NCBI RefSeq assembly: GCF_037975245.1
Contig: NC_092571.1
Coordinates: forward strand, 11,293,917-11,357,916
Origin: Apostichopus japonicus
Lineage: Eukaryota > Echinodermata > Holothuroidea > Aspidochirotida > Stichopodidae
Direction of reading: 5' to 3'
DNA length: 64,000 nucleotides
Shown here: positions 1-64,000 of the stretch, one piece after another
Layout: every line of letters begins with the position of its first letter
Position numbering within the stretch: position 1 is the stretch's first letter
The notes under the pieces: model-generated
Told to the model about the DNA's origin: nothing
Databases searched by the model: none
What the model saw: only the letters and a program-made list of their open reading frames with translations
Made by a program: the position numbers and the translations under genes

Positions 1-210
1 CTAGAATTCAGATATAGATGAAACATAACATCAGAAAATGGTCTATTTACTGATAGAATTTTTAATAAGGTATAAGTTACAAACCCTATCACTTGATGTA
101 AAAAAAATGTTCATGTAATTGCCATTTTTATCCACGACATATTACTGGTTATTTATTAATACTAATAAAAGAAATAAATAATAAATAATTATATTAAAAA
201 TCTAATAAAG

Positions 211-231
211 TTAGAGGAAAAGCAGATGCAG
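211..231 (+). CDS. Candidate 21-nt microexon, type A (LEEKQMQ)
   Basis: It is preceded by AAG and followed by GTACGA. The 21 nt read in phase 0 as LEEKQMQ. The upstream tract is A-rich rather than pyrimidine-rich, so the acceptor is weak. It is the first of eleven related cassettes on the plus strand. Confidence 0.4.
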
Positions 232-1660
232 GTACGAGAAACGAATATCTGCGGGTCATTTGTTAAGTACAGCATTTATGTCGCTGTTTAAAAACAAAAA
301 AGACCCGACAAAAAAGACCAAAAAGGACCCGACACCTTGAATTAGACAAGAATGACCTAACAAATAATAAAGTGTTTACTTACTGATATTTTTGAATACT
401 ATTTCTAATGAGAAAGATCAAAATTTGTATCTAATATTATAATAACATCTGGAATTAATCAATTGAGCCCCTTGCAGAAGAATTGTTAAACGATCACGAT
501 GGTCGAGACGCGTCGCTGCCGATCGAAGTCCCCGAGCAGAACGTTTGGACAATCCTGAACCGAAACTGGTCGGTTAAGCATAAACAAAACCACCGTTATT
601 AAGACCATAATATGATTTAAATTATCTCAAATGTCGATGATCCTGCTTCTTTAACTTCGTAGCGAAGCTTCTAGAATTTGGTTACGTACAATGCAAGGAA
701 AATGTGACATTCTATACAGTGCAAGTTCAACCCTACAGTACTATAGTTGTGGTAACATGGGGTATAGACCTAACTAATATACGTTGTATAACAGGCTAGC
801 CCGTGTAATGATATATTTTAACTGTTACGTAAAGTCATAACACAACGCCATTTTTACCACAAAAGAAAAAAATCTAGTAGTGATTGTTCTAAAACCAACT
901 GGTTTTTAGTTTTGTGTAAAATATTAGGTAACCAATAACAAAAATTGTCATTTGCTGCATCAAGGAGGCCTAGGCTATGGTCATTGCAGGTAATTTGACA
1001 ATAGTATAGGCCTACAAGCACTCGTTGTGTATGTGTAGTGTTTTGAACGAGTCGTGTCCAAATTCTCCGATTTCTGTCATCTTTTGGAAAAGCGTGCAGA
1101 TGAAATCGTCTTTAATTAGTGGTGGAGCAACCTGCACCCACACATCGGTTCGGCATATATAACAGTTACGATATAAATTTACGTCAAAACAAAACTCCAA
1201 ACCTCAAATCTCAATTACTACAGAGCACTGCAACAGTGTATACTGTTGTGTGTTCTCAGAACTTAAAGAATGTAAACATAGCGTCCCGGAAGTGAGCTGA
1301 GTTCCTCGACTGACGTCACGCCGCATTACCGTATATACAACAATTTTTAGAAAGTTTTTATTAAACTATATTACACTGTATTTTTGATCGTTTATTCCTC
1401 AAGGATGCAAGCTTCGTTTGACACAAATTGGATATCATTGGAAAGCTACGAGTGTACAGAATACGATGATAAAATCTGTCCATTTCATAACTTCTTTAAA
1501 AGTAGTCTACTTACTGGTATATTATTCAAAACGTGGGTGAGTGACAAATGCTTTATATTTTCCCGCAGAAATAGTAAATGATTACTATCAATATGTTATT
1601 GCACACGCTACTATTTATCTCCGGGAAAATAAAAACTTATTTCTTTTTCTTATTTACTTC
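232..1660. other. No gene seen; array flank and unrelated insert
   Basis: From 232 to about 430 this continues the type A unit flank, and it includes two AAAAAGACCCGAC-like copies near 296-335. A GC-richer patch at about 460-600 and the stretch to 1390 do not match the array and look inserted. From about 1500 the type C unit begins. No supported exon was found. Confidence 0.5.
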
Positions 1661-1668
1661 AAATATAG

Positions 1669-1686
1669 TTGGAGGAATCACGGCAG
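1669..1686 (+). CDS. Candidate 18-nt microexon, type C (LEESRQ)
   Basis: A strong pyrimidine tract ends in AAATATAG just before it and GTAAGAATGA follows. The 18 nt read LEESRQ in phase 0. It is one codon shorter than the other copies. The next cassette starts only 43 nt later. Confidence 0.5.
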
Positions 1687-1729
1687 GTAAGAATGAAGCA
1701 AATAAATTCTCTTTTTTTGTCGTATACAG

Positions 1730-1750
1730 TTAGAGGAGAACCAGAAACAG
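1730..1750 (+). CDS. Candidate 21-nt microexon, type B (LEENQKQ)
   Basis: The acceptor CTTTTTTTGTCGTATACAG precedes it and the imperfect donor GTTCGAATGA follows. It reads LEENQKQ in phase 0. Confidence 0.45.
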
Positions 1751-2030
1751 GTTCGAATGAAAAGATGGCACTATTTATAATCAATGAGGAAGAAAAATTC
1801 CTATTTCTAGTATTAACATTAAATCTTGAATTAAGATAGAAAAGATCGAAGAAATCTTAAAGGTAATCTACTTACTGGTATATTATTCATAACGTGGATG
1901 AGTGACAAATACTTTATATTTTCCCGCAGAAATAGTAAAAGGAGTACTATCAATATGTTATTGCATATGCTACTATTTATCTACAAGAAAATATTAGCCA
2001 TATTTCTTTTTCCCTTTAATTCATATATAG

Positions 2031-2051
2031 TTAGAGAAATCAAAACGGCAG
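2031..2051 (+). CDS. Candidate 21-nt microexon, type C (LEKSKRQ)
   Basis: A pyrimidine-rich acceptor ending in CATATATAG precedes it and the consensus donor GTAAGAATGA follows. It reads LEKSKRQ in phase 0. Confidence 0.5.
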
Positions 2052-2194
2052 GTAAGAATGAATGGGAGGTTACCGTACTGAAAACACCATAAAAACAAAC
2101 CAGTTTTCGTTTCAAACGAGGAAAAGAACCTTATACATCTAAAATTCAGATGTAGATGACACATTACATCATAAAGTGGCTTATTTTTTATTGT

Positions 2195-3490
2195 AATAAT
2201 AATAATAATAATAATAATAAAATGATAATGATAATAATAAGAATAATAATAAGAAGAAGAATAATAATAATACCAATAAATACCATATATTTAAGTGCTG
2301 TTATTCATGAAATAAAACATGCTCAAGAGCACTGTACAAAAGAACCAGTACCTGGAATATAAATACCAAACTTAAGAAAACCTAAAAGTAATAACAACAG
2401 CAATAAAAGTAAAAAATGATATAAGACAGGGTTATAAACCACAATAAGGAACATACAAATATAAATATACATAAAAATCGGCACTTTAATGTGAATAAAA
2501 CAACGAATAAGATTAATGCCCATACTCAAGCCTAAAAAGATAAGTTTTCAAATGCTTCTTAATAAAAGTGTCAATAGATGTGACATTTCTCAAGTGATGA
2601 GGAAGAGCATTCCAGAGTTTAGGACCTACTGCACTGAACGAACAATCACCATATGTGACTTTGTTAGTACGAGGAATGACTAGAGAAAGATTACTTTGGG
2701 ACCGGCTCCAGCTGGCGTGTAGCGTTTCACCAAATCAGTCATATAACTCGGAGATTGAGTCATGAAGAATACGAGAAACGTGCAGAATGAGCTTTTAATT
2801 TATCCAGCCATGAATTGGCAACCAATGCAGGTCTCGGAGTACCGGAGTGATGTGTTCGTAACGACGGGTTCTGGTGATAATTCTGGCAGCCGTATTCTGG
2901 ACACTCTGTAGTTTATTGATTGGGGAGCATAACGTTCCATTCAGGAGAGCATTACAGTAATCAAGACGAGATGTAACCAGCGAATGGACGAGAGACTTAG
3001 TTACCTCCTCCTTGGTTATGTACGAATTCTTCCGATGATGCGTAATTGGTTGTAACAAGAGCGACTACTTAAATTTATATGGTTTTCCAAAGACAAATAC
3101 GAGTCGAACAACACACCGAGATCCCGTACTGATGTCGAGGGTAGAATAACATCATTGCTCATTGCTTTGAATGAAAAAATATCACGTCTGTCTTGTACTC
3201 GTTAAGCTAAGCATATGATCAGCCATCCATTTTCTGACATCTTCAAGACATGTCTCCGATATATGTAGAGGATTTAATTGTATCAGGAGAATCATGTGGC
3301 TTAAACGAAAGGTACATTTGGGTGTCGTCAGCATACATATGGTAATCAAGGCCATGCTGCCTTATAACATCGCCCAGTGGTTTAGTATACATGGTGTATA
3401 ACTTTGGTCCTAGTACTGATCCCTGAGGAACACCATATTTAAGTAACAAAGGTGCAGATTTTATGTTATCGATGACGACGGACTGGCATC
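2195..3490 (-). mobile_element. 5'-truncated LINE fragment, CR1/L2-like
   Basis: Read on the minus strand, 3449-3243 encodes reverse transcriptase motifs: GVPQGSVLGP, then YADDTQMYL with the catalytic YADD. Then 3058-2795 encodes the C-terminal part seen in CR1/L2/jockey-type elements ([36 protein letters not shown]). A further stretch at about 2640-2520 reads like the usual end (GPKLWNALP ... LKTYLF). The 3' UTR runs to an (ATT)n-rich tail at about 2280-2195, as in L2-like elements. The frame is broken between segments, and the 5' half with the endonuclease is missing, so it is a dead copy. It sits inside the microexon array. Confidence 0.85.
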
Positions 3491-3658
3491 TATAAACATA
3501 AACATATTTACTGATACATGTTGAGTAAGGTATAAGTTACGAACCCTATAATTTTATGTAACAAGTGTAATGTAATTGACCTTGTTATCCGCGACATACT
3601 AATTATCAACGAGAAAATAAGAAATTACAATTTCTTTTCTTATTTTCTTCAAATATAG

Positions 3659-3679
3659 TCAGAGGAATTTATACGGCAG
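3659..3679 (+). CDS. Candidate 21-nt microexon, type C (SEEFIRQ)
   Basis: The acceptor TTCTTATTTTCTTCAAATATAG precedes it in two pyrimidine blocks and the donor GTAAGAATGA follows. It reads SEEFIRQ in phase 0. Confidence 0.5.
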
Positions 3680-3802
3680 GTAAGAATGATAGGGAGGTAG
3701 TGCAAACATCATAAAAAGCAGCTTTTATTTCATATGAGAAAACGAAATCTTATATCTAGAATTCATATATAGATGGAATATTACATCATAAAATGGTTCA
3801 TT

Positions 3803-4411
3803 GCACCCGATACTCATAGCTAGTACAGTAACTACTGTGCATGTTCCACAACCGTGCATCAGAAACTTCTGCTCTGTGTTCGTAACACGGTAACATGTGT
3901 TACAGGTGGCACAGTTATAACTGCAAAGCTGTTACACTTTCCCATGTAGGACAAAGAACTGTGCGACTGGACAAGGAGTCTATGAGTTTTTTCGTGATAA
4001 ACTATTACTACATTTAGGCCTAATTTAGACGTGGAGCTACCCATAAGGCTAATCTAGGTTCCCCCTCCCCACCTTAGGGCCCATTTTGTGTATCTGTTTT
4101 GTATCTATTTGAGACTTGCACACACTCACCTGTCCGTGAAGAATGTTTCAATCAAATGGATTTACTAATACGATTAGAAAAAATAAAATCTGAATCTCGT
4201 ATGCAGTATAAAACTAGGGAGTAGTCTTCGTTACCCAGCCGCCACGCATTTTCGCCTTTCGGACTCGTAGTTCAAAGTGTAACAGCTTTGCAGTAATCTA
4301 CTTTGCCACCTTTAACACATGTTACCGTGTTACGCACACAGCGCAGTAGTTACTGATGCACGGTGACGGAACATGAACAGTAGTTGCTGTACTAGCTATG
4401 AGTATCGGGTG
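3803..4411. mobile_element. Foldback/MITE element with long terminal inverted repeats
   Basis: The left arm (about 3804-3925) and the right arm (about 4290-4411) are inverted copies. Both begin CACCCGATACTCATAGCTAG when read inward, and both carry CGTAACACGGTAACATGTGTT. The motif TTCATT lies directly outside both ends (3797-3802 and 4412-4417), a likely target-site duplication with a one-base uncertainty at the left edge. There is no coding capacity. Confidence 0.75.
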
Positions 4412-4597
4412 TTCATTTAATGATAGAGTCTTGAGTAAGGTATACGTTACCAAACCATATCATTTTCAAAGGTTAATGTAATTGTCCTTTCTATCCACGA
4501 CATATACTATGCGTGTATTATTTATAGGTTATCACATATGCTCGTATTTATCTGTGAATTTACCAGCATTTTGCCAGTATTTTTCTGTTCTTTACAG

Positions 4598-4618
4598 TTA
4601 GAGGAAATTAAAAGATTG
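4598..4618 (+). pseudogene. Decayed type B microexon (LEEIKRL), donor lost
   Basis: The acceptor CTGTTCTTTACAG and the phase-0 reading LEEIKRL are intact. The sequence then runs straight into CAATATTTAGG, which in the 5391 copy lies downstream of the donor. A small deletion has removed the GTAAGAATGA donor. Confidence 0.5.
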
Positions 4619-4818
4619 CAATATTTAGGACCAACGAGGAAGAATAAAACTTAAATCTAGTATGAATATTACATCTTGAATTAAGATGATAGAAATGACC
4701 GAAACAATCCCCGCAGAAATAGTAAATGAGTACTAGCAATATGTTATTGCACACGCTACTATATATCTACGTGAAAATATGACACAAATTTCTTTATTCT
4801 TATTCCCTTTAAATATAG

Positions 4819-4839
4819 TTCGAGGAATCAACACGGCAG
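4819..4839 (+). CDS. Candidate 21-nt microexon, type C (FEESTRQ)
   Basis: The acceptor CCCTTTAAATATAG precedes it and the donor GTAAGAATGA follows. It reads FEESTRQ in phase 0. Confidence 0.5.
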
Positions 4840-5098
4840 GTAAGAATGAAGGGGAAGTTGTGAAGACATCATATAAAGCAATTTTTATTTCGAACGAGGA
4901 AAAGGACCTTATACATCTAGAATTCAGATATAATTGAAACACAACATCATAATGTGGTATTTTTACTGATAGAGTGTTGAGTATTGTATAAGTTACCAAA
5001 CCCTATCATTTTATGTATCAAGTGTAATTTTAATTAACCTTTTTATTCAAGTCATAGTAAAATTTATTTATAAATAATAATTAAATCATCTAAAGCAG

Positions 5099-5119
5099 TT
5101 AGAGGGAAAGCAGATGCAG
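5099..5119 (+). CDS. Candidate type A microexon with GC donor (LEGKQMQ)
   Basis: CTAAAGCAG precedes it. It reads LEGKQMQ in phase 0. The following bases are GCACGAGA where the copy at 211 has GTACGAGA, so the donor is either a GC donor or dead. Confidence 0.35.
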
Positions 5120-5390
5120 GCACGAGAAACGCATATCTGCGGATCATATGTTAAGTAGAGCATTTATTTTACTGTTTGAAAATACCCAACCCTTGAATGA
5201 GACAGGAATTTCCTGACAATGTAAAGGTGTCTGTTTACTGATAACGTTTGAATTATTGATGGTTGACCAATCTTTCACATTTATTCTAAATAACTGGTAT
5301 GCGTGTATTATCTTTACGTTATTGCATATGCTCGTATTTATCAATGAATTTACTAGCAAATGTATTTTCAAATATTTCTCTCTTATACAG

Positions 5391-5411
5391 ATAGAGGAAA
5401 ACGAAAACCGG
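5391..5411 (+). CDS. Candidate 21-nt microexon, type B (IEENENR)
   Basis: The acceptor TTTCTCTCTTATACAG precedes it and GTAAGAATGA follows. It reads IEENENR in phase 0. Confidence 0.5.
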
Positions 5412-5693
5412 GTAAGAATGAACAAATGACAATATTTATTTCCAATGAGAAAGAATAGAACCAATATTTAGTATTATCATTACATCTTGAATTAAGATAG
5501 AAGTGACCGAAAAATCTAGAATTGTGTCTACTTACTGGTATATTATTCAGAAAATGAACGAGTGACAAATCCTCCATATTTTTAACCAGAAATAGTACAT
5601 GTGAATTATTAATGTGTTATCGCATATGCTACTATTTATTTATCTACTAGAAGATGAAAAAAAAAATCTTTTTCTTCTTTACTTCATATAAAG

Positions 5694-5714
5694 TTTAGGA
5701 AATCAACAAAGCAG
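5694..5714 (+). CDS. Candidate 21-nt microexon, type C (FRKSTKQ)
   Basis: A pyrimidine tract ending in CATATAAAG precedes it and GTAAGAATGA follows. It reads FRKSTKQ in phase 0. Confidence 0.45.
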
Positions 5715-6002
5715 GTAAGAATGAACAGGAAGTATTGTTAACAACATAAAAAGCATTTTTTTTTATCAAACTAGGAAGATAACCCTTACATCTAGAATTC
5801 AGACATACACGAAAATGTCTTCAGAAAGTCGTCAATTTACTGATAGAGTTTTGAATAAGGTATAAGTTACCAAGCCATACCACTTCATGTATAAAGTGTA
5901 ATGTAATTATCCTTTTTATCCACGACATTTTAATTTTTATTAATGAATAATCATAAATAAAATAATATGAATAATATATAATTAAATATACATCTAATGC
6001 AG

Positions 6003-6023
6003 TTAGCGGAAGAACAGATGCAC
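6003..6023 (+). CDS. Candidate 21-nt microexon, type A (LAEEQMH)
   Basis: CATCTAATGCAG precedes it and GTAAGAGAAG follows. It reads LAEEQMH in phase 0. It is the last cassette recognised. Confidence 0.45.
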
Positions 6024-6771
6024 GTAAGAGAAGTGAATATCTGCGGATCATATTTTAAGTACAGCATTTATATCGCAATGTTACGATATTTTGGGGTTCA
6101 GTTTCTGAGATTACAGAATAGAATATTATTTTGAAAGTTAAATGACACAATAAATTTGCATAAATACACGGATAGGCAGTTAAAAAGTTTCACCTATTAT
6201 TCATCTGTTGTAGTGCTTGCCAGCAAGCGACGTAGCTCAACCATACAATTTTTTAGTCGATATGCTAACATTTTGACCGATGTTTCATGATTTGACAGTT
6301 GAATTAATTAAAGTAAAATTGTGATTTATCAGTATCCAGCAGTTGAAATGGATTCCCTTCTTTTGTTATGGTTTAATTACTGAAAGGGGAATAAGTTTTG
6401 AAAAAATGACTCTGGACGGCAAAATATTTAGAGATAAAGAGCGAAATGATTTCGGGTTTAGTTACGTATTGGGAATACCGTACCGAACCGAGGAGGGGAT
6501 TATCTCTACGCAGCTTCTACCTTGTACGGACCTCCACCATGGTCCTGCTACCCCCCCCCCCCGGTAGCATTCCAGTCCCCAACCATATCAATTTAACTCA
6601 ATCATAACTACTCTCATGCGTTTCTGATAGGGTAGTATACTCTTCAATATCTATTATTAATGGTTGCAGTAATATATAGTGGATTATCCACATATTGTGT
6701 ATGCATGGAGCATTTTTCCATTACAAATTACGGTTTTATTATCTACAAGTGAAGAGTAAATTCACGTATGG

Positions 6772-6773
<2 letters not shown>

Positions 6774-6815
<42 letters not shown>
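6774..6815. repeat. (TA)n microsatellite
   Basis: An uninterrupted TA dinucleotide run of about 42 bases. Confidence 0.95.
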
Positions 6816-6818
<3 letters not shown>

Positions 6819-6911
6819 CGAGATTCAGACAGGTTATACAGTTTTTCATCAATACGTCAAGCAAAATAAAAATAAACAGAATACCAGCGCAAATCTATGT
6901 TTTCATTTTAG

Positions 6912-7055
6912 GAAGGAACACATCGTTTAGTTCAACTACATCAAGGACTTATCTCGCCGAAACACAAACCACGACCTCAACTGACGACTTCTTGGTACAC
7001 GATCATTTCTTTTGTTATGAAGATCGTTATAGGTGGTCTTACTTTGTACAATTAA
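6912..7055 (+). CDS. Possible terminal exon of the microexon gene
   Basis: A pyrimidine-rich tract ends in TTTTCATTTTAG just before 6912. Read in phase 0, as the microexons require, the frame stays open for 47 codons and stops at TAA (7053-7055). The predicted piece begins EGTHRLVQLHQG, has a basic middle (PKHKPRPQ) and ends hydrophobic (ISFVMKIVIGG). A second frame is also open here, so openness is weak evidence. The case rests on the acceptor, the matching phase and the position downstream of the array and upstream of the Ig gene. No family was recognised. Confidence 0.3.
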   Translation, partial: EGTHRLVQLHQGLISPKHKPRPQLTTSWYTIISFVMKIVIGGLTLYN

Positions 7056-7578
7056 CATTCACTTCTACATCAATCGTGTTGGAAATAAGTTTTAAAGCTC
7101 GATTCGTAGCAACGGTTTGTAATATTTTATTATATTTTGTTAAATTGAGACGAAAGTTTATCATGAGCGAAAGCAGATGGAATGTGTCGTCATTAAAATA
7201 GTCGTTATAATCAGAGTGTGTAAAATAACACGTAGAATTATAATATGTTAGTAACAATATTTTGCAATAAATACTATAACTGGTAATTCACACTATGTGA
7301 AATATTTGCAAAAATCAGGAACGGTAATTTAATGAAAAGTCATCCGTGAAAGAACCAAACGACTTAACTGATCAACCAGTTTAGTTGGGGAGAAGTCTTA
7401 ATTAAAACAAATTGGTGGTGATGCAGTGGTTTGTGAATGCATCCATTTGTAGCCCAGTTGGCTGAATTTCGTACGGTCTCTTATTTTAATGCTTTCAAAG
7501 TCTTATGAATATCTTCATACATTTCAGCATTAAATGAGTTATGCATATGTCACGCTAATGTTCTATTCTTGCTCTTAG
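7056..7578. other. No feature seen
   Basis: AT-rich sequence between the possible end of the microexon gene and the first supported exon of the Ig receptor. An undetected 5' exon of the receptor could lie here. Confidence 0.5.
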
Positions 7579-10500
7579 GATTCTAACTCGGGCAATAATA
7601 ATGATGCCATTGGTTGGTTTGTGTTGTGGTGCAACAGGGAACACAGGTGAGACAGTAACTTAAACAGTACTAATCTTTTACTAAAAGTTGCGAATTTTTC
7701 TTGGGGTATGCATATAAGCTATGCATATAAGTACATGCATATAAGCGTATGCATATAAGCTAAGATATGCATATAAGCTCCAAAGTTTGTGTTTGCGGTG
7801 GCGGCACCAGAAATTCAAAGGGGTAGGAAAGGGGTGGCGTCAGTGTAGGGGTAGCAAACAGTTTGGGGAGGGCAACAAACGGACATGTATAAAACGTACA
7901 TCAGGACGACACAAGGCATGTCACAAAGAGGAATTACACTTATATTTATCTTGAACGTATCTCAGTTGGTGCCTAGTTGGGGGGGGGGGGCGGCTCCGGA
8001 AGCTCACGCGTTTTCAAATATTCCTTTTTCGCAGTGAGTTTACACCGCAAAATGCATGTGAGAGAGAAAATCCTATATATGGAATTTATTTCTTGTGGAA
8101 GGCGTTGCAGTGCATTCAGGCTGTTCTCTTGTACCTATCTTAACTTAGCCCAGAAACACATTCTAGGGGTACAATTTCGATTGAATGTATTACATTGTAT
8201 AGGGGCCCCGGAAGGTGAGCATTTGGTATCCTTATATCAAGCAATTTGGACGTAAGAAAGGAGAGTCAGTTTGGTTTTGCAACAGCCGGTTGTGGGAGGG
8301 GGGGAGGGGCGGGCACCTTGGCGCTGCCACTTTGTGTGTATGCAAGTTGGGAAGGGTAAGGGAATTAGGGATATGTAATGTTAGCGAGATGAATCAGTTA
8401 CGAAGCATTTCAAGAGAAAGGTAAGGAAAATTGGATCTTCTTCATGAACCGTATTATTCATTGTTTTGCATTATAATTGAAATGTACGTTTCTACTTTGC
8501 AACCATCGACCTATATATATCTGAACATCACATAACACTCTGAGAGAACGAACCAATATAGAACGCAATTAATTGTTCGTGTATCATTTCCTAAGTCATA
8601 GTGATTTATACAGAATATCAATCTAACGTAATAAACTCATGCAGTAATATACTTGAGGGATCATTCTTTAGGATTGGAAGATATATAGCGACGGTTGAGA
8701 TTTTCCTTCTATGACAACTAAGATAGTTACAGTAATTGCGTTATTTCTGCATCATGATTAGGAATTCTTCATAACTCCAAACGATCAAAAACATTTCAAT
8801 AGTGAATAATTTCTGCATCTGGCCTAAGCAGCGTGCAATATGTGCAAATATATTAGTGGTAAGTTAATTCACTATTCGCCTACTAGTCATTTCTGTGCAT
8901 GCTAGTTGAACTACTAGTTCTTTTAATACAAACAAAACATTATGTGTCAGATGATTGGCAAATATAGCCTAAGCATAGCCTTGTCGGAACAGATAGCATT
9001 ATATCCGGATTATCGACAGATAAACCACGTTTATGATTGATAAACAAGGGAAACTTTATCCACCGATAAACATGATTTATTAACTTATTTAACATTTGCC
9101 TTCCCATACAAAATGTGCGAAATATTCTTCTCACATTTTGCAATAGACTGTCTCAAAACACAAAGCGTCTTGTTGGGAAGTCAAGGAATCATCAGATGCC
9201 GACTTGACGTTAACAGTACCCGTTTCTTCTGGTTCGATACGAATAATGAAGGAGGCGATACTCTATTGATCAAATTGGAGAATGGACGAGTCAGCGGAAT
9301 AGGATATACGAGAGGGGAATTCAACATAGACAGTGATGGCTCGTTGATTATCAACTCAGTCACGGTTCAGCACGAAAGAGTACTTCACTTTGAAAGTCTG
9401 AGCCCCAACTTGATTAGAAGCAATGACATAACAGTTATTGTATATGGTAGGTAGTACTACTATCGTCTCCCAGTCGAATTTGTCACGTTTTACTTACTAA
9501 TTATAATTTGAAACATGTTGAATAAAGTTTGTCACATCAATTATTGGCGGCAAGCAGTAATGTATATATGAGCTTCGTCAGAGTTACTTTAAATTAAATT
9601 AACGCTTTACGCAGTAAGTGAGTGAGTAATTTCTGTATATAGTATGGCCTTTGGCAGCGTGCAATTTGCAAGTGAGCGACTGGGTCATTGAGAAAGAAAG
9701 AAAAACGTTATGACAATATACCAGACAAGCTATGGAGAATTACACCCAGTGACATTTAAAATGCTGCGTCACAACTATTACTGCTATAAATCATAGATCA
9801 AACTGTATGCATCTGCACACAAGGCATACGTCCTGCTTGTATATTACAAAGCGAAATCGTCATCCGTTCCAGCTTTAAGACGTTTAATTGGACAAATTGG
9901 GTCCTGATTCCCCATTTTAATAATTCAGTTAGATATTCCTTGCAGTGAATAAGAAAACATTTCGTGGGCATTCACAATAACTCTACACAAGTAAAGTTTA
10001 TGACTTCGTTTCGCAGTTGAACCAATCGAACCAATCCCGGTTATTACAGAGTGCCTGGGTAAATCTGATTGCATCATGAAAGGAAATCTAGATGGAGTCA
10101 TCTCGTGTGTCCATCACAATACAAGACCAGCAGCAACAATATCGTGGTTCATGAGAGATGGGACTCACGACATACCACTGAACTCCGCCACAAATCAGAC
10201 TCTTTCTGCAGATTTGATTACTTTTACGGTAACCTCAGAGATGGCCATAGGCGAAATACCCTTTCTTGTTAAAATGCAGTCCTTCGTGTTACTTGTGTGC
10301 AAGTCTCACAACCCATATTCTTTGGTACAAGAATCCGATAGCAAAGTATTGCTTGATCTCTCTCAAAATGACCATTTCGAAAAACAACCGGATCCAGTTT
10401 ACGCTATTCAAAACCAAGACTTGGTAATAGAGTGCCCACTAACCATTGCTGTTGAAGATTTAATCGTGTTGTGGATGGCCAAATCGCTTGAAACAAGAAA

Positions 10501-13079
10501 CAGTGTTTACCTCAAATATTCGGCTTATGGTGTTGTTCCGTCAGTGGAGACCGATGAGCAATTAAGTCTCGACAAAAGCAGTGACTTAGTCATCTCACAA
10601 GTTGGATTACATAACGACGGGCTGTATGCATGTGTCCAAAGCACGGGAAACACCACAAAATCATTTCTGCAGCGTGTTGAAGTAATAGGTGGGTAACGTA
10701 TTTGTGTTGTGTACTGTTTCCGCTATTTATCATCTGCACCATTTTCCAAATTGTTCAAACATTTCAAAAATTAGAATCTATCAAGAAAAATATAAATTAC
10801 ATTTCTTTAATCTTCATACATTAGTGGGTGTCTAGCAGAGTTACAGAATAATCTTTAGTCTTTGTAGGACGAGAGAATGCTTTATCACGGACATCGATAC
10901 CATACAAGGCAGATAATGTTTTAATCGAATGGTTGTTTCTCAGTATGCTGGCTAATTAGAGGATAACAGTTTGCTTATTATTTTTGAAGATATTTCATTT
11001 TCAATGTATGTTTTTAACCAAAGTATAAAATCCATTAACATCAAACCAGATACGAACATGTTCTATGTCTATTATGATTTGTTTGTTTAGAGTATATGGT
11101 GTGATTCGTTGAGATACAAACCTGTTTAATGGTGTAGCAACCTGTTTCCAAATAGATATGGCCAGATAGATATTGTTGGCTTTAAGTTGCTTATCCACCA
11201 TGCATTGTCATTCTTTGGCTAGATGATATGCTGTAAATGAAGTTTTGGTGCAGACTTGTACTTGATTCGGCATTGTGATAACATGTAGCATGGTTCATCG
11301 TATATATTTCTTTTTGTTTGATTTACAGTTCAACCCACACCACCAAAAGTCTTGGTTGAAGGTTGCAACCTTTTTGAACCATGTAGTTTCCATATTTCCG
11401 AAACAAAAGGCATTACATGTAAAGTGAATGGAGTTCATCCTGAGGTGGAACTCAAGATAATAGTCATGTCAACTAATCTTGCTGTCATTAACACAAAGGT
11501 ATCAACCTACGAAGACAAGGGGCTGTTTTACACTAGCATTCATGGAGACGTGATTTTGGTTGATGCTAGCTGTCAAGTTAACGGAACTATCAATTGTCAA
11601 GCTGTGGGACCGGCTGCCAACGTCTTCAAATCAGATGCTTATATCTCAATATCATCTCGTAAGTATATTGTTGTTCTATACACGTTATTTCGTTGTAACA
11701 ATACTATTTACCAGAAATCCAAAATGTTGCCACCATTTATGTCAATTGTTTGAAGATATTTGGATATGAACCTTCAAGTCTAATATCGACTTTGTCTTGT
11801 CTTTTGGTACAACCTGGCCACATGATATTTCCAGAAACTACCCCTGTCTTACCATGGAGTTGTTATAACAACTCCCTGGTCTTACTATCAAAGGCATCCA
11901 CTGTCTCATCTTGAAATCTATGTCACTGCACTGTGTCTATACACAGAGTGCACTGAACTAGAAGTCCGCGATAACCAATGGCATGAAGATGTAAAGTATC
12001 AGGAAAAGTGATACCTTCCAACCAACACAAATTAAACTCAATACAAATATTGCTGAACTTCATTCTCTGTGCTCTATTCGTAAACCTACAAATGGCAGAT
12101 TGTTACAAAGGACTACTAGTCTGACTTCACTACGATGGAAAGAATATAAAACAAGAGGACTAGTATCAAATTAAAAATGAAAAAAAAAACTAGCATTTTA
12201 TCCTTGGCAAAAGTATAAAGGAATATACTTAGCCTTTTGGCTAAGATCATGTGTAGTATCTGTTCCCTTCGGGAATGGTGATGCACACCTGACGATGATC
12301 ACACAGTCACAGTCCCGATGCAAGGGGACTGGGGCTGAGAGCGGATCAGTCGTTTGGTAGTTTGGTTTTCGTGCCCATGTTCTTTCCTGGGTGACTTTTT
12401 CTTAAAAAGTATACTGGAAGGTGATGATTTGCCGGTTTGTTTTTGACGTAATCTCTACCGGTATAACTCAATTAGTACATGAACGTGTAACGTCATACTG
12501 AGTATTTATTGCCAAAACCTTGCGTCTAGTCCCGGGAAGATTCTCCCAGGCGCCCTACATGGGGATCGATTTCAAGGAGACCCTTCACACCCTTTACTTT
12601 ATTACATCCTGGATGCACGACTGGTTGTCATTGGTGATAATTTTTTATTTTTGTTTTGCAGATGAGGTAAAGTGTCCTCAAATTTTGGATGCTCCTTTTC
12701 CTGCTGACAAAGAAGTGCAGAACAGAGTAGGGCTTATTATATGTTTGACGATTGCTGTAACGTTACTTATGGTCTTCATTGGTAAGTTTGCGTTGCTATC
12801 GCAAGTCAAGTCACAAGTCATATATACTTTTGCCGCCAGTTTGTAAGTCAAATATGAAAGCAACTTATAAAGTCATGCTATAAGTATAGGCAAATGAACA
12901 TTTCACTGTCTAAGGCGCAACAAAGTAGGCCTAATTTGTGAAGTAATGTGGCTCCGGTGGATGGCTTGCATCAGTGTAGTTCAGCTGCATTGATATCTAG
13001 CAAAAGAAATCATCATGCAAGTGGATTGGACAACAATTGAAATTTATTTTAAACAGACACTTACAAATATGCAACTATG

Positions 13080-13134
<55 letters not shown>

Positions 13135-14857
13135 TACAAAGTATTCAGAATACATTGACTGCCCACAGCCACTAACTATTATACGTCCTGTGGTCGGGGA
13201 GACGGGAACAGTTTTGTTGGGAGGGTGGGGAGGGGCGGTTTGCGTTTTGACTGAAGAGAAACTTGAGAAACTGGTAGGTGCTTAGATGCAAGCTTGGTGC
13301 TATTTGTTGTGCATTTTTTTAAATGTCCACGGTTGTACTGTACAATTAAGCTACATGTATGACATGATTTTTTGTAATATCCTGACGGTGGGAGGGGACC
13401 AGGGGCACGGGAGTATGCCCTTGATGTTTTAGACCTCCCCTTGTGTGAACATGTATTGTTGATATTGATACAAAATTAACCAATATTGCAGATCACAGAA
13501 ACTAGTCAATTAAAAACCAAAACAATTCTGCTTACGAAGTATTGTATACTTACAAAGTGGGCAGTTTGTTTAATAATTATGGTACAACTGCACAATATCA
13601 TTTACTGGGAGCACAGGTGGTGGTGTGAAGTTACCGGAAGCTGCAGTATTGTTAGAGAAAAATATATATGCAAACACATATAGAAGGAGGATTTAATATT
13701 ACGTTCTTAGTGTTTATCTAAGAGTTCTAGAGGGGGTTCAGGGGGAAGGCCCGGACGATGTAACTTGTTAAAAATATTTCTTGCTGTTTTGTAGCGAGTT
13801 TATAGCACAAATACAGATGTTGGATAGAGGAATTCGATTTCTCTGGAATGTATTGCAAATTGGAATGTATAGGGTGAAGCACCATGCTTCTTTTGCACTT
13901 TGGTAATATTCTTTCTTCACTACTAATTAATCAGCTAATTACGCCTCCGAATGTACCATTTTGGCGTCTAAAGTTGTATAATTTACACTTCTGCTGGCCA
14001 AAGGCCTTCGACAACCTTTTTCATCTCCACGTATAATTTGCATTGGGGGTAGAACTAAACAACGGATGATTGTCACCTGGTGATTTTTTTTTTTTTTTTT
14101 AGTTTTTTAAAGTTCCTTTAAAATATGTTGCCAATTAAGTGAATGATTAAGATGTTTGTCGAGTTGTCAAGCTATATGCAACGAACCAACTCAGCAATTT
14201 GTCAAACTTTGTCAGAATGTCTTGTTTGCCCAATTAAAACTTGTCAATTTTTCTTTCTTTCATTATAGCGCTCATAGTCATCAGGAAATATTTTGCAAAG
14301 TCGAACTGTCGTAGACATGTAAGTATATATGTCCTTGTGTCTTTCAATAAACACATTGTCCATAAAGATTGCTACGGCTTCATTGCATTTTTCTACACAT
14401 AGTTCTGGGAATTTCAACAGAAGTCGATATTAATTGGCCATGTATTAGCGTTTAGTGCATTTATAACACAATTGTAGGCATCCCTGACAACCCCTTCCTC
14501 CTCATGAGATGAGAAATTGACATGTCTTCATTCAGTTTAATTCCAATGTGTGTTTTTCATTAATCAATCAATTAAATGTCAAAATTTTGTAAGAATATTT
14601 GCCACTTTGACTAGGAGAATACTTCCAAATTGAGTTTGAGGACAGAACTCTGTTACTGTAGATATAAACAATTATCATTGAGCATATGGAAAGTAATGGA
14701 ATAGAGAAGGGTGGTAGAAAGGTGAATGATATTGAACTTACATCGTACGAAAAACTCTTTGTAATGATCTCTTAGTAAATTCAAAATCATTCGTGTTTCC
14801 TTTCAGATGCAAGCGGTACCAGTGGTACCGACAGGCACGTCTACATCAGCGACCTAA
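7579..14857 (+). CDS. Single-pass membrane receptor with four Ig-like domains
   Basis: Coding parts: 7601-7646, 9147-9446, 10017-10688, 11329-11658, 12662-12781, 14269-14318, 14807-14857. Every junction has AG/GT sites, the phases match (1,1,1,1,1,1,0) and the sum is 523 codons including TAA. Exon 1 gives a short hydrophobic leader (MMPLVGLCCGATG). If the frame continues upstream (AIIMMPLVGL), a further 5' exon may hold the true start. Domain 1 (exon 2) has IIRC and FFW, but the usual second cysteine position reads VLHF. Domains 2 and 3 share exon 3: ISC...SWF...LLVC, then IEC...VLW...DGLYACV, the classic Ig pattern. Domain 4 is exon 4. Exon 5 carries the membrane segment (VGLIICLTIAVTLLMVFIG). 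The tail is only about 30 residues, basic then Pro/Thr/Ser-rich, with no ITAM or ITIM tyrosine motif. A cell-surface recognition or adhesion role is inferred; no orthologue was recognised. Confidence 0.85.
7706..7781. repeat. Short tandem ATGCATATAAGC repeats
   Basis: About five copies of a 12-16 bp motif, TATGCATATAAGC with variants, in the first intron of the Ig receptor gene. Confidence 0.8.
12229..12418 (+). mobile_element. U2-snRNA-headed SINE candidate
   Basis: Bases 12231-12265 match the 5' part of spliceosomal U2 snRNA almost exactly: GCCTTTTGGCTAAGATCA, then GTGTAGTATCTGTTC, including the GUAGUA branch-point-pairing element. Beyond that point U2 similarity stops: no Sm site and no stem-loops III-IV. 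The following body (about 12290-12411) recurs on the minus strand at 62241-62360 with shared blocks GATGCAAGG, GGACTGGGG, GGTAGTTTGGTTTTCG and GACTTTTTCTTAAAAAGTA. A snRNA head on a repeated body is the layout of the SINEU class known from crocodilians. It lies in an intron of the Ig receptor gene. Confidence 0.6.
13082..13131. repeat. (TA)n microsatellite
   Basis: An uninterrupted TA run of about 50 bases in the intron after the transmembrane exon of the Ig receptor. Confidence 0.95.
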
Positions 14858-16160
14858 ATTATAATAATTAACCATTATAGTTACCAGCTCGTTAGTTGGT
14901 CTTATCCTTTTTCTATTCGTTTTATTTGATTACTTAATTATTCATTGCCTTTGTAAGACCTGCCCACTTTCAAAACACAAATCCGTATTTTCCACACTTT
15001 AAAACTGTATTTTTCACCCCAAAATTGTATTTTGTTCAAAATAAGGCTAACAACTACTTTATAAACTGTTAATCACTCAGATAAGAAAAGGGGAAATGAG
15101 AAAAAATGGCCAATTGTGTTTGTATTAATTTTCACTTTGCAAAATAGGTTAATATGCACAGGTATAGAGAACTTAGTAGGCATGAACCATGTGCTTCTCT
15201 AACTGCTGCTGATTCAGTGCAGTTATTGTCGCTTTTTTGCACTTCTCTTTAAGTGATTGACTTACAGCCTATATTCTATGCAAAATTTGGTAAATTTTCA
15301 CAATGTAAGTGTGTATCATTACTCGTCAAATGTGTTAGATTTACTCATCACCAAACTATACACGTTATGCGAGTTTTTATACTCACTTCTGGCTAAATGT
15401 AGTTGATTAGGACACGACATATATTAGCGAAGTAAAGAGAGGGTATTACGTTTATCACTTTATTCTACATCAGTTGCAAACCAAATCAGGAACAAACAAA
15501 ACAAATATCAAACAACCTTTTTGCGGTATATGAGATTTTTACTGTGAGATGGAGATGGAGAGAAATAACAAACATGTTTGTTGGCCTGAAAAACTTGCAA
15601 TACATGATGCAATGGCTGATACTTACCAGACGATAAGAACGTTATAAAATACAGAGCAAACGGTTTTCCTAAGTGACTGCTAAGTAAGGATAACTGATTG
15701 TAATTCCCATATACACACCATCAGAAGTCGCATTTGCCATATATATACATATTTGAGCCTTGATTATAATATATATAGTATATTACACCATGGAGCTAAA
15801 ACAGACCCATGATGACACAAACTCATGCACACATAACGTATCAAAGTCAAAATGTTATTTTGAAAAGTGCATTTTTAACAAGGTTTTTTTTTTATGAATA
15901 ACAACAAGGCATCTTAGTATAAAATAAAACACAGAAAGCAAAAAAAAAAATCAACACTACTGATAAAACCATTTCTCAGTAAAATAATAAAGAAAATAAA
16001 TAAACTTCTCTAAATCTGAATAGAAGTTTCTGTTAACTAACCTAACAGAATTCCTATTATCAGCCAGGTAGATTTGGGATGTTTATAAGGTAGATCAAAT
16101 TTCGTTCTTTGTCTTGTAAGTACTGCTACTAGAATAACTCGTCTTCATTCAAAAGGCCTC
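14858..16160. other. Intergenic, no gene seen
   Basis: This is the 3' flank of the Ig receptor and the space before the minus-strand exon remnants. It is AT-rich with A/T homopolymers. AATAAAGAAAATAAATAAA near 15985-16003 could be a poly(A) signal cluster, though it is far from the stop codon. Confidence 0.5.
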
Positions 16161-16167
16161 CATAATG

Positions 16168-17420
16168 TCAAATCAATCCAAAAATTTTTACAAGAAAAAA
16201 GCATGACACAAATAACATGTCATATGCAAACCAAATGTGTCTGTTTAAAAAACAACAAAGAGTAATCGCTTCCGCTAAAAAAAAAGATGCATCAAACAAT
16301 GCATCAAACACAAGAATGGAGCACATACTGAAAGATGAAGGCCTTTGGCTTAGAGGATTTCCTTCTTTTATGAGATCATATAATAACTTAAGAATGTCCC
16401 ACTTATTTTGAAGATAAGAGTCTGCATCATGATATGCTGCCTTGACCACAAATATATCATGATATCACTGTAAAGTGTCTGTGATTATATAATCACTCTG
16501 CAATGGTCGCCTGTCTACACATTAGCCAGCACTGCTCATTGCATAGACACTGATAAAATGCTTCATCGAGTCTACAGCATAGTTCTAGAAAGTTTTATGT
16601 GGAGGTATAACGTGTAAGCAGGTTATAGTTGGTGCCAATACAGCAGAGCGTTTAGTTAGTGCGTTATCCTTGCCAAAATATTTCTCATTTTCTGTATAGA
16701 TTAAAAATTTGGTATTTGAGAAGTACAGTTTGATGAAAACATAGCAGTCTTTACCGTAAGACTCTTACTGTAAGGAATTCACATGTCAATGGCTGATGAT
16801 TCAAAAGGGAAAGGAAGCAAGTTGTTCCACCTCAATGAACTATTAGTAACCAATCATAAAACATGGCCCAACATCTCAGGAATATTCACATTAAAGTATC
16901 ATCATTTTAGGTTCTCAAAACATTTCCAAAATGAGAAAGGTAGGTTGATATGACATGATTACCAGCTTTTTTGAAAAGGGTAAAATAAGAAATTTCTTAT
17001 GTCAAGTCAAATGACCTTCAATAATTCCTGACATAAATGAAAGGGATTGGCTAACTTATCAAATTGAGTTGCATCCCATGGTCTAGCAGATATCTTGTAA
17101 ATGTCCTTTAATATTGTCCCAAACGTAAACATGGCCTGTAAATACCAGGATGTATTTTCTTCATACTCAAAAGTGTAAAATTAGCCTACCACTTGTGCAC
17201 AACACAAATGGTTACTGCAAGTTTTACATGCAGCTTGGATCATGAAAGTGTTGGGACATAAGCACTGAATGATATCTTAAACTAACTTTTAGAAAACTTC
17301 TGGAGGTATATAACTTAGATATCATAATGCTTACCAGTGGGAAGTCTCTTGGGTTTCATCAAAACGTTTCTTAAACCTGATAATTTCCCCTAGATACATG
17401 GTCTCCCTCAGGATTGTGGT
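16168..17420 (-). pseudogene. Further minus-strand exon-like blocks, phases inconsistent
   Basis: Block 17420-17335 (after TTACAG, before GTAAGC) is open as TTILRETMYLGEI...ETQETSH. A block from 17135 down to about 17010 (after TTTACAG) is open as MFTFGTILKDIYK...FHLCQELLKVI and then stops. The segment 16435-16170 is open as AAYHDADSYLQNKW.... Each looks coding on its own, but the phases do not join with one another or with the SAMD3-like blocks upstream. They may be the decayed 3' part of that gene or a separate gene. No family was recognised. Confidence 0.3.
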
Positions 17421-17481
17421 CTGTAAGTTTCAACCCTGCAGCTAAGAACAGCTACCTAGGGCAATGGATATTAATGCTTAC

Positions 17482-19067
17482 CAGAATATTCAACATTAGC
17501 GTTGCTGGTTATGGCATGAACTCTGTTGATGATCTCGGTTAACTCATCTGTGTATTTCTGTCTCAAAATACCATCTGCTAGCTTTGTGAGGTTGGTAATC
17601 ATGGTTTCAATGTCAAGTCATGTGATCCTCTTGGATTCTTTTGATATCTGTAACAAATTGTGTAAAATTATGATGTTCAAACAGCACACTAAAGAAACAA
17701 GTCAATGCAGGAAATCAATTTGAGAAACAAACCACGATGTAATTTGTTAGTTTCAGTTATACAATGTGAGTAAAATTTATCTCTTGACCTCAAATGCTAA
17801 TCTACATTTGCACCAAATTCACCAGTAAGCTTGTATAAATCTCCATGAGAGTCTACATCACAAGTTTAAAGCTTGAAAGGTCAGTCAAGCTGTACATTTT
17901 GAGTTGAGAGAATCACACAATCAACAACATACTTATGTAGGTAATTACCTTTGCCTTTTTTAAGGAGTCAAAAGAAAAGGATCAATTTCACAACTTTTGG
18001 ACTCCACTGCAAAGGAAAAGCAAAACACTGAGAAATAGTCTGCAGCACCTTCATCAGCTACTTACCTCAGCTGATGTAAACAGAGCAGGGTTATTGGTCT
18101 TTATGTTGGCAATGAGCATCTTGTCTTCTAAAAATAGGTGAACTATTTTCACACAGTCCTGATGCTTCTTCTTCATTTCTTGCACAATCCATCTGTGTGA
18201 TACATTAATATTTAAGCACTTTGATGTTAATCCCTATATCAATTCACAATGTGTGATATGCATCCTGACATGCTTTAATAGGGAAGGGAGTGGGAATTTT
18301 TAACAGCAGTGGAAAATGGCGGATCACTTGGTAACACAGACGATTGAATTAATGTACTCATAAGACAATGATTATCATGTTTAACATGGTGATTTTACTT
18401 ATGTGTTTTGATTAACAGAGCATTAGTTAACACAAAATTTGGAAGAACTTATTAGTGATAAAAGGAAGAAATTCCTGGACATTAACAGATGGCAGCTCAA
18501 ACTTTAGGGGACCTGAGAAAATAAGACAATGATCATGCACATACAAGAACGGGACTAAGTAGAAATGAAAAGCGTGTTTCCTAATTGCGATATTTAATAC
18601 TCTTATTTTATTCTAACATGATCCCCTCAAAGTATAACTGCGAATCTTTTGAAAGTACAGAACCCCAGATAAGTAGCCTAGTTTTTTTTATATTCAAATT
18701 TAGAAGCAAGACTAGTGAACTTTACACAAGCTAGTACAGGTACATTTTTGAAACTGAAAGCAATTCTAAAATCTTCTGTTGGAAGTGTACCTCTCTGTTA
18801 ACATTTCCAAATGATTAAACATGAAATATTGGAGTGTTTCTGCAACTATATTAAAGACAATGGTATGATTGTGTATTTAAGAAATGATGAATCAAATCTT
18901 ACTTTTCATGCATCTCCATGCTCTTCCATCCTCCCTAATGGGTATGTTACTTGGACATGCAACTGCATGGCCTCCAGGTGATCTTTGCACTTTTTTTCTT
19001 GATGGTGGATTAGGTATATGTCTCCTTTCGTTTCTGAATTTATCTGCAAGCTTTGTTTTCCAGTAGT
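17482..19067 (-). pseudogene. SAMD3-like gene remnant with in-frame TGA
   Basis: Three exon-like blocks in minus-strand order: 19067-18903, 18192-18066, 17647-17482, all with AG/GT borders. Block 1 reads YWKTKLADKFRN...PIREDGRAW. Block 2 reads WIVQEMKKKHQDC...NNPALFTSAE (42 codons, phase 0 at its end). Block 3 continues SKESKRIT, then a TGA (17620-17618), then LDIETMITNLTKLADGI in the same frame. The series EMKK..., PALF...., KRIT, LxxR resembles the C-terminal half of 'sterile alpha motif domain-containing protein 3-like' genes, which are multi-copy in fish and invertebrates; this rests on memory of the family, not on a search. Blocks 1 and 2 do not join in phase, so an exon is missing or the gene is broken. 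TGA could come from CGA by CpG decay. Confidence 0.5.
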
Positions 19068-19161
19068 CTTATTACAGAGAAGAAAATCAACTCTAGTTTA
19101 AAGTGACAATCTGAAAATGCATTCTCAATCGGCTCCACAGGGTTCAATTTTCTTGGATATT

Positions 19162-19224
19162 TTCATATTTTTCATATTCATATTCATATTCATATTCATA
19201 TTCATATTCATATTCATATTTTTC
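19162..19224. repeat. (TTCATA)n hexamer microsatellite
   Basis: About nine ATATTC/TTCATA hexamers in a row. Confidence 0.9.
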
Positions 19225-19541
19225 ATAATTTTCAAAATTTTCATAATTAATTTGATAATATGCTTGATGCAACATTTAATAAATATAGTGAGAAGAACCA
19301 ATTAAAACTCCTTTCTGATTTTTATGGTAAACCAGGTTCGTTTATGAAGCTTCTCTCTCTCTATTGTAATCATAATCTCTTTTATTCAGCAAGTTTGGAG
19401 GCCACCGCAATATCAAAGACCCAACATCTGTATTATCCACGAGTCTATATCGTTTGTCCGACATCCACACGCGTAATGTATAGTGATACGTTAGGAGATG
19501 AAATCTAAGAAATTCATGCCGAGATAGACAACCCCTGTCTA

Positions 19542-22500
19542 CTATACATGATGTGCCTCCCTTACCTTTTTCCTCTTTCTTCTGGCAAGACGTCTCGATC
19601 TTTTTTTATTAGTAGCGTCCTCTCTTTGTTTGCCAAACTGCCTTTCTATGCTTTGATTGGCTTCTATTGTGACGTCTGTGTTCTCTTTCTTGCTTTGATT
19701 GTCTGTTACATTGGTATCTTTGGGTTCAAAGATGTTCAGTGCTTTCTTAATTTCGTCTTCGATCTTATTGCACAATCGTTCTTCCTCGGTAGTGCACTTC
19801 AACTCAGTTTCGATGTCAACCTCTTCGTGAGAAGTCGTTTCAACCTCGGTGATAAACTTCAACTCAGTTTCGGTGTCAGCCACTTCGTTGGTAGTCGTTT
19901 CAACATTGGTGGGGGATTTTAACTTAGTTTCGATGTCAACCTCTTCGTGAGCAGTCGTTTGAACCTCGGTGATAAACTTCAACTCAGTTTCGGTGTCAAC
20001 CACTTCGTTGGTAGTCGTTTCAACGTCGGTAGTGCACTTCAACTCGGTTTCGATGTCAACCACTTCGTTGGTAGTCATTTCAACCTCGGATGTGCACTTC
20101 AACTCAGTTTCGGTGTCAACCACTTCGTTGGTAGTCGTTTCAACCTCGGTAGTGCACTTCAACTCGGTTTCGGTGTCAACCTCTTCGTTGGTAGTCGTTT
20201 CAACCTCGGTTGTAAACTTCAATTCAGTTTCGGTGTCAACGTTTTCGTAGGTAGTCGTTTCAACCTCGGTAGTGCACTTCATCTCGGTTTCGATGTCAAC
20301 CACTTCGTAGGTAGTCGTTTCAACCTCGTTAGTGCACTTCAACTCGTTCTCGGTGTCAACCTTTTCGCTGGTAGTCGTTTCAACCTCGGTAGCACACTTC
20401 AACTCAGTTTCGGTGTCAACCACTTCGTTAGTAGTCGTTTCAACGTCGGTAGTGCACTTCAACTCAGTTTCGGTGTCAACCACTTCGTTAGTAGTCGTTT
20501 CAACCTCGGATGTGCACTTCAGCTCAGTTTCGGTGTCAACCACTTCGTTGGTAGTCGTTTCAACCTCGGTAGTGCACTTCAACTCGGTTTCGATGTCAAC
20601 CACTTCGTAGGTAGTCGTTTCAACCTCGTTAGTGCACTTCAACTCGTTCTCGGTGTCAACCTTTTCGCTGGTAGTCGATTCAACCTCGATAGTGCACTTC
20701 AACTCGGTTTCGGTGTCAACCACTTCGTTGGTGGTCGTTTCAACCTCGGTATTGCACTTCAACTCGGTTTCAATGTCTACAGTTGTTTCGGCTTCCTTTA
20801 AAGACTTTGCTGCCCTCTTTCTTTCCTGGTGAGTAAAACACATTGTCAAAATAAATCCAATAAACTTCTTCTAAAGGCCCACAGCCAACTGCTTACTGAT
20901 ACAACCTATGAACATAAGTTATCCAAAGTAATGTTTCTTGGAATGTTTCATCGACATTTCCTAAAATATACTAAATGTAAACATAATTACTTTGACAATA
21001 TGCTTGATTAAACATTTAGTTAATATAGTGAGAAGAACCAATTTCAACTCCTTTCTGATTATTATGGTAAACAAGGCTCGTTTATGAAGCTTCTCTCTCT
21101 CTATTGTAATCATAATCTCTTTTATTCAGCAAATTTGGAGGCCACAGAAATATCAACGACCCAACATCTGTATTATCTAAGAGTCTATATCGTTTGTCCG
21201 ACATCCACACGCGTAATGCATAGTGATACGTTAGGAAATGAAATCTAAGAAATTCATACCGACATAGACGACCCCTATCTAGTATACAAGATATGCCTTT
21301 CTCACCTTTTGCCTCTTTCTTCTAGCAAGACGTCTCGATCTCTTTTTATTAGTAGCTTCCTCTCTTTGTTCGCCAAACTGCCTTTCTATGCTTTGATTGG
21401 CTGATATTGTGACGTCTGTGTTCTCTTTCTTGCTTTGATTGGCTGTTACATTAGTATCTTTGGATTCAAAGATGTTCAGTGCTTTCTTTATTTCGTCTTC
21501 GATCTTATTGCACAATCGTTCTTCCTCACCGACATTTCCGTCAACTTTCTGTTATCAACATGCATGGAAAACAATTTTACACATCAGCTTACAGTCACTT
21601 ACGTTCAGGATTGACTGGGGTTCTGGCTATCATGTCTTGGCTTCAAATAATTTACAAGCGACTCCTCCCTAGCTCCGCCTATCCCCAGTCTCCCCCTCCT
21701 TCTCTTTCTCTCTACAAACACACCCACACACAGGATGGGCAACCTCTAGGTACCCCAAAACGACAACAATTTTAAAATAAAAGCACAACCGTTTCAAGGA
21801 TCTTACAGACAAACATTGATGCTAGATTACATTTTCTCAATATATTCATTAGATGTTTCATCAAGCATATTGTCAAATTAATTATGCTTACATTTAGTTT
21901 ATTTGGGAAATGTCGATTAAACATTCCAAGGCAATATTACTTTGGATAACTTATGTTTATAGGTTGTATCAGTAAGCAGTTGGCTGTGGGCCTTTAGACG
22001 CAGTTGAATAGATTTATTTTGACAATATGGATGCGTCTGTATTTTGGATGTCTGCATGATGCGGGAGAGTAACGGTCAAGTTGATGGTCTCGAGATGGTC
22101 AGCAAATAGAGCTCTCACCTGTTTATTTCTGAATTTCTTGGTATTATTCAGATTTTTCTTGTAAACCACTGGAACCTGCCACTGGAGTTGTTGCGGTAGT
22201 GCTGGTGTAACTCCTATTCGATATCTCCGAGGTTTGCGTGATTGATTCTGGATCAAGAAAGAACACGAGAAAACGTATATTTCCTAAGGGAAACTAAACC
22301 ACTTGATTTCTACAAAATATTGATATTTTCTACCGATAGGATATTCTTAAAGTATACTACTTGGTCTAGAAGAGTTCATTGCTTGTACCGTTACCATGTA
22401 AGGAGATGTGAAGAATTCTCGCCGTTTTGTTTCCTGATATTTCGTTGTTCTGGCTTTCTGTTGATGACCCATTTTCCTTGTTTCTTTATTTTCCTTGTCC

Positions 22501-25500
22501 GTTTGTTGTTTATTTGTTATATTTCCTGGTGTCTTCTTTTTGAAATAGGTTCGGTTACGTGTTCCACCTCCAATCTTAGGTGTTTGAACCTGTTTTGAAG
22601 TAATTAAAATGGGTAAAGCACATAACCATGTAATATCTTAATGATTAAAGAAAACATTGTAACAATATTTCTTTAAATGAATAATTCAACTGTAATTATA
22701 TCTGTATATTTATATGACAAGATTTACAGAAAGTAGAAGCAATGGATTGGCTTTAATATCCGCTGATGAGTTTACCTCGGTGTTGTTAACGACCTCTTCG
22801 GCAGTAGTTGTAGCCTTCATGGTTGATATAACCAAGATGTCGGCATCAATCCACGCTTTGACAGTCGCTTCAACTTTGGTTGTAGATTTAAACTCGGATT
22901 CGGTATCAACCTCTTCGTTGGTAGTCGTTTCAACCTCGGCAGTGCACTTCAACTCGGTTTCGGTGTCAACCACTTCGTTGGTAGTCGTTTCAACTTCGGT
23001 AGTGCACTTCAACTCGGTTTCGGTGTCAACCTCTTCGCAGGTAATCGTTTCAACCTCGGTAGTGCTTTTCAACTCGGTTTCGATGTCAACCACTTCGTTG
23101 GTAGTCGTTTCAACCTCGGTAGCACACTTCAACTCAGTTTCGGTGTCAACCACTTCGTTGGTAGTCGTTTCAACGTCGGTAGTGCACTTCAACTCAGTTT
23201 CGGTGTCAACCACTTCGTTGGTGGTCGTTTCAACCTCGGTATTGCACTTCAACTCGGTTTCAATGTCTACAGTTGTTTCGGCTTCCTTTAAAGACTTTGC
23301 TGCCCTCTTTCTTTCCTGGTGAGTAAAACACATTGTCAAAATAAATCCAATAAACTTCTTCTAAAGGCCCACAGCCAACTGCTTACTGATACAACCTATG
23401 AACATAAGTTATCCAAAGTAATGTTTCTTGGAATGTTTCATCGACATTTCCTAAAATATACTAAATGTAAACATAATTACTTTGACAATATGCTTGATTA
23501 AACATTTAGTTAATATAGTGAGAAGAACCAATTTCAACTCCTTTCTGATTATTATGGTAAACAAGGCTCGTTTATGAAGCTTCTCTCTCTCTGTTGTAAT
23601 CATAATCTCTTTTATTCAGCAAATTTGGAGGCCACAGAAATATCAACGACCCAACATCTGTATTATCTAAGAGTCTATATCGTTTGTCCGACATCCACAC
23701 GCGTAATGCATAGTGATACGTTAGGAAATGAAATCTAAGAAATTCATACCGACATAGACGACCCCTATCTAGTATACAAGATATGCCTTTCTCACCTTTT
23801 GCCTCTTTCTTCTAGCAAGACGTCTCGATCTCTTTTTATTAGTAGCTTCCTCTCTTTGTTCGCCAAACTGCCTTTCTATGCTTTGATTGGCTGATATTGT
23901 GACGTCTGTGTTCTCTTTCTTGCTTTGATTGGCTGTTACATTAGTATCTTTGGATTCAAAGATGTTCAGTGCTTTCTTTATTTCGTCTTCGATCTTATTG
24001 CACAATCGTTCTTCCTCACCGACATTTCCGTCAACTTTCTGTTATCAACATGCATGGAAAACAATTTTACACATCAGCTTACAGTCACTTACGTTCAGGA
24101 TTGACTGGGGTTCTGGCTATCATGTCTTGGCTTCAAATAATTTACAAGCGACTCCTCCCTAGCTCCGCCTATCCCCAGTCTCCCCCTCCTTCTCTTTCTC
24201 TCTACAAACACACCCACACACAGGATGGGCAACCTCTAGGTACCCCAAAACGACAACAATTTTAAAATAAAAGCACAACCGTTTCAAGGATCTTACAGAC
24301 AAACATTGATGCTAGATTACATTTTCTCAATATATTCATTAGATGTTTCATCAAGCATATTGTCAAATTAATTATGCTTACATTTAGTTTATTTGGGAAA
24401 TGTCGATTAAACATTCCAAGGCAATATTACTTTGGATAACTTATGTTTATAGGTTGTATCAGTAAGCAGTTGGCTGTGGGCCTTTAGACGCAGTTGAATA
24501 GATTTATTTTGACAATATGGATGCGTCTGTATTTTGGATGTCTGCATGATGCGGGAGAGTAACGGTCAAGTTGATGGTCTCGAGATGGTCAGCAAATAGA
24601 GCTCTCACCTGTTTATTTCTGAATTTCTTGGTATTATTCAGATTTTTCTTGTAAACCACTGGAACCTGCCACTGGAGTTGTTGCGGTAGTGCTGGTGTAA
24701 CTCCTATTCGATATCTCCGAGGTTTGCGTGATTGATTCTGGATCAAGAAAGAACACGAGAAAACGTATATTTCCTAAGGGAAACTAAACCACTTGATTTC
24801 TACAAAATATTGATATTTTCTACCGATAGGATATTCTTAAAGTATACTACTTGGTCTAGAAGAGTTCATTGCTTGTACCGTTACCATGTAAGGAGATGTG
24901 AAGAATTCTCGCCGTTTTGTTTCCTGATATTTCGTTGTTCTGGCTTTCTGTTGATGACCCATTTTCCTTGTTTCTTTATTTTCCTTGTCCGTTTGTTGTT
25001 TATTTGTTATATTTCCTGGTGTCTTCTTTTTGAAATAGGTTCGGTTACGTGTTCCACCTCCAATCTTAGGTGTTTGAACCTGTTTTGAAGTAATTAAAAT
25101 GGGTAAAGCACATAACCATGTAATATCTTAATGATTAAAGAAAACATTGTAACAATATTTCTTTAAATGAATAATTCAACTGTAATTATATCTGTATATT
25201 TATATGACAAGATTTACAGAAAGTAGAAGCAATGGATTGGCTTTAATATCCGCTGAGGAGTTTACCTCGGTGTTGTTAACGACCTCTTCGGCAGTAGTTG
25301 TAGCCTTCATGGTTGATATAACCAAGATGTCGGCATCAATCCACGCTTTGACAGTCGCTTCAACTTTGGTTGTGGATTTAAACTCGGATTCGGTATCAAT
25401 CTCTTCTTTGGTAGTCGTTTCAACCTCGGCAGTGCACTTCAACTCGGTTTCGGTGTCAACCACTTCGTTGGTAGTCGTTTCAACTTCGGTAGCGCACTTC

Positions 25501-28384
25501 AACTCGGTTTCGGTGTCAACCACTTCGTTGGTAGTCGTTTCAACCTCGGCAGTGCACTTCAACTCGGTTTCGATGACAACCTCTTCGTTGGAAGTCGTTT
25601 CAACATCGGTAGCGCACTTCAACTCGGTTTCAGTATCAACCACTTCGTTGGTAGTCGTTTCAACCTCGGCAGTGCACTTCGACTCGGATTCGGTGTCAAC
25701 CACTTCGTTGGTAGTCGTTTCAACCTCGGTAGCGCACTTCAACTCGGTTTCGGTGTCAACCTCTTCGTTGGTAGTCGTTTCAACTTCGGATGTGCACTTC
25801 AACTCAGTTTCGGTGTCAACCTCTTCGTGAGTAGTCGTTTCAACCTCAGTGATAAACTTCAACTCAGTTTCGGTGTCAGCCACATCGTTGGTAGTCGTTT
25901 CAACAATCGTAGCGCACTTCAACTCGGTTTCGGTGCCAACCTCTTCGTAGGTAGTTGTTTCAACCTCGGTAGTGCACTTCAATTCGGTTTTGGTGTCAAC
26001 CACTTCGTTGGTAGTCGTTTCAACCTCGGTAGTGCTTTTCAACTCGGTTTCGGTGTCAACCACTTCGTTGGTAATCGCTTCAACCTCGGTAGCGCACTTC
26101 AACTCGGTTTCGGTGTCAACCACCTCTTTGGTTGTCGTTTCAACCTCGGTAGTGCACTTCAACTGGGTTTCGGTGTCAACCTCTTCGTTGGTAGTCGTTT
26201 CAACCTTGGATGTGCACTTCAACTCGGTTTCGATGACAACCTCTTCGTTGGAAGTCGTTTCAACCTCGGTAGCGCACTTCAACTCGGTTTCGGTGTCAAC
26301 CACTTCGATGGTAATCGCTTCAACCTCGGTAGCGCACTTCAACTCGGTTTCGGTGTCAACCACTTCGTTGGTTGTCGTTTCAACCTCGGCAGTGCAATTC
26401 AACTCGGTTTCGGTGTCAACCTCTTCGTTGGTAGTCGTTTCAACCTCGGTAGCGCACTTCAACTCGGTTTCGGTGTCAACCTCTTCGTTGGTAGTCGTTT
26501 CAACCTCGGTAGGGCACTTCAACTCGGTTTCGGTTTCAACTACTTCGTTGGTTGACGTTTCAATCTCGGTAGCGCACTTTAAATCGGTTTCGGTGTCATC
26601 CTCTTCGTTGGTAGTCGTTTCAACCTCGGTAGGGCACTTCAACTGGGTTTCAATGTCTGCAACTGCAATTGTCTCAACCTCCGCGTTAGTGTGAACATTC
26701 GTGGTTTTCTCTACCGCTGTAGTAAAATCTGCTACGATGGTCTCGTCATTCTTGGAGGTCCCGATGACTTTATGAATATTTTCTCCAAACACCATCAAGT
26801 CAGCAGCTGTCATATGAACAAGAAATAGTAGCTTTTGTGTCTTAAAATAATATACACTTAGGTTAAAATTAGTGAACTGTTTGATAGTTAAATGCATGAA
26901 GGGATCCGGAGGAAAGCGCATCAAATGCACATACATACAAACAAATAATCACAAACATATTAGATATCACCTAATATATTCTTATTTGATTAATTGCTCA
27001 ATATGATTAACAGACATGGAAGAGTGAAATTATCACTAAATAGCTTCAATTTTATACTGTTATTTATCAACCGAAACCTTATACCAGCGAACTTTATATT
27101 CATTACAAGGCCCGTACGGGGCGTCCCCCCCCCCCCCGACACCCACACTCCCCAAGAAAATACATCTCTCCATTTTCGCTTTAATTTTAAATTTACTTTG
27201 GGTAAAATAATTCCGTTTTTTTCAGCAGTTTATAAGCTGGAGGTAGTGGCAGGCGAGTTCAATTTATCTTGCACTATTGTCAAAACCGTATAAAAATTAG
27301 AATTATGTAATGGTTGGAATGTTTTTAATGTGAAGGAATATTTGGATTTTTCGACTTTTGTCTTAAGTTTCTTCGAAAAATGACAATGTTAGCGCACCTT
27401 TCGTTTCTCCAAGATGTTTCTTATCAAGGCCAGATTTCTTGCAAAAAGATCGCGATTTCTGCTTCATCCCAGCCTGTAAACGTTGGGCATTTTTTCGAGC
27501 CTCAATTTCAGCAAGATATCGTTTGCAGAGTCTCGCAGCCCGATCCCTAGATCGTCTCGTCATTATCCGCTGTCTTGCATTTTGTTTACCTGGACGAAGG
27601 GTACCTGAAACATATAAGCCTCTGTACTTAAATAACATACATCCATGTTTAGGCATGCGGTATAGTCAAGAAGATTTCAAGACCCAGGTGAGCACATGGT
27701 CGGAAACATTTGTAAATAGTTGCCCTTATGTTTTCTTCAGTGTCCTTTTGTTTTTATTCATTGAAATCAACATTCAATTCTAAACAAATCGTCCAACCAT
27801 GTTTTTTTCAAAGTACAATACACTTTGAACGTATAAGAAAGGCGCAGCTTTTATCCTCATCACTTATGGATTATTTATTAACCTAGCTATATACGACAAA
27901 GTTTGGATATTTTTTCTATACTGTAGTGTCATATTCCTCTCCCAAGAGCACTCCTATTGTCAGTACGAGCAGTATGAATATCATGTTTCTATCATATCAA
28001 GGTTAGAAACTGTTTGTACTGTCAATACCAGTGCTTTGAAGCACGACATTTGAATTCAGTTTAGACAGGTATGAGCATTAGGCAATTATCCCAACTGGCT
28101 GTATATACTGTACTGTAAAAACTAATTTCTTACTTGTATGAGATTTAAGATATCTTTTTTAATCCGTACTATGTCATGTAAAACGCAACGCAAGAACGTT
28201 CAGGAACACAGGGATTGCGCCACCTATGGCCATATTGTAACCGGCACACCTCTGAGATCTGGCGCCTAATATAAGTCTTGAAAATGAACTACATAATCTT
28301 ACCTTCTCGACGTTTCCAAGGCAATATCCCAAATATCCAAATTAATATGAAAGCAACGACGAAAATGACGTCTTCAGCAGCCAT
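19542..28384 (-). CDS. Membrane-anchored acidic 20-residue-repeat protein, modular exons
   Basis: Exons in transcript order: 28384-28303, 27604-27398, 26806-25266, 24737-24609, 24038-23796, 23315-22776, 22247-22119, 21548-21306, 20825-19566. All have AG/GT borders. The first two junctions are phase 1 and all later ones phase 0; the sum is 1458 codons. Exon 1 starts at ATG 28384 and encodes one hydrophobic helix (VIFVVAFILIWIFGIL) followed by KRR, a likely signal anchor with a cytosolic C-terminus. Exon 2 is strongly basic (TRRSRDRAARLCKRY). Exons 3, 6 and 9 hold about 22, 8 and 17 repeats like TEVETTTNEVVDTETELKC. Between them lie a basic module (NQSRKPRRYRIG...) and a module ending KKRSRRLARRKRQK. 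After exon 9 a consensus donor (AAAAAG/GTAAGG) suggests another exon; without it the frame ends at 19542. Function unknown. Confidence 0.7.
19566..20825 (-). CDS. Repeat exon 9 fused to the basic tail module
   Basis: The acceptor TTTTACTCACCAG is followed by ERKRAAKSLKEAETT, then about 17 units of the 20-residue acidic repeat (60-bp DNA period), then the LCNKIEDEIKKALNIF module ending in RRLARRKRKK. Here repeat and tail are one exon. In the other copies they are separated by introns and the NQSRK exon, so this copy probably lost or never had that intron. A five-unit higher-order period is visible: units with SEKVDTENELKC and TYEVVDIET recur five units apart. Length is 420 codons, phase 0 at both ends. 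Confidence 0.7.
20838..22020. repeat. Inverted repeat pair (about 180-bp arms), duplicated at 23328-24510
   Basis: Arm 20838-21020 and arm 21850-22020 are reverse complements with roughly 90 percent identity by eye. Shared blocks include AAAGGCCCACAGCCAACTGC, TTACTGATACAACCTAT and ATAAGTTATCCAAAGTAAT. The spacer is about 830 bp and contains the LCNKIED exon. The pair is repeated intact in the second 2490-bp unit. A related direct copy of one arm edge lies at 19254-19330. Confidence 0.8.
22776..23315 (-). CDS. Repeat exon 6 (short acidic block)
   Basis: It has the same acceptor and first residues (ERKRAAKSLK) as exon 9 and the same end (AWIDADILVIS...NNTE, donor GTAAAC) as exon 3, so it is a hybrid of the two. 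It holds about eight 20-residue units and 180 codons, phase 0 at both ends. The hybrid structure fits unequal crossing-over inside the 60-bp repeats. Confidence 0.7.
25266..26806 (-). CDS. Repeat exon 3 (long acidic block)
   Basis: The acceptor TTGTTCATATGACAG precedes it. After a unique lead-in (AADLMVFGENIHKVIG...) come about 22 units of a 20-residue repeat rich in Glu, Thr and Val with one Cys (LKC) in most units. It ends AWIDADILVIS...NNTE before the donor GTAAAC. It holds 513 codons after two bases that complete a split codon. Confidence 0.7.
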
Positions 28385-29396
28385 TTAATAATCACCGTGT
28401 AAATTATTTTCTTTAAATAGTTCGCTATACGTGCACAATAAGTAAACGTATCAGTAAGTATGATGTGTATGTGTTTACTGTACTGTATATGTATCCTTAC
28501 AATTTCGTTGTACAGTGATACGTCCTCTGTGACGTACCTACTTTAGAAACACTTGATTGGTCCAAAGTAGAACGCACAGACTGATCCCTTCCAGATGTTT
28601 CTTAGCCCTCTGTGACGTAGTGCGAAACGTAAGATCGAGTCAACAGTTGCTATTGGCTATTCTTTTTATTAGCACGTATCGGGCAGAATGGCAACATAAC
28701 GAGGACGCGCTCGTCGTCAACTCCAAATATATTGTATGGCGTCGTATGCTCTAGTATACTAACTTGTGTACTTCTCACACACACAAAAATAGAAATATGA
28801 AGCCAGAGCACGCACCCGCCGGCACGCGCATGCTTTTAATAACATGGCTTTATACTGTGCGTTCGTATACACTTAATGATGATACAAACTAGCGCATATA
28901 CGCGCGTTTATTTGTTTGCTTTGCTGATAGTTTAAATTTCTTGAAACTGCCTTGTCGTGTGTCAAAGATCGCGATCAAAACTAAATGTGAAGAAAGAAAT
29001 TATGAAAATCCTACCAAATATCACAATTAATTTGCAGAAGAAAGTATGGCGTATTTCGTAAATATGTTTATGAAAAAGTACAAAAGCAGGCGCGTATTCA
29101 GGGGCGTTGAAGCGGCCCCCCCCCCCGGGTAAATGTCAAAACAAAAGGACAGAAGGGTTTCACTTTCATTAAGAAGTCAAGTATCTAATTGCGCCGAGGC
29201 GTCGTACAAGAGACTCTGGCTGAAGAGCGCGTGATTCGCCAACGTGGCCACGCATCAAAAGCTTTGAGTATCGAATGAGCATGTGCGAATTTAGTTTACG
29301 CCAAACAATTAATGTGCCTGGCAACCGCACGCTTCAGATATTCAAATAGACCTACAATTTTTTTGTATGATGAAGAAAGAATGAAACATTTCTTAT

Positions 29397-29400
<4 letters not shown>
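28385..29400. promoter_or_regulatory. Upstream region of the acidic-repeat gene, no coding seen
   Basis: Minus-strand transcription should start somewhere above 28384. A CCAATCA box lies on the minus strand at about 28554-28560, and TGACGT motifs occur near 28530 and 28612. From about 29088 a CAGGCGCGTATTCAGGGGCG end plus a C-run marks one edge of a transposon related to those at 36.5-38.6 kb. The promoter assignment is inference from position. Confidence 0.3.
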
Positions 29401-29457
<57 letters not shown>

Positions 29458-29579
29458 AAAACGTAATGAGTTGGAAAATCCAGAACAGTGAAAAAAAAAC
29501 TTCCGGCCTCCACCGGGATTCGAACCCAGGCCACTCGCTTAGTATGCCGTTACCCTAGTAACCACTAGGCTATGAACGC
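29401..29579 (-). mobile_element. tRNA-like SINE with (TA)n tail
   Basis: On the minus strand, 29579-29506 (74 nt) has a Pol III A box (TAGCCTAGTGGTT) and B box (GGTTCGAATCC). It forms a TPsiC arm (CTGGG/CCCGG around TTCGAAT) and an acceptor stem with one mismatch (GCGTTCA with TGGAGGC). The anticodon arm does not fold cleanly. A short unique stretch follows and then an uninterrupted (TA)n run at 29455-29401. A tRNA-derived SINE is more likely than a working tRNA gene. Confidence 0.6.
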
Positions 29580-29869
29580 TGATTGTATGTCCAGAGGTTC
29601 GAAACCGGTAAGGAAGGTCGTAATCCCACTGTAGGTTACAAGTTGTCACCTGCATCGTAAAAATTGAATAAGAATCATATCCGAATATCCCAATTTATTT
29701 GCAAAACATGTCGACTACTTTATCTCAAAATTTCCACTGCAGTGTGATTTTTTTCTTTCGTCATAAGGGATGGGCTGCTGTTCATGAACTATTGCATGAA
29801 CCTTTCCTGACAAGTAGCCTATATTGCATAATATAATCACTTGGGTGAAGGTCTCCCTTACCGAAATTC

Positions 29870-30170
29870 AAGATCTTGGCCGGATATAAAAATCCAGATC
29901 TGGCCCAGATCTGGAATTTTAATCTGGGCTAGATCTGCTCCAGATCTGGAATTTATATCTTGCCAGATAAAAAAATTGGGCAAATATAACTTGATATAAA
30001 ATAAACTTTTTATGGCCAATATAAAAAAAAAAAAAGATCTGGCTAAATGTTTTGCCATCCATATCTGGGCCAGATACAACTTTATCTGGTTGATATATTA
30101 AAAAAAAAAAACCAGATAATCCAGTTATATCTGGTTCTACATGGCCATATAAATCTTTATCTGTAATGTG
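29870..30170. repeat. CCAGATCTGG-type palindromic repeat patch
   Basis: Many forward and inverted copies of CCAGATCTGG, GCCAGATAAA and TATCTGG within 300 bp. It contains no gene. It looks like a transposable-element remnant or a clustered palindrome family. Confidence 0.6.
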
Positions 30171-31924
30171 GAATAACTGTATGTAAGCGGGTTATGTCGA
30201 TCAAATAGGAAATCAGTGGCCAAAACTGGATTAGAATTGAGAGTAACTTTCCAGCGTGATCATCTGTACTGGGTATGGAGACCCATACAGAGAGCAAGAC
30301 ACGCAAAATAGAAACACAGTACTCAACTGGATTGGAATATAGTAGAAATATGTAATGTGCATGCACATTACACATTTTTACTATACTTTAACAAAACCTT
30401 TGCAAACTGATATTTAATACATGTATTCGAATTTTGGGCCCAGGTAAATCATATTACTTACTTAAATAAACTGGCATCGCACTGTTTGTACAGTAAATGG
30501 CCATTTACACCGCCCAGTCCTCCTAAAAGAGCAGAATATAAGAACGGTCCTCCCCAAATTGTGAATTCTGAACACAAAACGGTAGGGTCTCGTTTAATTT
30601 TAGCATTATTTCTTCACTTGTCATTTCATAATGCAAACAGAGACACATTATAAACCATAATAGCGCCACCAATTCTAACTCGATTGGCAGGTTGAAAAAT
30701 TACTGAAACCAAAGAGTTTTATTTTAGGATTGGAAACAATCGAGGATACTTTTCCATGATTCACGTAAGATGAACTAAAAGCCTCGTTGAAAAGGGTAGC
30801 TGGTGCAGTTATTCTGGGCAGGTATGTGTTAAATCCCGAGATCGAATTGCTATAGGCTAAATAGACTGCTGATTAAGTTGTGGTACACTAGTTACCGATC
30901 AGTATCAAGTGAAACAATCAAAAGTCTAATCTACAGTCGTGCCTAACCTAGCCTAGGGCCTAAGCTTCGTTCGCATACAGAGTAAAGCTCAAGTAGGCCT
31001 AGGCTATGTGTTACAGCATTAGGCTTAGTAGCTGGGGCCTAGATTTGCGACACAGCCAGTAAGTATATACAGGTATAACGTCAGTGTTATTGTTAACTGA
31101 AGAGTGCCCAATCAGTGTATCCTAACTGGTAATGTTACTGTAGTGTAAGTCCTAACGTTTTACATAAGATGTAACAACACTCTGCCACTAGGCTAGGGAA
31201 GAGTGCCTAGGCTTAGACTAGGCAAAGATGTTCTAGCCTACATCAGATTCATACATGGCAACGTTTTCATACAGTGTATCCAACACAGTATGATTATAAA
31301 TTATGGGCGTATACAATGTTTGGGTGGCCAGTACATGATTCAGTAATTGAAGCAGTAAAGCTTACAGTAACAGGCCTATAGGCCTAGACTCAAGTGCTAA
31401 GTTTTGCTTGGCCTTCTTCAAGTGATACAGTAGGTAGTAGTAGGCTATACACTGGCAAAGTGCAGTGTCTATCAATGATTTAATATTATTATTATTAAAT
31501 CTTTCAAAGGCACACATTCTAATCTTGGCCCAGGTAATCGTATTTGCATGTACTCATACTTTATCATAGTAACCTGTGCGTGTAGCCTACTCACCCCCAT
31601 AGTTTTACTTTTCGTAAATTTTGAATACTGGCAGTCTAGGCCTAAAGTATACTGAGTGTAAGTTTAAATAGGTTACTCATGCTCAGAAAGGTTCTACTTT
31701 TACTCATAGCAATTATTTAGGACTGGTACTATGAGTCTGGCTTTGTTCTATACAAGAGAAAGACAATGAAGTTTTGCATGACTGTCATCGTGGCTCAGAT
31801 TTTGTATTTATTTATTTTGCTTTTTTGTAATGTGCTATAATGTGTTACACATCTAAATTATAGAAAGGTAAACCATGATTAGCACTACATTTTGTAATAT
31901 GAGCATTTTGTGTCCCTCATACAG
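30171..31924. other. Intergenic and 5' flank of CEP104
   Basis: No coding exon seen. There are many AGGCCTA/TAGGCCT motifs between 30950 and 31650. A non-coding first exon of CEP104 is expected here, because its first coding exon begins at a splice acceptor. One candidate donor is GGGCAG/GTATGT near 30820. Confidence 0.4.
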
Positions 31925-31943
31925 GTGTTTCCCTCAATGAACA

Positions 31944-34900
31944 ATGCCTCATAAACTGTCGTTTCGGGTTTTACATGCTACGAGCACGGACAGTGGATAC
32001 AGTACCAAAGAGTTGGAGATTCACAACCCTCTAGTCAAGGGATGGCAGTCTATCAAATTTTGCCCTTACCCTCAAGAAATCATCTTAAAACTTCCCAAAA
32101 AGACAAGGATGAAGAAATTACAGCTCTTAGCTCATCAGTTCCTCATTCGTAAGAGTTTCCTTTTTGGTATTTTCAAAAAGTTTTGCAGATCACACAATTG
32201 TTAAAGGTTTTGGTAATTAATTATGATAGCGCTCATCTTTTGCATATATCCTTACAATAGTAGATGTTAGGGTGAAGCGAAATTTGGTTTACCTAATAAT
32301 CTGTTATTTTCAAGCACTTTTTATGTTGATCTCAAAAAATGTTTCCCAACTAAAATCCAATGGCAGTGCAGTTCATTTGTTATCGATAGTTTCATTTCCA
32401 ATATATGTTGTTGCTGAAGTCAGCTGCTGTGAAATCGTTGTTTTTAGCCTTCATATTTGGGTACCCTTGCTCTCAGATAGAACTGTTAAGAGATAATGCA
32501 AACTACACCTACTGTACATACTGTAGACTCTGCTATTAAGGGCATCGCTTATTTTTTCTGTAAATGTTTGGGAACAATTGAACACAGTCAGAGCAATCAG
32601 GAGTTTCAGATCTTTTGTCCAGGTTTAATCATATTATCATGCTAAACTTTGCACCAATTTGATGAAAGATGAGTTAATACATAATTATTTTGTTTTTCTT
32701 CTTTGTGCTAAACCAAAGCTACCAAAATTGAAGTCTATCTCGGTAGTTACCCCCCAGAACATGTGGTATCTCTCCATGGAACTCGTTACAAACGACTTGG
32801 GTGAGTCTTATTTGCTTTCAATGTCTTTCCTTCTTCTTCGATGATTCCATCTTGAAGTGAGTGAGGGCAGTAGAAAGAAAGCAAAATGAACGAAAAACAT
32901 TGGAGCATTTTGATTTCATTTTTTTGTTATTATCCTTACGTTTTGTTGTTTTTCAGAAATGTAAATAAACTGGCATATACAGTAATTGCTGGTTATATTG
33001 ATATTGTTGAAAGTCATGTGAGTTGTGACTGATGGCCCCACCTTCTTCTCCCCCCCCCCCCCTCCCTTCAAAGAAATTGGATCACAACTGACTGAAGGCT
33101 CAGTAACTCAGTTGATAGAGCACATACTATGTTAAAAAATATCTTGCTCTCTCAAATTTCTTTATAGTATGGTATGGTATATAACACAAACTCATATAAA
33201 TTAGTAACGTACAATAACGTTAAAAACATTGAGTGTGTATTAACTCAAGTCCAACTACTCATTGTATTCTGCACCCTTTATGTACAAAGTTATCTAGTTA
33301 CACCGTAGTTTAGGTGAGAACAACGACACCAGTTTGTATTGTAAACGCATTGATGGTGCTGTTAGGTTTCAGAAAAGGGAGACATGGAGAGCATGTGCTT
33401 ATATTTTGTTCTTTGAGCTCAGTCAATTATAAGTAATTAGTTAAAGGTTTACTTTCAGCTAATAAAATGAAGCAAATTGGTCAAATACCTCGCATCTTGA
33501 TTGCTTGGTCCATCTCACAATTGACTTATTTTCCAGGGTCATATCATCATTCTGATTTTCAAGAAAATAAACTCAGTTGTAGAGTCAATATCAAATAATA
33601 ACAAATTTTACTTTGCACTTTCAACCAAGTGAAGTTGAATAACATGCAATATTTCATACTGTGTATTCGCAACAAATGAACAAGCCATGAAGCTGGGAAT
33701 TTGAGCAAGCTCTGCCTTGTATATTCTGTTTAAATCTCAGCCTTGGTTATCCCTTTAAATGAAAGTGTCAAATATGTCAATGAATGGCCGTTGATGTTGT
33801 TGTGATTTCTGCTGTTTGTTTCCGTAGATACGTCACCATGTCAGACAACGAGAAGACGTCCTTCAAAGCAAGGGAACTCAAGTCTGTTCACATCGATGCT
33901 GTCGGACAGTACCTCAGATTGGTCTTGCATAAGAACTACATCAATAAATTTAATTTATATAACCAGGTGAGTCTACAGTTGCTTTGTAAACTATTTTCGC
34001 AGGTTTTCCAAAGCTTGTGAGCATGCAGTGATAAAGATTTAAAAAGGCATTTTTGTGTTTCATTATTAGTTAAAATGTGCAATATTTTTACTTTCTTTCC
34101 CCAACAATCATTTCTTCTACACAAATTTTTCAAACATTTCCACAATGTTAAATGTAGCAAAACTTAGTGTCAATTCTAATGACCTTGCATTGATTCTTTT
34201 AGATGCAAATGGTATCATTTTATTCTTTTCTCACCAGTAATGTAAGTTGCTGATTGGAATTCATTTCAACCTGTGAGGTTTATGCTGGGCAATTTATAAC
34301 GGTAGTCGGTTAGTCTGAGAGGACCAAATTTTGGGTTTGGATGACCAAAATTAGCTATGGAGGTTGTCCGGCCAATCACCCACTTAGTTACATCAAATTC
34401 AGATTGCCCTGTAACTATGTATCCCAAAATAAGTAAAATGATAAATTAATACCACCCCAAAGATACCAACCTACACATCTATCCTACAGTGTTCATATTG
34501 GTCATTGTTTTATTGCTACATTACTTTGTAGAACCAAATTTGCTGTTGAGACAACCAACATGTTAGGCCTGGTTGTTCAACAACAAACAGAAGAAAAGCT
34601 TACAAATTTGTCCTGTGATTTATTTTAAAGGATTATACTATACCATAGATTAGAATATTGCCTTAACTATAGTACTGTACATGGTATTGGGCAGTAAAGG
34701 AGGCACAAACCAGATGTCACCATTGGTCTATAAGTCACCGACAACAGCGAAAGAGGAAAATCTATAGAAAAAATTATATTTAGATATAACACAGATAAAT
34801 AATGTCCCTTAATTCACACAGAAGACTGAAGACTTGATCAAGTCTAAATATGACATCATCGACCCACATCAGCTTCCCTTTGTTATGTTTTGTCTTTGTA

Positions 34901-37900
34901 TTACAATGGTTGTTTCCTGTAATGGAGATGGATCTTACAAAGGCCAATTTTCGTAAATATAATGCAGCTCTTAACATGACCTTATGATAGCATTTGGTAT
35001 CATTTTCAACATTGGAAACACAGTCTACCCTGAAAATGTGGAGAGGCAAAGTAAGAGAAAGGAAAATATGTCAGATACCTAATGGCGTCCATAACATCAC
35101 AGATTTACAAAATAACAGCTCACAGACACAACTTTAAACTAGAAGCAAGGTTTTATGTAGCTACTTGGAAGATCTGTCCATAACAAATATCTCTGTCATA
35201 TAAGCTAACAATGGCCGGTGGTTAGTTCTGTATCTCCCTAAATTATTGCATCTATGCAATAGACTACTCTGTTGTGGTTTGTTGGTTCATCAAGATCTAT
35301 GCCACAGACTACCCTCTTGTAGTTTGTTGGTTCATCAAGATCTGTCCAACAGACTACTCTGTTGTGGTTTGTTGTTTCATCAGGATCTATGCCACAGACT
35401 ACTATGTTGTGGTTTGTTGTTTCATCAAGATCTATGCCACAGACTACATTGTTTTGGTTTGTTGGTTCATCAAGATCTATGCCACAGACTACATTGTTTT
35501 GGTTTGTTGGTTCATCAGGATCTATGCCACAGACTACTCTGTTTTGTTTGTTGGTTCATCAGGATCTATGCCACAGACTACTCTGTTGTGGTTTGTTGTT
35601 TCATCAAGATCTATGCCACAGACTACATTGTTTTGGTTTGTTGGTTCATCAGGATCTATGCCACAGACTACTCTCTTGTGGTTTGTTGGTTCATCAAGTT
35701 CTATGCCACAGACTACTTTCTTGTTGTTCGTTGGTTCATCAGGATTGGATATACCTGTTTTATTATTATATTAGCACCTTTTTTTTTGTCTGTCAGGTCG
35801 GAGTTATTGCCATTAATGTCCTGGGTGATGAGGTTGATGACGAAGGTAACGTCATCCCGGATGACAAGCAGCAGCGAGTCAACGAACTCATTAATAGATA
35901 CATGCCAAATGGACAGGCCTACCCAGGCGAAGAGGAACCCACAACTCAGAATCCTATTGACCCTTCCGTACTCGGGGCCATGAATAAGTAAGTACTCTCC
36001 TGTCTCCAAAAAAGATTCATTGTCAAAACTTTAAAAATCCACGTGTTCAAAATAAAAGAAACAGTCAAGATGCAAATTTTCTTGCAGTGGTGTAGAAACT
36101 TAAAATAATCAAGTTATTCCATAAATACCTTGTTTGATCATTAGGTATTGGATCTCCAAGTTGACTACTTACTTCGTATATGTTTTTACTTCTTTTCCTT
36201 TATAAATAACTTTGTGCCAGAGTTGATGAGCATTAGCCTGAATTTCATGATGACAAGCCAGGCATAAATTAACATCACTGATTGCTAATAATTTTAAAAG
36301 AAGTCATTATAAAGCATAATTTATTTGGTACACAGCTCAAACAATCAGTTCTGTTCCGAACAAAATGTTTCTGGTATTTTCAGTTTTCTGTCAAATTAAC
36401 ACTGTCCTCTTCAAATTTTACCAATTACTCCTTTTTCCTGGTGAGGTGCAGTTGGTAATAGTTTTTAGTTTATGGTATAAATATCAGGTGCGTATCCAGG
36501 GGGGGGGCGTTGGGGGCGCGCGCCCCCCGGGTAAGAAAAAGAGGAGAGAAAAAAAAGAGAAGAAAAAAGGAAAAAAGAGGGGAAAAAAGAGGAGGAGGAG
36601 AGGAAGGAAGGGAAAAGAAAAAGAAAAAAAGAGAGAAAAAGGAGAAAAGGAGGGAGTAAAAGAAAAACGCGAAGACACCGGGAAGAGAAAGAGGAACAGT
36701 GACATCATTACATTGAAGGGTAGCCAGTGACGGATCAATGATTTCGTAAAAGTGTGACTCACCCTACCCCTTACACCGACAACTCCATTTTTTGACGTTT
36801 CCATTTTCCTCTCTCACTAATGATCTATATATATATACTATATATGGTCTATCATAACGCGTGTGTAGAATTGTGCTATGAAACCAACTGTGGCTGGTCT
36901 CGAACTCGACCGTGTCGTCGGGGAACATGACGCATTTTGGAATGGGGGCGACCGCCCGCCCCCCCCCCCCCCATTCAGCATTTTTTTTAAATGATATCGC
37001 TAAGTAATTTCAAAATAGAAAGTGCTTAGAGGCAACTTACAAGGCCTGGGAAGTGTCATTTCCAGCGATCTGGGAGACATTTTCGGCCAAAATTTTCTTG
37101 TACGCTTCGCGCCAACCTATGGTGGCACTACGCTTAGATAATTTGCCTACAGGCTTCGCCCCTCCCTTGGCAAATTCCTCGCTACGCGCCTGTTCGAATT
37201 TGTAACGCAAACAGCAGATATCACATCATATCAGTGAGCATGAAAATGGCGTTCCAGGATGAAAAGCCTCAAAACTGTCCGACTTGCCTGAAAAAATAAC
37301 CAAAAATGTTCGCGCGCGAAGCGCGTTCAACGTGTTCATGTCAACATCATATAAGCAAGCATCGGTTATTTCATCGCATGCCATCATGTACCGTACGGTC
37401 CGTTAAAATTGCGCAGTACACCGCAGGATGCTAATGTAAACAACGACATGTCTCATGTAGATGTATAAAAAGCATGGAGGTCCAATTATGTCAAAACTCT
37501 CTTTTACATTAGTAATGGCGAATTAGGGGCTTCACCACCGCCGCGCAGTGGCGGAGCGTCCATACGGTCAGGGGGCGAATGCCCCCCCCCCCTGACGGAC
37601 TCAAATGGACTGCTGGCGCCTTTTCAGCTCTGTACCACTTTTTACTTATTCTAGATTATTGACTTTTTTATTGCGCTCTCATCTACTTATTGACATTTGT
37701 CACATTTTGTTGGTGTAATTTGGCGATGACACCTTATTCTTCGTTTATCTGCATATTAGCCAGGCCCGGAAAGGGTCATTTCTGGCGATCTAGGGAGTAT
37801 CTTTACTCAAAAATTTTCTGTACGCTACGCGCCAACCAGTGGTGGCGCTCCGCTTAGATAGTGTCGAAAGCGCCCCTACAGACCATTCTTGCCACTCCTG

Positions 37901-40900
37901 ACCAATACCTCTAGCTCCGCCACTGCCGCCGCGCCTCCTACGCCTATGTGTGTAGTGTTCGGTTTCGGAAATATCTGCTATTTTTTCATTTCCTTCAACC
38001 AAGTTTTATAATAGCCGTTATAAGAGGTTTTAATATTTGCACATCAATAAATTAACTGTGTCTGAATTTTAGAAAATTTCTGACCAACATTCTGCATCAC
38101 ACTTCCCTCTACTCGTGCAATTTTGACCGGTCTGTTAGGGGTTCAAGGAAGTTTTTCTATATTGGCTGTCCATAGATGAAATTTTGTACAACATTATGGG
38201 TATGTTTTGAAGTGAGTTTATTCACGAGAAATGTGAATTTTCAAATTCTGAACAAATATGGGGCTTAAAACCTTGAAAAGTGGGGCTGACGGGTATTGTG
38301 GGCCGCGACCTAGAATCACCTACAAAAGCAAAGACCCACAGGAGATGCGATCAGGTCGAACATAATGTGTGCCGGGTTGACAATCTTCAAAAAGGTTATG
38401 GATGGAAAAAAAAAACTATTAGGAAATACTTGGTTCTCAGGCAAAAAGTTTACATCTGGTTGGTCATTTCAAGCCCGAGAAGTGCCGTTTCCGGTGATCT
38501 GGGGGGGTTTCAAAACAAGAAATTTCTTGTACGCTGCGCGCCAACCGATGGTGGCGCTCCGCTTAGATAGTAATTCGCGCCCCCCGGGTTTGAAAATCCT
38601 GGATACGCGCCTGAATATGGTCATGGTTACAGTCAATATGTGAACATTGTTTTCATCTATTTATATCTGAAATATCATTCATGTTGATTGGATATAATAA
38701 AGGAAGCAAGTTTCAATCTTTTCTAGACATTCACCGAATGAACTGATCAAATAATCTTCAATAAGAAAACTAATGCTGTATGTTCATGCTAATATCATGC
38801 GAAGTTACTTCAGACTTGTAGCTTTTGTGTTAAACACAAAACCGACCAAAGGACAATAAATATTAAGATGCCAGAAGAATTTATCATAAATGGAGTGGGG
38901 AAAAATATGTGATATTTATTATCTTGTTATCTTTTTTAATCCTAAAGCCCAGACTTTATATCACCGATGGATGACCTGGCTTTTGACATGTATCAAGATC
39001 CAGAGGTTGCTCAAATAATCCGGAAATTGGACGTCAGGAAAAATGAAGCTGTTCTTCGTAAGTAGTTTATCTGTTCCATGCTGGTCGACAATTCTGCAGA
39101 TGTTGTGACTTCAAATTTGTGTTGTCAAAAGTGTTTTAACTATTTGTGTTTCAACCAGTTTACTGGTGTTTCCAGACACAGTTTAACAAACTACATAAAC
39201 CAAAAAACCGGCCAACGGAAGCAAATTAACAAATGTTCCAAAGATATTTTGTTCTTTGCATTATTGAAATGAAACACGACTTGGCATTTTTAGTGAACTC
39301 CACTGTGGTTGGGTATTAGCATCATCAAAGTATCAGCAGTATAGGATATCCTTTGTTCTATCAGAGAAAGGTTCCAGGAACTGTTTCTACTGTCAGTACG
39401 AGTGCTTTGGAGCACGATATTAGAGTACAGTATGGAGTGGTACTAGCATGAAAAAATTGTCCCAACTGGCTGTAAAAGTGGCCTTTTAAAACTATGTACT
39501 GTATATATTTGTTTGTTACATAATCGATTTGAAAGGATGATTGATAAATTGGAAAGTAAAAAATAAAATATTTTCCTTTTGAGGCTTTTTATGCTCTTGT
39601 TTTCTCTTTCTATTAAAATCAAATTTCATAAATGTGATTACATGTGGCTTGATTAACAAAATTCAAAGAAATATTCCTTGTCCAACCCAGATTCTCTTGA
39701 ATATAAACTAACTTCAGTGGTGTTGACACTACAAAATATTTCTCTCTCCACAAAGGGTGGAATAAAACAAATTCTCAACCCTTTCATAATAACAACAGCT
39801 TCAGCCCTTATTATTATTATGTGTGCAGTAGGTTAGGCTAGGCACATGTTCTGAGAGAGTGTAGTAAATCGATAGGCTACAGTTAATGTTATGCGGAAAA
39901 TTAAAATGCTTTGACTGTCTGCTGTGACGTTAATGCAATAAACTAACAAGGCAATCACGTTATGTTCAGTATTTATTTAGTTGGATAGGAAATTATGCTG
40001 CAATTGCAACTAATCGTTGTAAATATTTTTTTTAATTTTTAATCCCATCGATCTTATATCTTACAGAGGAGGAATACGACGTTGCCAAAAGATTAAAACA
40101 AGCCATCGTAGATCTACAGAAGGTATTATTTATCTCCTGACATCTTTTATTCCTAAATTAAAATTTTAGTTTCTCTGCTTCCCAGCTTCAAGAACTGATC
40201 ATGGATGCCTTGATATTTCATCTTTCAACTAATCTTGTTAACTGGTATCAGTATAGGAACCATGCTGTATTTACATTCACACATTGAATACTTGCGGAGG
40301 TACAAGAAGATTATATGAACTGCTACAGTTGTGAACCATGTTTTAAAGCTTGTGGAAAACAATATCAGAACTTATAAATGCCAGTTAATATATTCTGGTA
40401 TTAAAAACCATCAGCATTTTGGTAGTTATGTAGCAACATAAATTTACGTTTATAACACCTTCATAGGGTTAGCTAACACTAATCCTAACCCTCAAAAATA
40501 AATATTGGATAAAGGAATGAATTTAAAAAACAGATGTTCATTCATACTTAGTAAAGATTCCTAAATCCTATTGGTCCATTCAGGTCAGCTGACCGTGGTT
40601 ATTCCTGTGACTAACACACGGTAAGATTACGGGGCATCACTTTAATAAATCTTTGGTTATATGTAACCAAAAATGTTTTGTTTTATGATTTTTCCCCCAC
40701 ACAAATGGTAGTGTATGAATGAACATGGTTAATCAACAGTCTAGCGTGCGTTACTCACATGATTAATGCACCCCGGGTGTTAATGCTATCGCTGGATGCA
40801 CTCGGGCTCCGCCCTCGTGCATCGCTTGCATTATCCCCCAATGGTGCATTAATCCTGTGAGTAACGCACGCTAGACCGTTGATTAACCCCTTATTCAACC

Positions 40901-43900
40901 GTCTTGCACTTGTCTGTGATGTCATTATTAGACTTGATTAAGTCTCCAGTCTTTAATAAAGAAGAACCGATAAATGTCCCAAGCTAAATAACTCAGTTGG
41001 TTGAGCAGGGATTTTTTATCATATTAACATCTCTTCTGTGAGGCAAGTCATTTCCTTGTTCTTTCAAGCAAAGTTAGTTTCAATTACCCCCTCCCCCCTC
41101 CCCTTCCACCTTCCTGCATTGAAGAAAGTCCTAATATTGATATAAGTAATAGTTTATGGAAATAATATCAAAACTAAGTAAATTAAATCTACGGAAGCCC
41201 ATAAGGGGCAAGGTTGTTTTTTTTCCTTGAAATTCCGGATTTCAAAAAATAGATTTAGGATTTTAAAAAAAGGATTTCGGATTTCAAGGGGAAAAAAACA
41301 ACCTTGGCCCAAATGGGCTTCTGTATAAATCACATCTCATCTAAGGAAATTGTTTTCATTATATGTCTCTTCTCCGCCCTTCGTCGGGTTTACTAGGTCG
41401 GCGAGAGGATCGGCAGGTTTGAGGTTGAGAAGAGGAGAGCGATTGAAACAGAAGATTATGACTTGGCCAAAGTGAAGAAAATTCAAATGGATGAGTACAG
41501 ATTACAAATCTATAAACAGCTGGAACTCCATGATCTCTTGGAGAGTTCAAAGGTAAATTTGTAACGAAAAATATGTTTTTTAAGAAAATTTCAGTATTAT
41601 TTTGACTTAATATTTGTTACTTTACAAGTCGTAAAAATAAGTTTGATTTGAACGTAAGATGGATGGACTTGCTACAAATTAGTATCGAGTTGACATGATA
41701 TAGATATCGATAACTCAAAGTGAGTATTGACAGGCGCGGCGGAACAGAAAAATTATTGGGGGGGCTAATATGTGGAGACTATCTAAGCGGAGCGCCACCA
41801 TCGGTTGGCGCGGACCGTACAAGAAAATTTTGGGTTTTTCAAACCCCCTAGATGGCCGGAAACGGCACTTACCGAGTGTTTCATGCTGCGAATACCTAGC
41901 CCTAAAACATGGGTCTCAAGCCTGCAATTTCTCAGATTGCACGTAAAAATTTGTAAAAGCATTGTAATTTGTATATTCGATGGTGTTTTAAGAGAGTATA
42001 CTCGACGTGTACTCGCAGAGACGTTTTTGAGTGTAGTAAATTACTACTTGCAATTAAATGCAATAATTACAAGGGCGTCGGAAGCTATTTTTGATTGGTA
42101 CGGCGGTTCAGAATGTGGCCAACTATCATAATTATCAGGGGACGTTTGGTAGGTCAAACTACGCTACGCGCCACCATGGTTGGCGCGTAGCGTAATGGAG
42201 AAAATTTTGAAAATATGCCTCCCAGATTGCAGGAAATGGCACTTCCCGAGCTTGAAAACAAGACCCCTGCCATGCCAGAGTAGTCACATTTAGCCTACTT
42301 GCCGTCATCATTATTGAAAATTATTGAAACATATACCTCCGAGAATTTGTTTTCCCATATTTTAGTCCTACTTTTTTTTTACTTTTTTTTTTGCGTCGTG
42401 AATATTGGTCCGGCGTTCGCCGGACCTGCCCGTACCGGCTCCGACGCCCTGAATTAAATAAATGTCATAAGAAAAAAACAGAAAGCATTTCTTAATGTCA
42501 ACAAATGGGTAATTCCAAAACCATGTGCAGTTGCCAACAAATTTCTATGACCTAGCACTGTCATCATGTCATGAATGCATGTACCCTATACAGTACAGGT
42601 GAAATGCTAATATTGTGTTTTTGTTCGTTTAATAATTGATTGCGTTTAAAAATAAAGCCATGTTCCACGCCTTGCGTGTACTCGTAGTGTAAACGCAAAT
42701 GTTCATGAGTGTAGCGTTTAGCTTATTACCCTCTTATTTAAAACACTAACATTCGATGAGGCATGATACAGACAATCAATTATCATATTTAATTATTACA
42801 CCTATGTAGTATACGTGTGCATCGGACAGATCGACAAGTATGCATTAAAAAAATGGGCAGATGCACGTTTCGGAGCCTTGGTAAATATTGGGGGGGCTTA
42901 TCATGTATTTGCCCCCTCAACTTTTTCATTGGGGGGGCTGAGCCCCCCCAAGCCCCCCCCGGTTCCGCCGCCACTGAGTATTGAAATACTTGTTACATTA
43001 GTATCAAGTTGACAAAGAATAATGTATGTTAAGAGAGTTGTTGACAATTGACAATTCATAATCATGGACGTTAAATATGAATGTAAGAGACTGGCTTCGG
43101 TCAGCTTGCGGTTTGATAAGCCAATGATGGCTTCTTCGAAAGTTCCTGCTTGTAGGAGGATCTAAAAAAGAAAAAATACATATACATGAGAAGTCATGGA
43201 ATGAGGCCAGTGACTGAAGGTTGTTAAAGTAACTTGTTACAAATGGGAGTATCAAATTGACGTAGAAAGTGATAGTTAAGAAGTGAGATGATTTCATCTA
43301 AAAGGCAGAAGGACTTGCTACATACTTGAGAAACCAGAGAATGAGGGGAATGAACTAAAGATGAAAGAGAATTGTTACAAATCAAAGTACAAACCTTTGA
43401 GTTTGTTTTAGATAAGTGACAACTCATGGAATAAGATCATAGAACAAAAACCAGAATGGAGGGCCATCTCATATTCAAATGACTTGTTTTGTTGACTAAA
43501 AACTGCCCTGATTTAACCTTAAGGTGGAAGGACATGTGACTGTACATAACATTAATGTAAGAATCTAAGTTAACATGATATTAACAGTATGTCATCAAAT
43601 GAGATCATGATTAGTAAACAAAGATTGACATATTTTCATCATACTTTTCATACAAGTATCAATTTGACATGATATATATGAAAAGCTATAGAATTAAGGT
43701 GATTTACATAAATTTGGAATGGACTTTTTACAAATCTAAATATTAAGTTGACTTGATACACATGGTGACTTGATATTCATTGTGACTCATGTAATGAAGG
43801 ATGACAGTTTGATGGCCATGTCATTCTCTTTTTGACCTTTTCTGTTGACCTAGCAGTGACCTGATATTTTGATGTGAAGTGGATTTTTTTTACTTGAGGT

Positions 43901-46900
43901 TGATTTCACAATATATGCAAATACCATAAGTTTAATAAAATAAGAAAGGAGGTTTACATTTAAATGGATTTAATTAATAAGTTCTGCATTTTTTTCATTT
44001 TTGTTAAGATGGAGTGAACAGTAAATGATGTAAATGTCATAATCTACATGGTTGGTTGTATTGTGCAAAAATTCCTTTCTATGCATTTTTTTATTTTAGT
44101 TTTTATTCTGGCCTCCAAACGATGTAAGTAGAAAACTAGTAGAAAGATCAATGTTCCCGCTAAAATTAACAAGTTTTCATGATTATAACCTTTCTCCTTA
44201 CAATCTCTTTTTCCGTACTGGTTGAATTCTCTCTAATACAATTTTACCATAATGCACTGAGTGATATTTTTACAAGGTGAAGTTAATGCTCACCAAACAA
44301 TATCAGCCATCAACCTATGAGAGTGCACAAGACACCTCCTCCAATTTAAAAGTAACATCATCACTGAGTTGAATATTAACAACATTCTCTAGAGTTTTTT
44401 GAATTTGCATGAACCTCAGCTATGATATTCACCTCCCTGAACTGCAACGTACATGGTAGTGAAAGTGTTGGGTCAATACCTCCCCTCTGCATCCTCCCCA
44501 ACCCCCTCCCCCTGCATCCCCCAACCCCCTCCCCCTAACTCGTCCTCTTACCCTCTAGCCAAGATATTTACCGTTAACATCCAGTCCTGTTGTGAAATTC
44601 AGGGTGTTAAACCACCAATATACGTGTACAGTTATGTTCCAAAGTAAAGGTTAAGTAGGTGGACTGAGGAGTTATTTAGCTCCTCAAGTGCACGGAAATC
44701 TAATGGATCGCAATCCATAAACTGCACAGGTGTCCCTTCCTTCTTTTAATTTCTTCACTATCTGCAACCATGATCAAGGTATTGTTTGTGTATCAAATGT
44801 TGAGGTTTGAAATACCACGAAATACAGCATTTACACGTCACTAAAGTGTTCCTAAATGTCGCTGAAAAAATTTAAATAATAGTCAAATTTATCGAAAACT
44901 TCAAGCATTTTACTGCCATTCTCTCTCAAACATTCTTTTGTTTTTAAGGATTTAGCATTTGCTTATAGCTGGGACTAATTACTAGATTCAAAATCAATGT
45001 ACTAAATATTGTCAATGCTAATCAAGAGATCAATTTTGATAGATAGGATCTTATCATACTCACGCTTCCCAAATTATCAGTCGTAACTCCAAAAAGTGGG
45101 TCGCCAAACTTGCTCTGAGCTGGGTAGAAGGAAAAACAATTTTTATTACTAAATAAGGTTCATGTTGGTATATGACTGTAAACATCCTCCCTGTCACAGG
45201 CGGATTTGTTTGTCAAATGTTAATAAATATGTCTGTGTTGCTGTTGCATTCAATCAATGTGCATTCAACTCCAACCAAATCAGTCAAATGTGGAATTTAA
45301 TCACCAAAGTAGTAATTATTGTATAGTATCTAACATATTATGTATGATGATTATCCTAGGGAAATCACAACATGAGTCACTAAGGAAAAAGTTTAGGAAT
45401 TAGGATGCTGGCGAGGAGGGGTGGGGGGGGGTGATGGAGGGGTGATCATATTGAAGACCTTGAAGATTGTTCCTTACATACTCTTATACACACTTGTACT
45501 CCTTTCTAACTTAACAGAACATGTTAATGTTTTAGCACTTTCCACATACCTGTGTCTGGTCACCCAATTACTATCCTACTAGCTTTTCATTTTACTAACG
45601 TCTGACAAATTTGAGGAAAAATATGACACAGACGATATAATATGGTAATGCTATACAGTCACATGATTCTGGGTCATGATGTGTAAATTGAAATAAATGT
45701 AACCATAACTTTGTATCAACAGCATGGTCTAATTTCATATGTGAAATCCTACAACTGTTACATTTTAAACACAAAAACAGATTTGAAGCATTCTCAAGCT
45801 TGTAAACTATTTTTTATCCCCCAGAGTGAAAATACTCCATCTGATGTTCCAAAGGAAAGGAGTCCAAGACGTGAAAGGAATCCTGAAGAGCGGTCACCAA
45901 GAAATGCTCGACTTAGAGAAAGAGATACTGTAGATGTTAGTAGTAGAGCAGAGGACAGACCCTTGCCAACTCTTAAAAAGTGATTATTATGATTATTTTT
46001 ATTATTATGTTTATTATGATTATTATGATGATTATTATGATTATTATTACATACCCTTGCCAATTCCTAAAAAGTGATTATGATTATAATTATTATGATT
46101 ATTTTTATAATTATGTTTATTATGATGATTATTATTACTATTATTATCATTATTATTATCATTATCATTACGATTATTACTATGATTATTATTACTATGA
46201 TTATTATTATGAATATCATTATAATTATTACGATTATTATTATGATTAATATTATGAATATTATGATAATTATTATGATTATTATTATGTTTATTAATGG
46301 TACTACTGATTATTTTAATATCATTACATTTAAAAATGTATTTAAATGTCACTTTGAATAGCAGTTGAAAGCTCATTTAATACATTCTAGAATATTGCTA
46401 AATCTAAAGGTATCGATATTACAAAAGTAAACCCATATATTATTAAAGCTGTACAGGTGTGTCCTCACTGTAGTTTATAGCTGCATTCGTTTGGTTGTAC
46501 CTTTGTGTCATATTGATCTAGAATTTGCTTGAGAAGGAGAAGAAATTCATTTCAGCCTTTTGATTGATGTGTACTTCCCACAGTTACCTTGGTATTGTCT
46601 GTGTAAGTCATATCAGATAGATATAGCAGCAGGTTTTGTCTGGCTTCGTACTCTGACACATCTTCAATGCCACGTAGTCATAAAATTGTTGAATATCCAG
46701 CGTAATATCAATTACTTTTCAATCTTTGTGGTGAATTCAGTCATCATAATAGGATAAAACGCGCAAGTTTTCTAAAGAAATTACCCGCCTAAAATTAATA
46801 CTGGAAGTTTAGTCCAGCAGCACTTGTTTCCCGTTTGTTACAACCTTTTGTGGGGTTTTTGTGTTCTTTAATGATAAACTTTGATCCTCTGCCCAGCTCG

Positions 46901-49900
46901 CCTCGGGATCAACCCGATCCCACCCAGGGATCACCTCGTAGTCCAGAGCGGGAGGTTACGAGGGAGGAGATAGAGCAAGAGGAGAAACAAGAGGAGACTG
47001 CGGGTACCAGTGAACTTCCTCCAGGTGTAACATCTGATGTACTTAGAGAAGCATCTAGTGCAATCGACACTTTCGGGGAACAAACTGTGAGTGAAAAATT
47101 GTCTGATTTTTTGGGGGTTGAAAATTTGGTAATTTCCAATGTTTCTTAAAAAAAAAATTTCAGGTTGATTAATTATTTCAAGCGAATCAATTTGAATAAA
47201 GCATTATCCAAGTGTGACCAATACACAGGATGCTATAAATACACCAAGCAATGGTATGTGCTCACATATAGATGTGGAACTAGCTCTGTATTTATCTCAT
47301 CAACCCAACAACAACTCAACATAACAAAAAAGAATACTAAGAGTAAATTTAATTTCGAGGAACTCAAGGATGCTTTCTCCTCATTAATAAATATCTCGAA
47401 TATTTGATTTTTTTGCAATTTCCGTATCCTCAATTCTTATATTTTGCTGCTATTCATTGTGATATTTTTCTAGTAAGTCAGGGATTCTTGTGGTTTCTTC
47501 TCTAAATTGTAGTACTTCTTGTAATTGTTCTTATCATATTTATTTGTTTTCTATCCGCCACGTTGGTCGTTATGATACTGCATGGTATTGCTCAACTTTA
47601 TTGTTATTTAACTTTTGCTATTTTTGAATGGATACGTTATTTGTATATTTGTATATTAATGTATAGTTGAAATAAAGGGAGGAAAAAAAAAATAGTAATA
47701 TAATCATGAATACAAAAATTATCTCGTCAACCCAAAGCAGATGAATTTTTTTTTTCATGTCAGTATTTCATAGTGAGATAACATACTTTCTCTCATTTTA
47801 TCAGGTTTTCAAAATTTTTGCCAAAAACTGGTCGTTGAGGAAAGAAGGACTTAATGAGGTCAGATCTCATCTCGATGGAGTCGAAGAGAGGGACAAAGAG
47901 TTACTCCGAAACATCCTGAGGGCGACAGTGTTCCTGATTGTAAAATTGCTGAAAGATAAAGTTATCGCTGTAAGTCATTTTGAGTGGTATCATAATAATG
48001 GTACCTTTTACAGAGCAGTCTGCGTCTTGCAAAATAATTTTTGCAAAGCAATTTCAGTAGTTAGTTAGTCAGTCAGTCAGGCAGTCAGTCATATTTATTT
48101 ATTTTATTTTTTTATGTTTATTTTTTTTCAACTTACTCGGTAAGCTGAGGCTAGTCTTCCCCATGGCCCTCTTAAATATAATTGTTATAAAAAGACATTG
48201 GTGTAAATGCAATATTCAGTTTGAATGTAAGAACTAACATGTAACAAGATCATAAGATGATAAGATAATCTCTATTGTTTTTCATATTGATGCAGCCTTG
48301 CTGCAGGTGGTCTTGCAGCTGCTGCAGCTTTTTTTTTGACATGGTTCCTTGTTAGATTTAGTTGAATCAGTAACCAACATGTGCAGTAATCCAAAGACCA
48401 GAAATTTTGTGAAATATAAAAATGAATGTTTAAGACCATTATCATGATTATGCTTAAAATATATTATTTTAAAGACTTTCACCTCAGACTGTTTCTGACA
48501 GTTTTCTAAGTTTCCAATAGTTTTCTCTGTTTACCTGTCGTAATTGTTTACTTCAATATATAACGTGATTAGAAATGCAGTAATCACACATATATATCGG
48601 TCTCCATGAGTGTTGTATATGAATTAATTCACTAGGCCTTTACTGCTACCCTGGATTTGATCAGTTACACCATCGCAGAGTGGCTGGTGAAACATAAAAT
48701 GCAGTAATCACACATATATCAGTCTCCATGAGTGTTGTATATGAATTAATTCACTAGGTCTTTACTGCTACCCTGGATCTGATCAGTTACACCATCGCAG
48801 ACTGGCTGGTGAAACATAAAATGGCCAAGAACGACACCAGCTATGTCGTGGAGAATGTCCTACCGGAACTCATGGGCCGAATTGGGGACACGGTAATTTG
48901 AATGTTGCTACGTAAACATTTATTTTTATGATACCTTGTACCCACTGCTGTATGTTCACTGATCTTAGGAACAAAGTGAGTTAGCAAATGTCTACATGTT
49001 ACTTTCCCTGACGAATAACATAAAAAAACAGCCCAGTACCGTACTTGGGTGTGATCAGAATGCCTGCAACAAATGTGGTTAATGCCTCTTGCTACAAGAG
49101 TGGTGACTTTAAATGTCAATAGTTCAGAAACTAGAGATTTTGTTGCCTCCATATTTGTAGCCTCTCAGAAACTGAACTGTCCCCTCCCTCCACCCCTCCC
49201 CCCCCCTGAGCTGTCATTCCTCTCAGGGGTTGGATTAACGTAGGAAGGTAAAGCACTTCAAGAGTTTTTTCAATCTCTTTAGCTTGGTTTATTCATCATG
49301 ACTGTATAAACCCCAATCTGTCTTTTGACAAGTATCTGATAATTCACAATCATTTGTCTCACCACCCTTACAGACCTTCCAGTAGTAGAAGTCCCATTTC
49401 TGTGTAATATTACATAATTTCAGTTACCCTTGGCACGAAGCTGGGAGGGAGGAGGCACGCTCACTCACTCACTCAGTCACAGAGAATGCCATTTCTGGCG
49501 TTCTGTCTCGGTGTGCGAGAACTTGGAAAGAAATTTGCATGAAATCACATAGTCGATATAGCGTACCTCAGCTCACCCAGAATGCAAATGTTATCGCCCT
49601 GTTTATGACTATCACACACAATTGGCCGAGGGTTACTGCTTGTATAATATGAAGTGCAAAAGAAGTTTTTTAAGAAACTGTTTTTTTCAACTACTTCTTT
49701 ATTTAACTTTAGGTTTTGCAGGAAATTTCCATACATTAAAAGAAAATCTGTGAAATAATTTAACATTCTATGTGTTTAGGCCAATTTATATGTTATTTAA
49801 TTTAATTATGTGCCACTTGAGAGGTATGTCCTTAGCAATAAGATCAACTAGACCAGTCTCCTCTCACCTGCCATACACCCCATACTCCCATGACAAGCAT

Positions 49901-52900
49901 TACTGACAGGGATTTGCATCCTCAGGGTCATAGGTTATCTTCATTTGTCAAATTTTTCTATTTAAAGATAAACTATATTTATGTATCAGTAGCAGAGTGA
50001 AGGGCAGAAACATCTTTAGATGTTTCTGCCCTTCTTGTTTCTTTTTTAAATTCAGCTATCGATAGTCCTTAGACTTTCATGTAGCTGCATTGATTCCAAT
50101 TCCATATTTGTTTGCTAATTAGCTGTCAATCATTTTACATCTTACAGAATGCGAGGTTAAAGGGGGCAGCTGTAGACTACATAGTTGAGTTTGCCAGCCT
50201 GCGTGAAGTGCGTCATTTGCATACCGTTCCTGGTCAATGTACTATTCCTTTCAAGCCAAATTGTCAAGCCAAGATGGCCGTCACAAAGGTGGATATTGTT
50301 ATCCGGCTAGTTCAGGATCTTGGTGTAGACAATAACAGGTGAGAAGGCGATGGATAACGTAACAGTTGCAGCAGCCTACAACTATCCCATGTCAAAGAGG
50401 TTCAGAAGAGAGCTGGGCCCAATGCCCCTCTCCCTCTTTCCTCCTCTGGTTACACTTCGCAGCAGCCTACAACTATCCTGTGCCAAAGAGGTTCAGAAGA
50501 GAACTGGGCCCAATGCCCCCTCACCCTCTTTCCTCCTCTGGTTCCCCTTCACAGCAGCCTACAACTATCCCGTGCCAAAGAGGTTCAGAAGAGCGCTGGG
50601 CCCAATGCCTACCCCCCTTTCCTCCTCTCAATCCCCTGGCCTTGCGCCCTCCGATGATAATTATCTGCAGTATTGCATATTTTCAGTGGTCTCCATATAG
50701 CTGTTTGTAAAATTACCTTGGCCAGAGTAAGCATGAGATGGTATGGTATTCAGTGAAGAATAGAGTGGCCAACCCGGTCAGCCTTATTTATTATTCAGGA
50801 TGAGAAATTGATAGTCTCTAATGTTAGCTTGCTTAACAATCCTCTCAACTACTTTTAAAATCATGACTATAATGGTAAAGACAGTAACATTGACCTTTGA
50901 CCTGCAGTTGGAAGTGCCTCCCTATTGTTGCTTTATTTTCTCTTCTGATATTTCACAGTGGCTTGACAGTAGATAATGTCATGACGTTCGCGATGAAAGC
51001 TGTCCAGCACATGGCAGGGGAGGTGCGAGATGCAGGAATGCAATTAATCTGTGAACTCTACAAGGTCAACGGGCCCGAGGTTAAGTCGAGGTTGCCAAAC
51101 GAAGAAGACCCCAAAGTCCTGAAGAATCCTCTTTATGTAAAGATATTTAACGGGCTGAACAAGATAGACGGAAAACCTACCAGACAAGAACAGCAGGTAA
51201 TGATGTGCAGGTAGCTATATATGCAGATTGCCATATGCAGGTAGCTATATATGCAGGTTGCTATATATGCAGGTAGCTATATATGCAAGTAACTATATAT
51301 GCAGGTAGCTTTTTATGCAGGTAGCTATATATGCAGGTAGCTATATATGCAAGTTGCCATATGCAGGTAGCTATATATTGCAGGTAGCTTTATTTTCAGG
51401 TAGCTATATATGCAGGTTGCCATGTGCAGGTTGCCATATGCAGGTAGCTATATATGCAGGTAGCTATATATGCAAGTTGCCATATGCATATAGCTATATA
51501 TGCAGGTAGCTATATATGCAGGTAACTATATATGCAGGTAACTATATATGCAGGTAGCTATATATGCAGGTTGCCGTATGCAGGATATCTGGATCGTACC
51601 ACATGCCAACTAGAAGTTATTCGAATATTAGCTCCCAAAAGTTGGGTTTACAATATTTGCCTGGTAGATGAAATCACCAGAGGCAGTATTTTAAACTTGC
51701 TACAAAGTACATGACTTTAAATACATGTACAATAGTCCAATGTCTGCATTGGAGCGTATTACCTACCTGGTATCGAGAAACCTTGCTGCTATAATTTTTA
51801 TCAAAACTGTGAACGCAGTTGATAATGACAGATCTTCTACAAGCGCATTAAAAAAGGAAGTGTTAATATATCATAATCTAAACCCTAAGGAAAAAGCTAT
51901 TCCAGTTTTCAAGACATTCACATCATTTCACCTTTAAAATATATTAAATTTCTGGGATGTTCCGTTGATACCGATTTGATGATGACATCACTTGCTCGTC
52001 GCAGGTCTAACGTTGATGTTAGTTCCATTGTTTTATTAATTCTAGAAGCTCAACCAGAACATGACTCAGCATTTCTGGACAAAAGGGTTTATCACTTCAA
52101 ACCATCATTAATATGACTTAATACACATATCAAGTTCCTATGTAATTTCTTAGTCCTCTCTCAAGGGGACGGTCATGTTAAGAATTATAAAGACACTTAA
52201 TCACATACTATTTTCATAGATTTGGAGGAGAAATATTGTGATTGCATGAGTATGTGGTGAAAATTATCTTCTGGATGCACTAAATGGAAGTCTCCTGAAA
52301 TGTTTATCTAAGTTCACCTTGTTATCACAGGAAGAAGGTGTAAATGATAAGGGAATATTCCAAAGGAAACTGTTTACTTAAACAAAAGAAGGCAATTCCT
52401 TCAGGTATTTCGTCACAAACAGGAGTATTTTAGTCGCGAGATAAGTGGTGGATAATTGAGTGCTTAGAAAGGGGAAAAAACACTTGAAATAGAACATGAT
52501 ATTAAATCTTAAAAACCATTAGGCTAACTAGCAGATTAATTGAAATATTTAAGATCAGTTTGTTTGCTAATTGTCAAATTTTAAGATCATTTTGTTTGCT
52601 TTTGTTTTCTGGTTCTAGGCTTTGACAAAGAAAGGCAAATTGGCAAGAGAGAAAGCCAAGAAGGAAGAAATTGAGGGCTTAGAGCAACAACTGGCTGATC
52701 TAAAAGCAGCAACACAGGCAGCTGAAGCAGCCAAAAAAAGGGTGAGATATTGGAGAATATTTAATCTGAGTAGCTACAGATAAAAATAGGCTGGGACTAA
52801 TTTAGCAGGGATCATTTAGCATTTACATTTGCAATGGCAATTTTTTTTTTTTTTTTTTAATGTTGTTCCTTATAGAATAATGAAAAACATAATGGATCTT

Positions 52901-55900
52901 CGTACGACCACTCTTAAAAACTGATTTTGAATTCGTGTAGCCATATAATTTGTGTATTGTCAGTCCAGGTAATAATTGGATAGTGTTATGCTGTACCAGG
53001 TTTGTCTTTGACCCTCTTCATATGTCCTTTGTCTATGCCAGCTATTCAGGTAATGTCTTATCTGGGGTGTAAAGCTCCCAAACAAGTTTTTATATTTTAT
53101 TTATGAAGGAGCTTCACATGCACTGCCTTCCTTTCTTTGGTTAAATATCAGATATTGATTTTTGTTTAAATTCATCATGCCAAAAATGTAAATAATCATT
53201 ACCATAAATGGACATTATTATTTCATCTTCAAAATATCATAAATAATGCCAACAGGTTAAGTATTCATATCTAATGTTCCAATAAGAAATGATAAGAGCT
53301 CCAAGGTCTTGCAATTTTTTATCCTAACCTTGAATCTTTTCTTGAATTGGTTATGCTGTTTTTTGTCGGCAGAATAAAGAAGGCGGCTCTCTGAACACCA
53401 ACAGCAATGGCAACCAATCGAAAACACCAAGAGGTGAGCAACCATTTATGATTTAAATTTATGATTAGTTTTAAAAGTGATAGACTCGGTGGGTCCTATT
53501 ACATAAAGTAATACGTAAAAAATCCAGAGGATTACAACTCATCGATAAAATTAGGCAGAGCTTTAAGAAGCTTCTGTCGAATTTATCCTAACTTTGGTCG
53601 GTAAGAAAACTGCTGGTTAAATTTGCTTCATTGAACAACTACCAAGGGATACATCATAGTCCAGGGCGATGGTTCACAAACTAGGAGGAAAGAAAGTCCG
53701 CAAAAACTGTTGGGCGAGACTAAAGAGTAGGTTATGTACATTTTCGTTGGGTCATGAGTTTTTCCAGACATTCTAAAACCTGCAATTTTTGCTCTATATT
53801 TGCCAGGCTATCGAATTGACCCAGAGCCCTGGTTGTTATATTAGAGATCAAATGCTCATTTCACCAAGATGATTTGATCACTTTCCTCTTTTATTGTTCC
53901 CAAGAGAAATAAACTTACCCCTGGACCTTTTCAAATGTTTCAAATTAAAATAATCTTTTTGGTCTTTCTAGGTCGATTGAAAAGTAACAAAATGTTTTTA
54001 TTGATGTTGTGAGTTGCATTGAGATTTATAAGAAAAGGAATTAGATTTAATGCAAAATTCTGCCTTGCATGTATTACATGTAAACAGACTGTTTATTAAG
54101 ACGATAACAATGTGCTGCCCTCTCTCTACAAATGACAACAGCTATAAGTCCTGGGGTTAAAGGAAAGACGAAGATACCCACCAGAACTCCGAGCATCGCA
54201 GAGCAATCAGAGGCAGGGGAGGATGACCAGTGCGTCTTCTGTGGAGACAAGAATGAGGCATATCGAGATGGAGGAATGGATGTACATTACTGGAAACAGT
54301 GTCCTATGCTGAAGAAATGTCCTAAATGTAAACAGGTAAGTGATAAAACTTTCATTACCTGGATTTAATATGTTTCAGAAATAATGTTATATCAGACAGG
54401 ATGCTTGATGATCTTAGGAAATATAGCAGGAAGGAAAATGGTCTCTATTTAAACAGCTTAGTTAGACATTGTATAAAACATTCTTAGGAAATATAGCAAG
54501 AATCAAAATATGGAAGGACAATCATCTCAATATAAACAGCTCATAAAGACACTGTGTAAAACATTGGATGGTGAAGGAGCTGCAGCCAGGCTGCATGATG
54601 GTCTACAAAGATCTCTATTATTTGATAATGACTCAGCCTTTACTGCAAGGAAGTTTGCAGCTGCTGCAGGTTTTCTCTTTGACATGGTGCATGGTACTGA
54701 ACAATTCTGACTTCTCATAAAATTTAGGTGGTGGAAGTTTCTGGCCAGACTGAACATCTCTTGACAGAGTGTGAGAGCAGGACCAAATTTGCGAAATGTC
54801 CGAGGTGCTCAGAGGCTCACGAGAAAACCGAACTGGACCGATATGTCACCGAAAAGATATGTGAACGTAAGTAAAACTAACTTGCAAAATGGTTCAAGAG
54901 CAACCGAGCCGGCTGTATCCTGTGATATGAGATAAGCTTAATCTCTGCTAGATAATTAATTCTGGAAGTAAATTATTTGAAAGATACTTGTATGCTTTGG
55001 AAATCAAATTAGTTGGTGCAGTCTTTATGCTAATGAGGTATTTCTTATACCCATTTCTCAACTGTGTGGTTCCATTAGCTGATCATTGCCATTAGCAGTT
55101 AATGACGACAAGTTGTCAACATCTGTATGTAAAGTAGACTAGATCCTAAACTATATAGTTGGTGGTTTTAAAATTGGGTTTCCAAGCATTACAGAGCATT
55201 ACCTGTTGGGTAGCAGGAAAATAACAAAGTAATCAGTAAACAATGTTTCCCCATGGAGTCTGACAGGAAAGTTTCTCACTTGTTACACGGTGATTTATAT
55301 TTGAAATGTTGATTAAAGTGAGAAATGTCTATATGCTGTTGTTTACTAACTTTCATCCAGTATGCAGTAGGCTTAAATCATCAGTCACTAAGGAATATAT
55401 ATTAGGTGGTTTTTAGTCCTTTGAATTTACGGCTAGCTGAGAGACACCGCAGCATGGGGTTATAAAGAAACAAGGGGTGGTCAAGACAAAGCAGGCTTCC
55501 CATTGGAGCTAGATTTCGTATAAAGTCTTATAGTCAGAGATTTAAATGTTGATGCTTGGTTTGCAAAGCAACAGTTTCTCATGCAAAGTCTAACATCTCT
55601 AGTGACCATAACGTGGACTAATTTAATGGCTTCATTTTACATAGCGAATTTTGACATTTCTAACAGTTGTTTGTCATAAAATACTGTGAACATACCGGCG
55701 GTTTGTGAATAATAGGGTTATGCATCTTTGCATTTTTGTGTAGTTTTATTAAATATCGGTGTATTAGCATGCAGAGAGACCAAACTGTTTACTTTTAAGT
55801 TCTTTTGGAGCACACGATGGACGTGTTCCTATGACAAAGGTAAATTGGTATTGATACCTGTTTGTGTTGGGACTGTGCTCACTGAATATTTTAAATCTAC

Positions 55901-56599
55901 TTTTAAACATTCTGCCTTCAGCGCTCGCTGAAGGAATGGCTCGCTGTCCACTCTGTGAGACACAAATTCCGGCCAATGACGAGAGCTGGAAGAGTCACCT
56001 GATGGGACCTAATGGTTGTCCACTGAATCCCCGAAAAGGAGGAAAGAAAAGTAAGAATCTTTAAAGATTAAAATGAGGAGTAAATCAATCCATCATCATG
56101 AAAACTTATGTATTTTGTTTAGATGTCTGATATTTGTTTGTCTAACTTTTTGCAGTCCTTTTTGTGCTTTTGGATGTTTACCGTTTTTCTACTGCATAAT
56201 ATTGTATATGTAGTTTGTATTAAGGGCTCCTTTGGAAAAGCAGTGCTTCTATGCTGAGCAGAACTACCCTCATTAAAGATGACAATAATAAAAAATAATA
56301 ATAAAATCATTGCTTCATGGGTGTGGATGCAGGGGGTAGTTGATGGGGATGTATACCCACCCACCCCTTTATCAATTTTAAATAAACTATTCCAAAGTAG
56401 TTATAAGCACACCTTGCAACAAAAATCTTAATTTTGTTTTTTTTAATTACAAATTATTCTTTCATTAAGGATTTTCTTAAATCACTAATTATTCTTTCAT
56501 TAAGGTAAACTGCCAGTCAAGGACAAGAAGGGTCCCGGTGCCACTGGGAAACAGGTCCCACGACAGACCAGAGGAAAGAAAGGAGTCAAAGGGAGATAG
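31944..56599 (+). CDS. CEP104: Centrosomal protein of 104 kDa (CEP104)
   Basis: Nineteen coding exons: 31944-32148, 32719-32800, 33828-33966, 35797-35987, 38948-39057, 40067-40122, 41397-41552, 45825-45979, 46897-47086, 47805-47969, 48758-48892, 50148-50338, 50959-51196, 52619-52741, 53373-53433, 54142-54335, 54728-54866, 55922-56050, 56505-56599. Phases agree throughout and the total is 917 residues; human CEP104 has 925. Residues 1-150 are the N-terminal beta-sandwich (SDNEKTSFKARELKSVHID is diagnostic). Residues 206-313 form a coiled coil, about 420-671 the TOG domain, and 672-712 a second coil. About 755-886 is the zinc-finger array (CVFCG, HYWKQC, CPKC, CPLC). CEP104 tracks microtubule plus ends through EB1 and acts at centriole distal ends and ciliary tips with CP110/CEP97. 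A TKIP motif (residues 742-745) could be the EB-binding site. Confidence 0.95.
35262..35746. repeat. 45-bp minisatellite in a CEP104 intron
   Basis: About eleven copies of a 45-bp unit (AGACTACTCTGTTGTGGTTT, GTTCATCAAGATCTATGCCAC). It ends about 50 bp before the acceptor of exon 4. The period is a multiple of three and free of stops in several frames, so long false open frames run through it into the exon. Confidence 0.9.
36485..38613. mobile_element. hAT-like non-autonomous element with nested insertions
   Basis: The left end CAGGTGCGTATCCAGG and the right end CCTGGATACGCGCCTG are near-perfect inverted copies. Inside are long G and C runs, a purine tract (about 36530-36720), the diagnostic family block GCGCCAACC...GGTGGCGCTCCGCTTAGATA in two places, and a complete smaller element at 37546-37925. 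Another end-like block (CGCTACGCGCCTG) lies at 37180-37193. No clean target-site duplication flanks the outer ends. Confidence 0.65.
37546..37925. mobile_element. hAT-type MITE with perfect 8-bp target duplication
   Basis: The ends are CAGTGGCGGAGC and GCTCCGCCACTG. The 8-bp sequence CCGCCGCG lies directly outside both (37538-37545 and 37926-37933). The length is 380 bp, with no coding capacity. The 8-bp duplication and CAG...CTG ends are typical of the hAT superfamily. Confidence 0.85.
40711..40900. mobile_element. Foldback element (near-perfect palindrome)
   Basis: GGTTAATCAACAGTCTAGCG, then TGCGTTACTCAC, on the left is matched by the reverse complement on the right (about 40840-40890). 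The arms flank an inner hairpin (ATGCACTCGGGC / GCCCTCGTGCAT). It lies in CEP104 intron 6. Confidence 0.8.
41191..41324. mobile_element. Small MITE with about 33-bp inverted ends
   Basis: The left end ACGGAAGCCCATAAGGGGCA and the reverse complement of the right end (ACAGAAGCCCATTTGGGCCA) match, both continuing AGGTTGTTTTTTT. It is 134 bp long and lies in CEP104 intron 6, 72 bp before exon 7. Confidence 0.75.
41731..42976. mobile_element. hAT-like element with perfect 8-bp target duplication
   Basis: The ends are CAGGCGCGGCGGAAC and GGTTCCGCCGCCACTG. The 8-bp sequence AGTATTGA flanks both (41723-41730 and 42977-42984). The family block GCGCCACCATCGGTTGGCGCG occurs inside, twice and in inverted form. 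An internal end-like block near 42420-42451 suggests a nested copy. No transposase frame was seen. It lies in the CEP104 intron after exon 7. Confidence 0.85.
44100..44123 (+). CDS. CEP104: Candidate 24-nt microexon in CEP104
   Basis: It lies in the 4.3-kb intron between exons 7 and 8, both of which meet that intron in phase 0. A strong acceptor (ATGCATTTTTTTATTTTAG) precedes it and a consensus donor (GTAAGTAG) follows. It reads FLFWPPND with no stop, and including it keeps the frame. It would be optional without breaking the protein. Confidence 0.45.
45981..46290. repeat. ATT/ATTATG-rich microsatellite tract
   Basis: Imperfect (ATTATG)n and (ATT)n repeats start at the donor of CEP104 exon 8. 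The last 28 or so bases of that exon plus its donor (ACCCTTGCCAA...TAAAAAGTGATTAT) are repeated once inside the tract at about 46051-46079. Confidence 0.9.
48573..48757 (+). pseudogene. Partial tandem copy of CEP104 exon 11
   Basis: About 124 bp, including the acceptor CACTAG and the first half of exon 11 (FTATLDLISYTIAEWLVKHK), is duplicated directly upstream of the real exon. The copy starts coding at 48636 but has no donor; it runs into the second copy of the intron sequence at about 48700. It has two or three base changes. Splicing into it would not give an exon end. Confidence 0.9.
50366..50640. repeat. Three-copy 92-bp tandem repeat in a CEP104 intron
   Basis: The units start near 50371, 50462 and 50554 and share GCAGCCTACAACTATCC, AAAGAGGTTCAGAAGAG and CTGGGCCCAATGCC. 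The array begins about 30 bp after the donor of exon 12. The three units are open on the plus strand, but nothing supports coding. Confidence 0.9.
51206..51575. repeat. GCAGGTAGCTATATAT minisatellite after CEP104 exon 13
   Basis: A 16-17 bp unit in more than a dozen copies with variants (GCAGGTTGCCATAT, GCAAGTTGCC). It starts within 20 bp of the exon 13 donor (CAG/GTAATG at 51196/51197). Most units contain CAGGTAGCT, itself a donor-like sequence. Confidence 0.9.
52840..52859. repeat. Poly-T tract
   Basis: A T homopolymer of about 20 bases in the CEP104 intron after exon 14. Confidence 0.8.
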
Positions 56600-56805
56600 T
56601 TAAGGAGCGAATTAAAGATGACAATGTCAAAATACAGAGGTGTCTCATCTGGTATGGGAGTTGTACCCCTCTGTCCATATATTGATATATTTAGTTTTTT
56701 TATTATTCTATTGGGCTTTCAGAGTTTAATCATTCGTCCTAAGAACCTTATATTCATTCTATAGCGTTTCTATCGATACTATGTCGCATCTCACCGAAAT
56801 AAACG
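56600..56805 (+). terminator. CEP104 3' UTR with AATAAA poly(A) signal
   Basis: The stop codon TAG ends at 56599. The first AATAAA hexamer downstream is at 56798-56803, giving a predicted 3' UTR of about 220 nt. Confidence 0.5.
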
Positions 56806-59470
56806 TCCATGCATATTCATTACCATCGAAGCAAAGTAGCCAGGAATATAAAGTACCACTGTGCATTCAATTATTAACTATCTATTCTTAGCTTGAGTTG
56901 TCATCTCTAAACTTAAAATGGATAACAAGGTCTAAGATTTGAAAGATATTTAACACAAAGCAGGTGAAAAGACACGCCTTGGTCCACCAATACCTCTCCT
57001 CTCGATATCGTATGAGTTATCGCCGAAAAAGTTTTGAATCTTGTTCATTTGATTTGGATTGGTATATTTACACAATCACTTGTGATGTCATACATGGCAA
57101 ACACAAGTCTTTTGTTTTTACTTGTTGCAATAAGGACACCTCTCCTACTGAGTTTACCTCTAACTATTGAAAACAAGAGTATATAGAAAATATCACACAA
57201 TTATACCTTACTGACTTAAACACTTCATAATACTTCAAACAATTCAAAGTTTAAAAAAAATGCAATTGTTGGTGAGGTTCATATATGATATCACAGATCA
57301 AAAAACTGCAAAATAAAATGAATAAACTTCAACAGTGGACCATCAAATGTTAGGATGCATCACCCACGATCTGCTGTTAGGACTGAGCCACATCCCACTA
57401 GACACCCACCCTTCAGAATCAAAGTTTATAATGCATGAAATCTAGTCTGGAGTATGGATTTGGTCTTAAAAATTCACTTCATCGATCTCAGTGCGGCAAT
57501 CTTCCAAAGCTGTACATAAATTTATTTACGTCCTGAAAGATCCAGCTACCCACCCAAAGGATTTTGTGACCCATTTTGGGGTTAATACTGTTAAGACTCT
57601 CCATCTACTATACTTTATATTGTTACAACTGAACACCTCCTTATCCCATAAGTACAACCTTTGTATTCACCAATACATGTATTTAAGATATTTTTACAAT
57701 TCTTCTGAACTCACCTTGAAATGTTTATCAAAATTGATGGCAAAATATTTTTTATATCTGCCAAATTACCTTTGTTTGTCACTTCCACTTTCATAAAATA
57801 TTTGCTTTTTATCCAAGAAAAAAAAATTTAGTGAAGACATTTGAATATAGTAATCATATTTCTTGCAATCTTTTTGAAGCTGTGATCTTTTGAAATTCCA
57901 TGTATGCTATAACATCATAATTTAATGTTTTAAAGACATACCAAGAAAGTGCCCATTAGCTATAAGCTTGAGCCCGCAAACCACCATCTGGGTTGTAGAC
58001 CGGTTTTCCAGCTGAAATCCTACAATAGACTGGGGTCAAAGAATGACCATACCTCTGCATACCTCAGACTCTGTGTGTTGTAATGAAAATGCAGATTAGG
58101 ATCAGAGGTGACCTTTAACACCATTGTTGTTTGTTATGCGGGAAAATAGACACATTAGTAGAGGTATTGATAGCAGCCCATCACATCACAAAACTCATGA
58201 TTTTGCACCTCATCTTTTATTAGACAAACGTGATCTTCCTGTTCAAGTGATCATGAGAACATGGTCTGATAACAAGCACAGGGGCTAAAATGAATGCACA
58301 GAGGTTCAGATCAATTCATCTTCAAGTTGTTTTAAAATCTGGAAAAAAAAAGGTATGGGGTCTGGTACGTAATATAAACGTGGCCTCGGTGCATAGAAGG
58401 ATGACGGAAGCTGCATGTAAATAAAGGCGTGAGCAAATCAACTCTGCTTGTTCACGGGGCATAATCTGTTTACAGCAGAGATAAAGTTACCGTGAGCTGA
58501 GCTCCAGAAAGTGTTGAAATTAGTAAGCTATGGCAAGTGGGCAAATTAGTTAGCTATTGCTAGTGGGCAAATTCTTCATGTCTGAATTCTAACTCTTACC
58601 CACCATAGCACCATCTGTGACTTCAACAATTATCTGTAATATATGTATTTATGTAAGTGTATTGTGTCATTACATGATAGCTGAGTATTAGGTGTACATT
58701 TTTTTAAACAAAGAATTCGTTTTTATTCAAGTATTGTAGAAAGCACATGTAGTTGTTACAGATGTACAGTAAACATTTGCTTTTAAAAAAGTTTTGATTA
58801 TTTTTAGGTTTGTTTGCTGTGCCAGTGAGCTTAAATCTCTCAGGATATGTAGAAATAAGAAGTGTATCGCTGGAATCCTGGAATGAAAGTTAAGAAGGGG
58901 TGGGTGAGGTGTAATTTGGGTTATATTGGAGGGTGCGTGATAGGCAGGTGTAGTTAAGGGGGCTTGGAGTTAGAGAGAGAAGGGAGGGGGTCATTAGGGA
59001 TAGGGCTAGGGAGAAATTTGATCTGTGATCCATTTAAGTGACAGGCCCCTAATGTTTCCTGATTTGCAGTCGGGCATTTAGGGTTAGGTTGGAGTGGATG
59101 GGGGAGTATTGGGGGTGGACGTTAGGGTTAAGGTGAGGGGGGATACTTTACCTGTGATACAATTAAGTGGCATGCACCTTTTTGTGTGTATTTGTTTATT
59201 TATATGCACAGGGGCTGGCATAACTTTCATTTATAGTCCTACACCTGTTGTTCAACTGTCAAGTTCTACCACTGGATTTCCTTTTCATGTGGATGATCAC
59301 ATAACATGATCTTTGTAACTGAAAGAATTAAATCTCTATCCTTCTATAACAAAAATAAAATAGCCAGATGTCAACTAAATGATGTACCACTGCCAAAGAC
59401 TGTGTTCATTATAAGACATGAACAGGCTGTGGGGAGTTGACAATTCACCTTGAAGATCCGTCCATGATGA
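56806..59470. other. Intergenic, no gene seen
   Basis: Only short open frames without splice-site support. A G-rich patch lies at 58870-59190, with scattered TTAGGG-like motifs and two loosely related halves (each ending near AAGTGACAGGCCCC or AAGTGGCATGCACC). Confidence 0.5.
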
Positions 59471-59474
59471 CCAG

Positions 59475-59629
59475 GGGCCCTATTTCATAAAAGTTAAGAA
59501 CATTCTTATCTTGGACTTAAGAAGATTAATCTTTCGTAAGATATGAACTATTTCTTGTTAAAACTTCTTAAGTGACTTACGAAGAATTATTTAAGAAGTT
59601 TCGTAAGTATTCTTAATGAAATAGGGCCC
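59475..59629. mobile_element. MITE with GGGCCCTATTTCAT inverted ends
   Basis: The left end GGGCCCTATTTCATAAA and the reverse complement of the right end (GGGCCCTATTTCATTAA) match. The inside is also largely self-complementary (TTCTTAA/TTAAGAA motifs). It is 155 bp long with no coding. Confidence 0.85.
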
Positions 59630-61110
59630 AGGTCTTTCTCAGCACTTAGTGTATGTTGATCCTTTGAATTTTCTTGAAACCATAGAAACACACAACTTCC
59701 TCAGATATCCATGACAGTTATGCAATGCTTTATCATTTCCCAAGTTGTGTTTTAGAAGAATGCCACGAGGGAAGAAAGTACAAATTTTAACTTACTTTAT
59801 TAAAACACTGGATTAATTCAGTGATTTTTTTACACTTCATAAATATATACTTCATATAAAATAATTCACAATGTCGATCAATTTGTTAGTATCCAAAACA
59901 GGGATTCTAACTTTCTTACTTTTTGTCCTTTTCGTCTCAAAATCAGCGGCATGATTGTTGCCACTGATGTTGCCTTTTAGCTGTTTTTATCAAAAGCATA
60001 TTTGCAGATTTTTAACTCTCTCCGGGCATTCTTATTTACATAATCGTTTTCAGATGTTAGATAAAGATAAATGTTCACATAGAGACATTCTCAAGTAGCA
60101 AAATATGGGATATGTAGAATTATAGTACATATTTGTAATATATGGCAGTGTTATTAATATTCCAATTCTCATGTATATTCATTGTAGAAGCATACAGGTA
60201 TTAAATATTCATGACCATTTTAAAGAGGTAAGAAATAACAGTTTGATTATTCATAATCTACATTAATGTGGTAAACAGTTGTAAACAATTGTCAATCTCT
60301 GTGAGAAAGAAAACAGCGCACCAATTATTAAAATGAGTTAAATTGAGGTATTTAACAAATGTTCATTAACTTAGTAAACATATTAAAAGCAAACATCATA
60401 TTGGAGGAATCAGTAAGAGGCGATAATCGAGACTTTGAAAAAAATATATTTGTTTAGCAGTTGTGCATTCACAAAATAGTTCTGAAATAAATTACAAGTG
60501 AAAATGGAAAATTGCTTTCATATATGTTTGTCCTTCTTCTTGCTGTTATTATCCCATTCATAAACATGTATTGTACGTGGGGATGCCGGATATATTGTAG
60601 TCAGTTGGCTGCTGCAACCTATGGTTACCATAGCAACAGTAACCATGGAATTACATGGTGTCGATAATTAATAGGTACTATAGGAGGAACATCGTGGTTA
60701 AATAGGAATAGGTGGGGTTCCAGTTTTGATTCCTTTCACAGCCAAAGGCAAAAGGTATCTATGCGAGAATTTGTCAAATGTTCAGTTGCGGTCTAACAGG
60801 GATCCTGTCTCTATAAGTAACAACGGGAAGTTTCCCTCAGTTTTCATGAAATTGAGGGAACACCGTACAGAGCATAGAAAATTGCCAATTTGAACATTAA
60901 TATTTAACGACTTGCAACAGTATTTCCGTGCAAAATCGGATCTTCAAATTTCAACAGGTTGAACAGTAGAAGTGGTGTATTATTTAGTAAATGTAAGCTA
61001 CTTAGCGTACTTAGGAATTAGGTTTAGCAGCGAAATGAAAATGGGTTTTTGTCGGCAACAATCTCGCTTCAAAGAGTATCTCTGTCGTTAGATATCCATA
61101 CTAACACATC
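59630..61110. other. Intergenic, no gene seen
   Basis: AT-rich DNA without recognised exons or repeats. Confidence 0.5.
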
Positions 61111-61436
61111 CAGGCGCGTAGCCGGGAATTTGCCAAGGGAGGGGCGAAAATGTAGGCAAACTACCAGCGCCGTAGATACGGCATTGCAAACTATCTAAAC
61201 GTAGCGCCACCATGGGTTGGCGCGAAGCGTACAAGAAAATTTTGGCTGAAAATGCCTCCCAAATTGCTAGAAATGGCACTTCCCAGGCCTTCTTAGTTGC
61301 ATCTTAGCATTCTCTCTTTTGAAATTACTAGCGATATCATAAAAACATTTTAAAAAAAATTTAAAATATGCTCAAGCTAGGGGGTGGCAGCTGCCCCCTT
61401 CGCCCCCCCCCCCCCCTCCCCCTGGCTACGAGCCTG
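61111..61436. mobile_element. hAT-type MITE with perfect 8-bp target duplication
   Basis: The ends are CAGGCGCGTAGCC and GGCTACGAGCCTG. The 8-bp sequence AACACATC flanks both (61103-61110 and 61437-61444). Inside is the family block GCGCCACCATGGGTTGGCGC and a long C run. It is 326 bp long and belongs to the same family as the elements at 36.5-38.6 and 41.7-43.0 kb. Confidence 0.9.
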
Positions 61437-62240
61437 AACACATCCCTTCATGTCAATGAGTTTTATGCGATGTTACTATAGTAACTTCTCACTAACGCAG
61501 CAACGATGAACGTCTGTTCTTTGCTGAAATACACACGGAAGAAACCAGCATGCTGTTGTTGGGGGGTGGGGGTGCTTTTTCCGGTCAATTTAGAATTAAG
61601 TACATCATTTAGAGTTACAGTATACGTGGCTATATGTGGTATTATATTTAGCCTCATACAATCCGATAATCTTGCGTATAAAACATCGAAAATATTCCTA
61701 AACCAATGCAGCTTTTCTTACGTTTGTCTCAAGTGTGTATTCATCAGATCAGACAGGTCAACGAAAGTAGTTGGGTTTAAGAAGATGACTTAGGAGAAAA
61801 GTTATTTCAGAAGGAAAGCTACTTCAGATAATATAAAGACCAAAAAGTCGTTGAGTATATTTAAGAAGCATATAAGAAAATACATCATCACAACATACTT
61901 ATACGGTCTATATGCTATATTTATATTTATTAAGTAATTATACATGTATAGCTAAATTCTCTGTGAACTAGGACAATGTTATACTGTCTAGTTATTACTC
62001 CTTAAATTATCTGTATTTTTCTGCTCATTCAACTTGTATTATATCTTTCTTCCTTACCAGGGAGTCTTCTACTCTGTTAAGCCAATTCAGGCTTTATAGA
62101 AGACTTCCTTTCACATTGTAATTTTTTTTTGATAAAACAAATAAATAAACAAATAAACTTCTGGCTGATAAATGTGTTTGTAAAGACAGGAATAACGAAT
62201 GCAGTAGAGAACTCCAAACTCCATTACAACACTACTATAT
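61437..62240. other. Intergenic, no gene seen
   Basis: No supported exon or repeat. Confidence 0.5.
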
Positions 62241-62360
62241 AGTTACTTTTTAAGAAAAAGTCGCCCAAGAAAGAACCTGGGAGCGAAAACCAAACTACCG
62301 AACGACTAATCCGCTTCCATCCCCAGTCCCTTGCATCGAGACTGTACATTTGTGTCATCG
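62241..62360 (-). mobile_element. Second copy of the SINE body (no U2 head)
   Basis: On the minus strand it matches 12294-12411 with the same block order: GATGCAAGG, GACTGGGG, GCGGAT, AGTCGTT, GGTAGTTTGGTTTTCG, TTCTTT, GACTTTTTCTTAAAAAGTA. The sequence upstream of the shared part does not resemble U2, so the copy is 5' truncated or carries a different head. Confidence 0.7.
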
Positions 62361-63984
62361 TTCGTTTTGGCAGATGGAACGTTTAGTTGTTAATGTGCTA
62401 CCCAATCGCTCAATAGCGGGAGTTTTCACTTTCGCAAAATAAATACTTTTTATTCCATGAAATACAAAATGCACGAGCATTGTTACTATGAGCAACAGTG
62501 TTATCCAAATGAGAAGGGTTGGGAATCCAGCCACCTGTCACGGCGTGAAAGATACATTTCGGTAACTAATCTGTCTACGCAAGCCTATATCTAGTGTATA
62601 CAAACGTCAGCTCAGTTGCCTTTAGCCTAACTCAATAATAACAGGTTACTGATACTAGTGTTACTGTTAGCGCTACGCCATCTATACTCTTGTAGACTGA
62701 AGGCCTATGCATAGACATAAATGTGTATTACCTAACATAACGCTGCGCGGTGTAATTGTAAAGGTATGGTAGATGCAAAGCTGTTGACTAAAGCCTGCAG
62801 TCTTACCTTGCACTTAATACTGGCGGCTATTCCACTGTGCACCCATAGTAACAACGGGTAGGCCTGCATTAACTTTAATAGTAAAAAAGCATCAGTATAT
62901 CACAGTTTATTCCTAGGGAAGCTGGAACTGTTACTAATAGGCTATATCAATTTGTAACTTGAATATTAAATATGAGGATAAAGGGCTAGGTATGCCTAGC
63001 TTATTCTACAATGTCAAGAATTTGCTTCAGGCTAATTGTGAGGTGCATGATTTCCCTACTTTGCTCTATATAATATTTATACTTGAGTAGGCCACCACTC
63101 AAAGGATGTGTAGACTCGTGCAAAAAGAAACGTCTTATGCCGGTAATCTGACCTAGTTTCAAATGAGGTGTAACAGAAGTATAAGACACCAGTCACACCA
63201 CCATCGATCCCAGAAAATACACACACAGCTTGCTACCGTCCGTAATTAGACACTAGTGTACAGTCAGTACATACAGCTGCGGTCAATACCCACAGCACAG
63301 TGTATAAACGATATAGCGATGGACATCTCAGGTCCAGCTAAAGATAACAAGGAATCACGTTTCATTACTGTCTGCATTTTGTAGCGACACGAACAAAACG
63401 TCACTTGCAAGCAACAGAAAGTTAACTTTTTTCAGATGGCCGCACGCGGTTTGGGGTGATTCTTCAATGCCTTTTACGTTTGTGGGACTTGGAGCATGGG
63501 AGAATTTACAACAACCTGAGCATACACATATTAGAAATGTACAGTATATTGAATATGGTAGACCTACCACCACTATAATGTTGAACATGCATTAGGTCTA
63601 CCTCCTTTTGTTAAAAACCAATATTTAGTTCCATTGAGAGAGGAAAACTTCACAGCTTTTTGCACATTCTGCTTGATGCAAAAAAAGAATCTTGTCAAAA
63701 ATATTATTAGCATGATGTGAAATAGTTGACATTTAATTTCTTCATGTTTTTAGCAAAGACATTTTTTTAAGCAATGCTATCCAAGGTAGTTTCTGAAATT
63801 GGCAACCAGGTGCAAACAGCCTCCGAATGTGTTTCATGGAAAATGTACAGCTCTCAGCCTTTCAAAGTATCAAAGTAGGAACCAATTATATACAAATCTT
63901 CATGATCACATTACTCTAGAAATATTTTAGGAGTTTAAATGATTGAAAGTAAAGATGATGAACTATTTTCATGTTTTCTTTCAG
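62361..63984. other. Intergenic, no gene clearly seen
   Basis: AGGCCTA-type motifs appear again at 62600-63000. An ATG at 63319 opens a 21-codon frame (MDISGPAKDNKESR) without a convincing donor. It may be the 5' region of the gene whose exon starts at 63985. Confidence 0.35.
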
Positions 63985-64000
63985 GTTATTGAAAGATGAG
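63985..64000 (+). CDS. Possible exon cut by the window edge
   Basis: The window ends 16 bases after a strong acceptor (TTTTCATGTTTTCTTTCAG). The remaining bases can read LLKDE in one frame. Too short to identify. Confidence 0.3.

Follow-up and report, generated by a model that had tools for sequence, protein, structure and literature searches.

What are the short, evenly sized blocks that recur near the start of a 64,000-nt stretch of the Apostichopus japonicus genome (hereafter the window)? The original prediction read eleven of them as tandem microexons that each encode one heptad, and proposed that alternative splicing could alter a coiled coil by whole heptads. The letters themselves agree with its anatomy. 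AG precedes all eleven blocks, ten are 21 nt long and one (at 1669) is 18 nt, and phase 0 is free of stops throughout. GT follows nine of them, the exceptions being the blocks at 4598 (CAATAT) and 5099 (GCACGA), and the donor is GTAAGA after seven (1669, 2031, 3659, 4819, 5391, 5694, and 6003). The blocks fall into three sub-types (a, b, and c) and are read here as putative microexons:

211–231, + strand: heptad microexon, type a, LEEKQMQ, donor GTACGA
1669–1686, + strand: 18-nt microexon, type b, LEESRQ, donor GTAAGA
1730–1750, + strand: heptad microexon, type c, LEENQKQ, donor GTTCGA (weak)
2031–2051, + strand: heptad microexon, type b, LEKSKRQ, donor GTAAGA
3659–3679, + strand: heptad microexon, type b, SEEFIRQ, donor GTAAGA
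4598–4618, + strand: decayed block, type c by position, without GT donor
4819–4839, + strand: heptad microexon, type b, FEESTRQ, donor GTAAGA
5099–5119, + strand: type a block, LEGKQMQ, then GC in place of GT
5391–5411, + strand: heptad microexon, type c, IEENENR, donor GTAAGA
5694–5714, + strand: type b block with altered start, FRKSTKQ, donor GTAAGA
6003–6023, + strand: heptad microexon, type a, LAEEQMH, donor GTAAGA

Heptad blocks at five loci

The blocks are homologous copies and not chance resemblances, since a profile search recovers them with E values of 5e-16 to 0.01 (using a profile built partly from these same blocks) and a pattern scan of the genome yields 48 forward matches, 45 of them on one chromosome (C11), compared with 2 for a reversed pattern used as control. 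The splice-site scores of ten window-locus blocks rank in the top 8.1% or better of the 259 AG..GT pairs of the same region, a count that includes the blocks themselves. A twelfth block, missed by the original prediction, lies 85 bases upstream of the window start. Signs of decay are also present, as in the lost donor at 4598 and the altered start at 5694.

Arrays of putative microexons occur at five loci (the window locus W, and A, B, C, and D), all on C11 and alongside Ig-type receptor genes; a sixth locus, E, has no array in the 20 kb examined. Among 69 listed heptad blocks, 55 have both AG and GT. The length is a multiple of three in 49 of these 55 and not in the other six (several copies are decayed). 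Stops occur in phase 0 in three of the 49 blocks, in phase 1 in four, and in phase 2 in 27. Phase 1 is nearly as open as phase 0, so the heptad blocks alone do not single out phase 0. Locus B by itself, whose copies are recently amplified, contributes 50 heptad matches, of which 43 are 21 nt long and flanked by AG and GT; 42 of these 43 have an open phase 0.

The original prediction expected the blocks to be more conserved than the neighbouring repeat. Their interiors score 0.70–0.75, inside the range of the flanks, and evolve like introns. It is the splice sites that stand out, in both the b and c types; in type b, conservation is 0.82 at the acceptor end and 0.88–1.0 at the donor. The proposed coiled coil is weakly supported. 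Among 36 distinct stop-free 21-nt exons, codon 1 is hydrophobic in 31 and each other codon in 0–6, so that codon 1 alone is regularly hydrophobic; the pattern of two hydrophobic positions per heptad is absent from this set, and one exon encodes just six residues.

An upstream hypervariable array

The other part of the original prediction, symmetric coding microexons, fares better, mainly through a proposed phase-0 terminal exon (see next section) and a second, hypervariable array that the prediction had overlooked. This d array lies upstream of the heptad blocks and comprises 36 units with exons of 18–27 nt. Exon length is a multiple of three (18, 21, 24, or 27 nt) in all 34 units that keep the AG; the length statistics were calculated on 33 of 33 units, and the 34th, read later, also fits. 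The intron windows of the same units owe 87–88% of their length variation to non-multiples of three, and none of 66 such windows behaves like the exon. Phase-0 stops are found in none of the 24 distinct GT-bearing d exons, phase-1 stops in 10, and phase-2 stops in four. For 12 cluster representatives, the open phase 0 has a shuffle P of 0.008.

The d exons are also the most variable part of their units, with an identity of 0.50 vs 0.73–0.74 for the introns and 0.86 for the acceptor tract. In four of five young pairs from locus B, the exons diverge far above the introns (Fisher P 4.9e-8 to 2.7e-3); the remaining pair gives P 0.68. This acceleration is not general, because the ICLL family of d exons is more conserved than its flanks (0.90 vs 0.77) and in the HYME/QDME pairs exons and flanks are conserved to about the same degree. 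Within families, the 3 synonymous vs 28 nonsynonymous changes (P 0.06) are suggestive only. An AG-anchored scan of 7604 sites produced 260 families of at least four; examined by eye, only the two arrays and their sub-frames have the splice-flanked look.

The ICLL exons are hydrophobic, and the first d exon of loci A and D contains a candidate ATG. A candidate first exon starting MGPSSAMARVEV, with a phase-0 donor, is present in A and D but not in W. A 5′ exon of the micro-exon gene was not found.

Proposed terminal exon, neighbouring Ig gene, and competing gene models

Downstream of the arrays are two further putative elements:

6912–7055, + strand: proposed terminal exon, coding part and stop, phase 0, 47 codons (EGTHRLVQ...LTLYN), acceptor aligned in six of six loci
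7266–7271, + strand: AATAAA, putative poly(A) signal for the micro-exon gene (five of the six loci have it; alignment read by eye)

Phase 0 of the terminal exon is open in all six loci. The other two phases were read in five loci and fail in most of these. None of its six genome matches carries a stop. With dN at 0.152 and dS at 0.148, dN/dS is near 1 and gives no sign of purifying selection. Locus E keeps the terminal exon with no array within the 20 kb examined; three weak microexon candidates there are unconvincing, and the upstream exon, read by eye, is closed in phase 0.

We think it probable that a small multicopy micro-exon gene contains the blocks as internal coding microexons, symmetric and in phase 0. 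Its order at five loci would run from the 5′ exon(s) through the d array and the heptad array to the terminal exon. The d array would supply hypervariable 18–27-nt microexons encoding about six to nine amino acids each, and the heptad array (a, b, and c) mostly 21-nt microexons encoding charged heptads such as LEENQKR. The terminal exon would be entered in phase 0 and provide the stop, together with AATAAA in most copies. Since almost every intact exon has a length divisible by three, exons could be joined, skipped, or duplicated with the frame kept, so splicing and unequal crossing-over could alter the protein by short blocks. From sequence, we infer that the exons are spliced and a protein is made, and any role of that protein might lie in recognition or defence.

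The next gene downstream, on the same strand at each locus, is a four-Ig transmembrane gene. In the window its exons are read as follows:

7579–7646, + strand: 68-nt leader exon, phase-2 acceptor and phase-1 donor in the Ig frame
9147–9446, + strand: Ig1 exon, phase-1 acceptor (boundaries by eye)
10017–10688, + strand: Ig2-3 exon, two Ig domains (boundaries by eye)
11329–11658, + strand: Ig4 exon (boundaries by eye)
12662–12781, + strand: proposed transmembrane exon (by eye; homologous stretch in other loci)
14269–14318, + strand: proposed short cytoplasmic exon (by eye)
14807–14857, + strand: proposed last coding exon with stop (by eye)

The nearest solved structures for the Ig2-3 exon are weak Ig matches only (best E 0.046). 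The main acceptor of the leader exon is identical in six loci, where the Ig frame requires phase 2, and the acceptor of Ig1 has a phase-1 reading in six loci as well as in a C12 relative. We read the Ig gene as separate from the micro-exon gene; its leader does not appear to fit phase 0. An exon between 6023 and 7579 that would convert phase 0 to phase 2 was sought by aligning five of the six loci (all but D) with a score threshold on the donor, and only the 68-nt exon has a passing donor.

The microexons could instead be alternative 5′ exons of the Ig receptor, either untranslated or encoding a variable N-terminus, so that there is one gene and not two. The arrays do have an upstream exon on one side and the 68-nt leader exon on the other. 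ATGATG in the leader exon of W, A, B, and C means that upstream exons could be untranslated, and in A, C, and E a second AG within this exon would admit phase 0 to the Ig frame. However, that AG is missing in W, B, and D, and the phase 2 required by the main acceptor is interrupted by stops in four of the 24 d exons and in 27 of the 49 heptad blocks. Untranslated exons would also leave the multiples of three and open phase 0 of the d array unexplained, and the terminal exon ahead of the leader offers a phase-0 fit. We regard a single gene as rather unlikely.

It would be more surprising still if the arrays were functionless intronic tandem repeats whose splice-like motifs are kept by recent common descent. 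Many heptad copies are decayed or frame-broken, block interiors evolve like their flanks, dN/dS of the terminal exon is near 1, and the B copies are recently amplified, all as such repeats might behave. The d exons tell against this: they stay in frame at four lengths while their flanks vary freely, none of the 24 distinct exons has a phase-0 stop, and those of young B copies change much faster than their flanks, which is unexpected for neutral repeats.

We consider it very improbable that the heptads form the cytoplasmic tail of a BG-like receptor with unrecognised Ig and membrane exons upstream. Chicken BG tails, in the portions of the literature cited below, are encoded by 21-nt heptad exons that come behind the Ig and transmembrane ones, and the ICLL d exons are hydrophobic. 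Yet the exons of the locus's own Ig gene family, used as queries, find no Ig match upstream of the arrays, and no Pfam Ig domain is found in the + strand frames of six upstream stretches (the first 3 kb only for three of them). BG heptad exons are also described in those portions as splitting the first codon, whereas phase 0 fits here. Barely credible is a block as the 3′ end of an alternative signal-peptide first exon, a Phe/Leu-rich phase-1 pyrimidine tract spliced to phase-1 Ig1: open hydrophobic phase-1 frames with a Met precede several b blocks (e.g., window 1955–2051) and the Ig1 acceptor has the matching phase, but many blocks lack a preceding Met, 10 of 24 d exons have a phase-1 stop, and we dropped such first exons because length differences ahead of the AG tract break the frame. 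Direct splicing of phase-1 heptad blocks to Ig1, suggested by the phase-1 acceptor of Ig1 and by the similarly open phase 1 of these blocks, was dropped because the d array and the terminal exon agree on phase 0.

If the micro-exon gene is spliced as predicted, whole microexons could diverge far faster than the surrounding introns, in frame, in an animal outside the flatworms. The loci would then offer a clean system for tiny-exon recognition and for new protein sequence via tandem exon duplication, and a micro-exon family would be physically tied to Ig receptor genes in an echinoderm. The sequence features look like those of a family of small-protein genes made to change quickly. It is possible, if on balance doubtful, that this is an independently evolved echinoderm system, in which hypervariable and heptad cassettes (both phase 0) feed one small protein family, duplicated with Ig receptor genes, and give protein diversity by splicing and copy number, perhaps for recognition or defence.

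Relation to known systems

A literature search for micro-exon genes in echinoderms and microexons in Apostichopus japonicus found nothing, and none of the titles listed by wider searches concerned this locus; the available part of PMC13428168 has no bearing on it. The original prediction knew of no heptad exon array in a deuterostome and was wrong on this point, because 21-nt heptad exons occur in chicken BG genes. In the available parts of two accounts (PMC5938342, PMC4046983), these genes of the butyrophilin family encode heptads on many 21-nt exons and a few of 18 or 24 nt, located within one gene after the exons for Ig-V and the transmembrane segment. The heptads there have a first codon divided over two exons and mostly hydrophobic residues at codons 4 and 7. 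As far as these descriptions go, the sea cucumber arrays are similar in having putative 21-nt heptad exons with few of 18 or 24 nt and in forming a multicopy family of changing copy number in an Ig receptor context. They differ in lying 5′ of the Ig gene and in having a second, hypervariable array. The heptads are regularly hydrophobic at codon 1 only. As to a split first codon, the heptad blocks alone do not decide, but the d array and the proposed terminal exon speak for phase 0. Ahead of the heptads, the search of upstream stretches found no Ig-V or transmembrane exons, though a very divergent domain could escape it.

To our knowledge, heptads are not the pattern of schistosome micro-exon genes (MEGs). 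What the loci would share with MEGs, as the available part of PMC4350168 presents them, are a coding region made largely of very small symmetric exons, fast evolution, and multicopy loci. MEGs are described there as apparently restricted to platyhelminths and as all encoding a signal peptide; the sea cucumber loci have a candidate ATG in the first d exon of A and D, and hydrophobic ICLL exons.

A third parallel is ASSET in snake venom genes. In the available part of its description (PMC2711939), short exon segments are swapped for unrelated sequence and the introns stay similar. Here, too, exon sequence is replaced while introns remain similar. ASSET segments lie within ordinary exons of folded proteins, whereas in the sea cucumber the replaced units are whole putative microexons in tandem arrays.

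Heptad blocks on contig C11

The original prediction of a tandem array of heptad-encoding microexons was borne out in its structural detail. Counted on the window sequence, 11 blocks lie where predicted, each preceded by AG. Ten are 21 nt long and one is 18 nt, all 11 are open in phase 0, and nine are followed by a GT donor (GTAAGA after seven). A genome pattern scan and a profile search identify the blocks as homologous repeats. There are three types (a, b and c), frequently ordered c-b-a (by eye). The array extends beyond the window start, with an extra block 85 bases upstream. Between the blocks at 2031 and 3659, at about 2190–3490, lie a TAA-repeat and an insertion; the latter carries an apparent - strand motif (by eye) that we take to be reverse-transcriptase-like, and is probably a retroelement fragment.

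Across the searched genome (671,581,487 bases, 35 contigs), block units occur at five loci of contig C11, each in + orientation: the window locus (W; the window spans C11 11293917-11357916) and loci A, B, C and D. Of 48 forward pattern matches, 45 are on C11; the other three look like chance. Type c is amplified at B, with 50 profile matches and many copies spaced about 350 bp apart; 43 of the 50 have AG and GT at 21 nt, and 42 of these 43 are open in phase 0. In a table of 69 blocks, which excludes part of the near-identical B copies, 55 have both AG and GT, and 49 of the 55 are multiples of 3.

A second array and the reading phase

The heptad blocks alone cannot separate phase 0 from phase 1: stops occur in 3/49 blocks in phase 0, 4/49 in phase 1, and 27/49 in phase 2. 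Phase 0 is favoured because of two further features, a second array (type d) and a proposed terminal exon.

The d array, upstream of the heptad blocks, is the stronger finding. Each unit comprises a conserved acceptor tract, an exon of 18, 21, 24 or 27 nt, and GTAATG or similar. A DNA search returned 36 units, every one at the five loci, and W holds at least one more, decayed unit. Our statistics took in 33 of the 36, the others being one intact unit in C and two in D that lack an acceptor. Exon length is a multiple of 3 in 33/33 units, as in the extra C unit; it varies in seven of the 33 copies, always by multiples of 3, and 31 of the 33 have a GT donor. In 24-base windows of the d introns, 87–88% of length changes are not multiples of 3, and none of 66 such windows behaves like an exon. 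Among 24 distinct d exons with GT, stops number 0 in phase 0, 10 in phase 1 and 4 in phase 2; shuffling of 12 cluster representatives gives a probability of 0.008 for zero phase-0 stops.

Mean identity among d units is 0.50 in the exon, 0.86 in the 40 bases 5′ of it and 0.73–0.74 further out, and exon identity falls below that of the flanks in 280/325 pairs, many of them non-independent. The contrast is sharpest among young B copies. One such pair is identical at 450/450 positions upstream and 431/449 downstream, with an exon matching at 14/21 plus a 3-base gap; Fisher P ranges from 4.9e-8 to 2.7e-3 in four of five B pairs and is 0.68 in the fifth. Phase-0 changes within d families comprise 3 synonymous and 28 nonsynonymous (expected share 0.22, P 0.06). 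Two observations speak against uniformly fast d-exon divergence: in the hydrophobic ICLL family the exon is more conserved than its flanks (0.90 against 0.77), and in HYME/QDME pairs the two are about equal. Heptad exons have mean identities (b 0.70, c 0.73, a 0.75) similar to neighbouring intron bins. Type b shows distinct peaks at the donor (0.88–1.0) and over the final ten bases of the acceptor (0.82); type c lies at 0.76–1.0 at the donor, yet some of its intron bins are as high as 0.85; donors of type a are weak (0.42–1.0).

A proposed terminal exon and the neighbouring Ig gene

The last block and the Ig leader are separated by a stretch with a conserved acceptor (6911/6912), directly followed by the proposed terminal exon (6912..7055); an alignment of five loci shows no conserved donor after this acceptor. 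The exon has six genome-wide matches, one at each array locus and one at a sixth locus, E, on contig C6, none of the six with a stop. Phase 0 is open for 43–48 codons at five loci; in D it runs for 108. At each of the five loci read (all except A), phase 2 is closed by a stop 5 codons in; phase 1 is closed 6 codons in at B and D, and is open for 26–95 in E, C and W. AATAAA lies 3′ of the exon in 5/6 loci (window position 7266). Mean dN is 0.152 and dS 0.148 over 15 pairs, D being the most divergent, with no sign of purifying selection in dN/dS over these pairs.

An Ig gene lies downstream on the same strand at all five array loci and at E. Its exons in the window are:

7579-7646, + strand, leader exon
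9147-9446, + strand, Ig1 exon (boundaries by eye)
10017-10688, + strand, Ig2-3 exon (boundaries by eye)
11329-11658, + strand, Ig4 exon (boundaries by eye)
3′ of Ig4, + strand, proposed transmembrane exon and two proposed short exons (by eye)

The Ig2-3 exon has mean dN 0.063 and dS 0.160, against the 0.152 and 0.148 of the terminal exon. At the other five loci it shares 86–91% identity with the window copy; a relative on contig C12 shares 44%. Matches to it number at least 97, with contig C16 accounting for about 69 (counted by hand); the C16 matches, at 23–34% identity, form a large family in which one exon holds two Ig domains. Ig1 reads as a phase-1 entry in all six loci and the C12 relative.

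The leader exon carries ATGATG in W, A, B and C; that of E has no ATG. In E the signal peptide seems to be divided between two exons: splicing of a 36-nt exon further upstream to the 68-nt leader exon in phase 2 would give MYLTCKRLNWILSQALIIIQLVGLCGVATGNT before Ig1, by eye a good signal peptide. The array is absent from the 20 kb fetched at E. Six loci have matches to the E upstream-exon region, those of A and D being confined to the part preceding the exon. By eye, the 36-nt exon itself has no counterpart in A and D, carries changes in W and B, and has two open frames in C. Given the state of this region across loci, the arrays seem to occupy a former Ig-gene intron. In A and D, the first d exon has an in-frame ATG (MYDFVQ, MYDSFQ), a candidate start. 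The stretch from the upstream exon region to the arrays contains a GC-rich short-unit repeat of the cgaagtcgccgcaagcccctttcc type (7600-8200 of L004, one of the upstream stretches searched).

Elsewhere in the window, three long - strand frames (19542-20870, 22710-23360 and 25200-26948) contain 20-residue tandem repeats with a 60-nt unit of the EVETTTNEVVDTETELKCTT type, apparently one repeat-protein family. A 45-base tandem repeat (11 copies, 35250-35745) is open in three + strand frames. A tRNA model match at 29505-29579 on the - strand (29.1 bits, threshold 29) adjoins an AT repeat and is perhaps a tRNA-derived repeat.

Predicted product and known systems

Conceptual translation (by eye) of window-locus exons with AG and GT gives LKKSTKQ, LEEKQMQ, LEESRQ, LEENQKQ, LEKSKRQ, SEEFIRQ, FEESTRQ, IEENENR, FRKSTKQ and LAEEQMH; the predicted product continues with 47 residues, EGTHRLVQ...LTLYN. 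The blocks are read as probable symmetric coding microexons; their splicing is predicted from sequence. The proposed coiled coil is doubtful. A standard coiled coil has an a/d hydrophobic pair, and here codon 1 forms a single hydrophobic stripe (31/36 distinct stop-free exons, against 0–6/36 at the remaining positions). A charged helix appears likelier.

Schistosome micro-exon genes, whose exons are mostly very small and symmetric, 'appear to be restricted to platyhelminths' (PMC4350168). For snake venom genes, PMC2711939 describes ASSET, an exchange of exon segments between similar introns. The original statement that no such heptad array was known in a deuterostome-type genome needs correction: according to PMC5938342 and PMC4046983, chicken BG tails encode heptads on exons of 21 nt, in a few cases 18 or 24 nt, whose first codon is divided between exons, and heptad arrays of this kind were therefore already known in a deuterostome. 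No Ig exon lies 5′ of the sea cucumber arrays in the upstream stretches searched. Relative to chicken BG as described there, the sea cucumber arrays differ in order, likely phase and hydrophobic pattern.
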